Origin: Ascaphus truei
Taxonomy: Eukaryota; Chordata; Amphibia; Anura; Ascaphidae
Direction: 5' to 3'
Assembly: GCA_036426205.1 (NCBI GenBank)
Contig: WSYH01000138.1
Coordinates: forward strand, 246,513 to 310,512
DNA: 64,000 bases
Part shown: piece by piece, positions 1 through 64,000 of the stretch
Position numbering within the stretch: the stretch's first letter is position 1
Layout: each line of letters begins with the position of its first letter
Position numbers and translations under genes: made by a program
Notes under the pieces: model-generated
Database searches by the model: none
Told to the model about the DNA's origin: nothing
Seen by the model: the letters and a program-made list of their open reading frames with translations, nothing else

Positions 1-540
1 CTGCCAAATGAAAGACGTTCGTTTTTATTCATTAGAATTCATTCGAGAGTCACCAGGGCTAACGAATTTCTGAAGTAGGGGTAAATCTGTAGTTACGATC
101 GTGTTAACCCCTTGCGTTCTGGAACTGCTACCACTGTACTTGAACGGAATCTTGAGCAAAGCTTGGATAAGTCATGAATCACACTGCGGATAGCTCGGCA
201 GGCATGGTTATAGAGTTTAAAGTCCTATCCCTAACATGCAAGCCCAATCCCCTCCATGGGAACATTTAACCCACCAATCCCTGTTCTGCCAGGAGTTTGT
301 AAGAAGGGCAAAAGTTTCTTCCTGGCCACTTGCTACTTAGCATATGCCACCCTGCTTCCTTAATGAATGCCACTCAGTCTACCTTACTCCTATATATATA
401 TATATGTTCTGTATGTGTGGGGGACACCAAACAATATGTATGGGCTTAGTACATCCTTAGCTAGCTGCACTCCAAAAATTAGAGTGCTAGCTTGCTCCTT
501 GTGTCTGAAATACAATTGTCCAAATTTGCATACATTGCTA
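1..540. other. Upstream non-coding sequence, no gene seen
   Basis: This stretch lies upstream of methyltransferase exon 2 and is presumably intron 1 or 5' flank of that gene. It contains a short (TA)n microsatellite near 391-404. I could not find exon 1 here. Exon 1 may lie before the window. Confidence 0.4.
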
Positions 541-850
541 TTACTGCAGCTATGGACTGCGCAGCAAAATGGAGACAATAAAGATGATGGAGGGGAAAAA
601 ATGATATTGGGGTGACAATTCACTTTAACCCCTTCCGTCCCAACAGGATTAAGGTTAATAGCAGTGGTGTAGGGGAAAACACATCAGGGTGATGCACATA
701 CATTTAACCCCTTTCAGTCCCAAAGCGATTTAGGGTTAATCACTGCAAAACAGGGACAATACGGTGTTGTAGGGAAAAATATGACATTTGTGGTGTACAT
801 AGAATGAACCCCTTCTGTCCCAACATGATTTAGGGTTAATCAGCCGGGCT
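541..850. repeat. Degenerate minisatellite, about 80-100 bp unit
   Basis: Three imperfect units each contain an 'aaccccttc-gtcccaa' segment followed by 'gattta-ggttaat' (near 627, 706 and 806). Each is followed by a similar purine-rich 'gtgtagggaaaa' stretch. Unit spacing is uneven, so the array is old. No coding potential is seen. Confidence 0.6.
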
Positions 851-892
851 TACTGCCTTTATTATTGGCCTGATTAACCCCAGATCGTCACA

Positions 893-953
893 GTATTGTC
901 CACTTGTTTCACTCCTATTGAACTCCCTGTTTAACTCCACACTACAAGCTACT
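893..953 (-). repeat. Fragment of the repeat also present at 4198-4250
   Basis: Read on the minus strand, this matches 4198-4250 closely over about 55 bp, sharing a 'gtgtggagttaaacaggg' core and 'gaaacaagtggacaa'. The two copies are in opposite orientation 3.3 kb apart, so this is a dispersed repeat fragment. Its family is not identified. Confidence 0.55.
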
Positions 954-1060
954 TGAAAAAGGGCTATTTTAAATATTTAATTCTTTAAATGCAGGCTGCT
1001 ACATAGTATATACATAAATATAATGAACGGGTATTTTATTTTTTATAACTGTTGATGCAG

Positions 1061-1268
1061 GGCGTGTGAGAGGAGACACATTGATTGATATCTCTTTGGG
1101 TCCATTAATTTACCATCTGTTATCCGCCTGTGATATCTTCAAGGAGATTATTGTGGTAGAATTTACTGAGCCCAATATCCAGGAATTTGAGAAATGGCTT
1201 AAAAAGGATCCAGGGACTGCTGATTGGTCATATGCAGCAAAGGCTCTTTGTGAACTAGAAGGCAACAG
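1061..1268 (+). CDS. Exon 2 of a nicotinamide/indolethylamine N-methyltransferase-like gene
   Basis: This is an internal exon of a class I SAM-dependent small-molecule N-methyltransferase of the NNMT/INMT/PNMT (TEMT) family, which moves a methyl group from S-adenosylmethionine to a nitrogen of a small amine or pyridine in the cytosol. The peptide carries the family signature RGDTLIDISLGP (SAM-binding motif I region), IIVVEFTEPN (the acidic ribose-binding strand region) and a DWSYAAK...ELEGN segment. The exon is bounded by a polypyrimidine tract with 'gatgcag' at 1060 and a 'gtaaca' donor at 1269. It is 208 bp long and ends in phase 2; joined to 8385 it continues the frame as GNR-EEWQ. Exon 1, with the start codon, is not in view. 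NNMT-like and INMT-like are not separable here; amphibian genomes carry several such paralogues. Confidence 0.88.
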
Positions 1269-1369
1269 GTAACATATTTCCAAGTACTTTATTACAAGAC
1301 AAATAACAGCTGTATGTGCCAGTGAACATCTCATCTTCATGTTCCATCATTTATCAGCTCGGAAAAGTT

Positions 1370-1977
1370 ACATAGTAGATGAGGTTGAAAAAAGACATTC
1401 GTCCATCAAGTTCAACCTATGCTAAATTTAGAAACCAGATACTTTATCCTATATCTGTACTTACTTATTGATCCAGAGGAAGGCAAACAAAAAAACTCCA
1501 ATGACATATCATCCAATGATATCTCATAGGGGGAAAAATAAATTGCTTACCGACTGCAAGAATTGGCAATCAGATTACTCCCTGGATTAACATCCTTCCC
1601 ATGTTGATTTATTTCGTATATCCCTGTATACCTTTCCTTCCTAAAAAAGATGCCCAACCTTTTAATGAACAAATCTATTGTATCTGCCATCACAGTCTCC
1701 ATGGGTAATGAATTCCACATTTTAACTGCCCTTACTGTGAAGAACCGTTTCCTTTGTTGCTAGTGAAATCTCCCTTCCTCCAACCTTAAGGGATGACCCT
1801 GAGTCCTTTGTACTGTCCTTGGGATAAATAATTATTTTGAAAGCTCATTGTATTGTCCCCAAATATATTTGTATGTAGTTATCATATCCCCTCTTTGTCG
1901 CCTCTTTTCTAATGTAAATAAATCTAATTTAGCTAGCCTCTCCTCATAAGTTAGATTGTCCATCTCCTTTATTAATT
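1370..1977 (-). mobile_element. 5'-truncated CR1-like LINE fragment (ORF2 C-terminus plus 3' end)
   Basis: On the minus strand, a broken frame from about 1958 down to 1600 reads the carboxy-terminal signature of CR1/L2-type LINE ORF2: MDNLTYEERLAKLDLF, then LEKRRQRGDMI, then RFFTVRAVKMWNSLP and MADTIDLFIKRL. Two stop codons and at least one small indel break it. The 3' untranslated end lies toward 1370. The sequence is absent from the paralogous intron at 56640-56700, which serves as an empty site. Direct repeats AAGTT at 1365-1369 and 1978-1982 flank it. CR1-superfamily membership is inferred from the peptide. Confidence 0.75.
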
Positions 1978-2339
1978 AAGTTCTAACTGTCCTTTATTAT
2001 AAGCTCTTTTCTCCTGGTCATTCCCCATTAATTTAATTAAGGATCATTACCTTATAGTTTGCCTTACATTATACACTATTTTGTATAGATTCTTCTGTCC
2101 CAATGTTTACTTTTTATACCTAATGCTTTTATCTTTGTATTGTATTATAATTATTTATATTCTAACGTCTGTATACTCATTATGTAAAGCACTGAGCAAA
2201 GAACCGGTGCTATGAAGCAGTTAGACATATACATGTTTTTAAAACACACATTTTAAGTCCCGATGCACACCAATGCATTACAGATGTCAGAGAACTGTGA
2301 GCACAAAATCCAGCCTATTGTATGTCTCAATCTTTATAG

Positions 2340-2880
2340 CATTAACCAGGGCCGCAGACAGATTTCCCAGGGCTCAAGACTAGAGTTATGTCCAGCCCCC
2401 CCCCCTCCACCCCTGTGTTGGTGGTATCGCGAGGCCCCCACCCATTTTACACCTCATGGGCACCCGCTATTTCTCCCCCTCTGCCCAAGTATTTCTATCC
2501 CCTCCGTCTGACTCCCTCTTCCTCAATCACCCCCTCCTGCCTCACATGTATTTCTTTCCCCTGCATCCTACTCTCTCTTTTGCACACTCCCTCACCCCCT
2601 CTCTCCTCTCACTCACTCCCACCTTCCATTAATAACCCCTCTCACACAATCCCCCACACAAAATACATATTAATAAGACACACGCTAACCCCAATACATA
2701 TTAAAAAGGCCCCCGCAATACCCCTCTCTACCCCAATGCATATTAAAATACTACCACTCCAACCCCCAATAAATATTAAAATACCACCAATCCCCCCCAA
2801 TAAATATAGTGTGTGCGTTTGTGCGTGCGTGTGTTTTAAGTGATGGTGGGTGAAAAAGGCAAGAAGAAAACTCCACCGTA
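2340..2880 (+). other. Low-complexity C/T- and CA-rich intronic sequence
   Basis: Runs of C and T, imperfect 'cccaatacatattaaaata' repeats (about 2690-2800) and a short GT-rich stretch at 2810-2835 fill this interval. Open frames here are composition artefacts. No gene is seen. Confidence 0.5.
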
Positions 2881-3250
2881 TTGCATACAGCAAATAAAAA
2901 GATCACTTGTGAACACATTCACATGTCTTAGGCAGGTCTGCAACCCTGCCTTTCACCATTATCCCCAGCATTCAGTGCTTCCACTGCAGCAAGGGATTCT
3001 GGGAAATGACAAGCAAATGAGCACACAATGTGTCACCTTTTGTCTGAAAACCATTGTTACATGGAGCCCATATAAGCTAATGCTCGCTGTTAACACAGTT
3101 TTAAAGCACAGCATTGGAATCAGATGCAAAGCCAGAGAAACCATTCACAGACATGTTTCAACCTTAATGGGTATCATCAGTGTGAAGTTGCTTGTACTGC
3201 TGGCTTTGCATTTTCAAGACTGTAGGGTTTACCATCCCCCATAACTTAAA
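2880..3250 (-). repeat. Interspersed repeat carrying a hammerhead motif (copy 1)
   Basis: Read on the minus strand: a 'ggtaaaccctacagtctt' segment, the hammerhead-like motif, 'ctccatg', 'caaaaggtgacacattgtg', then 'cccagaatcccttgctgcag' and 'cacccaccatcacttaaaa'. The same blocks recur near 16290-16735 and 55665-56000, but their order and relative orientation differ. That suggests a terminal-repeat-type sequence of a Penelope-like or retrozyme-like element rather than a linear SINE. Confidence 0.6.
3144..3186 (-). ncRNA. Hammerhead ribozyme-like motif (copy 1)
   Basis: On the minus strand, a 6-bp helix I (TTCACA with TGTGAA) encloses the exact catalytic core CTGATGA, a weak helix II (ACC with GGT and a CATTAA loop, with a U-U mismatch at its base), GAA, a self-complementary ACATGT helix III and the cleavage-site C. 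Total length is 43 nt. The type I layout, with a tiny palindromic helix III, resembles the minimal hammerheads described in Penelope-like retroelements. Cleavage activity is not demonstrated. Confidence 0.65.
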
Positions 3251-3712
3251 ACGTGACTGCAAGAGGTGGACAAGAAACTGCATTTCAGTTATCAATGAGA
3301 TTCCTTCTATGATAAATCTGGTGCAGTTTTTGCACTGTTGTCCCTATTTTGCTGACCTTGGGATAGACCCCGTAATGCTAAACTTGCTGCAGCAGTCTGT
3401 GAGTGACTCCAATGATTTACACTTTCATTCTTGATCTAAAGTAACACAGGTTATTCCTACAGAAAGCTGCAATGTCCATGTCATGGGAAGTATGGGAGTA
3501 AAGGTGATCCATATAAAGGAATAATGGGGGACATGTATTGCTGAGATCTGCTGATACAAATAGCACATGCTTCAGCTAGTAATGAGATAAAGGTCCACAT
3601 TTCCTTGCACTGAATATTCTGCCATTGTGAAAGGGCTTCCATGTGCATTGTATGACTTTGTGCAACATATTTAGCTCATCTCTATTGTCAATCGTCTGAC
3701 TTTCACATATAT
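3250..3712 (+). other. Intronic sequence, nothing recognised
   Basis: Unique-looking AT-rich sequence inside methyltransferase intron 2. I see no gene, RNA or repeat that I can name here. Confidence 0.4.
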
Positions 3713-3713
3713 G

Positions 3714-4255
3714 TGTAGCCCTAGTGCCCCAGCTATCCTCTTTTCTATGGCCCTAACTGTATAAGTCCTGCTAGACCCAGGTACTGTGTGGGATAAACTC
3801 TCTCATGGAGACCTAGCTTGTTGTTACAGCCTGGATACACTATTGCTGTATCCAGGGGCTGGCCTAACAACAACCAGAGAGTGATCCTTTGGGAGGATAC
3901 CGGCTGGGTCACATGCCCATGATGTGATGCCTCGGTATTGGACCTGTCCTGTTATGGGGTAGCGTTACAACCCCCTCCCCTGGGGTACAAAAGCTGACAG
4001 TCTCCAAGAAGTCAGAGCTTTCTTCCCTCGCTCTGTGGAGTGGAAGCACTTGAAAGAGCTGAGAATGGGCTTGCAGGGCCTCAAGCCCGGTGGGTACTAC
4101 TTCAGGGAATGTGCCTGTCATAACTGTATGTATGCTGCAAACAAAGATCCAGTTGAACACATCTGTTGTGGCTACTTGAATGGAACACTACATGAGTAGT
4201 GTGGAGTTAAACAGGGAGTTCAACTTGAGTGAAACAAGTGGACAACAACTACTGG
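3714..4255 (+). repeat. LTR-like repeat, boundaries uncertain
   Basis: The interval begins with TGTAGCCC, has a TACAAAAG box near 3986 and is unlike its neighbours. It could be a solo LTR, but I could not find a matching target-site duplication or a clear CA end before the L2 element begins. Its last ~55 bp recur inverted at 893-953. Confidence 0.35.
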
Positions 4256-7200
4256 CCCTGATTCCTGGATTTTGAACGGCGCTGGAAAGGAGGACATTAT
4301 CTATTCCATACTGTGTTTCTTGGCACTAAACTATTGCTGCCACTACTGTTTTTATTTGCTTTGACTTCACTTCTTTTCAAAATACGCCCCTCCTTCTACC
4401 AGCCTCATTATGTCTCTAACTCTATTCATATATCTCCATCTCTCCTTCCTTTGCCACTTCTCAGTTCACATGAACTCCTTTCTTACCTGCGCCCCCTAAC
4501 ACCACACAGCTATACCCCCTGCACTAAATCACACCCCTACAAATCAGCCTCACACATTCTCTTTCTATCCATGCTTCTCCTCCTCGCTTCTGGGGATATC
4601 TCTCCTAATACTGGTCCCTGCCTTATTTCTGTATGCTCCCATCCTCGCCTTCCACATACAACTTCTTCTCCTTCGGGTGTTAACCCCTCTAACCTCATAC
4701 CCATCCCCTGCCACCCTCCTTCCTCTCTCCCTTTCTCATGTGCCCTTTGGAATGCACGCTCCCTTTCCACCAAGTTCCTTTCTGTGCATTACTTATTTTT
4801 CTCTCACTCTGCTTCTCTTTGCTTTAACTGAGACCTGGCTCACTCAGTCTAATTCTGCACTGGAAGTTGCCCTCTCTTATGGTGGCCTTTCTTTCTCCTA
4901 CACTCCGTGCCCTGATGGTAGAGGTGGAGGCGTGAGGCTCCTGCTCTCCTCTCTCTGCTGTTACCGTACCCTTCTTATTCCACCCTCTCTTATTTTTCTC
5001 TCATTTGAGGCTCACACTGTCCAGAACTTTTCTCCTCTCCCTGTCCACGTGGTGGTTATCTATCGCTCACCTACCTGTACTCATCCCTTTCTGCCTTTCT
5101 CTGTCACTTTGAATCCTGGCTCTCTTTCTTTCTCTCCTCAGACTCCCCTGTTCTTCTCCCTGGGGACTTCAATTGCCACATTGATGACCCCTCTCTCCCT
5201 TGGCCTTCTCGCTTTCTCTCTCTAACCTCTTCTTTTGGCTTTCAACAGTGGACTGCAGCCAGCACCCACAAAGATGGCCACTATCTAGACCTGATTTTCA
5301 CTAAAAACCTCTCTCTCTGATTTCTCCATTTCCCCTTTCTCCTCTCAATGACCATCACCTCATCTCTTTTTCTCTTTCTCTCTTCTCCCCTTCTCCACCT
5401 CCATCTACACCTTGCTTCTGCAGAGACCTGCGCTCTATTAACCTACCAGCTTTTGATTCCACTTTACGCTCCACCCTCTCCTCTCAGCTCTGCTCCAGAC
5501 CCTGACAACCTAGTAAGGAATTACAACTCTGCCCTATCCTGCTCTCTTGATCTACATGCCCCGCTTTCTGTCTGCTGTTCTCGCCCTTCTACCCCCAGAC
5601 CCTGGATTAATTCCCACACGCGCATGCTGCGTTCCTGTGCTCGTTCATCTGAATGCCTCTGGAACACATTATCGCAGACTTCCTTCACTACAAATTTATG
5701 CTATCCTGTTTCAACTCTGCCCTCTCTCAGGCTAAACTAAACTACTTTTCCTCACTCATCAACACGCACAAGTCTAATCCACGCCGACTCTTCTCTGTCT
5801 TTGAATCCCTACAGACCACCCTATGCAATCTGTTCTTCTTCCTCCATCTCACATCAGGACTTTGCCGACTATTTCAAGGAAAATGTGGAATCCATGTCAG
5901 GCCATCCCCTCTGTATCCTCCTCCCATCCTACACCTCTTCCTAACTCTCCTCCTGCATTTCTTGACTGTTTATCTGCTGTCACGGGGGAGGATATGTGGT
6001 TGCTGATCTCCTCTTCTCCCATTACCACATGCCCTCTTGACTCCATTCTGTCCCATCTCCTAAAACCTCTTGCTCCTTGTAACAGGGGAGTTATCCCTGT
6101 TCAGGTAATGTGCCTCTAATCCAGCAGTGTGGTGGTTAACTGCTGGTAGTCAATTAACAAACACAACCTGCCTGATTAGATTGCTTAGAAAAGCCTGTCT
6201 TTTGAGACAGGAAGAGAGACTCCTTAGCTCAGACCTGAGCTGAACTTGGAGACACTTGTCTTGAGCCCTGCCAGAAAAAACAGCAGAGCTGCTTTCAAGA
6301 CACAGGGGAAACTTATAAACCTGAATGCTGACAAACCCTGAAGAAAAGGTAGCAACCAGGGACAGAGAAGATTTTCCCTCCAAACCACAAGGAACAGATA
6401 AGACTTTTATTTACAAGACTTTTTATATCTGTTCATTTCATGCTATATTTTTGTGGCTGATAGACATGCTTATCTAAGGGAGTTGTGAATCGCATAGTAT
6501 TTCACTAGAAATACACCCAAGTGAATAGAAGCTTTGTTTACCCCTTGTTTGGATGGTTTCCTGATGTTAAGGAAAAGGCGCAATAAAAAGCTTATTTAAT
6601 TTCACTATAATCAGTCTCCCTTGCATACCTCTGTGAGCGTCTGCCTACACTCCTACTATAATCCCTACGCTCACACACATTTTTAACACCTCCCTCTACT
6701 CTGGTACCTTTCCATCCTCCTTCAAGCATGCAACAGTTTTACCATTACTCAAAAACAGCAAGCTTGACCCTACCTGTCTTTCTAACTATTGATCTGTCTC
6801 CCTCCTGCCTTTTGCCTCTAAACTCCTTGAACGTCTTGTATTCTCTCGCTTGCTCCATTTTCTCAACACCTATTCTCTCCTAGACCGTCTACAATCTGGC
6901 TTCCGCACTGCTCACTCCACGGAAACAGCCTTCACTAAAATAACTGACGACCTCCATGCTGCCAAAGAAAGAGGTCATTACACTCTGCTCATATTACTCG
7001 ACCTCTCTGCAGAATTTGATACTGTGGACCACCCTCTTCTACTTCGCATTCTCCATACTCTTGGCATTCGTAACAAAGTTCTTTCCTGGATCTCCTCTTA
7101 CCTCTCTCAGCGTACTTTCAGTGCCTCCCAAACCTGGCCCTATTCCCTCCTTCTACATTACTGTTGGAAGTACCATCATTAACCCAGTAGCTCTAGCACG

Positions 7201-8128
7201 CTGCCTTTGGGTCACACTCGACTCCTCTCTCACATTCTTTTCTCATATTCAAAACGTTTCTAAAACTTGTCGCTTTTCCTCCGCAATATTACAAAGATTA
7301 CGGCCTTTCCTCTGCTGCTCGACTGCTAAAACTTTGACTCAGGCCCTTATTCTCTCCCATCTTGATTACTGTAATCTCCTGCTGTCCGGCCTTCCTGCCT
7401 CTCACCTGTCTCCCCTACAATTTATCTTAACGCTGCTGCCATAATCACTCTGCTCTTTCCTAAATCTGTCTCAGCGTCTCCCCTGCTGAAATCGCTCTCC
7501 TGGCTTCCTATCAAATCCCATATCACACACTCAATTCTCCTCCTCACTTTTAAAGCTTTACACTCTTCTGCTCCTCCTTACATCTCAGCCCTAATTTCTC
7601 GCTATACACCATCCCGGCTCTTGCGTTCTGCTCAAAGATGTCTTCTCTCTACCCCTTTTGTATCCAAAGCCCTCTCCCGCCTTAAACCCTTCTCACTGAC
7701 TGCCCCTCACCTCTGGAATGCCCTTCCCCTCAGTATCCGACTAGCACCCTCTCTATCCGCCTTTAAAACTCACCTTAAAACACACCTGCTTAAGGAAGCA
7801 TATGAGCAGCTTGATGGCTGATAATTAACAACTCTTACATTAACATTGGCCCCTTGCAGATGCACTTTTCAGAATGCCCTCCTACTGTCTCTGTACTGTA
7901 CGTCCTTCCTACCAACCAATCAGATTGTAAGCTCTTCGGAGCAGGGACTCCGTTTCCCAAGTGTTACTTTTAAGTCTGAAGCACTTCTTCCCTTTGTGTT
8001 ATTTATATCTTATTATGTGTTATTTATATTTTATTATTTACTGTGATTGTTACTATTACTGCTGTGAAGCACTTCAGTATGTACATTAATGGCGCTATAC
8101 AAATAAAGACATGCATACATACATACAT
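4256..8128 (+). mobile_element. L2-clade LINE, nearly full length but decayed
   Basis: Fragments in all three plus frames read an L2-type ORF2. APE endonuclease pieces lie at about 4560-5220 (GDISPNTGP, WNARSLS, ALTETWLTQ, then GRGGG). Reverse transcriptase pieces start near 6655 and include [14 protein letters not shown] (6890) and [16 protein letters not shown], where the usual second D-containing motif A is read as AEFD. The RT catalytic loop region is deleted near 7140-7190. The C-terminal thumb follows (DYCNLLLSGLP, SRLKPFSLTAPHLWNALP). The 3' tail has 'gtaagctcttcggagcagg', 'ggcgctatacaaataaag' and a (CATA)n end at 8112-8128. Frameshifts, stops and the solo LTR at 6078-6649 make it inactive. 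Confidence 0.85.
6078..6649 (+). mobile_element. Solo LTR inserted in the L2 element
   Basis: A 572-bp insertion splits the L2 ORF. It starts TGTAACAG, ends CCTACA, and is flanked by perfect 5-bp direct repeats CTCCT (6073-6077 and 6650-6654). An AATAAA box lies near 6581. The TG...CA ends, the 5-bp duplication and the resumption of L2 coding sequence immediately after are diagnostic of an LTR retroelement reduced by LTR-LTR recombination. The parent family is not identified. Confidence 0.85.
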
Positions 8129-8384
8129 GAGTTGCCAGTGTGGACCATCCTGACTGCACAAGGATCCTCACCAGCTGGAGGTGCTGCACTATGACAGGTA
8201 ATCACTGAGAGCCTGTCCTCATGTCTCCCATACCATCGCAAAGTTCTCATGGCCTTCTGTTCTACCAAACAGATATGCACCACATCAGAACACACTGGTA
8301 GCTATATGATCTCACTTAGGGTGGGGGAAAAGGTGCTACATATGTGTTCAGACACTAATAATAGTATTTTGTCTTTAATTTCAG

Positions 8385-8814
8385 AGAGGAATGGCAGGTA
8401 AAGGAAGACAAAGTAAGAAGAGCTGTCAAACAGGTTGTAAAATGGGATGTTTCTAAAGACGATCCTCTAGACCCTGTCGTCTTGCCACAAGTGGACTGTG
8501 TGCTCAGCCTTTGGTCTCTAAATTGTATTAGCAGAGACAAGGATGCTTACCGGAGCAACCTGAGAAAATTTACATCACTACTGAATATTGGGGGTCACCT
8601 GTTACTCTTTGGGGGGTTAAATATGACATATTATACAGTTAATGAGCACAGGTTCTTTAACCTGTCATATGATGAGAAGTTTTTAAGAGAGGCACTCAGG
8701 GATGCAGGGTACATCATTGAGAATATGGATGTGCTCCCCAGCAGAAAGGGCTCGGATTTGTTAGATTATGAACATGTTGCATGTGTTATAGCGCGCAAGG
8801 AGAGGGAGGTTTAA
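8385..8814 (+). CDS. Terminal coding exon (exon 3) of the N-methyltransferase-like gene
   Basis: This exon encodes the C-terminal half of the NNMT/INMT-type SAM methyltransferase begun in exon 2. The acceptor is 'tctttaatttcag' at 8384; the frame is phase-matched to exon 2. The peptide reads EEWQVKEDKVRRAVKQVVKWDVSK, then LPQVDCVLSLWSLNCIS (the strand where the family has the motif II/post-binding Asp), LNIGGHLLLFGGLN (motif III), YDEKFLREALRDAGYIIE and a final EHVACVIARKEREV before TAA at 8812. Length and end agree with family members (about 143 residues for this exon). No stop or frameshift is seen in exons 2 or 3, so the gene may be functional if exon 1 exists upstream. Substrate specificity cannot be read from this. 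Confidence 0.88.
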
Positions 8815-9129
8815 TGATCTAATTCTGACAGATTAAAATGTAGATAGGAGAGTCAAATAAGAATATTGAGCCTATGCTGTAAACGGCGCTAATGGCCTTT
8901 CGGCAGGGCTTTGAACTCGACATGTTTTTGCCGAGTTGCTCTCACAGTATGCAGGGAGGCCCGAATATCTGTGAGAGCAGCCTGAGCAAACATGGTGAGC
9001 TGCCGACAGCGAGATGACCTGCCCTGCCGATAAGGGCTCCCCCGCCGAGATCCGCCAGCTGCAGCAGCAGCGAGATCCGCCTCTGTCAGCGAGAATATTG
9101 GCGTGTAAAAAATAATTTTAGATTTGTGT

Positions 9130-9375
9130 ACATGAGAAGTGGGTCTCCGGAGTTAAACAGCGTTGGTTTCAGGTCCGGGGACCCCCTTCTTCCCGAGATA
9201 CAGGCCCCATTATGGGGTGCCTGTAGCTCCTATGCATTAGATTCCTGCGTCACGTGATCGGGACATTTCCATGCATAGGAGATACCGGCACTCCATAACA
9301 GGGCCTGTATTTCGTGAAGCAGGGGTCCCCGGACGTGAAACCAACTCTGTTCAACTCCAGAAACCCCCTGAACAT
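9130..9375. repeat. Palindromic foldback unit (copy 1)
   Basis: Left arm 'gtctccggagtt...ttggtttcaggtccggggacc...gagatacaggccc' is the imperfect complement of the right arm 'gggcctgtat...ggtccccggac...gaaaccaac...aactccaga'. The centre is near 9250. Related palindromes occur at 28545-28790 and 37300-37575. Confidence 0.75.
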
Positions 9376-9884
9376 CTACACTATTAATAACATTTAAATC
9401 TAAAAATATTTAATAAACACCAATACACCCCCCCCCCGTGCCCCCCATAATGTAAAACCATGACGTATTTTTTCACATACAGGATTCATACCCAAGGCCT
9501 ACGGTAGTCCCCGGTGGGCCCGACGGGTGTCCACAGGCCCCACAGTGCACCAGAGGGGGCGCCCACAGGGTCTGGGGGTCTCTGGGTGGTCCCCGCTAGG
9601 CGCCGTGGGCGTCCAGGTGTTCCCCGCAGGTCACCATGGGCCCTAAATTGCCCATTATTAAACACATTAGCCAGCATAAATAAAGTAAATAAATACAGTT
9701 CTACTTACCACAGCAATATGCTGGCCGTCCTCTTCACAATACAGCAGGTCCTGTTTTGGCAGACAACATACATAATAAATACATTCTAATGGCCCCTAAC
9801 CCCTTAATCACCTTAGCGGTTAATAACCACTATAGTAATTAAGTGGTTAACCCACCCTGCCCCACTACCCACACGGGTGGCCTA

Positions 9885-10258
9885 CTGCTGCAGTCAGCTT
9901 TAACCTACAAATGCCCGTAATTCTCCCGTAATTTTCCCGTAATTTTCCCGTAATTTTCCTGTAATTGGCCGCGCGCCAGCTGCGAGCACATCTTCCCCTC
10001 CCCTCTGCCGCCTCTGCCCACCTCTGTTTCGCGCAGCGCTTCCCCTTACCCCGCTTACCTTTCACCCTTCGGGGATGCCGGGGGAACTCAGGGATGCCGG
10101 GGGAACACTCGGGGATGCCAAGGGAACTTGGGGATACCTGCCACGTGTGACCGGCGCCATGGTGAAGCGCGGCACGCACCGGAAACCAGCCGCGTCTGCC
10201 CGAACATTGTCCTCACATTGCAGTGGCGGCCGCAGGAGAATTAAGGTGACCGCCACTG
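9885..10258 (-). mobile_element. Hairpin-ended TA-insertion element, family B (copy 1)
   Basis: The element sits between TA dinucleotides. One end starts CTGCTGCAGTCAGCTTTAACC; the other forms a perfect 9-bp hairpin (CAGTGGCGG with CCGCCACTG, 10221-10258). Inside are four or five tandem 'ttttcccgtaa' repeats (9915-9963) and three to four 'ggggatgccgggggaactc' repeats (about 10070-10135). It is GC-rich and CpG-rich. It is homologous, in inverted orientation, to 40955-41318. Confidence 0.7.
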
Positions 10259-10262
10259 TAAG

Positions 10263-12560
10263 CACCCACTCCGGACCCACTATACCCACCCTGTACCCAT
10301 TGAGTAATATAGTGGTACATCATACCCATATAATAATATTGGCATGATAAGCCACTATAGCACTCAATGTGCACCCTAATCACAATACATTAATGCTCAA
10401 AACACACAATAATAAAACATAACAAAAATTCAAAAAAACACAATTCACTCAATAAAAACACTAACCAGCTAATACAATTAATACAAGCAATAACCAAATC
10501 AACAATGAATGAATACAAACATTAACCATCAAAGCACTAAATTAATAAAACAACTCAGAATTATTTCAAGCAGTAACCAATCAAACACATTAATTACTAA
10601 AACAACTCGAAATTAATTGTAACAGTAACCAATCAAAACAATTAATTAATACAACAGCAATTAATTAATAGAAACATTAAACTACCAAGAAATGTAATTA
10701 TTTAAAAATATCTGAAACACAACCATTAAACGCATTAGTCAACACAAGACATTAATTTAAATCAAAAATCATTTGCAAACATTTTATTTAAATAAAGCAG
10801 CAAAATACCAAAGAATGACATCCACATATTAAAGTGACATCGCAAAAATCACCATCCTTACAAAGCCACAAATGACACAAAAATATTGTCCTAATAATAT
10901 ATTGATGTGAACCCTAAAGTGGTACAGATTAATACATTATCAGTCAATGTGTTTCCAAAAAATAAAAAAAAAATACAGATCCAATGTTAAGACCTGTAAA
11001 AAAAAAATACATTTACATACATGCAATATTTAACTTACCATTAGAAGTGTTGGCCCTCTGACTCCCGGGAAACAGGAAGCCTCGAAGACCTCAAACAGCA
11101 TCAGATGCCATCCGCCATGAAGATCAAGCTCAGTACCCAAATCTTCTTTCTTCTTTCTTTAATCAGCTTCTTCTATCTTCATCTGTCACCATTTCTTGAT
11201 CTTCTTTATCGTCTGTCTTCATCTGTCAATCCAAAAAGCCCCATGGTAGATCCCAACCGATGTCGTCTCGTTGTCTTCTTGGGCTCAAATGAGGCGTCAC
11301 GGCCTTAAATAGGGCTTGTGATGTCACATTTGGGCGGGAACTGGTTTAACAGCCAAACCTCCGTCTGTGACGCATGCGCAGCTCGGATCACACGAGCATT
11401 ATTTGGCATGCTGCCTCTTGGCATCTTAACATTGAACTATAACGATTAACTATACGTTTATCCTATACCACCATTGAACCTAGCACATTAAACCCAGTGC
11501 TTAATGTGCTTGCCACCTACCTCTGCACCAGCCGCGGAGAACTAACAGGATAGTACGCGGCTTCGGCGCATGCGCAGCTCTAATTCATAAAAATATCCCA
11601 GGGACACACTGAGCACTGCGTACGACGCATGCGCGGACTAACATACTCCGTGGGTATACTTTATAGACACAGTGTCACTACATTTTCTGTGTCACCGAGG
11701 GAAAAGATATTTTTGGTTTACTAATACCCTGTCTACAAAGCTATTTTAGGAGTACCTATCTTACCGCACACCATCAACACTACCCTCTGTACTAGCTATT
11801 TGAGGAGCACTTCTACTTATATAACTATGAATGTATATATGACAGGATAGTATACTTAACAGGATCACTTAACTACACCTCGGTTTACTGGCATTATTAG
11901 AATCAATATCATACAATATTTCAGATTTTGGAGAATTATTCTCTGTTTCTGCCCACTGATTCTTTAACAAACGGTACTATCACTACACAGCCCTAGGTGT
12001 CTGTTATCTCTGTCTGTGGACAGAGCTGTTTCATTACCTATTACCTTGATTACATACTTCATTATCTACTGTACACCTCCAGTAGAAACCTAAGGATATT
12101 ACCAATAGTGATTATACTGAGTATATCTATTTTAATACCTGATCACATATACCTACCTGTACCACAGAGCATGTGACTTATAGAATAACAGGTACTCTGT
12201 GTAGTTACGTTACTACTTAGACCTGAACTATAGAGCTCAGTGAGGGGTTTGGCAGAGTTGTATAGACGTCACTGTCTATCTTTTAGCTAAGTGTATGGTA
12301 TTGCACTATACACCTTTTTATTACATTTACACAGTTGTCTATTAAAGTTTACACTACTTACTACATCCACCCCTGACCGTCTATACTATAAAGGTCTGCG
12401 GTGCGCCTATAAGGGGATTCTTCAGTGTGCCTTCTTTGGTACACATTCTTTTCTATTTTCTACATCCCTAGGCAGCACGCTTTTACCAACCAGGGGTTAG
12501 AGCGAGGTTTCTCTCCACTACATCCTGTTAAAACATGTGCCGACTTTATTTTTTTATTTT
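10263..12560. other. Interior of the foldback element, no gene
   Basis: AT-rich sequence with many 'aacaattaattaa'-type words (10380-10780), a CT-rich 'cttctttcttctttc' stretch (11140-11220) and sequence ending in conserved 'tgatgtcacatttgggcggg' (11318-11340) that resembles 39663-39680. I find no conserved reading frame. Confidence 0.45.
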
Positions 12561-12642
12561 TTAATGACGTCACTTAAAGGGAATGAAGCCAACCAATTAG
12601 AATGGCTGTGCTTCATTTCCCTTCTGGGGTATGAATCCTATA

Positions 12643-13002
12643 CTGCTGCGGCAGAGTTTATTCGAGCATTTGCCCGTTCTCTGCCGCAGCAGTAGCCTGG
12701 CGCGCGCCCGAGAGTGACGGGCGCGCGCCGAAGCAGCGGAAGAGTGCCCTCCGATCGGGGAGCTCTCCCTACCGCTGCCGGGTCCGCCGGGTCCCCCGGA
12801 ACCCCCTGCCGCTGTCCCGCGATCGCGGGACACCAGGGCTCCCTCGGGGAGCCCCTGGACGCGCGTGCAGGGGGCGCACGCTCCCGAAGACGCATGACCG
12901 CGCGTCTATGACGCGCGGCACGCCGAGGGGCGGCCACTAGCAAGCCGGGAGATTTCCCGGCTTGCGGTACCGACCACACTCGGATAAAGTGTGTCGGTAC
13001 TG
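12643..13002 (-). mobile_element. 360-bp hairpin-ended element, family A (copy 1)
   Basis: Exactly 360 bp between TA dinucleotides (12641-12642 and 13003-13004). The left end is a hairpin, CTGCTGCGGCAGAG pairing with CTCTGCCGCAGCAG; the right end is a hairpin ACCGACCACAC with GTGTGTCGGT around a 'tcggataaa' loop. The interior is very GC-rich. Copies of the same length lie at 15603-15962 and 38224-38583 in the opposite orientation. Compared with those copies, the left hairpin differs at one position on both strands, so pairing is kept. Confidence 0.8.
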
Positions 13003-13847
13003 TATGTTAAAAAATGCATCATGGTTTTACATTATGGGGGCACGGGGGTGGGTGGTGTATTGGTGTTTATTAAATTTTGTAATGTTTATTGGGTCCTAGG
13101 AGGTGGGTAGTGGGGCTGTAGTGTGTATTAATCACTAAGGTAATGAAGGTGTTAAGTCCACCCGCAACCACCCCGCAAGGCATAAACACCTACCAAGGGC
13201 CAAATACCCCCTTCACCCACCCCCACTACCCACAATAAGCCTGGCACAGGTGGTTAACCCCTTCATTGCTTTAGTGTTTAGCTGCCATGGTAATTAAGTG
13301 GGCTGTAAATGCATTTTTCTGGCATCGGATGCATGCCGGGGGTTTCCGGTATTAATAGGTATCAGCTCCGGAGACCAGGCATCAATCCGATGCAGGAAAA
13401 AGGCTGATTTTTTCTAAGTCCCGTATCGCCACTCAGGCCTAGCTTCTTGCCAACTTTTTGTGGTGGAGCGATTTTGAGAAAAATTCTCCATTCTAGAGTA
13501 GCGATCAGCGGCAAGATGCTGATCGGGGCTACTACAAAACAGAGAGTTTGAAAAGTTGGTGATGAGCGGCGAGATAGGGCTTATCGCCAAGCGCGCAGCA
13601 GATTTTTTTTAGCGCCAACACGCCCCCCCCCCCCCCCCACACGACATTTGCTTATCTCGCCATCTTAACAGGGTTTACTGAATCGCAGCAGGCATATTTG
13701 CCAAAAAACTGTAGATAGGCCTTATCGACGTTTACTGCATGAGGCCCTATGTACAGCTCAATCCCGTTATAGTGCGATCCGTTATAACGCGGATCCACTT
13801 ATAATGTGGTTTGAGCATGGACCCGAATAATTAAAAAAAAAAAAAAA

Positions 13848-13930
13848 TTGTACACACACTGCACACACTCACAGTACACTGCACACACTCACAACACACT
13901 GCACACACTCACAACACACACACAACAAAG
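13848..13930. repeat. CA-rich tandem repeat
   Basis: Repeated 'cactgcacacactcaca' units, about 18-21 bp, within the TIR-flanked repeat. Confidence 0.8.
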
Positions 13931-13984
13931 ACTCACAGCTCGCTCACAGCCATCCCCCCTACCTCCCTATCTTTGGTGTCAGCT

Positions 13985-14216
13985 GCTGGGGGATCGGAGC
14001 GGGGCTGGCGGGGAAGGGGGGATCGGAGCATGGCTCGCAGTGGGGGATCGGAGTGGGCTGGCGGGAGTGATCGGAGCGTGTCTGTGGGGGGGGATCGGAG
14101 CGTTGCTGGCGGGGGGATCGGAGCTGGCGGGGGGGATCGGTGTGGAGCTGCTGTAGGAAGTGAGGCTGCTGGGGGAAGTGAGGCTGCTGGGGGAAGTGAG
14201 GCTGCTGGGGGAAGTG
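13985..14216. repeat. G-rich minisatellites
   Basis: Degenerate repeats of 'gggggatcggagc...gctggc' (about 27-35 bp, 13989-14140) pass into four 17-18-bp units 'gaagtgaggctgctggg' (14157-14216). Long reading frames across this region on both strands are repeat artefacts. The G-runs could form quadruplexes. Confidence 0.8.
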
Positions 14217-14644
14217 CGAGGGGACGTGTATGGCTGTCGGCCACCTCTTCCCCCCTCCTCCCTCCTCCCCCTTCCTCCCGATCGGGTGCACGGTGGCCAT
14301 TTTTTTAAAATTTGTGCGACCCTGGTTACAGCGCGGTCAGATCAGGTGGCACCCCGAGGTCCGCACAATAACGGAGTTGAGCTGGGTTTATTATTACATG
14401 ATTCCTCCATTAACAATGTCCAACAGGACCTTTCCAAAAACTTTATAATCAATAAATGCCTCTTTATTTTCTTTCTTCTGCCCATGCACAATAATTATTG
14501 AATAATAAAATCATTAGCTACTTTATATGTGAGGACACTTATGTGTTTGCTTATAACATAAAACAATTAAATATTAATTGGTGTAGCAAATATTTGCAAA
14601 AATGCATTCAGGGGCTAGGGAGCTATTGAGAAAATATTTCTTTA

Positions 14645-15250
14645 TTTTTTCTGTCTCATGCTCTGTTGAGTGCTGAAATATTCCTTCTAAGAATATAAAG
14701 TTTTACTGATAATTGCTAATTATAAAAATAAATTATTTCCATCTACAATATCTAATGTCTTTGCCTTCTCCCCATTCCTAAGGATCAAATAGCAGCATAA
14801 TCAGTTTGTTTGGAAAGACATAAATTCTCAGAGCTCAACCGCAGCATTGTGTATACTTAGAATGAGGTCCGCAGTACATAGTAAGCCCATACAGTACGTA
14901 GGGAGCATATACATAAAATGAATGAAATGTCCGTTCTAGGAACAAGTATTTATTCTAATCATACAGCACCTGGATTACACAGACCTCAGGCAACTGCTTA
15001 AATCACATGGCTACCATACTATTGTCAGTTTCCACATGCATCCTTTGTAAACACTATACAGGTGACCTGTGAGTGGATGTTATCATGATCCTCAGCAAAG
15101 ATACAGCATGTGACCAGTCTCTGCCAGATATGTGCGCAACAACTGATGCTTTGTAATAGACAATAAATCACAATTGTTTTCGAAGTTCGCAAACCAGATT
15201 GTATTTTTATTTTTTAAAGCATCATTCAACTACAGTTTTGCAATACACAA
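14645..15250 (+). repeat. Duplicated methyltransferase flank (copy A)
   Basis: This block aligns almost end to end with 57045-57655, including 'gttgagtgctgaaatattcc' and 'cagcacctggattacacagac'. In copy A it lies about 5.8 kb beyond exon 3, while in copy B it lies only about 470 bp beyond exon 2. It is therefore unique flanking sequence duplicated with the gene, not a transposon. Confidence 0.75.
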
Positions 15251-15600
15251 GCTAGTACACTATAATCACTGCTCTTTTGTACATTATGTGGTATTCTAAA
15301 AATGCTAATGTGGCATCTGCACTGATACTACTGCTGAGATCAGTGCAGCTGCAGCTTCTATCTGGTGGATCATCAACTCAGTGTGTATACATTACAACAG
15401 CACGCAATCATTTGGGGCTATCACCCAGTACTATATCCAAGTCCTGCCAGAACGGAGGCACAGTTTAGCTACAGGTGACTGATATTGATAGCCCAGCTTA
15501 CCATATTTAATAGTTTAGGATATATGGTGTACAGTACCACTATTAAGTTGCATCTGCACGATACACATACGGAGATCGGTACAGCTGCAGTCTCTCAGTA
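15250..15600. other. Intergenic sequence, nothing recognised
   Basis: The word 'gtgcagctgcag' and a related 'gtacagctgcag' occur about 240 bp apart, hinting at an old duplication. No gene is seen. Confidence 0.35.
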
Positions 15601-15602
15601 TA

Positions 15603-15962
15603 CACTGGCGACACACTTTATTGAAGTGTGGCCAGTTCCGCAAGCCGGGAGATTTCCCGGCTTGCAAGTGGCAGCCCCTCGGCGTGCCGCGCGTCTCCGA
15701 TGCACGGTCACGCGTCATCGGGTGCCTGCGCCCCCTGCACGCGCGTCCAGGGCTCCCCGAGGGAGCCCTGGTGTCCCGCGATGTGGGGGACGGCGGCAGG
15801 GGGTTCCGGGGGACCCGGCGGACCCGGCAGCGGTAGGGAGAGCGCCCCGATCGGAGGGCGCTCTTCCGCTGCTTTGGCGCGCGCCCGGCACCCTCCGGCG
15901 CGCGCCAGGATACTGCTGCGGCCGAGAACGGGCAAATGCTCGAATAAACTCGGCCGCAGCAG
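15603..15962 (+). mobile_element. 360-bp hairpin-ended element, family A (copy 2)
   Basis: 360 bp between TA dinucleotides (15601-15602 and 15963-15964). It starts CACTGGCGACACACTT with a hairpin closed by AAGTGTGGCCAG and ends with the hairpin CTGCTGCGGCCGAG/CTCGGCCGCAGCAG. The interior is strongly GC-rich and matches 38224-38583 at high identity. Apparent Gly/Pro/Ala/Arg-rich frames in it are artefacts of composition. Confidence 0.8.
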
Positions 15963-16031
15963 TATATATATGTACTTCAGTATTAGGTGATACCTTTTTT
16001 ATTTGGACTAACAATTTATGTAATACTGTAG

Positions 16032-16069
16032 GACAAGCTTTCGAGAGTTTCTTCTCTCTTCCTCAGGTC
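16032..16069 (-). ncRNA. Hammerhead ribozyme-like motif (inverted pair, minus)
   Basis: On the minus strand: GAC, CTGAGGA (fits the core CUGANGA), one extra A, a perfect 5-bp helix II GAGAG/CTCTC with loop AAGAAA, GAA, palindromic AGCT, then T and GTC pairing with the leading GAC. The helices are well formed; the extra A before helix II departs from the consensus. Confidence 0.5.
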
Positions 16070-16155
16070 GGTAATACTGATTAACAAAGGAATCTGTGGC
16101 TTAAAAAAAAAACAATTTTAGCCATACAGTAGATTCCTTTGTAAACCAATATTTT

Positions 16156-16192
16156 GACCTGAGGAAGAGAGGAGAACTCCCGAAAGCTTGTC
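16156..16192 (+). ncRNA. Hammerhead ribozyme-like motif (inverted pair, plus)
   Basis: Plus-strand counterpart of the motif at 16032-16069, with the same GAC/GTC helix I, CTGAGGA core and GAA-AGCT-T segment. Helix II is weaker here (GAG/CTC). Probably a decayed copy. Confidence 0.45.
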
Positions 16193-16289
16193 TAATACAT
16201 AAATTGTTAGTCCAAATAAAAAAGGTATCACCTAATACTGAAGAACTCATTTATTCTGCACTTTCTCAACTGGACTAACACGGCTATTT

Positions 16290-16735
16290 CCATCTTACTC
16301 ATTATATATTTTGCAAAAGGTGGCACTGTGTGCTCATTTGCATGTAATTTCCCAGAATCCCTTGCTGCAGTGGGAGCATTGTATGCTTGGTGATAATGGT
16401 GAAAGGTGGGGTTACAGACCTGTCTAAGACATGTGAATGTGCTCACAAGTGATATTCTTTATTGGCTACTGTATATGCTCACGTTGGAGGTTTCTTGTTG
16501 CCTTTTTCACCCACCATAACTTAAAATGTGATGGTAAGCCTACCCAGCCCAGAAATATTTCAAGGCAAGAATAAAACCAACCTCACACTGATGATACCCA
16601 TCAAGGTTGAAACATGTCTGTGAGTGGTTTGTACTTGCTTTTCTAGTCCCATGCTGTGCTTAAAAGCTGTGTGAACAGTGATGCATCAGCTGAAATGGGC
16701 TCCATGTGAATGGATATTCCAGGCAAAAGGTGACA
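16290..16735 (+). repeat. Interspersed repeat carrying a hammerhead motif (copy 2)
   Basis: Blocks shared with 2880-3250, in circularly permuted order: 'aaaaggtggcactgtgtgc' and 'cccagaatcccttgctgcag' come first, then 'cacccaccataacttaaaa', the hammerhead motif, 'ctccatgtgaa', and a second 'caaaaggtgacacattgtg' at 16724. The block that starts the repeat is thus repeated at its end. Confidence 0.6.
16582..16624 (+). ncRNA. Hammerhead ribozyme-like motif (copy 2)
   Basis: 43 nt: helix I CTCACA/TGTGAG, exact core CTGATGA (16588-16594), helix II ACC/GGT, GAA, palindromic ACATGT and cleavage-site C at 16618. Relative to copies 1 and 3 the outer pair of helix I is C-G instead of T-A, a compensatory change. 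Confidence 0.7.
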
Positions 16736-16869
16736 CATTGTGTCCCCCCAATTTGTCTCCCATCTCTCCAAGTCTCACTTTCTCTACCCCTCCCCCCAAA
16801 ATGTCTCCCACCTCTCCATGTCTCTCTTTATCTCCCTCTCCCCCCAATATGTCTCCCACATCTCCATGT

Positions 16870-16990
16870 CTCTCTTTGTCACACACATCCACATTCTCAC
16901 ACACACTCACACACTCATACACACTCACACACACTCACACACACTCACTCACACTCTCACACACACTCTCACACTCTCACACACACCTCA
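16870..16990. repeat. (CA/CT)n microsatellite
   Basis: Interrupted 'cacacactca' repeats. Preceding C/T-rich units 'aatatgtctcccacatctccatgtctctcttt' repeat about three times (16735-16875). Confidence 0.85.
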
Positions 16991-16999
16991 TCACGCTGT

Positions 17000-17910
17000 G
17001 TTCAGCAAAGCAAAGCCTGTGCTGCATGAGCTGTGCAGCACAGCGCCACCTAATGGCTGCAGGAGAAATTGCAGCTACCGGCTGCTTTTCTCTCTTCTGC
17101 TTCTGGCAAAATCGCCCCCGCCGCCTGCGCCCCCCTAAACATTCTTGCATCCCCCCCCCCCCCCCCACAGGGGGGCGCATCTCCCAGTTTGCGCACAGCT
17201 GCCTTAGCTTATTATCAACTCTATATAGTTGGTATAGAAATCCTTTTACGATGTGTGGTTTGGGACTCATTTAAATATACTTGGCATATCTATAAACATA
17301 TCTCCCAGCCAGGTACCTCAGGTGTTCTCCTTTTTCTGCACAGACATGTCTCCCTAATTTATTTGTAGGGAGATTTGAGGACACACATGCACCTCCTGAC
17401 ATAGTATGAATGCTTCTTTTTCCCTTCCATTGACCTATTGGTTCCCTCTGTTACTAATTAGTATTATTGTCTGTAACAGCAGAACAACTATCAGTTCTTA
17501 ATCAAAAAATTCTCCTTTTCACTCTGTGCCAATAGTTGTATGATTTTCTAGCTGTCTCAAGCCCTACGTGAAGGGCACCAGAGAACCAGGCTTCCTTCCT
17601 ACCTTTTGGTTGCTTCCTGGTCTCTATCTCCTTCCCCTCTCCTGCCTTTGTGGGCTGGACTGAGGGCAGTCCCACATGGTGAAGCTCCCAGTTCCGGAAG
17701 CTCCTGCACGGTCAGCAGGAACATTTGTGCAGTCATGGGAAGTCCTGCATGGCGGGGAGAGGCAAAAGTGAAGCTCCCCTCGCGGTGTGGAAAGGAGCAA
17801 CAGAGAATGTTGCCAGTGGTGGCAACAGGGGAGGTTACAGGGACGCATCCGTGGGTAAGTGAAGGGCCTCAGACCCTGAAGTCCTCCCCTGGATACAGAC
17901 GCCCATTATT
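17000..17910. other. Intergenic sequence, nothing recognised
   Basis: It includes a C-tract (about 17151-17166). Frames on both strands (for example 17606-17923) show no family I recognise. It may contain old retroelement sequence that I cannot place. Confidence 0.3.
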
Positions 17911-17916
17911 CCTTCC

Positions 17917-18125
17917 CACTTGAGACCCACTGTGGTGGGAGGCCACACTTGATTTTATACTGGGAAAGTGGACCACTTGAGCCCCCACTAGGGTGTCCCA
18001 CTTGAAACTCCATAAGGTTGGGTGGGCTACACTTGAACCACTATGGGAGAAGTGGGGGTTGCACTTGAGCCCCCATGAGAGTAAGTGGGTCCCCATTGGG
18101 TTAGTGAACCCCCATTGTGGGGGGG
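17917..18125. repeat. Degenerate minisatellite with CACTTGA units
   Basis: At least six units begin 'cacttga' and usually continue with 'gcccccat...gggt...gtggg'. Unit length varies from about 25 to 45 bp. It is followed by a G-run and a short (TA)n. Confidence 0.7.
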
Positions 18126-18129
18126 GGGG

Positions 18130-19560
18130 CAGCAACCCTGCTGTAAACATGGTGTATATATATATATATTTGTTTTACATTATCTGTTGGGCTGAATTAA
18201 ATCCCTAGCTGCATGCTTGATGTAGTCACCACTATTAGGGTGTTATTAATGCATTTAGCCAATCCACCTGTAACTGCTTATTGTGCAGCTTGTGGGAGGT
18301 TTGTAGCCCCTCCTCTAAAGGTATATATTCTCCAAGTAAAGTCCCTGCAAATTCATTTTTATGTCACTTTCCACTTCACAAGTAGTGAGTGTCCTAAGAC
18401 TTGCCTATATGTGAGGTTTTTTACTGGTACTGTATATACCAGTTTTTAATTCCACAAAGTCACAGAAGAATATTCTTTATTTATAGACCCCTCAGGGCAT
18501 ATTTCACATTTTCAATGCATTTAGCATAGGGACCTGATAAAGAGGATTACCTTGACGTTGGTTAGCAGGCTTGTCATGATTTGATAAAAATATGCAACCA
18601 AAAGTCACCTTTGTAATATAGACCTAGGTTTAAAATGTATGTTTTTCACAAAAAGAGGGTGAGGGGGTTCTGGGCCCTGAGCGCTTATACCAATGGTAGT
18701 GTGGATTCATGCTCTGGGGGGGTGGGGGTCTTCAAGTCTCTGGGGGTCATGTGGAGCAGGTTGTGGCATCACAGCTGGTGTGGCAAGCCGTGGGGGGTCT
18801 GAGCAGGCCTGGCACAGGGAGGGGCCTGTTGAGGTTAATGTGGCAGGGGCTTTGGGCCTGACTGCAATTTTGATGTGTGTACTTCATGCCTTTGGAGAAT
18901 GGGGGGATTTCTTATGTGGGGGGCAGGCAGCGGTTACCAATATGGCCAGACTGGGGTCGTCATTATGGGTGGAAGTAGGATGAGGTGCAGGGGTCACGCA
19001 GTCAGTGGCTGCCAGCCCAGCTCCCGCAGGGGGTGGCAATACCGGCAGCAGTGGTAGGACGCGCAACGGTGGGAATAGCAGTTGCAAGTAATGTGGCGGA
19101 TGTGTTTTACAAGAACACATACAGCTGTAGCGGCCATTATTCGAATAAATAACACGTGTATAAATCGGAATACCCATGTCATGGCGCGTGATGTTTTCCA
19201 ATGTACCGCCTTAGACGCGTGATGTTTCGGGTTTCTATCGGGTGCAGAAAATTGCATTTTAGCCCAGGCTGCAATACCGTCGAGAAACTCAAGTGGGCGA
19301 TCGCGAGTTGTTGTCTTAAAAATCTAATAGCAATTCAACCTGTCTTTTATTGCTTTACAGTTCAGCAAGTGTGTTTGTGTAATTGTAATTTGAAGATTAA
19401 CGTTACGAGTTCATACTGTATAGTGTACATGGGAAAGAAGTCCTTTCTGAGGCTGCTTAGCCATGCACAGATTAAAAATACAATGACACATATACAGAAT
19501 AATAAAGGGAAAAGAAGTAATACAAAAATACATTGTCGCATCTTCTTCCGAATGTAAAAT
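18130..19560. other. Intergenic sequence, no gene supported
   Basis: A G-rich stretch at 18690-19080 gives open frames on both strands without recognisable domains. I regard it as non-coding repeat or gene-free sequence. Confidence 0.35.
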
Positions 19561-19564
19561 ATTT

Positions 19565-21035
19565 TTTCCGCTCATGCGTGTACAGTATGTCTAAATGGAA
19601 CCTTGTTGAAATGCATATGCGTGTCATCACATTTCAATATGTATTATTTATTAATCAATACTTTTGCTAGGCTTGCTCTTCTTTTCATACGGTTTTTATT
19701 TTATGCGCATGCGTGTACTGTACATATGTCTCATTGGAACCTTGTTGAACGCATATGCGTGTCATGCCTTAGACGCATGCATGTATGTCTCATTGGAACC
19801 TTGTTGAAACGCATATGTGTGTCATCACATTTAGGCGCATGCGTTTATGACTTCTCATTCAATGTGAATTTCAAGTATGAAAAAAAAAACATTTTTTTGT
19901 TTTGTTTCTCGACATGGGCTTGCATAACAATTTTTGGTATTTTTAGAATCAATCACTAGCTTTTTAATTCTACACTAGTCATGTACACTATACTGTACTT
20001 CATGAGGTGGGTGGCATACTGTGATTTTTATTTGGCGGTGTGGGGTTCAAAACATTATGTTGACCTGTTGAAAATATTTTTTAACTAAGAATCCAGCATA
20101 CTGTCCTCTCCTCCCCCCCCCCCCCGCCCACACACACACAAGGCTAAAGTATTTCTACTTCTTTTGACACCTTGTCACCTCCCCCAAAATAATTCATTTG
20201 TAACTGGAGGCTTTGTGGCTTAGTATAATCTTCCTGAGCCCGGGTTCAAACGCGCATGCGTACGTGTGAAAAGCCTTTCTTGGGGCTTTGACGAGAATCA
20301 CTTCTCATTCCATGTGAATTTCAAGTCTGAAAAAAAAAAACATTTTTTTTGTTTTGTTTCTCGACATGGGCTTGCATAACATTTTTTGCTATTCTTAGAA
20401 TCAATCACTAGCTTTTTAATTCTACACTAGATATGTACATTATACTGTACTTTATGAGGTGTGTGTACTGTGATTTTTATTTGGGGGTGTGGGGATCAAA
20501 ACAAGATGATGAACTGTGGAAAATATTTCTTTGAACTAATAATCCATCATATAGCCCTCTCCCCACCACACACACACACAAGGCTAAAGTATTTCTACTT
20601 CTTATCTACATACCCCCCCCCCCCCCGAGAGCCATTCATGAAAATCTTTGAGGCTTTGTTTACAGCTATCCACAACTCCCCCAAAGCAATTCATTTGTTA
20701 AAGGCACCTCTCCCCCCCTCCCCCCCACCCCACACACACACACACACACACACACAAAGTTCAAATGATTCTCATGAATTTAAAGAAGGAACAATTTTAT
20801 TTGTGCAGGATATTCATGGAAAAATGGAAAAATTAATAATAAAAAAAGACAGTATGTCGCCTCTCCTTCCAAATTTACAATCTTGACTTTATCTTCTTCG
20901 TAATGGCGGTAGTTCTTTTGTCATTGAGAGAGGGGGGGTTTGTGTAAATTACTGATGGTTGCTACATTATACACACAGTACAATACATTTACACATGCCC
21001 CCCTTCCTGGTCTGCTGCATCTCTGAAAAGAAAAG
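19565..21035. repeat. Left inverted block of the transposase module
   Basis: The inner part (20760-21035) is the complement of 24865-25110. The outer part has subterminal repeats around 'cgcatatgcgtttcaac', 'aaggttccaatgagacata' and 'cgcatgcgcctaaatgtg' (19570-19850), matching in inverted orientation the units at 25140-25320. It also contains a direct duplication of about 440 bp (19850-20290 and 20299-20740; shared 'ctcgacatgggcttgcataa' and 'gaatcaatcactagcttttt'). I interpret it as a long, internally repetitive terminal inverted repeat. Confidence 0.65.
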
Positions 21036-21365
21036 AAAAAATGAGTGCAGTAAAGTGCATTTAAGGCATTGCGTACAGTATATCACTACTGTATATGCAA
21101 ACTATATACAGTATAACTGTATAACTACTGTATAACTGCAAAAAAAGCTGCACTACTCTAAGTCCCTTATTTATACTGTATACGGTATCCTGTACTGTAA
21201 CTATGTACTGTATAACTATAACTATACTACTGTAGGTTAGACACATCCTGTACTTGATTTAATACTGTATATACTGTACAGTAAAAGTGGAGAGGAAGGG
21301 TTGACATAAAATGGTTATTTTGATTTCCATACTTACCTGTATCATACTTACCTGTACTTACCATA

Positions 21366-23240
21366 CTACAGTACCTTACTATTTTCCTGTGGCCTGCCAA
21401 TTACCGTGTAAAAGAATAGGCAACACGGTCGCAATATGATCGATATATTTATTGCTTCTTTGTACGTGAGCATGTTGTTCCAGAAACTCATTATTCCTTC
21501 AGCTAATTCATCCATTTTGGACGGTTTCAACACTTTTCTGATATAATCCTTCAACTGATGCCATACCAATTCGATGGGATTCAAGTCTGTGGATCTTGAA
21601 TTGGAGGGGGGGAAAAAGGTTAATTAGTTAAAGAGATATAGTGTAAACAGTGTAAAAAATGATTAACGGTTACCGAACTTACTCTGGTGGCGTCTTAACC
21701 CAGTTGATACTGCTGGCAAGAATATGGCCAATAGACGCGGTGTGTTTCGGATCATTGTCCTGGAAGAAACAGTGACCAGATGGGAAATCACACGTAATGT
21801 ATTCAACAATCTCTGGCACTATTTTCTCTTGGAAAAATACTTTATTCATGATTCCTGGAACAAGAAAAGAAAAATGTAACATTATGGTACCAAATACTGT
21901 ACACTACAGCTGTACAGTGCATAAGGCCACAGCATGTGGATTTGTGCATTATTTTACCCTCAAAGATGATGATGCATCCTGGTCCACGTCTAGAGATCAC
22001 ACCCTACACATGCATCTTCACTGGGTGCTTGGGACGCGGCTTCAGAGATAGGCGTCCTTTTTTGGAGAATGCAAAAGTGGCAAATCTCTCAAGCGATACA
22101 GTTGTCTCATCAGTAAAGATGACATCCTGAAAAGTCTCACCACTTTCGATCCATGCCCGTGCCTGGTCCACTATTTTGAACTTGTTGGCCTCCCTTATCA
22201 TAGGATATGCTCTGTAATGACAAGGAATAATTGTAAAGGTACAGTAAAACCACACTTTTATCTACTGGTCTTGGTACTGGTATTTAGTACTACAGTATAT
22301 GCAATATGCAGTACTGTACATTGTTACAGTAAGAGACTCACCTTACACGTACATATTTCCATCCCAATTTGCATCTCATCAGTCTGATGCTGGTCTCAGA
22401 AGCTGTTATGTTGTGAGTTTTCTCAAGAGCATTCTTGACCCTTGTGGCACATCTCTCATCATTCTCTTCACTTATTTGGTCCACCAGTAGCTTTGTCTCC
22501 TACAGTGTAAAGGAAAACAGAACAATTTGTTACAGTAGGCCCCAAATTTTGTCTCCAATAAATTTAATACTGACTAACCTCAAAACTACAGCACTTACTG
22601 TATTCCCCATTATAACCTCTTATATTGTAAGCTCTTCGGGGCAGGAATTTCCTTTCCTATTGTCTGATTTTGCTGCACTTATTTCTTATTTGCTACACTT
22701 ATTGTATTATTAAAATTCCCTTTACTGTATTCTTTTTGAAGCAATAAGTATACTTTTGCCGCTATATAAATAAAGACATACAATACAATATGCAATGCAG
22801 TGGATGTGTGACTGAGATATTTCCATTAAGCAGTGAAGACTATGCCACCTCATATCGTACTGTACTGTACATGACCAGTATACAGTCGAAATTACAAGTG
22901 ATTTTAAGAATGTAAAAATTGATAAAATATTAAAAACAGGCATACAGTTATCTGATAGGAAAAAGGTACTGTAACAACACTAATGCGTTTTACCAGTAAT
23001 AGTTTATAGTACATACAGTATTGTAACAGTAAAAAAAAACAAAAATACTTACTCAGTAGTGACTGTGGGGGTCCGCTTTACACTTTTGTCCTTACCATGG
23101 GCATGATAACAGACAGTGCTTCGTGCTAAAATGAGACTCGAAGACACTGTCCAGCATTGGATCTGTGAAATTCAGTGTCCTTTTTGGTACATATCTGTAT
23201 TCTCATGCTGAGATCCTTTGAAATCTTTTTTATCAGCATC
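21366..23240 (-). pseudogene. Five-exon Tc1/mariner-like transposase, module copy 1
   Basis: A cut-and-paste DDE transposase would excise and insert the element at its ends. Inferred exons on the minus strand: 23240-23053 (HTH N-terminus, KISKDLSMRI, then frameshifted), 22500-22342, 22211-21958, 21854-21683 and 21594-21366. Donors gtaagt, gtgagt, gtaaaa and gtaagt and acceptors ctgtag, attacag, ttccag and attcaag keep the frame; for example the last junction reads PPE-STDLNPIE. Catalytic pieces are FTDETTV (first D), [10 protein letters not shown] (second D) and DLNPIE (E), with about 32 residues between second D and E, against 34 in Tc1. A TAG replaces the conserved Trp after HPVKMHV. An L2 tail lies in intron 1. 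Probably inactive. Confidence 0.8.
22605..22795 (+). mobile_element. L2 LINE 3' tail in the transposase intron
   Basis: It shares with the L2 element's 3' end 'ttgtaagctcttcggggcagg' and 'gctatataaataaagacat', followed by a short (ACAAT)-like end. It is a severely 5'-truncated insertion on the strand opposite to the transposase. Confidence 0.7.
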
Positions 23241-23591
23241 GCTGCTTTTAGACAAAAAAATCAAGCACAGAGGAATGTATATTCGATGTATCTTCGATGT
23301 GCATTGAATCAACAAAATGGATGGTGTATTTATACTTTAATTGGCCTCCGCTTCACTCGACAGGTTTAGTTCCCAGCACGCCCACTTTTAACACCTGCAG
23401 CTCGTGTCCATGCCTGCGAAAATAATTCAAATAGGGACACAGTGTATAAAAGTTGACACAAATTGCATAGCCTCCCACATGCTGATCTCTATCTGAACTT
23501 GCTCTTGTCCAGATACTGCATTGTGCATTGTTCATCTGCTTCCATGGATCTACCCTGATTCTATGGACGCAGGAACCTGCTTGCTTCTGCC
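23241..23591. promoter_or_regulatory. Divergent promoter region of module copy 1
   Basis: This 350-bp spacer separates the transposase and the BEN-like gene. It holds a TATAAATA box for the minus-strand gene (23327-23334) and a TATAAAAG box for the plus-strand gene (23445-23452). The same two boxes, in the same orientation and with a conserved 'aaaatggatggtgtatttata' context, occur at 45029-45036 and 45094-45102 in copy 2. Confidence 0.6.
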
Positions 23592-24760
23592 GTGCCAACC
23601 ACAAGAAAGCGAAAGGCGGAAGCTGTTTCTAAGCCAAAGCGAAAACCAAAGGAGAGTAAAGAAACCGTTCTGAAGACTCCAAAGGCTAAGAACCCTGGGC
23701 CTTATTATGTCAAGAAGAAATTCGCTGCCATACACACAAAGCAAAACAAAAGGAAGCCCGGGGATGACCCTTTGTTCACCGATGCTCTAGTGGGACCCGT
23801 CATCTCACCTGCTCCTGCACCCATCCACGACGCTGCTCTCCAGTGACCCCCATCTCACCTGCTCCTCCACCCATCCACGATGCTGCTCTCCTGGGACCCC
23901 CCATCTTACCTGCTCCTGCTCCCATCCACGATGCTGCTCTCCTGGGACCCCCCATCTCACCTGCTCCTGCACCTACCCACAACGATGTCAACAGTACTCC
24001 TCGCACCAGATCCAGCTTGTTCGCCCACATGCTGAATGGTTTAAGTTGTGTCAAAATCCATGACAACTCTGCGGTGCAAAAGATTGATATTCTTTTGGAG
24101 ACCATGTTGAATATGGATAGGCGTATGGAGAAGATGGAGAGGAACATCGCGGGGATCTATTATTTGCTTGGAGTTCCTTCCCCTGTGTATCTTACGAAGG
24201 AGGGTGGTCTGGATGTGGGCTTCATGCTTCCATCACCAAGCGCACTAGGTGCCCCCCCACGCTCACTCCCTCCGTCTGCAGAATACATGTATGCCCTTGA
24301 TGAGGATGAGATGACAACCCTGGTTAGGCCACGACAGGAGGAAAGCATCCTCCCAGACCACTTACCCTCGCCTGCTGCCAGAAGCACACCCGCACCCAAG
24401 ATTGTAACGCTCCCAGACATCATCTTGAGCAAACTGCCCCTGCGCATCCGGGGGGAAATACAAGATCGGAAGTGCTGGTCTAGCCCACAAATATGCCCTG
24501 TCCATCTTTAAACACCACGTCAGTTTTGAGATGTTCAGCGGGTGGACCCACAATTTAAATTATAAAGGGAATTAAAGCAAGAAGGGTCTGCCGCCAAATT
24601 TAAGGAAAACAATTTTGGAGGAAGTGCAGCGTTATTTTCTTGTTAACGTTCATGTTATGAGAACCGTGAGAGACACCATCAATGGCCTTTTGAGGCATAA
24701 AAGGGCTCGCCCCTGGAAGGCCGGCCCATTTGGGAACGACTTGCTGTTTGATTGTACTGT
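23592..24760 (+). pseudogene. BEN-like domain/coiled-coil protein gene, module copy 1
   Basis: Transcribed away from the transposase. The first frame (from 23592) gives a basic, NLS-like N-terminus with KRKAEAVSKPKRKPKE and PYYVKKKFA. A second frame (23843-24511) gives three Pro-rich units of about 17 residues (PAPAPIHDAALLGPP), a coiled-coil candidate KIDILLETMLNMDRRMEKM and an acidic stretch. A third frame (about 24472-24760) carries a BEN-domain-like block: AGLAHKYALSIFKHH, LNYKGN, then GLPPNLRKTILEEV and RTVRDTINGLLRHKRARPW. BEN domains bind DNA or chromatin proteins, so a role in element-end binding or regulation is plausible but inferred. Two frameshifts and an internal stop break the gene; the same order is seen in copy 2. 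Confidence 0.65.
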
Positions 24761-24849
24761 ATACTGTAGTTCAAAAGTTATATAAAAATGTTTTTACTCC
24801 CCCAAACAAATTGATTGTTTTAAATTATTTCATTTTTTAATGTTTTAAA

Positions 24850-25345
24850 TGCTTTTCTCTTTTCTTTTCAGAGCTGCTGCAGGCCAGGAAGAGGGGAGGC
24901 ATGTGTAAATGTATTGTACTGTGTGTATAATGTAGCAACCGTCAGTAATTTACACAAACCCCTCCTCTCTCAATAACAAAAGAACTACAGCCATTACGAA
25001 GAAGAGAAAGTCAAGAAGAAGCGACCTACTGTATTTTTGTATTGTTTATTTTTCCATGATTGTCCTGTACAAATAAAATTGTTTCTTCTTTAAATTCATG
25101 AGAATCATTGAAACACCCCCACCCCCAAAGAAAAATTAACATGCTGTACACGCATGCGCCTAAATGTGATGACACGCAGGCGCCTAAATGTGATGACACG
25201 CATATGCATTTCAACTAGGTTCCAATGACACATACACGCATGCAGGCGCCTAAATGTGATGACACGCATATGCGTTTCAACAAGGTTCCAATGAGACATA
25301 CACACATGTGCCTAAAATAAAAACAGTTTGAAAAGAAGAATAAGC
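24850..25345. repeat. Right inverted block of the transposase module
   Basis: It is the complement of parts of 19565-21035: 'tgtaaatgtattgtactgtg', 'attacgaagaagagaaagtc' and the 'cgcatatgcgtttcaacaag' subterminal repeats in two to three units (25140-25320). It starts right after a pyrimidine tract with a possible splice acceptor (ttttcag at 24870). It is absent from the equivalent place in copy 2. Confidence 0.65.
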
Positions 25346-26060
25346 CTAGCTAAAGTTGAAAGTATTGAGTAATATAGAATAATAAATAATAAATATAGAA
25401 TAAAAGATCTACATTTTTATTTTTGGGGTTTCTTAGAATCTAATTAAACATGCAAGTGTATTGTAATTATACTGCAAAATGCAACGTCAAAGTAGTGATG
25501 ATTACAGTACAATGTAAAAGATTTTCTATTAAGCTCACAATTATTATATCTTAATCACTAAAAATTGCACTGTCACTAAATTTTTGCCAATTAGGATTTT
25601 TAAAAAAGATTTGCAATCTGCTAACAAAGTTTTAAAAAGGTGATATTAGAGGTTCATCCTTTCTTTCCATCCATCCATCTCTCCTTTTGCCTTTTTCCGT
25701 TTGATGTCAAAGTTTCTTTTCTGGGGGAAAAAAAAGTATGCTATTATTTCCGGTATAGCGCATGCGTCAAGTCGTTGCAGCAGTTCAAGCAATATCCTAC
25801 AGTACATGTCTATCTGTACGATGGGAACAAACTTCTGATAGGCTCTGGTTCTTGAGCCCCACCCTCTCCCTAGCTGTCCACCAATTGTATCTACTGTAGT
25901 AATTGCTCAGTCAATCATATTGCAGGACTACATTTTCAATAATTGTGCAAGAATTTAATTAAATTAAATAACCCTTAAAAAAGAATATGTTTTTTTAAGC
26001 GGCAGCTTGAACTGCAGCTTTACATTTAATACTTTACTGTACATTGTATTTAGCTTCATT
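25346..26060. other. Sequence between the right block and the forkhead gene
   Basis: AT-rich. The segment around 25880-25925 ('tatctactgtag...gctcagtcaatcatattgc') matches copy 2 near 46845-46885, so it belongs to the shared module. No gene is supported here; a downstream exon of the forkhead gene may exist but was not found. Confidence 0.4.
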
Positions 26061-26065
26061 ATTAC

Positions 26066-26703
26066 CTTTGCCAAACGGGTGGAGATGAGCTACTGGCACT
26101 CCCGTAGTCTGCATTATAGTTGACAGGTGATAGCTGGCCTGCTACACCTGTAGTTGACAGCTGATGAAGCTGGAAATCTTTTTGGTACATGCAAGCTTGC
26201 TGGTACCTCTCTGGGAAATCAGGCTCAGGCTGGACATTTTACATGTTTTCTGACGGGGACAGGTAGCAAACGATTACCGTTCGCCAAGTTTTCACTGACG
26301 ACCAGACCATTATTGTAAGCCGGTGCTGGTGCTGTTGCCAGCGCTGTTACATTGCTGGATTGGGATTGATGAATCTTATATGGATTAAACCCGACCTTTC
26401 TTCTTTTGAAATTGCCATGATCAAACATTCTGTAAAAATCAGGGACAAGACCCCAATACCCGCATGTATCTCCGGCAGGAGGGGCAATGCGAAAAAAACA
26501 CTGATCATTACTTAAGGTTTTTCTTATCGAACGCTTCCAACCACGAATGTCAGGTGAAAACTTGTAAAAAATCAAATTTCGAAATTTAAAAAATCATATA
26601 TTTCGGCTACAGTCACCATGTTATCTGCTGTAGGATTAATTGCAGAACATATTAAAAATGCATTACTACAGTCAGGTTTTTGATACGTCTGCGGTGTGCA
26701 CAT
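26066..26703 (-). pseudogene. Forkhead-domain protein gene, module copy 1
   Basis: Forkhead (winged-helix) domains bind DNA in the nucleus. The minus-strand frame starts at ATG 26703 and reads QKPDCSNAFLI, INPTADNMVTVAEIYDFL (helices 1-2), then after a 1-bp frame change near 26578 YKFSPDIRGWKRSIRKTLS (recognition helix 3; canonical W..SIR..LS), CFFRIAPP, GYWGLVPDFYRMFDHGNFKRRK (wing 2). The tail has QACMYQKDFQLHQLS and LSPVNYNADYGS before a donor 'gtaata' at 26065, so a further exon is expected. The domain is divergent from the standard Fox families I know. The tail is conserved in copy 2, which argues that it was a real protein. One frameshift suggests decay. Confidence 0.75.
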
Positions 26704-26869
26704 TATGTCCACAGTGACATCGTTGCACCAACCGGAACCTCTGGATGCGGATGTCGTCACTTCCGGCTGCCGGTGAGACGCATTCGTGACACGCACGCCA
26801 GCACAGAGGGAGAGCTGAGAGAAGACTCATCCGGTTGCAGAGATTGCAGAGATCCACTTGTGATCTAAA

Positions 26870-27115
26870 TGCCTTTTTATATCATACACCATGTGAGTTG
26901 ATTGGATTTCATTTACCCATATTAAATGTGTTATACAGTCTACACTATGTCCAGTATCATCTTATCCTAAGGTCCATTGTGGAGAATACCGGTCTGGTGA
27001 TATCCCGTTTGCACGGATTGCAGCCATTCCTTAAAGATACCTTTATGTGCCTTTATCCATCTCACGTTTGTGAGTATTCTGCGTATACATCTGAGCTAGC
27101 AGTTTTACTTTCACC
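26870..27115. other. Intergenic sequence, nothing recognised
   Basis: Unassigned sequence between the forkhead gene and the LTR-like unit. No gene is seen. Confidence 0.35.
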
Positions 27116-27163
27116 TCATTGACTTCGCAATATTGCACCATAAGCACTTGTTTTTTTGTTTCC

Positions 27164-27923
27164 ACATGGTATGCGCTTCCCGATGATCCCTTTTCCATCT
27201 ATGGCTACTAATCTGCCCTTCTCCTGACGGTAAGCTTTGGTAAGATCAGGCCTTCCAGTAGTCAATATGGGTTTTCCCCAATCACTGGTGCTTTGCTTGA
27301 GTGACGGGGGAGGCGGTGACATCAGGCCTGAGCATGTCCAATCATGGGACAGACCGGATGCCCTCCTCCTAGCTGTACTTAAGGGCAGTTCCACCTAAAT
27401 TTAGTAGTGCCTCTACCCACTTGAAGAGCCTGACTATTGGGCCTTCTCTGGTCCTCTTCCCTCCGGGGAAGAGTGAGGGTGTATCATACCTCTGCCCCTG
27501 CTAGAAGGGCAGGGAAGAGCTGGTACTGCAGCGGGTGCCCTTGGCCATAGTGAAGGTCAAGGGACCAGCCTTCAGTGGGTAGCTGAGAGTGAGACTGTAT
27601 TGGGCAGAAGATTGCCATGTACAGCTGTTGGTGTATAGACAATAAACCGTTCCTGTTATTATACCTCCGACCTGGTGTGTGATCTTACTGGGAGGAGAGG
27701 TAATCGGTTCTACCGTGGGAGATCATCTTCAGTTCCCTGGAGCCTACGGCAGATGGAGGCGCTGCACTGCTACAGATATATAGGGTATGAAACCCAGAAG
27801 CCTAGACCTGTGTCCCCACTACCATCGGCGGATGACTCATCCATCCTGTTACCAGCATGTATATGCACCATACATGACCAGTAATGGCCAGATGTCCCAG
27901 AGGATGGGGGAAACACTGTTACA
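27164..27923 (+). mobile_element. Probable solo LTR of a gypsy-like element
   Basis: The 3' end 'gggggaaacactgttaca' resembles the end of the Ty3/gypsy LTR nearby ('gggggaatacctgttaca'). A 'gatggaggcgctgcactgc' segment (27752) parallels the one inside that LTR. There is a promoter-like 'gtacttaagggcag' (27375) and an AATAAA near 27642. The 5' boundary is uncertain: GGTA at 27160 and GGTAC at 27511 could each be the target duplicate of 'ggtac' at 27924. Confidence 0.5.
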
Positions 27924-27929
27924 GGTACA

Positions 27930-28237
27930 AATTATCAATACAAACCTCTCTTGTCCTTCTATAATTTAATTATTGGGTTGAAATACACTGATATAATTAA
28001 CTACAATCAAACAATATGTGTTTAGCTTTTTGAAGCTGGCTGCCTGATTATAAAACAAGCTTTTTTCCAATAAAGTTATGCTAAAAAGTACATACTCTCC
28101 TTATAATCGGGCTCCTCCCAATTTGCGAGCCAATCAGCCGTCGGGTAAAAAGGAGGAAACTCAGGCTTGGGAGCCTGAAGCAGCCATTTTGCTTATGGCA
28201 GGCAGATCAAACTGATAGAGACACACAGAGACACACA
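27930..28237. other. Intergenic sequence, nothing recognised
   Basis: No gene or named repeat is seen. It ends in a short 'acacacagag' repeat next to the terminal-repeat-like GGGGGCTATGCACTAAGCTC at 28238. Confidence 0.35.
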
Positions 28238-28257
28238 GGGGGCTATGCACTAAGCTC
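28238..28257 (+). repeat. Terminal inverted repeat-like 20-mer, left
   Basis: GGGGGCTATGCACTAAGCTC, found as its exact complement at 43586-43605. The two may be the outer ends of a composite foldback element that contains the Ty3/gypsy insertion. A target duplication was not found. Confidence 0.45.
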
Positions 28258-28544
28258 CGAGCTATCACGCTGGGCTGAAAAAAAATAGCACGTCTGATAA
28301 CAAATGAAGCCGGCGGCGCGATTCACTAAGTCTCTCAGCCCATTTCCTATCGGACGTGCCGAAAACTGGCTTATCATGCGTGCAAGCTTTTTTCTCTCTG
28401 CTATCGCACTTAAAGTTCACGTATGCTACCTGAAAGGAAAAAAAGCCGCACGTTACATTTGCATGGAGATTGGCTATCTCCATGCAAGGCTATTACTGGT
28501 GATCGTACACTAAATAAATACATTTTATTTATAGTGTACATGAG

Positions 28545-28790
28545 CAGGGGGTCTCCGGAGTTGAACCGCATTGGTTTCATGTCCGAGGACCCCCTACTTC
28601 ATGAGATACAGGCCCCGATATGGGGTGCCGGTATCCCTTGCAGTTTAAAGCTCCCGCGTCACGTGACCGGGTAATTTACATTCTGCAGGGGATACCGGCA
28701 CCCCATAAAGGGGCCTGTATCTCCTGAACTAGGGGGTCCTCGGACCTGAAACCAATGTGGTTCAGCTCAGGAGACCTCCTGCACATCTAC
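28545..28790. repeat. Palindromic foldback unit (copy 2)
   Basis: Arms 'ggtctccggagttgaaccgc', 'ggtttcatgtccgaggaccc' and 'gatacaggccccgatatggg' are mirrored as complements in 28685-28790. It is clearly related to 9130-9375. Confidence 0.75.
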
Positions 28791-28813
28791 ACTAGTATTA
28801 AAACATACATAAC

Positions 28814-30071
28814 TGTAGCCAGGTCCCCCTTCCGTTGCGAGACTCCCCCCCTCCGAGTACTCATTGCGACCGGTAGCGGGGAGGTGCGGGGGCGTGCGCG
28901 AGCATAGCGCACCTCTCCTAGGGATTTGGCCTGTTGCTAGGGCCATGGTCGCGTTGCAGAGGTCCCAGCGGCTCACGGTTCAGGGCGCCGCCATTTCAAG
29001 TTGCGTTGCGCATGCACATGAGCCAGAAGTGCCGGGAGGCCCAAAGACAATTCACGCATGCACAGTGAGTAGCGCGGCAACCCGGACGAATAGGAAGAGG
29101 GCTCTTGGAGGGGACTACATGTCCCATGAGCTTCCACTGCCCCACGTGACCCCAGGGAGCCAATAGGGCTACAGCATCTCCCTACAGGGGAGAATAGATA
29201 CTGTACATTTCATGGGCTTGGAGCACGTTAGGCAGTTGGTGACCGGAGCAGCTAGGGGAAGGAGGTAGGAAGCAGGAGTCAGTGACTCCCTGCACTAGGT
29301 CAGCAGCCCCCTAGATCCCAGATAGCCCTGAGTCACCAGTAGTGTTGTGTTGTTCAGGGACAGGCCCCAGGTTAGGGACCCTGCCCCTTATTATTATCCA
29401 GAGTCAGTTAGGGACACAGCGGATGCTGCGCTTCCATCCAGAGGTCTGGGCTCAGACCTTCGCTGTCGCTGCAGCAGCCATCCAGGTGGGATCGCCCCGG
29501 ACGGTAGTTCCTGTGGTTAGCGGTCATCGGATCCTTTGTGAAGCTCCTTGGCAGGCCCGGGCACTGGAATGCTCGGCAGGTAACCATCAACAAGTGCACC
29601 AACTATACTCTATTATATTTACACGGGACTTGTGGCTGCGCAGTCACACATATCAATCTCACGTGAAGGGACATATTGTGTGGGAGTTACTGGACATGGG
29701 TTGGGATCACCTGGTGAAAGGGGTAGCATCCTGCGAGACGCAGTAGTTAGTGTCTCCTCTAGAGAGGGACACCTGTTATACATATATGCATAAGCACGGT
29801 TGCTACAGTAAAGTTATTGGTTGTTTTACATGCTGTGTGTGTGATATATATATTTTCCTGCGAGGATCACTCCCCCTCTGGTGGGAGCCATCGCAGGTGG
29901 AGGCGCTGCACCGAGTACGAGGGTACTCCTATTATTACACGTGCCCCAGGCTCCCCGTGGCGGAGGCTTAGGCCCCCTGTGAGCCGAACAGGTAAAGCAC
30001 CACACCTGGTAACATTAGGTTCCCCGCACACACATACCATAAGCTCTTGGGTTGGGGGAATACCTGTTACA
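28814..30071 (+). repeat. 5' LTR of the Ty3/gypsy element
   Basis: 1258 bp, starts TGTAGCCAGG and ends CCTGTTACA. It differs from the 3' LTR by scattered substitutions plus two small indels of about 14-17 bp (near 28935 and 29125); I judge identity at roughly 95% by eye. A 'ggtggaggcgctgcaccgag' segment at 29897 resembles the primer-binding site. Confidence 0.9.
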
Positions 30072-30073
30072 TT

Positions 30074-30091
30074 TGGAGGCGCTGCTGAGAT
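30074..30091 (+). promoter_or_regulatory. Primer-binding site
   Basis: TGGAGGCGCTGCTGAGAT starts two bases after the 5' LTR end, where minus-strand priming by a tRNA 3' end is expected. I cannot name the tRNA. Confidence 0.55.
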
Positions 30092-30142
30092 TCTACCTGG
30101 GGTGCCCTATTCCTTATCAATTTGTTCAAATTGAACACCATC

Positions 30143-31530
30143 ATGTCCGTGCCATCAAAGCAAGAAGGAATCGACTGGGCCTTAGCGCGCCGTGTGTCCC
30201 CAAGGCGCGTGGTTGCAGTGGTGGGAGTATCCAATGATATGGACTACTACACAGTACGCACACAAGTACGAAATTGTCCGGGACTGTCCACTGCCCGGAT
30301 GGTAGATTTTAAACTTGATGTTAACGGCCGGGGGACCACCTATCTCATGGCCACTGAATGTGACATATGCTCAGAAACTGTTCCCCATGTATTAAACCTA
30401 CCAGAACCCTCCACAGAGGACTGTCTCATGATATCACCCTGACCCGCAGGCTCCCGAAGAACCGTCCCCCCATGCTGCGCCAAACATTACCCCCCGGGTG
30501 ACCAGTACGCCTCACAAGGTAAATCCCCCTACGGTCTCCTTCACCCCGAGCGGCTTCGGGGGAGTCAACAGCTGGGTGGAGAGTCCACCCACCTCGCCTA
30601 CTCCTGATAGACGGCCAGGCGGCCTCCCAACCATGCCTAGCATAGGAGATGGAACCAGTAGTCAGCCCCATGGTGGAGATCTTTCCTTGAATGCGATAGC
30701 CTCCCAACTAGTAGAAGCTGTAACCATCTCGACCAAAGCACAGAGCTACAGGAAACTAAAGGCCTTTTCTGGGATTCTGCCGACGCCTTCAGGAGAAAAA
30801 AGGATCGAGACATGGAGGGACCATACGCTCCAAGCAATAGCGGAGTGGTCGTGCCCCCAAGCCAGCAAAAGGCAGAGGCTGGTTGAGTGCCTTCGAGGTC
30901 CAGCCTCCCAGCTGGTACGGACGCATCGTGAAGTGGAAGGAGAAGTTACGGCACAGGAACTGGTGGAGATGCTGACTCAGTCCTATACCCGAGAAGACGA
31001 CGAGGATGAGCTGATGGACCAGTTCAAAGCTCTTCGCCAAAAAGAGGGAGAGGATTTATCTGCCTTCGCCCGCAAACTACAGCTGTCGCTGGGAACCCTC
31101 CTGTCCAAAAACATCATTTCCGCCGCCGAAGGGGACCGATACCGATTCAAACAGCTACTAAAACCTGATCACAACATAGCTATAATGATGCGGGCCACCC
31201 CGATCGCTGTGATAACCCCCAGCTACATGTAATTATTGCATCACATCAGAGGACATGATGTGCAGCGACATTTTCACGAATCCAAAAAGACCAAGGATAC
31301 CATCAAGGTTGACACCTCTGTTCCCTCCGCCCCAAAGGGTAAGAAATCTTCCACCCAGGAGGAGGACGTGACTCACAAGTCACCTGCCAGGAAGGGTCGT
31401 GCCCCAGACAGATCATCTTCCACGTACAAGGATCGTCTGAACGGCGCGACGTAGTTTGCTATAACTGCGGGAAGAAGGGCCACTTCTCCAGCGATTGCCC
31501 GGAGAGAGAGGATCCTCCGGAGGAAAAACC
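30143..31530 (+). pseudogene. gag of the Ty3/gypsy element, PNMA-like
   Basis: Gag forms the virus-like particle of the element. An N-terminal frame (30143-30440) with DWALARRVSPRRVVAVVGVS resembles the N-terminal domain of vertebrate PNMA proteins. A second frame (30498-31232) has the capsid region: YRKLKAFSGILPTPSGEKR, then ETWRDHTLQAIAEW and LVECLRGPASQLV, closely parallel to the PNMA capsid pattern (R-KL-FSG...P..GEE...W...LRGPA). A zinc knuckle CYNCGKKGHFSSDC is read near 31454. Frameshifts near 30440, 31232 and 31454 break it. The PNMA genes of mammals are thought to derive from Ty3/gypsy gag, so this is a related living-lineage relative; the match is from memory of the family. Confidence 0.75.
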
Positions 31531-31558
31531 TCCCGATAGAAGAAACTCAACCCGGTCA

Positions 31559-34500
31559 ATGGTCTGCCGAGTACAAATGGCCGGGTCTGACTCAGAACCC
31601 CTTCCTGGACCCGAAGATGCCCCTTCTGACTCCGGCCCCGGTGATGACGCCTCACCAAGGGAAGCTTACAGTCAAGTGGGCCCCGCGGCCATCGTGCATG
31701 TTGTGCTGGAAGGGATCTATGCATCGGCACCACTGGACAAGGGGTCAAAAGTGACCATCATATACCGCAAGTTCTACGACCAGCACCTTAGACACTGCCC
31801 TCTGAGGACGGTCGAACATATGAAGGTTAGGGGATTAAGTAATGAGGACTACCCCATCGATGGGATTGTAAGGGTTCAACTGGAAATACTCCAACTGAAC
31901 ACCGGCAAGAAACACCCGATGCATGTAGCGGCAATGGTATGCCCGGAGCCCCAAGACCAGTGCAAGTATCCGATCATCTTGGGAACCAACACTGATATAG
32001 TACAAGCTGTAATCAGAGCATACCTGAAACAGACCAACAAGTTGCCACTTGCCAATTCACTCCTAGACCCCGTCCTACGAGAGGAGTGCAACCGGGTATA
32101 TGCCTTGGAGCATCACGGGGATCTCTACAATCTTCAACGCGGACTGACGACCATATTACCAGGGGGAGTGCAACGAATGGCCGTCTGGTGCTGTTATCCC
32201 GAGCAAGATGAGAATGATCAGCTCTTCTCTCTGGAGAGTACCCCTGAGGAAGAAGTTCAGAGAGGTTATAGGGTACTACCCGAAGTAAGGGAGGGGACGA
32301 CTAATATCCCTCGAAGAACTTACGTATATGTACAGAACATCTCCCCATTCCCGATGGAACTTGATGCCGGACAGAGTCTGGGTTGCATATATCCGGTCAG
32401 CCATGTGGAAACAAAGCTGCAGGTGAAGGCGGGGGCAGCGAGTGAGCGGTTAGTCAAGTTGGACTTCAACTTCGGCGAGTCAACATTGCCCACTGAGTGG
32501 AAAGAGCGGCTGACAACCCAGTTGAATAAACGACGGACTGTGTTCTCCACGAGCAAAATGGTTGTGGGGTGCAGTCACAGCGCTCAACATGCCATTAGAC
32601 TAAGTGATGCCACCCCGTTCCGGGAACGCTTTCGTCGCATCACCCTGAGGGATGTGGACGATGTGAGGAACGTCTTGCAAGAAATGGAGACTGCTGGGAT
32701 TTCGATGGAGTCTCTGAGCCCCTACGCATCCCCCATAGTGGTGGTGAGGAAAAGGAACGGATCCGTGCGACTGTGTGTCGACTATCGAACCCTGAACAAT
32801 CGTACGATACCGGACCAGTACAACCTTCCTCGCATTGAAGAGATCCTGAATTCTCTGAACAGAAGCCAATGGTTCAGCGTGTTCAATCTACGATCCGGGT
32901 ACTATCAGGTACCCATGAATGCAGAGGATCAGGAGAAAACAGCCTTCGTCTGTCCCCTGGGGTTCTACCAATTTACACGTATGCCTCAAGGTATATGTGG
33001 AGCCCCTGCTACCTTTCAACGACTCATGGAGAAGACTATCAGAGACATGAACCCTCGGGAGTGTCTCGTCTACCTGCACGACATCATTGTCTTCGGAAGG
33101 ACCCTGGAAGAGCACGAGGAGAGACTGCTTAAAGTGATAGACCGTCTTGGGAAAGAAGGATTGAAATTGTCCCTCGACAATTGTCGGTTTTGTCACACCT
33201 CAGTGACCTACGTGGGACACATCGTGTCCGCTCAAGGGATCGCCACCGACCCAGCCAAAGTAGAAGCGGTCGTGAACTGGCCGCGTCCCGAGAATGTTAC
33301 GGAACTACGATCCTTCCTGGGGTTCTGTGGGTATTACCGTCGCTTCGTGGAAGGGTACTCTAGTAGAGCTAAACCCCTGAACAATCTGTTGAAGATATAC
33401 CCCGAAGATACCGGAAGGAAGGCCGTATCGGCCCGCCAACCTTTTGGTGATAAATGGACATCTGAGTGTGATCAGGCCTTTCTGAAATTGAAGAAGTGTC
33501 TGACCGAAGCGCCGGTGCTTGCGTATGCGGATCCCGAACAACCATACGTTCTGCATGTGGATGCCAGTCTCAATGGACTGGGTGCTGTCCTGCACCAGGA
33601 GCACCCCGAGGGCCTTCGGCTTGTATCCTACATCAGCCGCAGTCTGACACCCAGTGAACAGAAATACCCCATACACAAGTTGGAGTTCCTTGCTCTCAAG
33701 TGGGCGATCACCGAGAAGCTCCACGATTACCTTTACGGGGTTACGTTTGAGGTAAGGACGGATAACAATCCCCTCACGTACATTAATACCTCGGCAAATT
33801 GGATGCAGCAGGACACCGATGACTGGCAGCTCTGAACAATTACCACTTCTCCCTGAAGTATAAGCCGGGACACTTGAATTTCGGGGCTGACACCCTCTCT
33901 CGACGGCCAGGGCTAAGTGATACTCAAGATGATGAGGAATGGGAAGAACTGCCAGGACCAGGGGTGCGAGCTATGTGTAGCACCGCCACCATCATCAATG
34001 ATCAAGTGGCCTTCTCAGAATTACGGGTTGATATTCCTTGGGATGCCAGTCCCGGCCGCCTACTGTGATCCCAAGGGGATGAATATAACTCATGACAAGG
34101 TGCTACGGTGGAAAGATCTGGTAGACTACCAAATACGAGATCCTGTCATTAGTATCATTAGGCAAGCTGTTGAAAAGAAGAATCAAGCCCTTCTGAAGTG
34201 TGCTCCCAATGACTTGGTTGCCTCGCTCATGCGGGAATGGACAAATTCGAAATCGACAACTGCTTACTCTATCGGGTGGTGCAATACCACAATCACCCGG
34301 ATAGACGACAACAAGTCCTCCCTAAGAACTTGCAATACATGGTGTTGAAGTCCCTCCATGATGAACATGGACATCTCGGGGTAGAGAAGACCTTTGGGTT
34401 GGTCCGAGACAGCTTTTTCTGGCCCAAGATGCGAGAGGCCGTAGAACGCCCCTGTCACCGTTGTACTCGGTGTATACAACGCAAGACCCTACCTACCAGA

Positions 34501-35876
34501 GCAGCACCCATGGGCCATCTGAAGCGTTCTGGCCCAATGGACCTTGTGTGTATGGACTTTCTGTGCATTGAGCCTGATAGCCGGGGAATATGCAACGTGC
34601 TGGTCATCACGGATCATTACACTCGGTATGCCCAGGCCTTCCCCACGAAAGACCAGAAAGCTATCACGGTGGCAAAAATATTATGGGAGAAGTATTTCGT
34701 GCACTACGGTCTTCCAAACCGCCTTCACTCCGATCAAGGTCGGGATTTTGAGAGCACTCTGATCCGAGAACTACTCAAAATGCTGAACATCGCTAAATCA
34801 CGGACAACACCGTACCATCCCGAGGGAGATGCGTTGCCCAAATGATTTAATCTAACCTTACTGGACATGCTCGGAACTCTACAGAGTGCTCAGAAGACTG
34901 AATGGAGTCGACACGTGGAGACCCTGGTGCATGCGTACAATTGTACCAGACACGAGTCAACTGGATTCTCCCCATACTTCCTCATGTTTGGGCGAGAGGC
35001 GAGACTGCCAGTGGATGTACATCTTAGAGTCTCAGCGGATGGGATACACAATGCTACCCATTTTAAATACGTGCAAAGACTTAAAGACAGTTTGCAGCAG
35101 GCCTATCAACAGACTGAGAAGTCTACAGCAAAGCTGAACGTGGCAATAAAAGGTGATACAATCATAAGGTCAAATATCGGGAGCTTCGTCCTGGGGATGC
35201 TGTGTTGCTTCGGAATCTGGGAGTCCCGGGAAAACACAAATTTGCAGACCGATGGACAGATGGTGTATATGAAATAGAATCTCAGATGCCTGGCCTCCCG
35301 GTCTATCGCATCAAAGACACTGAAGGCCGGGTAAAGGTATGGCACCGTAACCACCTCCTCCCCATTCCACAACTGGGAAATGAGGAAACAGAAATACTGG
35401 CCACACCACTCAATAGTGAGTCTGACTTATCAGAGATGGGTCAAGAGACTGTCAATAACGAAACCCACTCTGAAACTCCTGAAGACCCTATGGAAGGACC
35501 CTCTCAAAGGGACTACTCCATAGAAGGGGCATCTCCCGGAGGAGCTATGGGTAAAGGGCCCCATAGGCCAATGCCTACTAAGGTGGCACCAACACCCCAG
35601 CCTTTGGATCCACAGAGCCCGTGCTTTGTGCCTAACAGAGACTGTTCAGAGACATTTCTCCCCTCAAGGGAAGAGGCTGAGCCTCAGGACTGTGTTTACT
35701 ACTCCCCCGAGGGAGTTGCAGAAGAACAGCTCCGAAGGAGCCAAAGAATCAGATACCCTCCAAATCGGGTAACCTATGATCAAATTGGGGCACCCCATTA
35801 TGAGGCTCAGCAGTGGTCTCGGAGCAAAATCCAATCTGTGATTGTGATGCTCAGAGAATTGTGCAACATCGTATAA
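31559..35876 (+). pseudogene. pol of the Ty3/gypsy element (protease, RT, RNase H, integrase)
   Basis: The longest intact part is 31559-33835 (758 codons). Protease: PLDKGSKVTII, where the usual D-T/S-G reads DKG. RT: YASPIVVVRKRNGS; motif A reads FNLRSGYY, with Asn for the catalytic Asp; motif C reads YLHDIIVF, with one catalytic Asp replaced by His. RNase H: LHVDASLNGLGAV and TDNNPLTYI. After a frameshift at 33835 come the linker, a second shift near 34060, and integrase (34237-34845): zinc finger H-x3-H with CHRCTRC, MDFL, SDQGRDFES. A TGA at 34843-34845 follows the PYHPEGDA block where the catalytic Glu normally lies. The C-terminal part (35202-35876) has a GPY/F-like VYEIESQMPGLPVYRI. 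Clearly non-functional. Confidence 0.88.
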
Positions 35877-35989
35877 AGTCAATGCGAATGTGCTAAGTTA
35901 TATATTGAACTGCATTTTTATTATATAATTTCTGTACAGGTTGAGTTGTGTCACAAGCGAGGACGTTGGGGATTTTACCAGGGGGAGGA

Positions 35990-37220
35990 TGTAGCCTGGT
36001 CCCCTTTCCGTTGCGAGACTCCCCCCCTCCGGGTACTCACTGCGGCTGGTAGCGGGGAGGTGCGGGGGCGTGCGTGAGCATAGCGCGCCTCTCCTAGGGA
36101 TGCGGCCAGTTGCCGTCACGTTGCAGAGGTCCCGGCAGCTCGCGGCTCAAGGCGCCGCCATTGCAAGTTGCGTTTCGCATGCACAGGAGCCAGAAGTGCC
36201 GGGAGGCCCACAGACAGGTCACGCACGCACAGTGAGTAGCGCGGCAACCCGGACGAATAGGAAGAGGGCTCTTGGAGGGGACTACATGCCCCACCTGACC
36301 CCAGGGAGCCAATAGGGCTACAGCATCTCCCTACAGGGGAGAATAGATACATTTCGTGGGCTTGGAGCATGTTAGGCAGTTGGTGACCGGAGCAGCTAGG
36401 GGAAGGAGGTAGGGTGCAGGAGTCAGTGACTCCCTGCACTAGGCCAGCAGCCCCCTAGGTCCCAGATAGCCCTTAGTCACCAGTAGTGTTGTGCTGTTCA
36501 GGGACAGGCCCCAGGTTAGGGACCCTGCCCCTTATTATTATCCAGAGTCAGTTAGGGACACAGTGAACGCTGCGCTTCCATCCAGAGGTCTGGGCTCAAA
36601 CCTTTGCTGTCGCTGCAGCAGCCATCCAGGTGGGATCGCCCCGGATGGTAGTTCCTGTGGTCAGCGGTCATCGGATCCTTTGTGAAGCTCCTTGGCAGGC
36701 CCGGGCACTGGAGTGCTTGGCAGGTAACCATCAACAAGTGCACCAACTATACTCTATAATATTTACACGGGACTTGTGGCTGCGCAGTCACACATATCAA
36801 TCTCACGGGAAGGGACATATTGTGTGGGAGTTTCTGGACACGGGGTGGGATCACTCGGTGAAAGGGGGTAGCGTCCTGCGATATGCAGTAGTTAGTGTCT
36901 CCTTTAGAGAGGGACACCTGTTATACATATATGCATAAGCACGGTTGCTACAGTAAAGTTATTGGTTGTTTTACATGCTGTGTGTGTGATATATATATAT
37001 ATTTTTTCCTGCGAGGATCACTCCCCCTCTGGTGGGAGCCATCGCAGGTGGAGGCGTTGCACAGAGTACGAGGGTATTCCTATTATTACACGTGCCCCAG
37101 GCTCCCCGTGGTGGAGGCTTAGGCCCCATGTGAGCCGAACAGGTAAAGCACCACACCTGGTAACATTAGGTTCCCCGCACACACATACCATATGCTCTTG
37201 GGTGGGGGAATACCCGTTAC
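35990..37220 (+). repeat. 3' LTR of the Ty3/gypsy element
   Basis: Starts TGTAGCCTGG right after the polypurine tract 'cagggggagga' (35979-35989) and ends CCCGTTAC(A). Homologous throughout to 28814-30071. Confidence 0.9.
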
Positions 37221-37299
37221 ATAACAATAAACAATAATTCATTACCGTAGCGGCTATCCGCTATGGTAATGAAGCTGCTTTAATGTATTTTAAATAATA

Positions 37300-37575
37300 G
37301 TGTGCGGGAGCAGGGAGTCCCCTGAGCTGAACCGCATTGATTTCTGCCTCAGAGACCCCCTGCTTCCCAAGTTACAGGCCCCGGTAGGGAGCATCGGGTG
37401 CCAGTGTCGCCGCCATCTTTATAGCATCCAAGACGCGACGTGGGCTCTATAAAGATGGCGTCCACACTGGCACCGATGCCCCAAACCGGGGCCTGTAACT
37501 CGGGAAGCAGGGGGTCTCTGAGGCAGAAATCAATGCGGTTCAGCTCAGGGGACCCCCTGCTCCCGCATACTATTA
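37300..37575. repeat. Palindromic foldback unit (copy 3)
   Basis: Left arm 'gcgggagcagggagtcccct', 'gctgaaccgcattgatttct' and 'agttacaggccccgg' is mirrored by its complement to 37575, with 'cgccatctttatagc' and 'gctataaagatggcg'-type words near the centre (about 37430). Confidence 0.8.
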
Positions 37576-38223
37576 ATAAAAATAAATTAATGCAGCTTCA
37601 TTACCTGAGCGGATAGCCGCTAAGGCAATGAAGGGGTTAAGGCACATTAGCATGTTTATTGGGGACAATTGCCCCCAATAAACAACACACATCTCCCCCG
37701 CCCCCTAACACGTACAGTACAGTAATGGCCAAAATCACTATTATCCACATGTGGATAATAATGCATTTGGCCATTTTAAATACATATAAATTACAATAAA
37801 TACAGTCAAAACATATTACACTTACCTTTTACAGGCACTCACGATGAAGGCCATCTTCATCCTCATCTTCATTCTGCCCATGCCCCTCCGGTGCTGCAAA
37901 ACATGCACAACAATCACAATAGCCAATGTAATGTCCCATAAACCCTTAATCACCGCTATTAACCGCTACAGTCATTAAGAGGTTAACCCACCCTCACCCA
38001 CCACTCGGGAGGCCTACATACCTTCCCACTCTAACCCCCCACCCCGTGAGGCCTAACCACCCTCACCCACTACCCACAAGGGAGGCCTACCCACATTCCC
38101 TTTGGGCCAATACACACCACCCCCCCCCCCCTAACACATACAGTACAATAATGTGCCAAATAACTATTATCCAGATATATATATATATTATTTGCCCATT
38201 ATTAAACACATAAAACATGCATA

Positions 38224-38583
38224 CACTGGCGACACAGTTTATTGCACTGCGGCCAGATCCGCAAGCCGGGAGATTTCCTGGCTTGCTAGTGGCCGCCCCT
38301 CGGCGTGCCGCGCGTCACCGACGCGCGGTCACGCGTCATCGGGAGCGTGCGCCCCCTGCACGCGCGTCCAGGGCTCCCCGAGGGAGCCCTGGTGTCCCGC
38401 GATGTGGGGGATGGCGGCAGGGGGTTCCGGGGGACCCGGCGGACCCGGCAGCGGGAGGGAGAGCGCCCCGATCGGAGGGCGCTCTTCCGCTGCTTCGGCG
38501 CGCGCCCGTCACCCTCCGGCGCGCGCCAGGCTACTGCTGCGGCCGAGAACGGGCAAATGCTCGAATAAACTCGGCCGCAGCAG
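38224..38583 (+). mobile_element. 360-bp hairpin-ended element, family A (copy 3)
   Basis: 360 bp between TA 38222-38223 and TA 38584-38585. The other arm of the large inverted repeat (about 41880-41905) holds the uninterrupted site with a single TA, proving insertion with TA duplication. Ends and interior match 15603-15962. Confidence 0.9.
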
Positions 38584-40222
38584 TAAATCAAAACATAAAT
38601 TTTTAATCTTAAAATCACCACATTGCATGTTACAATAAATCCAGCATCTATTGCAAATATAAGCGAACAAATCAGCAGCTCCACAAATGTATATGAAATG
38701 TCACACAATTGCATAGATGCAATTAATCTGTGCATCATGTAACACTATGCAAAATATATGTAACAATAAAATACACTATGAACAATGTCCCCTAACCACC
38801 AATGCCATCCTGAAAATCAATTAGAAACTAACCAACATCAATACAATTAGCATCAATTGTATTAATCCATTTCCTCAAACAATTAAAATACAATACAAAT
38901 CAATGATACAATTCCCTATTCAATTGCTAAAGCCATACCATTGCCAAAACAATTCTAATTTAAAGTAACCACCATCATTCTAATCTTACTACCATAAAGA
39001 AGCCATAACCTAAATACAAATTACATTATTCACAACAATGTCAAAATAAAGATGCTAAATACAGTATTCATACATGAAAAGAACCTAAACATGAGCCAAA
39101 CAATCAATTATTATCCCTGTATGTATATCCATACAGATAGATAAACATAACATACAGGGGCAATAATACAGCATAAAATATAAAGCATTTACATACAAAA
39201 TTCACATACAATACACCCATTCAGTGTCCGTGAATGTATGTATATACATATATACATTAACGTGCATTAAATGGGACTGAAAAAATAAAAAACATGAATG
39301 AAAAATCATAAAAACCTGTAAAAGTAAAAATAATAAACTTTTCTTTTGTTTACTCACCATTAGATGCCCACTCACCGAAATCCAAGCGACCCGGAAGCAC
39401 AGGAACCAATCCACAGGTAAGCCATAAAATAAAAAACCATAACAAATTCACGTCTGTGTCTTTTTCTTCTATTTGTAGTCCTTCCCGTCTGTCTTGGGGT
39501 CTTCTTTTCTTCTTTGGGGTCTTTTGGGGTCTTCTCCGGCTTCTTCTGTCTTCTTCCGTCTTCTTACTGTACGTCACGCCCTTCTTCTCTTCTTAGGAGG
39601 GGAGATGTTCCCTCCTCGGCGACTAGCTTCAAAATGAGGCGACATAGGCTTTTATAGGCCTATGACGTCACATTTTGGTCAAATGTTTCCCACGGTCCTG
39701 ATTGGGCCGTGAAAAATATGTGATTTGGCCGATGAAAAAAAAAATGATGACGTCATTTAAAGGCAATGAAAGCACAGCCAATCAGAATGGCTTTGCTTCA
39801 ATTGCCTTTAAGATGACGTCATTAAAAGAAACATGGCCGGTCTCACATGGTACGGTTGCCAATCAGAGCGTGGGAAAGAGTAGGGCGTGGCGTAAGAAGA
39901 CGGAGGAAGACGGAAGAAGACGGAAGAAGATGGAGAAGACCACAAAGAAGAAAAGAAAACCCCAAGACAGACGGGAAGGACTACAAATAGAAGAAAAAGA
40001 GACAGACGTGGATTTGTTATGGTTTTTTTATTTTATGGCTTACCTGTGGATTGGTTCCTGTGCTTCCGGGTCGCTTGGATTTCGGTGAGTGGGCATCTAA
40101 TGGTGAGTAAACAAAAGAAAAGTTTATTATTTTTACTTTTACAGGTTTTTATGATTTTTCATTCATGTCTTTTATTTTTTCAGTCCCATTTAATGCCTGT
40201 TAATGTATATATGTATATACAT

Positions 40223-40828
40223 TGTTAAAGTGTGAATAAAAACACAAGTCTGAGGTTATATTTTGCAGAATGGCAAATACGTTTATTGCTTGTGCGGTGC
40301 ACACGCAGAGGAGAGTTTCAAAATAAAACCCTCCCAAAGACATGGTAGCATACAGGCATTATTTATACACAAAATACTAAACCCTCGCCCCCTCTACAAG
40401 GTTGCGTGTCGTCACTACGTAAGCGTAAAAGGTAAACAAATTATGCACACGAACACATTGAGTTAAACCATTATTATGGGATGCATATTAGAAATGAAAT
40501 GACTGAGCTAATATTCCTTATACAAGCCGGTGACTTTTACTCTACATACAGAACACATTGCCCCCCCCCCCCCTCGGACAGTGCATATCTGTCTCGTATT
40601 TTCATAACATTGGCTCTTAGCCCTCATTCTCAAGGTTTTGTCAGTTAGCTGCTTGGTTTATTCTCACTTGAAAGTTGAAAGCAAAAAACCTCATTCAAAA
40701 ACGGCCATCTCATAACCCGTTCACTCAGACAAAACCTAAGATGGATGCTGACTTAAAATGGTTGCATAGATCCCAGTGCTGTTATGTCAGACCCCCACCC
40801 CTTACGTCATATTCTCACTTTGTCAACA
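40223..40828 (-). mobile_element. Solo LTR (ERV-like), minus orientation
   Basis: 606 bp with TGTTAAAG...GTCAACA ends and perfect 5-bp target duplicates TACAT (40218-40222 and 40829-40833). The opposite arm near 39218-39235 carries the empty site. On the minus strand there is an AATAAA near 40280 followed by a GT-rich segment and a U5-like 'ttgtgtttttattcacac' end, as in many endogenous retroviral LTRs. No internal retroviral sequence remains. Confidence 0.85.
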
Positions 40829-40954
40829 TACATTCACGGACACTGTATGGGTGTATTCTATGAGACTTTTGTATGGAAATGCTTTGTATTTTATACTGTA
40901 TTATTGCCCCTATATTTTATGTATATCTATCTACAGTGGTGGCTAATCTATCTA

Positions 40955-41318
40955 CAGTGGGGTCTGCCTTTATTCTCCTGCGGCCGCCACCGCAATGTGA
41001 GGACAATGTTCAGGCAGATGCGGCTGGTTTCCGGCGCGTGCCGCGCGTCACTGTAGCGCCGGTCACACGTGGCAGGCATCCCCGAGTTCCCCTGGCATCC
41101 CCGAGTGTTTCCCCGGCATCCCCGAGTTCCCCCAGCATCCCCGAAGGGTGAAAGGTAAGCGGTGTAAGGGGAAGCGCTGCGCGAAGCAGAGGCGGGCAGA
41201 GGCGGCAGAGGGGAGGGGGAGATGCGCTCGCGGCTGGCGCGCGGCCAATTACGGGAAATTTACGGGAAAATTACGGGAGAATTACGGACATTTGTTAGGT
41301 TAAAGCTGGCCGCAGCAG
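40955..41318 (+). mobile_element. Hairpin-ended TA-insertion element, family B (copy 2)
   Basis: Inverted relative of 9885-10258. It starts CAGTGGGGTCTGCCTTTATTC and ends 'ggccgcagcag' before TA 41319-41320. It interrupts the right arm at a site that is continuous in the left arm (39120-39150). A short duplication of 'taatctatctacagtgg' precedes it (40932-40960). Confidence 0.75.
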
Positions 41319-42118
41319 TATATGGATAGACATACAGGGATAATAATTGATTGGTTTGCTAATGTTTCTGTTCTTTTCATGTATGGCTAGTTTATTTATC
41401 AGCTTTATTTTGTCATTGTTGTGAATAATGTCATTTGTATGTAGTTAAAGGTTAATTGTAATGGCTTCTTTATGGTACTTACATTAGAATGATGGTGGTT
41501 ACTTTAAATTAGAATTTTTTCGCAATGGTTTGGCTTTAGGAATTGAATAGGGAATTGTATCATTGATTTGTATTGTATTGTAATTATTTGAGGAAATGGA
41601 TTAATTGATTGATGCTAATTGTATTGATGTTGCTTAGTTTATAATTGATTTTCATGATGGCATTGCTGGTTAGGTGATATTGTTAATATTGTATTTTATT
41701 GTTACATATATTTTGCATAGTGTTATATGATGCACAGATTAATTGTATCATATACACACTCAATGCAATTGTGTGACATTTCATAGACATTTGTGTAGCT
41801 GCAGTTTGTTTTTTTTAAATTTGCAATGGCTGCTGGATTTATTTTAACATGCACTGTGGTGATTTTAAGATTAAAAATGCATGTTTTGATTTATGCATGT
41901 TTTATGTGTTTAATAATGGGCAAATAATCTATTATCCATATCTGTATAATTGCTATTTGGCACATTATTGTACTGTAGGTTTTGGGGGGGAGGGGTGTAT
42001 GTATAGGTCCGGTTTATTTATTTTACATTCAGGGTTGGTTCCTTGGTTCTGCGTGAGACCTCTGGAGACCACCTGCGGTATCCTCGGGTATGTCATGGGT
42101 ATCAGGCTGGTGGTTCCT

Positions 42119-42280
42119 GCGGGGATGAACCGGTGGCCTCACATCTGTGGAGGCACCGTGGACCTGTAGTCTGCGGGGAAGAACCAGTGGCCTCATATCC
42201 GTGGGGGCACTGCGGACCCGTAGTGTGCGGGGAAGAACCAGTGGTCCCACATCCGTGGGGGCACCGCGGACCCGTAGTGA
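42119..42280. repeat. 54-bp minisatellite, three units
   Basis: Units begin 'gcggggaNgaacc' at 42119, 42173 and 42227. The period of 54 is a multiple of three, so open frames run through on both strands without being genes. Confidence 0.85.
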
Positions 42281-43079
42281 GCACTCGTGAGTTCCCCAGA
42301 CCCCCGTGAGAACCACCCGAGGCCCCGCAGACACCTGTGGGTCTGACCGGGGCTCCCAGACATCCGCGGGCCTACTGTGGGGACCCAATTGTGACCCAAG
42401 GAGACCCCCTGGGGCCATGGTGCTTGGTCAGGTGACCCGCCAGCCCGCCGGGGACTTGCGTGGGGCTGGGGTATGAACCCTGTATGTAAAAGGATAAATC
42501 ATGTATTTATGGGGGGGCACAGGGGGTGGGTAATGTATTTAATAAATAGAAATTTATGTTATTGTGGGGACTGTGTATTGTTTTTATTGTGGGTACTGCG
42601 GGTGGGGGGAGGGGGTATTGGCCCCAAGGGTATGTGGGTAGGCCTCCCTTGTGGGTAGTGGGTGAGGGTGGTTAGGCCTCACAGGGTGGGTAGTTAGTGT
42701 GGGAGGGTATGTAGGCCTCCCGAGTGGTGGGTGAGGGTGGGTTAACCCCTTAATGACTGTAAAGGTTAATAACCGCTATGGTGATTAAGGGGTTAGGGGA
42801 CATTACATTGGCTATAGTAATTGTTGTGCATGTTTTGCAGAACCATAGGGGCATGGGCAGAATAAAGATAAGGATGAAGACGGCCTTCATCGTGGGTGCC
42901 TGTAAAAGGTAAGTGTAATATGTTTTGACTGTATTTATTGTAATTTATTTGTATTTAAAATGGCCAAATGCATTATTATCCACATGTGGATAATAGTAAT
43001 CTTGGCCTTTACTGTATAGTATGTGTTAGGGGGGTGTTTTGAGTTATAATTCTTGTTTATTATTTTTGGAGGTGCAACA

Positions 43080-43270
43080 TTGGTACCGCAGGCACGCGGG
43101 TACCCCAGGACTCCACGGGGAACCCGGGACAGCCGCGGGGACCCCCGGACTCCCGCAGGGACCCCCGCACTCACACGGGGACCCCCGCTTGTTGAGCCGG
43201 GGACACCCGCGGGGTCAGTCGGGGTCACCCGCGCGACCCCCGGGCTCCGTCGGGACACCCGCCGGCCTTC
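43080..43270. repeat. GC-rich degenerate tandem repeat
   Basis: Repeated 'ggacccccgcactc/ggggacccccggactcc'-type units of about 20-25 bp. No gene is supported. Confidence 0.6.
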
Positions 43271-43307
43271 TGTATGGGTTTTGCGCATGCAAAAATAAAA
43301 AGCAAGA

Positions 43308-43475
43308 ATTTTTTCTAAGTCCAGATTTCTTCGCGTTTACTCTGACCTGGCGTGTTCTGATCAACGCAACTTTCGCGTTTGCTAAGGTTGCGTTGCTTAG
43401 TGCATCCCGCTTAAGGGCAGAATTTCACGCAAACAGGGTTGCGAACGAGCAAATTTGGACTTAGAAAAAATTCCT
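43308..43475. repeat. Hairpin-forming repeat
   Basis: 'aattttttctaagtcca' at 43308 is mirrored by 'tggacttagaaaaaatt' at 43456. The same 'attttttctaagtcc' word occurs at 13406, near the right end of the first foldback element. Confidence 0.6.
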
Positions 43476-43585
43476 GAAAAAAGTCATTTTTAGATCGCAA
43501 AGTGCCTGTTTGCGTTGCTTAGTGCATCGGGTTGAGCCAAAAATCACGATCGAAGAGCACTTTGCGGTCTAAAAGTGACTTATCA

Positions 43586-43605
43586 GAGCTTAGTGCATAG
43601 CCCCC
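43586..43605 (-). repeat. Terminal inverted repeat-like 20-mer, right
   Basis: Exact complement of 28238-28257. It abuts the splice donor of exon 4 of the second transposase gene (43608-43609), where homology to copy 1 stops. Confidence 0.45.
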
Positions 43606-43609
43606 TTAC

Positions 43610-44933
43610 TCTGCTGGCGTCTTCACCCAGTTGATACCGCGCTCAAGGATATGCGCTGTTGACGCGGTGTGCTTCGGATCGTTGTCCTGGAAGAAACGGT
43701 GACCATCCGGGAACTCACGGGTGATGTATTCCACAATCTCAGGCACAATTTTCTCTTGGAAGAAAGCTTTATTCATGATTCTTATAACAAGAAAAGAAAA
43801 GTGCTCAAAGAACTGCACACTAGTACAGTGCGTAAGGCAAAAGCGTGTGACATACATTTTACTGTACCTTCAAAGATGACGATGCATCCTGGTCCACATC
43901 TAGAGATGGCACCCTACACATGCATCTTCACTGGGTGTTTTGGACGCGGCTTCATAGATATGCAAACTTTTTTGTGGAATGCAAAGGTGGCAAATCTCTC
44001 CAGCGAAACAGTAGACTCGTCAGTGAAAATGCAATCCTGGAAAGTTCCTCCACTGTCGATCCATGCCTGGGCCTGGAACACTCTCTTCATTTTATTAACG
44101 TCCCTTATCATAGGGTACGCTCTGTAATGACAAGGAATAAATAATTTTAGAGGTACAGTACAGTTTCTTAAACAACACTTTTACCTCCTGTACTGTCCAG
44201 TACTAACCTCACACGTCCATATTTCCATCCAATTCTGCGTCTCATCTTCTTTATTCTGGTCTCGGATACAGTGAGATTGTGATTTTTCTGCAGAGTGTAT
44301 TTGACCCTTAATGTACTCTTCTCATCATTCTCTTCACTTATTTTGTCGACCAGAAGAGTTGTCTCCCTACAATGTACAGAAAAACAACAATCCGGTAAGT
44401 TACAGTGCAGTAGGCCACAAGCACAGCACATAATTTGCAGTAAAAATAGTATACAATGAGATAGATCTACACAATATATAGTTCTATTAATATGCAGCAA
44501 TATACACAATAGATATACTGTAGTTATATAAATATACCGAAATAACTATAAAATTAGATAGATCTACACAATATATAGTTCTATTAATAGGCAGCAATAT
44601 AAACAATAGATATACTGTAGTTATATAAATATTCCAAAATAACTATAAAATTAGATAGATCTACACAATATATAGTTCTATTAATATGCAGCAATATAAA
44701 CAATAATAGATATACTGTATTATATAGTAATATAAATATACGTACGCGTTAGTTACTGTTGGTGTCGTCGTGCGTTGTTTGGTTTTTCCGTGTGCATGAT
44801 AGCACACGGTGGTTAATGGCACAACGAGGCCGGAAGCAGCTAACCAGCGTTGGATATCTGCAATTCGGTGTCCGCTCGTGTACATCTCCTTAATTCTCAT
44901 GCTGAGATCCTTTGAAATCTTTATAACAGGCAT
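43610..44933 (-). pseudogene. Tc1/mariner-like transposase, module copy 2 (four of five exons)
   Basis: Exons on the minus strand: 44933-44746 (intact HTH part: KISKDLSMRIKEMYTSGHR, then ADIQRWLAASGL), 44366-44208 (VDKISEENDEKSTLRVKYTL), 44121-43868 (FTDESTVSLERF, HPVKMHV, then TAG) and about 43791-43610 ([11 protein letters not shown]). Introns sit at the same places as in copy 1, with donors gtacgt, gttagt, gtacag and gtaagg. The acceptor of exon 4 has changed from AG to AA. The last exon, with DLNPIE, is missing because the element is cut at 43605. The same TAG replaces the conserved Trp as in copy 1. A 97-bp tandem repeat fills intron 1. Confidence 0.8.
44461..44735. repeat. 97-bp tandem repeat in transposase intron 1
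   Basis: Units start 'atagatctacacaatatata' at 44461, 44558 and 44655, giving about 2.8 copies. Confidence 0.85.
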
Positions 44934-45234
44934 TGCTGCGAGTAGAAAGAAATACAAACACAAGAATGTATATTCGATGTTTAGTCAATGTGTATTCAAT
45001 GTGCAGTGAATCCACAAAATGGATGGTGTATTTATACGTTAATGACTCACATTAGAGTACGCCCACTTTCAACACCTGTACCTCGTCGCCATGCATAAAA
45101 GGTTACACACTTTGCGTAGGCTCCCAGTCGATGATCTGTATCTGAAGTTGCCCTTGTCCACATACTGCATTGTGCCATCTGCATCCATGGATCAACCCCG
45201 ATTCTATGGATGAAGGAACCCACTCACCTCTGCC
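44934..45234. promoter_or_regulatory. Divergent promoter region of module copy 2
   Basis: Opposed TATA boxes at 45029-45036 (TATAAATA, minus) and about 45094-45102 (CATAAAAGG, plus), matching the arrangement at 23327-23452. Confidence 0.6.
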
Positions 45235-46660
45235 ATGCCTGTCACACAGAAAAAGCAAAAGGCGGCAGCCGTTTCCACACCAAGGCCAAAGCGACAGGCT
45301 AAGGCCAATAGAGAAAACCTTCTGCTGACCCCAAAGTCTAAGGATTTTAATAGACGTAAGTCTTATTATGTCAAGAAGAAATACGGTGATGTATACTCAA
45401 CGCAAAAAAAATGGCAGCCAACCCATTGAACCCGCAGACCACTTCCTCCAATACACTTCGACGACTCTGCCGCCGCTCTCCTGGAAATCTACAGCCCCTC
45501 TTCACCACTACTCGTCCACGACGCTGCCGCAGCTCTCCCAGAAACCCACAGGCCATCTTCGCCACTGCTCTTCGACGCCGCTGCCACTGGTGCCCCTGAA
45601 ATCCACCGGTCACTTTCTCAATTACGCTTAAACGACTCTGCCGCTTCTCGCCCAGTAATCCACAGGTCACTTTCTCCATCCCTCTTCGACGACGCTGCCG
45701 CTTCTCATCTCCCGGAAATCCACAGGTCACCTATTCCATCCTTCTCCGACAACGCTGCCGCTTCTCTCCATGGAACCCCCATCTTATCCTCCGTAGCACC
45801 CATCCACCCAGATGTCCATAGCACGGCATGCACAAGAACCAGCTCGTTAGACCGCATGCTGAATGGGTTAAGTGTGGATATCCCCGGGAACTCTACTGTG
45901 CTGGTAAAGATAGATCTGCTTCTGGAGACCATGCTAAATATGGATCAATGGATGGAGAAGATGGATCGACGGATGGAGAAGATAGAGACTGACATAGCGG
46001 GGATACATAATTTGCTCGGTGTTCATGCCCCTGTATCCCAGATGCCGGAGCAGGAGGGTGGCATGGATGTGGTGAATGGGACCTTCAACCGCCTTCCAAC
46101 ACCAAGCGCAACCCCTCCACCAGATGAATTTGTGAACATGTATGCTGCTGATGAGGAGGATAACATGACAACCCCGTCAAGACCACGCCAGGAGACAACA
46201 CGGTGACCAAGACAGGAGGAAAGCTTGCTCCCAGACAACATACCGTCGCCCGCCGCCACAAGCACACCCGCTCACAGAAGAACACCCACTCCCAGAACCC
46301 AACCTATATACGCTTGCATCGATATGATGCCCGACATCATCCTGTGCGAGCTGCCACCGGAACTCAGGAAAAGTATAGGGTGATAAGTGCTGGTTTACCC
46401 CAGAAGTATGCCATGTTAATTTTTAAGCACCACATGTCCTACTTGGTGTACTGTGGGTGGGCCTACAGTGTGAACTACAAAGGAAATCACAAAAAAGGGG
46501 CGCTTCCTGAAAATTTAAGGACTATTGTGGAGGAATTGCGGCGCTAATTTTCAATTACAGATCTTTTAATGAAAAGCGTTCGAGACTCCAATAATGGCAT
46601 TTTGCGCCATACAAGGCATCGGCCCTGGAAGAACAATCTGGTGGGTATCGCATTTGCGTG
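45235..46660 (+). pseudogene. BEN-like domain/coiled-coil protein gene, module copy 2
   Basis: Homologous to 23592-24760. It has the basic N-terminus (KKQKAAAVSTPRPKRQAK, YYVKKKYGDVY), then a coding-type minisatellite of about 45-48 bp with an 'IHRSLSP-LFDDAAA'-like product in six or seven units (about 45440-45770), then DRMLNGLSVDIPGNSTVLVK, the coiled-coil candidate KIDLLLETMLNMDQWMEKM and GIHNLLGVHAPV, and finally the BEN-like block (46380-46620): AGLPQKYAMLIFKHHMSY, VNYKGN, GALPENLRTIVEELRR, VRDSNNGILRHTRHRPW. Frameshifts near 45425, 45780, 46206 and 46380 and a stop within the domain break it. Two AATAAA sites follow (46723, 46758). No domain-level relative was checked. Confidence 0.65.
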
Positions 46661-46968
46661 ACTGTTCAACTATTGTTTATTTTTTTAAATGTTTTTGTAA
46701 ATGTTTTGACTCTCTGTACTTTAATAAAGGAGATGTTGCGTGTTTTAACTTGTATTAATAAAGAAATGTTTTTACTTACTGTACACAAGACTTGCACAAT
46801 TCCAGTCCACGAGGGCTGCAAACAGGCACGGTTTTCAAGGCTATCTACTGTAGAAGCCGCTCAGCCAATGATATTGCTTACAGTAGAATCGCTTGACTTT
46901 TGAATCGCACTGATATTGATATTTTAAAAATAAAAAAAAACAGAAAAAAATACGGCAACATTACTCAC

Positions 46969-47600
46969 CATAGACATTCCCAATCAGCTGGCGCCGAGCC
47001 ACTGCCAGTCCCGTATTCTTGATCATACACTTCATTGACAGGTGACAGCGGGACTACTACAACTGTAGTCAGCTGATAAGGCTGGAAATCGCTTAGGTAC
47101 ATGCAAGCTTGCTCGAAACTGTATGCGAAATCCGTCTCAGGCTGCAGGTATCCAGGCGTGGACAGACAGCAAGGGTTGTCACTGACGGTCGGACCGTTAT
47201 TGGAAGCCGGTGCTGGTGCTGGCGCATTGCTTGCCAACGACTGTCATTTTTTAGTTGGTTTTAACACGACCTTTCGCCTTTTGCCGTCTGCATGATCATA
47301 GATACTGGAATAACCCGGTGATACAGTACACACCAATACCTCCAATAAAATCGGGATCAATACGAAAAAACCATGGATAGCTACTTTTTCCTTATTGCAT
47401 GCTTCCACACATGAGGAGCTGGCGAAAATTTGTAAAAGTCATAGTTTTCGATAAAATACTGATAATTTGAACAACGGTTGCCATCTTATTATCCGTTGCA
47501 TTAATCGCGTCTTATTATCCGTTGCATTAATCGCGGCCCATATTAAATAAGCGTACGTTCTGTCGGGTTTTTGGAACACGGACTGCAGTTGTGCACTCAT
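46969..47600 (-). pseudogene. Forkhead-domain protein gene, module copy 2
   Basis: The start at 47600 reads QKPDRTYAYLIWAAINATDN, a good helix 1 of a forkhead domain. A 26-bp tandem duplication (47481-47532) then shifts the frame. Further pieces are IENYDFYKFSPAPHVWKHAIRKK followed by a stop, DHADGKRRKVVLKPTKK, and a tail (47237-46969) with EQACMYLSDFQPYQL and LSPVNEVYDQEYGTGSGSAP. The tail matches copy 1. A donor 'gtgagt' lies at 46968. It is more decayed than copy 1. Same position and orientation relative to the BEN-like gene as in copy 1, but without the inverted block in between. Confidence 0.7.
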
Positions 47601-47879
47601 GGCGGGACTCTCAGGACAATAAACAGACCAGAAACTGTGCTTGACTTTTTTTAATATGAAAAGCCTAAATTGATACATTATTGTAACTTCTTCCTTCAGT
47701 CCCAAGGCCGTGAAGAATTGCAACCAATTAAATCCGAACCATTATTAATAAACACATCAACTGCGCATCAACCGCGGCTATGAATGTTGTATAAATGCTG
47801 TCAGAATGCAGCATGAACGTGGTGAAGTGCGGTGAAGTGACTGGCATTCGGAAAAAAATCCCGGAAAAATTTGGAGATG

Positions 47880-50014
47880 TTGGAGAATAAAAGGGGCCGC
47901 GGCTGCATGTGTTTGGGTTGGAAGATTCTGGTTATCGTAAGAAGTCCATATTTATCCCCAATTATAACAGGGGCCCATCCATTACCACATTTGAACGTTT
48001 GGTTGAACGAGATCTAAGATTACTTTCACAAGGTTTTTCATATTCCAATGTTAATTCTGGTAATTTGACTTATACAAAAGTACAACAAATTGACAAATAA
48101 AGAAAAAATGTAACATTGTGATCAGGAATGCTGACAAGGGGGAGCCCTAGTGATATTGTCCTCTAATCAATATAAACAAGAAGCACTGAGGCAGTTACAT
48201 GATGCCAACTTTTATCAGGTTCTTAAGGAGGAACTTACATCTGTGTACTCTTCTGAATTGATTGAATTACTATCCTTTGGGAGAATTCTAAATGTTATCA
48301 GTCTTAAAGAATGTGAATTTTTCAACTGTCCACATCCCATCATTCTGGTATTCCACCATCTCCCAAAGATCCATAAATCGCTGGTCGACCCTCCTGGATG
48401 ACCAATGGTTGCGAGTATTGGATCTTTGGGAGATGGGTTATCGTGGTATGTGGACAAGCTTTTATAGCCCCTGGTTTTCCAACTTCCTTCCTTTATTAGG
48501 GATACAGCGGATCTCATTCTAAAATTACAGGATCTTAACTGGCATAAGGAATATAGGTAGGTCACATTAGATGTGACCTCCCTGTATTCTATTATTGATC
48601 ACAATCACGGTCTTAAAGCCACACGACACTTTCTTGATTTATCCACTTTATCTGTTTCACATTGCATTTTTTTACAAGAATCAATATTTTTTTTCCTCAC
48701 TCACAATTATATTTTATTCGATTCATGTTTTTATTTACAGAAATTGGGCACCGCTATGGGCATGAGTTTTGCACATTCATACGCCAATTTGTTTATGGGT
48801 TTTTGGGAGTCACATTTTATTTATCACCTTAATAATTATTTTCGTCATAATATCGTCTTTTTTAAGAGGTATATTGACGATTTGATATTAATTTTGAACG
48901 GTGATGAGCACTCTTTATTTTCTTTTGTTCAATATTTAAACACCAATGATTATAATATTAAATTCAATTTGAGCACAATATTAATCACATCCATTATTTA
49001 GATTTGACCCTGTACATTGACAGTGAGATGAATATTCAGACCGATATTTTTCGAAAAGAGAATTCCAGGAATATGCTTCTCAATGCACGGAGTTGTCACC
49101 CCCGTTCATTGATTAGGAATATTCCTGGATCTCAATTTATGAGATTGAAGAGACTTTGCTCTAATAATGATATTTTCCTGTCAAGATCAAAGGAAATGTT
49201 TGACAGATTTTTGGCCAGGGGCTATTCTACAAAGGACATACAGGCAGCCTTTGTTAAAGCTGACTCTATAGATAGAGATGTTCTTATTCGGAAGAATGGA
49301 TTTAGGTCTAAAACACCAAAAATGTCATCATATACTACTACACAAAGTCCATTTTTTATAACTACTTATAGTTCACAATCATCATTACTTTCTAAAATCA
49401 AATCTAAACATTGGCACACACTTTTGTTGGATGAGGATATTGGTACCTCATTGCAAAGTGGACCTAGATTCACTTTTCGCAAGGCTAAAACTTTGGCCTC
49501 CCACCTTTCACCAAGTCTTTTTGACTCTAACTTAAGTCTTCCTAACATCCCAACTATACCAAAGGGTTTTTATAGCTGTGCTAATTGCTCTACGTGTCAG
49601 TATGCATTACCTGCAAAATGTATAACCTATGCGAATGGTATTAAAAAGTTTTATATTAAGAATTTTCTTAATTGTAACACAAGTTTTATTGTGTATGTCC
49701 TTTTTTGTGCATGTGGCCACAGATATGTCGGCCGCACTATTAGACCTCTTAGGCTTCGTATAGCTGAACATACTCGCTTGATTAAAAAGAAGGATTTGGT
49801 TCACCCACTATCCAGACATTTCTCGCAATGCCCTAGGGGGGGCATTGGGAATTTCTCCTTTTCTGCTATTGAACATGTACCCCATCACCCCAGGGGTGGT
49901 AATAGGGAGAATATGTTAAATAAAAAAGAGATGTACTGGATATATACTCTCAGTACTCTCCATCCCCTCGGAATCATCTCTGACTGGGAGTTGAAACACT
50001 TTCTTCAGGAATGA
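47880..50014 (+). pseudogene. Penelope-like element I: reverse transcriptase with GIY-YIG endonuclease
   Basis: Penelope-like elements encode one protein with a telomerase-like reverse transcriptase and a C-terminal GIY-YIG nuclease. Early parts are broken (47909-48100, LVERDLRLLSQGF; 48150-48401, HHLPKIHKSLVDPP). RT motifs A (DVTSLYSI), B (LGTAMGMSFAHSYANLFMGF) and C (FKRYIDDLIL) are at 48570-48890. The intact last part (49004-50014, 336 codons) has CANCSTCQYA and the GIY-YIG region IVYVLFCACGHRYVGRTIRP, then LRLRIAEHTR. It is about 50-60% similar by eye to the element at 61653. At least five breaks. Confidence 0.88.
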
Positions 50015-51350
50015 GAGAATGGAGAGTACTGTACCTGTATTGTTAGATTATATATATATATTGACATGTTCTTTTATACTCATTCGTTATACATGATATG
50101 TCTGACATTAATATATACATATTTTCATATTTTTCTTAGTTACTATATATTTACAAAATTTTCTTTTGATATATTTGTTTATATTATGTAATTTGTCTTT
50201 AATAGACAATTTTTCCTTTTTCTTGCTTCCATGATTATTTGTTTGTTTATATATTTACTTTTTATGCTTGACATCATGCTCTTTGTTTTTAACTTTTTTG
50301 TTTTTGTTTTTATTATATGTTTAAATATCAATGTATATATTTATGGTTGACGTTTTCTGTACAGACTAGTCAGTGTTAATGTGTCACCGATTACAAGTTG
50401 CTTCTAATGTGATCATTGTTACCTGCTGAGTCTGATTTAAAGTTGTCCAATCAGATCTTGGTTGTTTCTATATTAGACGTGTCTGCTATCAGAAAAATGT
50501 AGGGATGAAACGCGTCAGAGTGGTCTTTACCATGATGTCTAGCCTTTTTTTGTAATAACATTTATTTTTTAACTTATCAAGCTTGTGTCGGTACAAGGGA
50601 GTAGTGACCATTCATTTTTTCTACTTTATTTACTATTTTGGAATGGAGCACACAGAGGTCTCATACTATTAGCAGGTGTTGACCATTTCCATTGAGCAGA
50701 GACGGTATCCAGGTGATCTACGCGCCGGGGCGCACTGCTTGCTGGTTCCCCAGTCAGAGCACGGCTGTTTGCTCTCTGGACGCGGCGCCAGGACGAACGA
50801 CATGCCAGAGTACACTGCTATCGGGTCCCCAGTCAAGCACAATCAGTTGTTCCTGTGACGCAGCTCCTACGTCATCTACATCGGCGGGCTGAGGGGTTGG
50901 TGTGTACACCAGACAGCAGAGAAGTAGCGGTATCCGTTAGAACCTTGCGCAGGAGCGCCCTGCCTTTCTGGTCTCCAGTGAACCCGCTTGTCATACAGGT
51001 TTACGGGAGTTCTTTCACATATACAGCTTTACTGTAGGAGTGGCAGGGTTACTAGTCGGTTAAGGGCAGCATTTTTGGGACATTTATTGAGCTTACAGGT
51101 GGTGTTTCTGCGATCAATTTACCATGTACCTCTAGTTCCTATCTGCTAACTAACCCCCGACGGGTTCATTTATACCACAAAGCCACCCCTTATCTTATAA
51201 CTTCATTGTTATTATCTTATACCTACATTGAGACCTCTTTCCTTGTTGCACCTGGACAGTGATTGTGTATCTGCTTATATACCTCTACATGATTGTTTAG
51301 CATTGGAATATTGGAGGTCACTCTCCACCTTTTTCTCTATCTAGAAGTCA
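50015..51350 (+). other. 3' region of Penelope-like element I, non-coding
   Basis: T-rich sequence with (TA)n, then a GAAACGCGTC motif at 50507-50516 in sense orientation that looks like a decayed hammerhead. GC-richer promoter-like sequence follows (50640-51010). No gene is seen. Confidence 0.4.
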
Positions 51351-52225
51351 GACTTCAGGTGGGTACACCAATGCTGCAGTGATTAAACATATGTAATGGC
51401 ATTATAGAACCATATGAGCCTGTGTCTGTGACTAGGGGCTAACAGGTAAATGGAAGGTGCATGCATGTAATGGATGGTACCGTATAGTATGCCATATGAC
51501 CAGTGGCTGGTGATGAGCAATCACTGTAAATACATATGATGTGCTCCCGCTGTCTATATGAATGGTTAATAACTGTACCTCAGATATTCCTATGGGAATT
51601 ATGGTATAGCAACATAAACTGATTATCGAGTAGATATGCTCCTTAGTTCACACATAGGCATAAACCAAACAAACCCTGTGATGTGTACAGTATGTTGTAC
51701 TATCCTATCCCCTGCTTGGTTGTTGTTCAAATAGCATGCTGCCTCAACTAGTGGTTAACTGTATGGCCCACAACTCAATTAGCTATCTTAGGACGCACCT
51801 GTTAGTAAAGATGCAGACACACATATAGCTCAGAGAGACCCCACTCATAAGTGACAAACTATAATCAGTGTAATACTGACTCGTGTAAACCTGGTTGCTT
51901 GATAGTCACAAGCTACCTATTTATTCACAGGTTATATAATGTCGGTAAATTGACCAGGGTCTCATGCACATTCAGTCCACCTGGCATAGCAGACAATATC
52001 AGCCTTAGCACAAAGTACTGCCTTTGATGTATATGGCAGTATACTGTTGTGTTACAAATAACGGTAACACTGTTGCCCTGTCTCAGCTAGTGGTTGCCAA
52101 GTATGGCCCAAAACTTCATTTAGCTAGCTAATCAGCCCTGGTGAAAATGAGGATGTTTGAGTAACTGCTTACTCAGACTGAAACGTTCATTTCAGTCGTG
52201 CTACTGACGCCAGCAAGTGGCGTCA
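51350..52225. other. Non-coding sequence, part of Penelope-type repeats
   Basis: A segment near 51735 (ctcaactagtggttaactgtatggccca) recurs near 52085 with changes, indicating an internal old duplication. A GAA-ACGT-T motif after a 7-bp hairpin (TGAGTAA/TTACTCA, 52157-52185) may be another decayed ribozyme. No gene is seen. Confidence 0.35.
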
Positions 52226-52227
52226 AT

Positions 52228-52270
52228 CCCGACGCGCGTTTCGTTCCTGCAAACCGGAACTTCTTTTGGG
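52228..52270 (-). ncRNA. Hammerhead-like fold, degenerate core
   Basis: On the minus strand: CCC, a non-canonical core segment AAAAGAA, a perfect 5-bp helix II (GTTCC/GGAAC), GAA, palindromic ACGCGCGT, C, GGG. The helices are kept but the catalytic core is not. It lies 3' of Penelope-like element II in sense orientation. Confidence 0.35.
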
Positions 52271-52750
52271 GTGGGAGGTTCTCTGCAGTAATCGGCTTCT
52301 TATTACCCGCGGTTGTCATGGTGATACCATTCAGGCTATCGAGTGGGAGTTACCTCGCCAATTAGCGCATTCAGGTAAGTGTACTGGTATATCGCTATTG
52401 CCAGAGATTCCCCCATACATAAAAACGGGTTAATACCCAATGGTTTTTAAAAGGTTAAAAAGCAAATGACTTACACAATGCTAAATGTGTTTATTTCTAT
52501 CTGATACAAAGTATACTGTAAAATGGAGCCTTTACCACATTAGGGCCCGTCCAGAATGTGCATTTATTTCTAGGCTTTAAATCAAAACATTATTTATCCA
52601 GGAGTTTTAAGTGAAGTGGCACTGACTGCTGTATTCTAACTGAATTAGTGTATCAGTCATGATGTACTTATGAAATTGAAACTTAATGCAATAGTTAATG
52701 AAATGATCTATTGCAAGCACGTCATAAACACTCCTTGTTAAAGAAAATCC

Positions 52751-53330
52751 TCATTTAATAAATTTGGGGACTGTGTCCCTAGCATGAAAATCCAACTCGC
52801 TTCCCTTCTTAATAGGGCATTGTCTAGGCCCCCCCCCCCCCCCATGGAGTCCCAGTGTGATGTGCTCAATGCCTTGAAAGTGGACACAAGAAATGTCCCC
52901 TTGATGTAGGAGGTTCACGTGTCGCGCTAGTGGTCTGTCAGTGCTATTCCTTATGATACTGGCATGTTCTAGTATGCGGCGACGTAGTTGGCACGATGTT
53001 TTGCCAACATACATCATGCCGCATTTGCAAGTAGCCATGTAGACTACTCCACAAGTTTTAAAATTAATAAAGTTCTTAATTGTATATGTTTTGGTGCCAC
53101 TATAATTTTAGAAACTTTTATTAGGATTTATAAACCTAGTATTAGTCAGCCACGTTGCTGTTGTTGGTGTCTTATAGTGTCTGTGAACCAGTGAATCTGA
53201 CAGATTTCTTGATTGTCTATAAGTGATTAAGGGAGTGTTTTGAAGCACTTTTTAATATATCTCATCCTCCAAGAGAATATGCCAGTGCTTGTTGATCACT
53301 TGCTTAACTTCTCTCCATTGTTTACTGTAT
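52751..53330 (-). pseudogene. Penelope-like element II: GIY-YIG fragment
   Basis: The minus-strand pieces read INKHWHILLEDE (about 53300), RQSRNLSDSLVHRHY (53190-53235, typical of vertebrate Penelope-like proteins) and then VVYMATCKCGMMYVGKT with RRRILEHASIIRN (GIY-YIG region). The RT domain is absent: the element is cut at about 53335 by the 3' end of element III. One stop and one frameshift are seen. Confidence 0.75.
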
Positions 53331-53445
53331 GTGCAACAGGGAAGAAAAACGAAGCACCAAGTCCAGCTGTAGAATAGCAATAACACCAACAGGGATACGT
53401 ACCAAAAATAAGCTATTTAATAGGATCCAGGCAAAGTAACAAACA

Positions 53446-53486
53446 CACCTACGCGTTTCGGACCTCTACAGTCCTTTATCAAGGTG
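53446..53486 (-). ncRNA. Hammerhead-like motif of Penelope-like element III
   Basis: On the minus strand: helix I CACC/GGTG, core-position segment TTGATAA, helix II GGAC/GTCC, GAA, palindromic ACGCGT and cleavage-site A. Two core bases differ from CTGATGA (first C to T, and G to A before the last A). It lies downstream of ORF 54212-55225 in sense, as expected for a terminal repeat. Confidence 0.55.
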
Positions 53487-54211
53487 AATACAACCATAAG
53501 TTATGGAGCGCCATTTATACTCACTTAACAAGCATGTAGCCCAATCGCGGAGCATATCCGCATACGTCACGCGGGTCGCGTAGATGACCTCTGACCCGTG
53601 ACGTATGGTCGCGTGGTTACGCTGCATAATGCGTGCCCCGGTAGTCGCGCCATGCGCGAAGGAGGTGGGAGAATCACTGCACGCGCATGAGCACATGCAC
53701 CCGATGCTAGTGCCTCCCACTTCTTGAAAAAATAGCGCATGACGTCACTCCGTCACAGACATGTGACCAAAAAGGTCAAATGCTAAGCGTAGCTAGGCAA
53801 CCGAGCCCAGTGCGTCCTGGAGTATGTTATACAAAACAAACACATCTTTATTAACATAAACAAAAAAAATATATATAAAAACACTCCTAATGAGGAAAAA
53901 CATAATAATGATAAAACCAATAAAGAAATGAATTAAAAACAATTAGAAGTAACCTATGATAACAGTATTTCAAGATCCTCATAGTTAGGTTGTATGATAT
54001 TGTAAGGGCATAGTGGAGACATCTTATAATAACAAATTGGTATACATAAAGTGTAAGCTCCACAGCCCAGAGAGATAATGAAAACAGAGACCTTCTTTAC
54101 AATGTCTACATAATGAATATGATTAATATACATGTCTAGAGTCTGACAATCTAATACATATTAAGCATATAGTATATTTAATCATACACAGAAAATAGTG
54201 TTTGCACAAAG

Positions 54212-55225
54212 CTAGGTATCAAACAGAAGAGTACCAATATCCCAATCTGAGTTTAAACCATAAGGGATACGTGTTTGTAAAGTAAATATCCAATATAGTT
54301 CTCTTCTGTTTAAGATACCTAGTCTATTGCCACCTCTGATCGGATTCGATATATGTTCAATACCCTGAACACACAAATTATCTGAGTCACCCATGTTACA
54401 GTGACTAAAATGTTGAGATACGGGATGACTCAAATCTTTTTTGATAATTAATCTCAGGTGCTCGAGTATACGGACTTTCAAGTGTCTTACAGTCCTACCA
54501 ATGTACTGTTTCCCGCAACTGCAACTTAACAAGTATACCACAAAATTGGTATCACAATTGATAAATGAATTCACATAATATTTTTTACCAGTTTTAAAAG
54601 AAACGAAATCTTTTTTGACATCCATATGTTTGCAAATTTTACATTTTGAACATGCATAGTTACCCTTAGGTAATTTCTTGATCACTGATTTGTCTGAAAT
54701 GAACAAGCTGCCAGATACAAAGTCCGCAATGGTTTTGGCTTTGCTGAATACTATCTTAGGACCCTCATCGTATATAGTTTTTAATAAAGGATCTGCTGCT
54801 AACACTCCCCAATGTTTGTGAATGGATTCTCTAATGTTTTTAGATTGATTGTTATGTTGAGTAACAAAATATGGAAATTGGAAAGATTTTTTATCTTTCT
54901 TACTTTGCACTCTTTTGAGCAAAACAGATCTATCCAAATTTCTCACCTCCCTGAGTGTCTTTTTGAGATCGTCTTTTGGATAACCTCTAGCTTCAAAACG
55001 CTCCATCAGCTCCTCAGATTGTTTTGCAAAGTCCTCATCATTTGTACAAATTCTTCTTAATCTAATGAGTTGGCTTTTTGGTATTCCTTTTAACAAGGAT
55101 TTGGGGTGGCAGCTGTCAGCTCGCAAAAATGTGTTACGTGAATTTTCTTTGCGATACACCGTAGTGATAATTTGTTTGTGCATATTAACTGAAATAAATA
55201 AATCTAGAAAGTGAATATGGTGAGC
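54212..55225 (-). pseudogene. Penelope-like element III: 5'-truncated, intact C-terminal frame
   Basis: An open frame of 323 codons from the first Met (55183), open upstream to about 55225 (HHIHFLDLFISV), so the RT domain is missing by 5' truncation. It reads YRKENSRNTFLRADSCHPKS, KSQLIRLRRIC, then the cysteine cluster CSKCKICKH and GIY-YIG region VVYLLSCSCGKQYIGRTVRH followed by LKVRILEHLRLI, and ends YGLNSDWDIGTLL. The intact C-terminal frame suggests it is younger than elements I and II. Its 3' end near 53340 abuts element II. Confidence 0.85.
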
Positions 55226-55239
55226 ATTGTGAGTAGAGG

Positions 55240-55660
55240 TGTAGAGGTGAATTTCAAATTAAATTCATTATCCTATTATCTACATCCATATTATCCTACC
55301 AGGTTACATTCTTTCCTCCCAGGTGTCTCCCCGTTGCATTGGTGTAACTGCTGTGATATGGGGACTATACTGCGCATACAGTATTCTGCTCATACCCTAA
55401 AATTCAACTACTATGGAAGGAAGTGCTTGCCCTAATATATAGGATCTTGCAGGTCAATAATCTCCGCGATCCACTATATATATATATTATTAGGGAAACC
55501 CATAGACAAACCAAAATAAAAATGAAGCCAAAATCACTTCCCAAATTTTAAATGCCACTAGATGCACTATTGCTAAGAATTGGAAACAACCTGCCCCTCC
55601 TTCTCTACATCAACCTGCCCCCCCTCTCTATACAACCTGCCCCTCCCTCAACATCAACCT
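55240..55660. other. Intergenic sequence, nothing recognised
   Basis: It contains a (TA)n at about 55478-55491 and imperfect 'cctgcccctcc...acatcaa' repeats at 55590-55660. No gene is seen. Confidence 0.35.
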
Positions 55661-55664
55661 GCCC

Positions 55665-56000
55665 CGAGGCTTGTCACATAAGGCCGGAGAATTTTGTCTA
55701 GATAAGTGCTAGCATGTTCATTCAGGGAATCAATGCCTGCAAATCTGCCTTTCCCCATTATCACCCAGCATACAGCGCTTCCCCGGCAGCAAGGGATTCT
55801 GGGAAATGACATGCAAATGAGCACAACATGTGTCACCTTTTATTTCACCTTTTATTATCACTTAAAACGTGATGGTATACCCTACAGTCTTCAAAATGCA
55901 AAGCCAGCAGTACAACCAACTTCACAATTATGATATCCATTAAGGTTGAAACATGTCTGTGAATGGTTTCTCTGGCTTTGCATCTGATTCCCATGCTTTG
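55665..56000 (+). repeat. Interspersed repeat carrying a hammerhead motif (copy 3)
   Basis: The same blocks as 2880-3250 and 16290-16735. Here the 'cagcaagggattctgggaaatg' block (55785-55810) is inverted relative to the motif-bearing block (55855-55990). This is a third arrangement of the same modules. Confidence 0.6.
55921..55963 (+). ncRNA. Hammerhead ribozyme-like motif (copy 3, core mutated)
   Basis: Helix I TTCACA/TGTGAA, GAA-ACATGT-C and overall length (43 nt) are as in copy 1. The core reads ATTATGA instead of CTGATGA, so it is probably inactive. Confidence 0.5.
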
Positions 56001-56360
56001 CTTTTAAAGCTGTGTGAACACACACACACACACACACAGTGTGTGTATTCACATTAAGTAATTAAATAAAAATGGGGTTATATATAAAGACATATTTTCT
56101 GAATAAAAGGTAAAAGTACATTATGTAAAAAAGGCGTTTGCTTCCCTGAAATATTTATCAACATATGTTGTTTTCAGTGAGATAAAATGTAAAACAGATA
56201 ATGTGTCATTTAGATATACATACTCATATTTTTATTACCTGCTGCATGAAATGTTTTTTTGTTTTTTTACTGTATTGGGTAATAGAAAGTATTTTTTTCA
56301 ATACCATAAATGCTTGTTAAATATAATAAAAGTGTATTTTATTCTTTCTAACTGTTGGTG
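56000..56360 (+). other. Intron 1 sequence of the second methyltransferase copy
   Basis: AT-rich, with a (CA)n at 56019-56037. The last 60 bp share 'ttttatt..t..taactgttg-tgcag' with the sequence before 1061, showing paralogy of the intron end. Confidence 0.5.
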
Positions 56361-56363
56361 CAG

Positions 56364-56571
56364 GGCGTGTGAGAGGAGACACAATGATTGATATCTCCGC
56401 TGGCCCAAATATTTACCAGCTCTTATCAGCCAGTGATATCTTCAAAGAGATTATTGTGCTAGAAACTACTGAGCCAAATATCCAGGAATTTGAGAAATTA
56501 CTTAAAAAGGATCCAGGAGCTGCTGATTGGTCATATGCAGCAAAGGCTCTTTGTGGCCTAGAAGGCAACAG
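56364..56571 (+). pseudogene. Exon 2 of a second N-methyltransferase-like copy, exon 3 apparently lost
   Basis: 208 bp, exactly as long as 1061-1268, with the same splice sites (gtgcag before, gtaaca after). The peptide RGDTMIDISAGPNIYQLLSASD...VLETTEPNIQEFEKLL...DWSYAAKALCGLEGNR differs from the first copy at about 12 of 69 positions with no stop. Downstream, homology to intron 2 of copy A runs to about 57045 and then jumps to sequence that in copy A lies beyond exon 3 (14645). So exon 3 seems to have been deleted. Alternatively, a functional exon 3 could lie past the window's end. Confidence 0.7.
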
Positions 56572-57044
56572 GTAACATATTTCCAACTACATTATTACAA
56601 GACAAATAACACCTGTATGTGCCAGTGATCTTCTTTCCCCGTCTTCATGTCCCATCTTGTCAACAGCTCGTTAAGCAGCTCGGAAATGTTCTAACTGTCC
56701 TTTACATATAGAATAAGCTCCATTCTCCAGGTCATTCCCCATTAAGCTAATTAAGTGTCATTAGCCTGTTGTGTCCACTCAATGTACATTATACAGTCTT
56801 CAGGTAGAGATTAGTCTCTCCCAGTGTTTGTATTTTATACCAAGTGCTTGTATCACACACACACTTTTAATTACACACAATTATAATTATATATAGTCTA
56901 GTGTCTGTTTGCTCACTATGTAAAGCACTGAGCACATAACCGGTGCTATTCAGCAGTTAGATTTATACAAACAGTATGTTTATAACACGCATTGTAAGTT
57001 ACGATGGGACACCAATGTATTTACAGACTGCACAGAACTGTGAG

Positions 57045-57655
57045 CATAGGAATGTCATGTTCTGTTGAGCGCTGAAATATTCCTATTAAGAATATAACAT
57101 TTACTTCGAAAAGCTTGTTATAAAAATAAATGATTTCCATATACAATAAATAATGTCCTTGCCTTTTTCTCTTTCCTAGGATCCAAATAGTTGCATAATA
57201 GTTTTGTTTGGAAAGACATACGTCCTCAGAGTTCAACCTCAGAATTTTGTATATTTAGGATGAGGTCCGCAGTACATACTAAGCCCATACAGTACGTAGG
57301 CAGAATATACATTAAATGAAAGAAATGTTCATTCTAGGAACAAGTGTTTATTCTAATCATACAGCACCTGGATTACACAGACCTCAGGCAACTGCTTAAA
57401 CCACATGGCTACCTTACTACTGTCAGTTTCCACATGCATCCTTTTGTAAACGCTACATATACAGATGACCTGTGAGTGGATGTTACCATGACCCTCACCG
57501 GAGATACAGCATGTGACCAAGTCTCTGCCAGATATGTGCGCAACAACTGATGCTTTGTAATAGACAATAAATCACCATTGTTTTTGAAGTTCACAAACTA
57601 GGTTGTATTTTAAAAAATAGCATCATTCAACTACAGTATCAGTATTGCAATAAGT
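57045..57655 (+). repeat. Duplicated methyltransferase flank (copy B)
   Basis: Aligns with 14645-15250 over its whole length. It follows exon 2 directly in this copy. Confidence 0.75.
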
Positions 57656-58410
57656 AAAGAACCATTACTAACACATCAAGTTTAAAGGTGAATAAAGATT
57701 TATAGTCTTGGGGTAAGGGAAAGAGAGGGAGGGGCTCTTGCCATAATCTGTAGTTTGTAGGTGGTGCCAGGGGTATAGGTAAAAGGAGCAACTTGCCGAA
57801 GCAAGCGAAACAGACCCCTATAGGTACAGCACTCGCCAAAAAATGTGGGTAAATGAAGACATTAATACATAACCTTTAATGGTCTTGATAATTAAAATAA
57901 TGTTGGACAAAGCTACTACTAAACAGACAGCACAAACCCACACGATCTCGAAAGTAATGATATAGAAATAAAAAACTATTCAATTAGTACTCTCTTGTCT
58001 GGTCTCTGTTTGTATGTACAGCAATCCCTCCAGCCAATTAGGCGAGGGAAGCCCATGACCAGGGGGCAAGCCCCCTCCCCCCTCACCTCGCTAGGATCTC
58101 TGGGTCACCGTCGTGACCCCTGAGGGGGGGGAGGGGCAGGCCAAGGGAGGCTTCAAAAGAGGCAGCCGGGAGCTGAATCTGCCATTCTGCTCCCGGTCTG
58201 CAGTGAAATCGGACGTCCCTCTCCTCCCTGCAGGTTAAATTAAGGTAAGGCCCCGAAATGGGGGTCAATCCTGGACACTCCCCCCTCCTGTAGAGGGGGG
58301 AGGCGGGATGCAGGGAGGAGAGGGAGCCCGTAGTGTAGCGGCCCGTCCCCATCCTCCCATCTGCGGCGCGCAGCATGGAGCTGGGGGGGCCGGACTTAAG
58401 CCCAAGCCAC
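57655..58410. other. Intergenic sequence, nothing recognised
   Basis: GC-rich from 58030, with inverted G/C runs. Open frames on both strands lack domains. Confidence 0.35.
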
Positions 58411-58414
58411 GAGG

Positions 58415-58660
58415 GGCATTATTTATTAAATTGTTTGGGGATCCCCCTGCCACGTGGCTCCCCCTCACTCAGCCTCTGTGGCTGGCCCGCTCGGCGGGCG
58501 GGGAGGGGGGCCTCCGGGGAGCGGGGGATCCTCTTGCGGTACGGGCATTATTTATTTAATTGTTTGGGGATCCCCCTGCCACGTGGCTCTCCCTCACTCA
58601 GCCTCTGTGGCTGGCCCGCTCTGCGGGCGGGAGGGGGCTTCACCGGGGAGCGGGGGGGTG
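58415..58660. repeat. 129-bp tandem duplication
   Basis: 'ggcattatttatt-aattgtttggggatccccctgcc' starts at 58415 and again at 58544, with near-identical following sequence. Nearby C- and G-homopolymers (58678-58690, 58710-58721, 58761-58774) flank it. Confidence 0.85.
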
Positions 58661-58839
58661 CGAGGAGAGGCACAACAACCCCCCCCCCCCCCGGTTCTTC
58701 CTTGGGGGCCCCCCCCCCCCCAGTGGCGCTCCGTCCAACGGGGAATAAAGTTATATCAATGCCCCCCCCCCCCCTGCAAGCAGCAGCCTGTATTTGGTTT
58801 ATTTGGTATACACTGGATTATAGGGTGTGTATATGGTAA

Positions 58840-59150
58840 TTGTGTTGCATGGTGTATCTTCAGCAGGAGGGGGGGGGTAGCTTCGCGCAGCCTCAGCGGT
58901 CTCCGTCTCCCTGCTGCTGGGTCACTCTGTCCTCCCTCCCGGCAGCAGCGCGGGGGACGAGCTGGTGCAGGGAGGATTAAGCACAGGGCTGAACATGGGA
59001 CACCCAGTGACCGCGTGGGGGGTCTATTAACCACCACAGGGTCTTGGGGGAGGCCGTCTGTAGCATAGTCGCCGTTAACACCGTTATTGCCCTGTTACCA
59101 ATGCATGTTTCTTTCAACATTGAATAAAGTTATATCACTGCTATAATCGC
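58840..59150. other. GC-rich sequence, no gene supported
   Basis: No recognisable coding sequence. AATAAAG occurs at 59123. Confidence 0.3.
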
Positions 59151-59159
59151 CGCGGGGTG

Positions 59160-60090
59160 TCGCTGCATACCGCATTCGTAGTGATAACGGGCGGTATGTG
59201 GGGCATACAGGGTATACGCCTCAGTGTGGTTATAATGCGCTGTATTCGGGGTATAGGGCATAGATGCTGCATTCGAGGTACAATTTGCTGTAATTGGATT
59301 ACATGGTGTATATAGTGTATGTACTGCATTCGTGGTTACGTGCGGTAGTTGGATCACATGGTATATGTACCGCATTCGAGGGTACGATGTGTGGCAATTG
59401 GGCTACATGGGTATATAGTGTATATACTGCATTCACGGCTACGTGCTATATTTGGATTATAGGGTGTGTATATATACTGCATTCGAGGTTACAATGTGCT
59501 GTAATTGGTTTACAGGGCGTATATAGTGTATATACTGCATTCAGGGTTACGTGCTGTATTGGGATTATATGGGGCATATATGCTGCATTCGATGTTATAA
59601 GGTGTAAGGAAGGGTTTAGGTATTGTAGGGGTAAACGTGACAGGGTTACACGGGTATATAGGGTATATATACAGTACCGCAGTCGTGGTTGCGTGCTGTA
59701 TTTGGATTATATGGTGTATATATACGGCATTCGAGGTTACGTGCGGCGTATATACTGCGTTCACGGTTACGCGCTGTATTTGAACTATATAGTGTTTATA
59801 GACCGCAGTCGCGATTATCTGCGGTTTCAAAGGATACGTATATACTGCATTCATGGTTACGTGCTGGGTCCCGAATATAGGGTTTATATACCACATGCGT
59901 GGTTACATGCTGGGTTTGGCCCATATGGCGTATATACTGCATGCGTGGTTACGGGCCGTTTTGTGGAGCATATGGTATGCGTGTACACTGCCTTTGGAGG
60001 TCATCTGCAGTATTGGTCCAGCGTTACATACTACATCCAAGATTATGTGGTGTATACGGTAGGTATATACTGCATTCAGGGTATAACGCA
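59160..60090. repeat. Minisatellite 1, about 45-60 bp degenerate unit
   Basis: More than fifteen units with 'tatatactgcattc', 'ggttacgtgctgtatttgg' and 'attatagggtgt' words. Frames such as 59294-60145 are repeat products. Confidence 0.85.
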
Positions 60091-60097
60091 TGTAGGG

Positions 60098-60575
60098 GTT
60101 AATCTCACTTCCTGTTCAGCGCATGCCCTGGTATGGTATGGGTAATCCCACTTCCTGTTCAGCACATGGCCCTACTATTGTACGGGTAATCCCACTTCCT
60201 GTTAAGCACATGGCCCTGCTATTGTATGGGCAACCCCACTTCCTGTTCAGCACATGGCCCTGCTATTGTATGGGCAACCCCACTTCCTGTTCAGCACATG
60301 GCCCTGCTATTGTAGGGGTAACCCCACTTCCTGTTCAGCACATGGCCGCATGGCCCTGCTATTGTAGGGGTAAACCCACTTCCCATTCAGCGCATGGCCA
60401 TGGGATGGGTAATCCCACTTCCTGTTCAGCGCATGGCCCTGGTATCGGAGGGGTAATCCCACTTCCTGTTCAGCGCATGGCCCTGGTATCGGAGGGGTAA
60501 CCCCACTTCCCGTTCAGCGCACGGCCAGGGATGGTGCAGGTAATTCCACTTCCTATTCAGCGCATGGCCCGTTGA
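60098..60575. repeat. Minisatellite 2, 44-bp unit
   Basis: About eleven units 'gtaatcccacttcctgttca' followed by 'gcacatggccctgctattg'; period 44 bp (for example 60142 and 60186). Confidence 0.9.
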
Positions 60576-60661
60576 GCGGACAAGGTCGACACGGTCCCGC
60601 ATGCGAGGACGCGCGGCCCTCATGAAGTAATGAGGGCGCCCCCATCCAGGCTGAGCGCCAT

Positions 60662-61275
60662 GGTAAATGCGCGCGTGTGTATATGGGCACACGTCAATGC
60701 GCGCGTGTGTATATGGGCACATGTAGATGCTCGCGTGGGCACACGTAGATGCGCGCGTGTATATACGGGCACAAGTAGATGCGCGTGTGTGTATATGGGC
60801 ACGCGTAGATGCGTGCGTGTGTATATGGGCACGCGTAGATGCGTGCGTGCGTATATGTAAACGCGCGTGTGTATAGGCACAGGTAAATGCGCGCGCATAT
60901 ATGGGCACGGGTAAATGCGCGTGTGTATATGGGCACACGTAAATGCATGCGTGTGTATATGGGCACGCGCAGATGCGTGCGTGCGTGTATATGTGGGCAC
61001 AAGTAAATGCGCGTGTGTATATGGGCACACGTAAATGCGCGCGTGTGTATATGGGCACACGTAGATACGCGCTTGTGTATATGGGCACAAGTAAATTAGC
61101 GCGTGCGTATATGGGCACACGTAAATGCGCGCGTGTGTATACGGGCACGCGTAAATGCGCGCGTACGTATATGGGCACACGTAAATGCGCGCGTGTATAG
61201 TGGCACAATTAAATGCGCGCGTGTGAGTATATGGGCACACGTAAATGCGCGCTTGTGTATATGGCCACACGTAAA
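60662..61275. repeat. Minisatellite 3, 30-bp alternating purine-pyrimidine unit
   Basis: About twenty units 'gtaaatgcgcgcgtgtgtat' plus 'atgggcacac'. The period of 30 is a multiple of three, so long frames such as 60426-61208 (minus) appear without being genes. CGCGCGTGTGT tracts are prone to Z-DNA. Confidence 0.92.
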
Positions 61276-61289
61276 AAGATATCCTTGCG

Positions 61290-61652
61290 GAAAGAACGGA
61301 GCACAGCAAATGCAGTAAGAAGGGGGCTAGATACCGCTGTTAAAAATCCTTTATTCCATGGTAGACATCATGGCATGGGATAAGTTAAAAATCTCGAACG
61401 CGTTTCGGGCCGTCGCCCTTTGTCAACGAGAATACTAAACAGACTGCGGCTACCGCAGCTGATATAGGAGTTCCCCTGCCTCCAGCTGATTGATGACGTC
61501 ATCTGCCATTGGCGCGGGATCGTCAAGGTATAATCTGATTGGTCCATACCCTGGACCAATGAGCTCCTTAGGTTGTCACAGATCTGGGTCCTCCTGCGGA
61601 CGACCTCCCCGACGGCAAGCTATCCTTTAGAGAGTACACTGTCATACAGGAT
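61290..61652 (+). repeat. 5' terminal repeat region of Penelope-like element IV
   Basis: Non-coding sequence before the ORF with an inverted (minus-strand) hammerhead-like motif. Inverted placement of a terminal repeat at the 5' side is known for Penelope-like elements. Confidence 0.5.
61392..61431 (-). ncRNA. Hammerhead-like motif of Penelope-like element IV
   Basis: On the minus strand: helix I TCTCG/CGAGA (5 bp), core segment TTGACAA, helix II GGGC/GCCC with a GACG-type loop, GAA, palindromic ACGCGT and U at the cleavage site. It shows the same two core differences as 53446-53486 (TTGANAA). Confidence 0.55.
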
Positions 61653-63824
61653 ATGGAGGATTTGTATAATGAGCAGGATTATACTGATATGCAGAGTGTA
61701 GGGGAGGATGAACAATTTTTGTTTTTGACAAATACCAAACACACATCCCTAAAGAACAAATCCTTATTCTGTCCAGAATTTTCAAAGGGTCCACATTTGG
61801 AGACTTATGAGAGCCTGGTGGAAAGAGATCTGCAGCTTTTAGCAAAGGGCTATAAGTTCTCAACTTCAGAATACAATAATTTGTCTAAAGAGGAACATCA
61901 GCATTTGTACACTCTAAAGAAAAGGAGTGACATAATCATAAAAAATGCAGACAAGGGGGGAGCTATAGTTGTTATGAGTTCTGAAATGTATCATACTGAA
62001 GCATTAAGACAGCTCAACAATACTGAAGCTTATTGTAAACTCACCACAGACCCCACACAAATGTATCTTATAGAAGTTGAGAAACTTATAGATTTAGGTA
62101 GGGAGTTGCGGGTGTTGTCCAAACAAGAAGCAGAGTTCCTCTTCAATCCCTGTCCCACTGTACCTATCTTTCACCATCTCCCAAAGATTCATAAGTCACT
62201 TGTGTGCCCTCCAGGCAGACCAATTATTTCCAGTATTGGATCTTTGGGAGATGGTGTATCTAGGTACGTGGACCAATTCTTGCAACCATTGGTTCAAAAA
62301 TTACCCTCTTTTTTAAGAGACTCTTTTGATTTACTCACAGACATTGGACAAATCACATGGTGTCACTCTTATATATGGGTCACATTAGATGTGACATCAC
62401 TCTACACTATCATTGAGCACTCACAGGGTTTAAAAGCTATTAGTCACTTTCTTAATTTATCTAATCTTCACCTGGCACAAATCACTTTCATTATGGATTG
62501 CATTTTATTTTTATTGCAACATAATTACTTCACTTTTGATGATCAGTATTTTTTACAGACACAAGGGACCGCAATGGGCACATCATTTGCACCCTCATAC
62601 GCCAACTTGTTCATGGGTTTTTGGGAGACTTATCACATTTTCGGTGACAATAATCCTTATAGACAATATATCAAATTCTATCGTCGCTATATCGATGACT
62701 TACTTTTGATTTGGTGTGGAGATACACAAACACTTTTATCTTTTTTAGATTATATCAATGCCAATGATTGCAACTTGAAATTTACTCATACCATACATGA
62801 TCATCATATTGATTACTTGGACTTGCATCTTTATGTAGATACAAATTTGTTGATACAGACAGATATATACAGAAAGGAGAACGCTCGCAACTCGCTGTTA
62901 AGAGCCAATAGTGCACACCCGAGACCACTGCTCAATGGTATCCCCAAAAGTCAGTTTTTAAGATTAAGAAGGATTTGCTCCACAGAGGAATCCTTCGATA
63001 CTCAAGCTGAAAATCTCAGACAAAGGTTTCTAGCTCGTGGATACTCTGACAGTGCTATCGGGAATGCACTTAATAATGTGAAAAAGCTTAAAAGGGCAGA
63101 TCTCCTACACAGATCCAAAAAGAATAGGCCAGTTGAACAAAAACAAGGGAATTATGATAGAGAGGCACCTCTCTTCATCACCACCTATTCCAGACAAGCT
63201 GGCATCATTCGGTCTATTCTGAACAAACACTGGGAGGTACTCAGATTGGACCAAGATCTGAAAAAATACACCAAATCAAACCCAAGAATAGTGTACAGGA
63301 AAGCTAAGACGCTGGGGACTCATCTTTCACCGAGTATGTATAGAACCAAAAAACCCACTAAAAGTACTATCCCCAATGGGTTCTACAAATGTGGATCCTG
63401 CAATTTCTGCAAATACGCCCTACCTATTAAATCCATCAAGAATATATATACAGGCCAAAAACATAGAATCAATTCTTTCTTAACATGCAATACAAAGTAT
63501 GTGATCTACATTCTGAGATGTGCATGTGGCTGTAGCTATATAGGTAGAACGATTAGACCTTTAAAAATAAGAATTAGTGAACACATCAGAACCATCAAGA
63601 AAAAAGATGAGAAATTTCCAGTCGCTAGACATTTCAATCAATGCTCAATGGGCTCGGTAGACCAACTTACATTTAGCGCCATTGAACATATTGCAATACA
63701 TCCAAGAGGTGGAGACAGGGAATCTCTTCTCAACTGTCGGGAGATGCATTGGATTTATACCCTTGGGACTTTGATGCCCAAGGGTATGAATACCGACTGG
63801 GAACTTAAACACTTTCTCAAATAA
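61653..63824 (+). CDS. Penelope-like element IV: intact reverse transcriptase/GIY-YIG protein
   Basis: 723 codons uninterrupted, the usual length of this protein's core. N-terminal conserved segment LETYESLVERDLQLLAKGY, then KNADKGGAIVV, FHHLPKIHKS and GRPIISSIGSLGDGVS. RT motif A TLDVTSLYT (Asp about residue 246), motif B QGTAMGTSFAPSYANLFMGF (about 300), motif C YRRYIDDLLL (Asp-Asp about 347), then DYLDLHLYVD. A cysteine cluster CGSCNFCKY (about 579-586) precedes the GIY-YIG nuclease YVIYILRCACGCSYIGRTIR (about 615-634) with LKIRISEH. The frame stays open upstream of the first Met, so the true start may be 5' of 61653. It primes reverse transcription from a nicked target. Intactness suggests recent activity. 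The 3' end lies beyond or near the window end. Confidence 0.93.
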   Translation: MEDLYNEQDYTDMQSVGEDEQFLFLTNTKHTSLKNKSLFCPEFSKGPHLETYESLVERDLQLLAKGYKFSTSEYNNLSKEEHQHLYTLKKRSDIIIKNADKGGAIVVMSSEMYHTEALRQLNNTEAYCKLTTDPTQMYLIEVEKLIDLGRELRVLSKQEAEFLFNPCPTVPIFHHLPKIHKSLVCPPGRPIISSIGSLGDGVSRYVDQFLQPLVQKLPSFLRDSFDLLTDIGQITWCHSYIWVTLDVTSLYTIIEHSQGLKAISHFLNLSNLHLAQITFIMDCILFLLQHNYFTFDDQYFLQTQGTAMGTSFAPSYANLFMGFWETYHIFGDNNPYRQYIKFYRRYIDDLLLIWCGDTQTLLSFLDYINANDCNLKFTHTIHDHHIDYLDLHLYVDTNLLIQTDIYRKENARNSLLRANSAHPRPLLNGIPKSQFLRLRRICSTEESFDTQAENLRQRFLARGYSDSAIGNALNNVKKLKRADLLHRSKKNRPVEQKQGNYDREAPLFITTYSRQAGIIRSILNKHWEVLRLDQDLKKYTKSNPRIVYRKAKTLGTHLSPSMYRTKKPTKSTIPNGFYKCGSCNFCKYALPIKSIKNIYTGQKHRINSFLTCNTKYVIYILRCACGCSYIGRTIRPLKIRISEHIRTIKKKDEKFPVARHFNQCSMGSVDQLTFSAIEHIAIHPRGGDRESLLNCREMHWIYTLGTLMPKGMNTDWELKHFLK

Positions 63825-63839
63825 TGCTATCTGATGTTC

Positions 63840-64000
63840 ATACATATCCTTGCTCTTTTCGCCCTCTATCTCTCCCCCCTTTTTCTTTCCTTCCCCTCCT
63901 TTTTCCTCTCTTCCTTTTCCTCTCCCATTCCTCCCATCCCTTCCCACCCCCCTTTGCCCCACCCTCTCCCTCTTCCCTCTCCTTCTCCCTTCCCCCTTTT
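63840..64000. repeat. Pyrimidine-rich low-complexity tail
   Basis: Almost pure C/T on the plus strand to the end of the window, following the Penelope-like ORF. It is either the element's 3' tail or flanking simple sequence. Confidence 0.6.

Follow-up and report, generated by a model that had tools for sequence, protein, structure and literature searches.

A multi-gene Tc1/mariner-type transposon carrying a forkhead gene in the genome of the frog Ascaphus truei

Introduction

A typical Tc1/mariner transposon has just one gene, ~1 kb long and free of introns, which raises the question of why a Tc1-like transposase gene in five exons should lie, twice within one 64,000-nt stretch of the Ascaphus truei genome (hereafter the window), beside a gene with a forkhead domain and a further, oppositely oriented gene. 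The original prediction, made from the letters of the window, took this arrangement for a transposon lineage with two DNA-binding accessory proteins, one BEN-like and one forkhead. We here evaluate the ends, copies, coding capacity and selection of this module, which is genuine and mobile.

Results and discussion

The three genes belong to one mobile element

Element copy 1 (19120..26711, plus strand, end approximate) runs from a left terminal inverted repeat (TIR; 19120..19154, plus strand; TACAGCTGTAGCGGCCATTATTCGAATAAAT...; one mismatch, listed as C1785:265632) to a truncated right end from which ~420 bp including the right inverted repeat are missing, such that the limits first drawn for it, 21366..26703, fell short on the left. 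It aligned collinearly with a complete copy elsewhere in the genome (C13062:36050-45015), over positions 28-8575 of 9026 with 30-nt flanks included. The complete copy is 8,966 bp long and has 35-bp inverted repeats (33/35 identical) with TA at both outer edges. A 1,916-bp deletion derivative, L077, has repeats identical at 35/35 and fuses the end on the transposase side to that on the forkhead side, which makes the two the ends of a single unit; it too is edged by TA, with the caveat that the TA at the edges of both elements might instead be the last repeat bases. Genome-wide, the TIR pattern matched 714 + 713 places with at most three mismatches, against 0 + 0 for the reversed pattern.

The element is thus an ~8-9 kb multi-gene cut-and-paste transposon of Tc1/mariner type, bounded by 35-bp inverted repeats with TA at their outer edges. 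Its interior holds a DDE transposase gene in five exons, a second gene, divergently transcribed, whose protein has a basic N-terminus, and a forkhead gene that reads inwards from the right end. The transposase would be expected to excise the element at its inverted repeats and to reinsert it at TA, as is usual in the Tc1/mariner family. Copy 1 also contains an internal inverted repeat whose left arm (20764..21041, plus strand) pairs at 83% with a right arm between the second gene and the forkhead gene (24853..25109, minus strand), with a counterpart at 90% in the complete copy, and a second internal inverted segment (25174..25388, minus strand) has its partner at 19638-19844. These long inverted arms (19.5-21.0 and 24.85-25.4 kb) were rejected as element ends because they are internal in the complete copy, with the true left end farther out.

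The second occurrence, foreseen at 43610-47600, is real, at 64-74% DNA identity to copy 1, but it stops short of transposase exon 5 and has a broken forkhead gene. This copy 2 (43606..47909, plus strand, right end near the latter position by alignment) breaks off within the transposase gene at 43606 and retains remnants of transposase exons 1-4 (43610..44935, minus strand), of the second gene (45187..46661, plus strand) and of the forkhead gene (46968..47600, minus strand). Both window copies are decayed: in copy 1 the forkhead gene has a frameshift, the second gene has frame changes and a TAA, and the transposase has stops and frameshifts.

With just two copies in the window and a neighbourhood rich in insertions, one could suppose that the genes are adjacent by chance or that the two loci are one segmental duplication, but this is extremely improbable. 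Copy 1 is closer to the complete copy (88-93% DNA identity) than to copy 2, which makes the window copies members of different subfamilies; on this divergence pattern we rejected a single duplication. Gene order recurred as well: among the best-scoring genome matches (best 150 places scored per gene), 22 of 23 gene pairs within 10 kb kept the window's order, where ~0.5 pairs were expected. These comprised 6/6 transposase-second gene, 9/9 second gene-forkhead and 7/8 transposase-forkhead pairs, with 0.16 expected for each kind (≤10 kb, window excluded). The complete copy with both ends and L077 speak against chance in the same way. Copies with the transposase alone or the forkhead gene far off, which would have spoken against the original prediction, did not emerge as a pattern from these recurring pairs, though one locus, L075, had a transposase and second gene with no forkhead gene and no TIR match within the 8 kb fetched.

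A five-exon transposase of Tc1-like type

The transposase of copy 1 reads on the minus strand, and its canonical splice sites were borne out. Exon 1 (23053..23239; donor GTAAGT) holds a first, decayed helix-turn-helix and was placed by homology to copy 2 and to another locus, L029; exon 2 (22342..22500; GT/AG sites) holds a Tc3_2-type helix-turn-helix. The catalytic residues follow, with the first Asp in exon 3 (21958..22212; FTDET; in-frame TAG at 22004-22006), the second Asp in exon 4 (21683..21855; QDNDPKH; GT/AG sites) and the Glu in exon 5 (21379..21594; STDLNPIE; frameshift near the C-terminus). With its exons joined, exon 4 included, the catalytic part is DDE_3 (E 8.4e-15, model positions 1-145 of 146), and exon 5 alone matched at 1.8e-4. 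In the gene model that NCBI gives for a different A. truei copy (P0011), which is without exon 5, exons 2 and 3 are joined identically, and exons 3 and 4 at a point that agrees to within one residue.

Profile comparisons of other copies agreed, with the L075 transposase matching the Sleeping Beauty catalytic domain (E 5.4e-15) and the L029 transposase, which is without the DETT stretch, having a Tc1/mariner helix-turn-helix (HTH_Tnp_Tc3_2, E 2.6e-5; 24.8 bits, under the curated cut-off of 31.5); a PAX-like match reached only E 0.12. Counted by eye, 32 residues separate the second Asp from the Glu in copy 1, in L075 and in relatives P0001 and P0003. Tc1 proper has 34 (DD34E), and the transposase is therefore Tc1-like and not Tc1 proper; a literature search for "DD32E" together with "transposon" found nothing. 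Exons 3-5 of L075 are 61% identical to the protein of Xenopus laevis LOC121396371. Relatives of this protein and of zebrafish si:dkey-77f5.3 share with the A. truei element DDE_3, a Tc3_2 helix-turn-helix, TA edges and short inverted repeats, whereas only the latter has five exons, 8-9 kb and two further genes; relatives of ~337-343 aa occur, some of them on contigs too short to leave much space for introns (P0014, 339 aa on 1,176 bases). A phage search with the transposase gave no match, and a viral_contigs search gave one stretch encoding a relative.

The second gene is not established as BEN

The second gene (23544..24782, plus strand) encodes a basic N-terminus, proline-rich PAPxPIHDAAL repeats, a heptad-like, coiled-coil-like stretch and a C-terminal domain, interrupted by frame changes and one TAA. 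The basic N-terminus and coiled-coil-like stretch had been anticipated and held, but the BEN block was not supported: Pfam BEN (PF10523) matched copy 1 only at E 0.093, and among eight family members only one matched, at E 0.076. A genome-wide PF10523 search (19 candidates scored) gave six matches, none at places on the second-gene list; the second-gene profile matched that of four host BEN domains no more closely than a reversed control did, and an AlphaFold model from two input sequences had helices only (pLDDT 51). BEN identity was accordingly established neither by Pfam, PDB profile or fold nor by the host BEN profile. Of the lineage as predicted, the two extra genes stand, with their recurring order and complete copy, and the pair of DNA-binding proteins is not supported; judged from sequence profiles, a DNA-binding domain is demonstrated for only one of the two accessory proteins, the forkhead. 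The protein might act as a partner of the transposase that binds DNA, like the Myb-like protein of Harbinger elements, a suggestion we hold more loosely than those on the forkhead protein below.

A forkhead gene with signs of selection and an altered recognition helix

The forkhead gene (26062..26703, minus strand) is certain in its domain identity, as predicted: PF00250 matched copy 1 at E 7.6e-14 with the one frameshift in the domain bridged by X, and an intact 213-aa copy elsewhere in the genome at E 3.5e-14. For the intact L029 forkhead, the ten best of 47 PDB matches were FOX/HNF-3-type chains (FOXL2, FOXC2, HNF-3). In FOXA structures, an Asn and a His of the recognition helix make base contacts. 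At these two positions all 22 host domains had N..H, but 15/19 Tc1-type forkheads had R..K and 0/19 had N..H, such that the A. truei proteins share the domain with host FOX factors and differ in being mobile, multicopy and replaced at both main contact residues. The helix was probably altered after the gene turned mobile. As a protein query the broken window forkhead gave no match at E up to 0.001, while nine mobile-type forkheads with open frames, aligned as query, found three proteins, two from A. truei and one from Dactylellina cionopaga; a viral_contigs search with the forkhead had no match.

All three genes bear signs of selection in comparisons among copies. Median dN/dS was 0.45 for the forkhead (66 pairs of 12 copies, picked for open frames and related, so that pairs are not independent; shifted frames 1.07 and 1.10), 0.43 for the second gene (36 pairs, nine sequences; shifted frames 1.14 and 0.87), and 0.39, 0.31 and 0.29 for transposase exons 1, 3 and 4 (14, 6 and 6 pairs from sets of 4-6 copies; shifted frames 1.0-2.0). 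Position was also near-constant, in that a correctly facing TIR lay 531-572 bp upstream of a forkhead match at 6 of the 100 TIR places listed (of 1,427), comparing the TIR list by eye with the top 150 forkhead matches. Selection together with this fixed position suggests that the forkhead gene does work for the element and is not carried as a passenger.

Transposons do capture pieces of host genes, as described for Turmoil-1 (PMC2572040), but a captured, functionless forkhead passenger (transduplication) is improbable here: forkhead dN/dS of 0.45 contrasts with shifted-frame controls near 1, 123 of 150 scored forkheads had no stop in the scored stretch (by eye, on a score-ranked list biased to intact copies), and in a tree of 37 mobile-type forkheads and 21 host FOX domains a branch supported at 98/92 set the mobile forkheads apart, leaving no close host parent among the domains sampled. 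Those long open frames would also suit a domesticated host multigene family with transposons nearby through insertion bias, an explanation we consider very unlikely given the near-constant forkhead-TIR distance at six places, the fixed order with the transposase and the scatter over many contigs.

We therefore read the module as a multi-gene Tc1/mariner-type transposon whose forkhead protein works, most likely, as an element-specific transcription or chromatin-access factor, to which we give a probability of roughly 0.6. With its altered helix, it may recognise a non-canonical site within promoters of the element itself, thereby sustaining element expression. The canonical FOX core RTAAAYA was absent from the terminal 400 bp of either side, so that end recognition through a canonical FOX site was set aside, a weak test given the altered helix; over the whole copy it was in mild excess (13 vs 8.7 in shuffles, a count reached in 27/200). 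The alternative forkhead core GACGC was high over the whole copy, occurring 11 times vs 5.2 in shuffles (2/200 as high), though with 4 of the 11 inside the tandem coding repeats of the second gene and 1 and 0 in the terminal 400 bp. Fifteen combinations of motif and region were tested in all. L077 retains only part of a forkhead gene, with stops within, and since it moved nonetheless, an intact forkhead gene is dispensable in cis.

A related forkhead gene in PIF/Harbinger-type elements

A related forkhead gene also occurs in PIF/Harbinger-type elements of the same genome, as at L010 (DDE_Tnp_4, PF13359, E 1.6e-10; Myb-like, PF13873, E 5.3e-6). Of 20 forkhead loci, four had both a Harbinger-type transposase and the Myb-like gene and 11 more had one of them, such that 15/20 had either or both, in constant order. 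One candidate left end sequence was found for these elements, the right ends lying outside the fetched stretches. Their two base-contact positions were N..R in 15/16 forkheads. We lean slightly towards a single clade of mobile forkheads that would have moved, within one frog lineage, between the unrelated superfamilies Tc1/mariner and PIF/Harbinger, would have stayed under selection while transposing many times, and would have had its recognition helix rebuilt in each superfamily, as selfish transcription factors owned by transposons.

The accessory proteins might alternatively serve transposition itself, through end binding, transposase import or complex assembly, as PIF/Harbinger ORF1/Myb proteins do, and not transcription. 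Harbinger elements require two proteins (PMC2836001), and the A. truei loci that combine a Harbinger-type transposase, forkhead and Myb-like gene, along with the six forkhead genes close to a right TIR, fit this reading. Tc1/mariner transposases normally need no partner and bind the element ends through helix-turn-helix domains of their own, at least one of which is kept here; this, and more weakly the lack of canonical FOX motifs within 400 bp of either end (the helix being altered), leave a transposition role unlikely, if the most serious rival to a transcription or chromatin-access factor.

Relation to known systems

PIF/Harbinger elements, with DDE_Tnp_4 and a Myb-like protein, follow a similar two-protein logic and share the related forkhead in A. 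truei, but their transposase superfamily differs. Tc1/mariner elements with captured Fanzor, endonuclease or methyltransferase genes, several in viral genomes, likewise combine mariner with extra proteins in a three-protein architecture (PMC3627910); those carry Fanzor and enzymes, whereas the A. truei family is vertebrate, has a forkhead domain and is represented by >1,000 end sequences. Kolobok lineages are also DNA transposons marked by distinct accessory proteins, but belong to another superfamily, the accessories named in PMC9587614 being nucleases, a helicase and KolX. Literature searches pairing forkhead with transposon terms returned no report of a transposon-borne forkhead gene, nor was a forkhead gene in Harbinger elements found; PMC9341512 names forkhead only within a reference.

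Transposons are known to supply DNA-binding domains to their hosts. In A. truei the direction seems reversed, with a domain of developmental transcription factors now a standing gene of transposons from two superfamilies. If these forkheads do bind and activate their own elements, this would be a new form of expression control for DNA transposons, perhaps with interference at FOX-regulated host genes, and the many open forkhead copies in a sequenced frog make the role directly testable.

The mobile unit and its ends

The three-gene module is a mobile unit that has both ends, a fixed gene order and three genes bearing signs of selection. In the window, all three genes were present where the original prediction had placed them, and GT/AG splice sites were found for the five transposase exons it had described. 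The joined catalytic region of the transposase matched Pfam DDE_3 (E 8.4e-15) over almost the entire model, and the forkhead gene matched PF00250 at 7.6e-14 once the copy 1 frameshift had been bridged with X. The module does recur at a second window locus (copy 2, of another subfamily), where all three genes are again present and their order is unchanged, but this copy is decayed and its transposase is interrupted at 43606. Both window transposases carry TAG at the identical codon (HV*G; 22004-22006 and 43914-43916), which reads TGG in two stretches from elsewhere in the A. truei genome (L029 and L075); around this shared codon copies 1 and 2 are just ~74% identical.

Alignment of copy 1 with its relatives revealed that their common sequence extends beyond the forkhead gene up to TACAGCTGYAGCRGCC..., an end sequence that is also found, inverted, at window position 19120 and at positions 45015 and 36050 of contig C13062. 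The complete copy on C13062 spans 8,966 bp, with TA at each outer edge and 35-bp inverted repeats that are identical at 33/35 positions. Since copy 1 aligns to it from window position 19117 to 26711, it retains the whole left end and lacks ~420 bp at the right. Searching the genome for the 34-base end with up to 3 mismatches returned 714 forward and 713 reverse matches, and the reversed pattern, used as a control in the same search, returned 0. This end lay 531-572 bp upstream of forkhead matches, correctly facing, at 6 of the 100 places listed, and a seventh listed place had it ~2.2 kb from a forkhead match. Finally, a 1,916-bp deletion derivative (C1:118028684-118030599) has identical 35-base repeats and joins a forkhead-side end, which extends into the forkhead gene and contains stops in that part, to the transposase-side end, so the two ends move together. 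Within the C13062 copy, left-end sequence recurs as internal inverted repeats between the second gene and the forkhead gene (90% and 79%), which suggests that the forkhead gene and the present right end were added later, outside an older right end.

Co-location across the genome

Further co-located gene sets, which the original prediction had named as a check, were looked for by scoring the best 150 places in the genome for each of the second gene, the forkhead and transposase exon 3, out of 8,800, 13,709 and 8,343 first-look candidates, respectively, which are not copy counts. With the window excluded, pairs within 10 kb recurred in its order and orientation in 6/6 (transposase with second gene), 9/9 (second gene with forkhead) and 7/8 cases (transposase with forkhead) against a chance expectation of 0.16 pairs per comparison, and pairs within 15 kb had its order in 6/7, 9/10 and 9/10, with one locus (C3:108.1 Mb) counted in more than one comparison; these counts describe the best 150 of thousands of places per gene, and not the share of copies with all three genes. 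Counting against constancy of the module, L075 holds a transposase and second gene with no forkhead within the 8 kb fetched. L032 and L033 showed no forkhead within the 7.6 kb fetched, and the forkhead search puts one outside each stretch. L033 also contains the C-terminal part of the second gene twice (15-572 and 3823-4587), ~4 kb apart, as a nested or duplicated element.

Signs of selection on the three genes

Tc1-type forkheads were drawn from 21 sources, namely L029 and 20 picked for long open frames (L070 yielded none), of which the 12 with full domain and tail entered the dN/dS set and eight others were excluded. Median dN/dS was 0.446 for this gene (66 pairs; shifted frames 1.07 and 1.10) and 0.37 for its domain alone (1.32 and 1.07), 0.43 for the C-terminal part of the second gene (9 sequences; 1.14 and 0.87), and 0.39, 0.31 and 0.29 for transposase exons 1, 3 and 4 (6, 4 and 4 copies; shifted frames 1.0 to 2.0). 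The same measure for forkheads of the Harbinger type (n=14) was 0.55 (85 pairs; 1.02 and 0.97). These values are qualified by the selection of copies for open frames and by the common ancestry of the copies.

The second protein

The second gene possesses the features described for it, but the proposed likeness to BEN reached E 0.093, and the Pfam BEN matches of its protein are marginal. A genome-wide BEN search (19 candidates, 6 matches) gave none at the places of the second-gene list, with four of the 6 matches falling on one 745-aa frame resembling host BEND3. A profile of the second protein matched these four host domains no better than a reversed control did, and its two-sequence fold was poor (pLDDT 51).

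Other forkhead-carrying elements

The strongest non-host forkhead matches in the genome formed a set distinct from the Tc1-type. In L010 a DDE_Tnp_4 transposase (E 1.6e-10) comes first, followed by a forkhead frame open over 225 codons (1.6e-23) and then by a Myb_DNA-bind_5 gene (5.3e-6), and 15/20 loci picked from these strongest matches had the transposase, the Myb gene or both beside the forkhead in this order (all three in 4). L009-L017 and L019-L024 look like PIF/Harbinger elements with a related forkhead gene between transposase and Myb-like gene; neither neighbor was found in the remaining picked loci, L018, L025, L026, L027 and L028. An E/P/Q-rich repeat frame adjoins the forkhead in L009 and L010, and frames resembling retroelement reverse transcriptase and RNase H lie beside the Harbinger element in L010 (10-1106, turned orientation).

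A third mobile-type forkhead set (TRPHITFRELIFQAIES...) includes L018 and L026, where the gene lies on the minus strand in turned orientation at 6527-7192 and 6441-7070, respectively. This set also takes in L050 and protein P0122, and in L018 a frame of coiled-coil look lies near the forkhead gene.

The end-like GGGGGCTATGCACTAAGC occurs in the window at 43605 (minus strand), where it interrupts the copy 2 transposase gene, and at 28238 (plus strand); the same or a near-identical sequence is present in L011, L012, L015, L020, L021, L025 and L027, and in several of these loci it precedes the Harbinger-forkhead block on the left. At ~1934 in L022 (turned orientation), a Tc1-type end that shares the subterminal motif CGGAATACCCAT adjoins the start of the Harbinger-forkhead alignment, perhaps as a nested insertion.

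Forkhead origin and recognition helix

A tree was built from 58 domains, namely the window copy and those left of 65 others once 8 near-copies or fragments had been removed. In it, 37 mobile-type and 21 host FOX domains were parted by a branch supported at 98/92, and the Tc1-type set was supported at 100/100. This topology is compatible with a single origin of the mobile forkheads, which 97 columns and long branches do not prove. At the two positions that contact bases in FOXA (Asn165 and His169), host domains carried N..H (22/22), as did third-set or intermediate domains (6/7), while Harbinger-type domains carried N..R (15/16) and Tc1-type domains R..K (15/19). From this residue pattern, the base-contact change seems to have come after mobilisation, and conservation of the altered residues inside each transposon family suggests that these forkheads may have new target sites. 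Forkheads with host-like or near host-like recognition helices that group with transposon-type domains were seen in L048, L051, L052 and L053.

Mechanism and known relatives

Tc1/mariner elements move by cut-and-paste at inverted repeats and insert into TA, and the element described here would do likewise. Its forkhead protein probably serves as a transcription or chromatin-access factor that the element itself encodes and whose target has changed. Across the one complete copy, RTAAAYA, the canonical core, occurred 13 times versus 8.7 in shuffled sequence, and none of these sites lay in the terminal 400 bp on either side. The alternative forkhead core GACGC occurred 11 times versus 5.2 (2/200 shuffles as high), with 4/11 inside coding repeats of the second gene and one close to an end. 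This distribution speaks against simple canonical end recognition by the forkhead and has little bearing on an altered helix.

The transposase is ordinary Tc1-like in sequence, with exons 3-5 of L075 matching a 343-aa X. laevis protein at 61%, and 541/607 candidates reached E ≤0.001, the best 120 of these being listed. Capture of enzyme or Fanzor genes by Tc1/mariner elements has been described (PMC3627910), and no transposon-borne forkhead gene was found in the literature searched, which comprised openly licensed PMC papers.

Other repeats in the window

A 1.26-kb direct repeat with 92% identity occupies 28814-30072 and 35990-37222 and is flanked by hairpin-like repeats at 28523-28810 and 37283-37596. 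Dense tandem repeat arrays cover 59239-61275.
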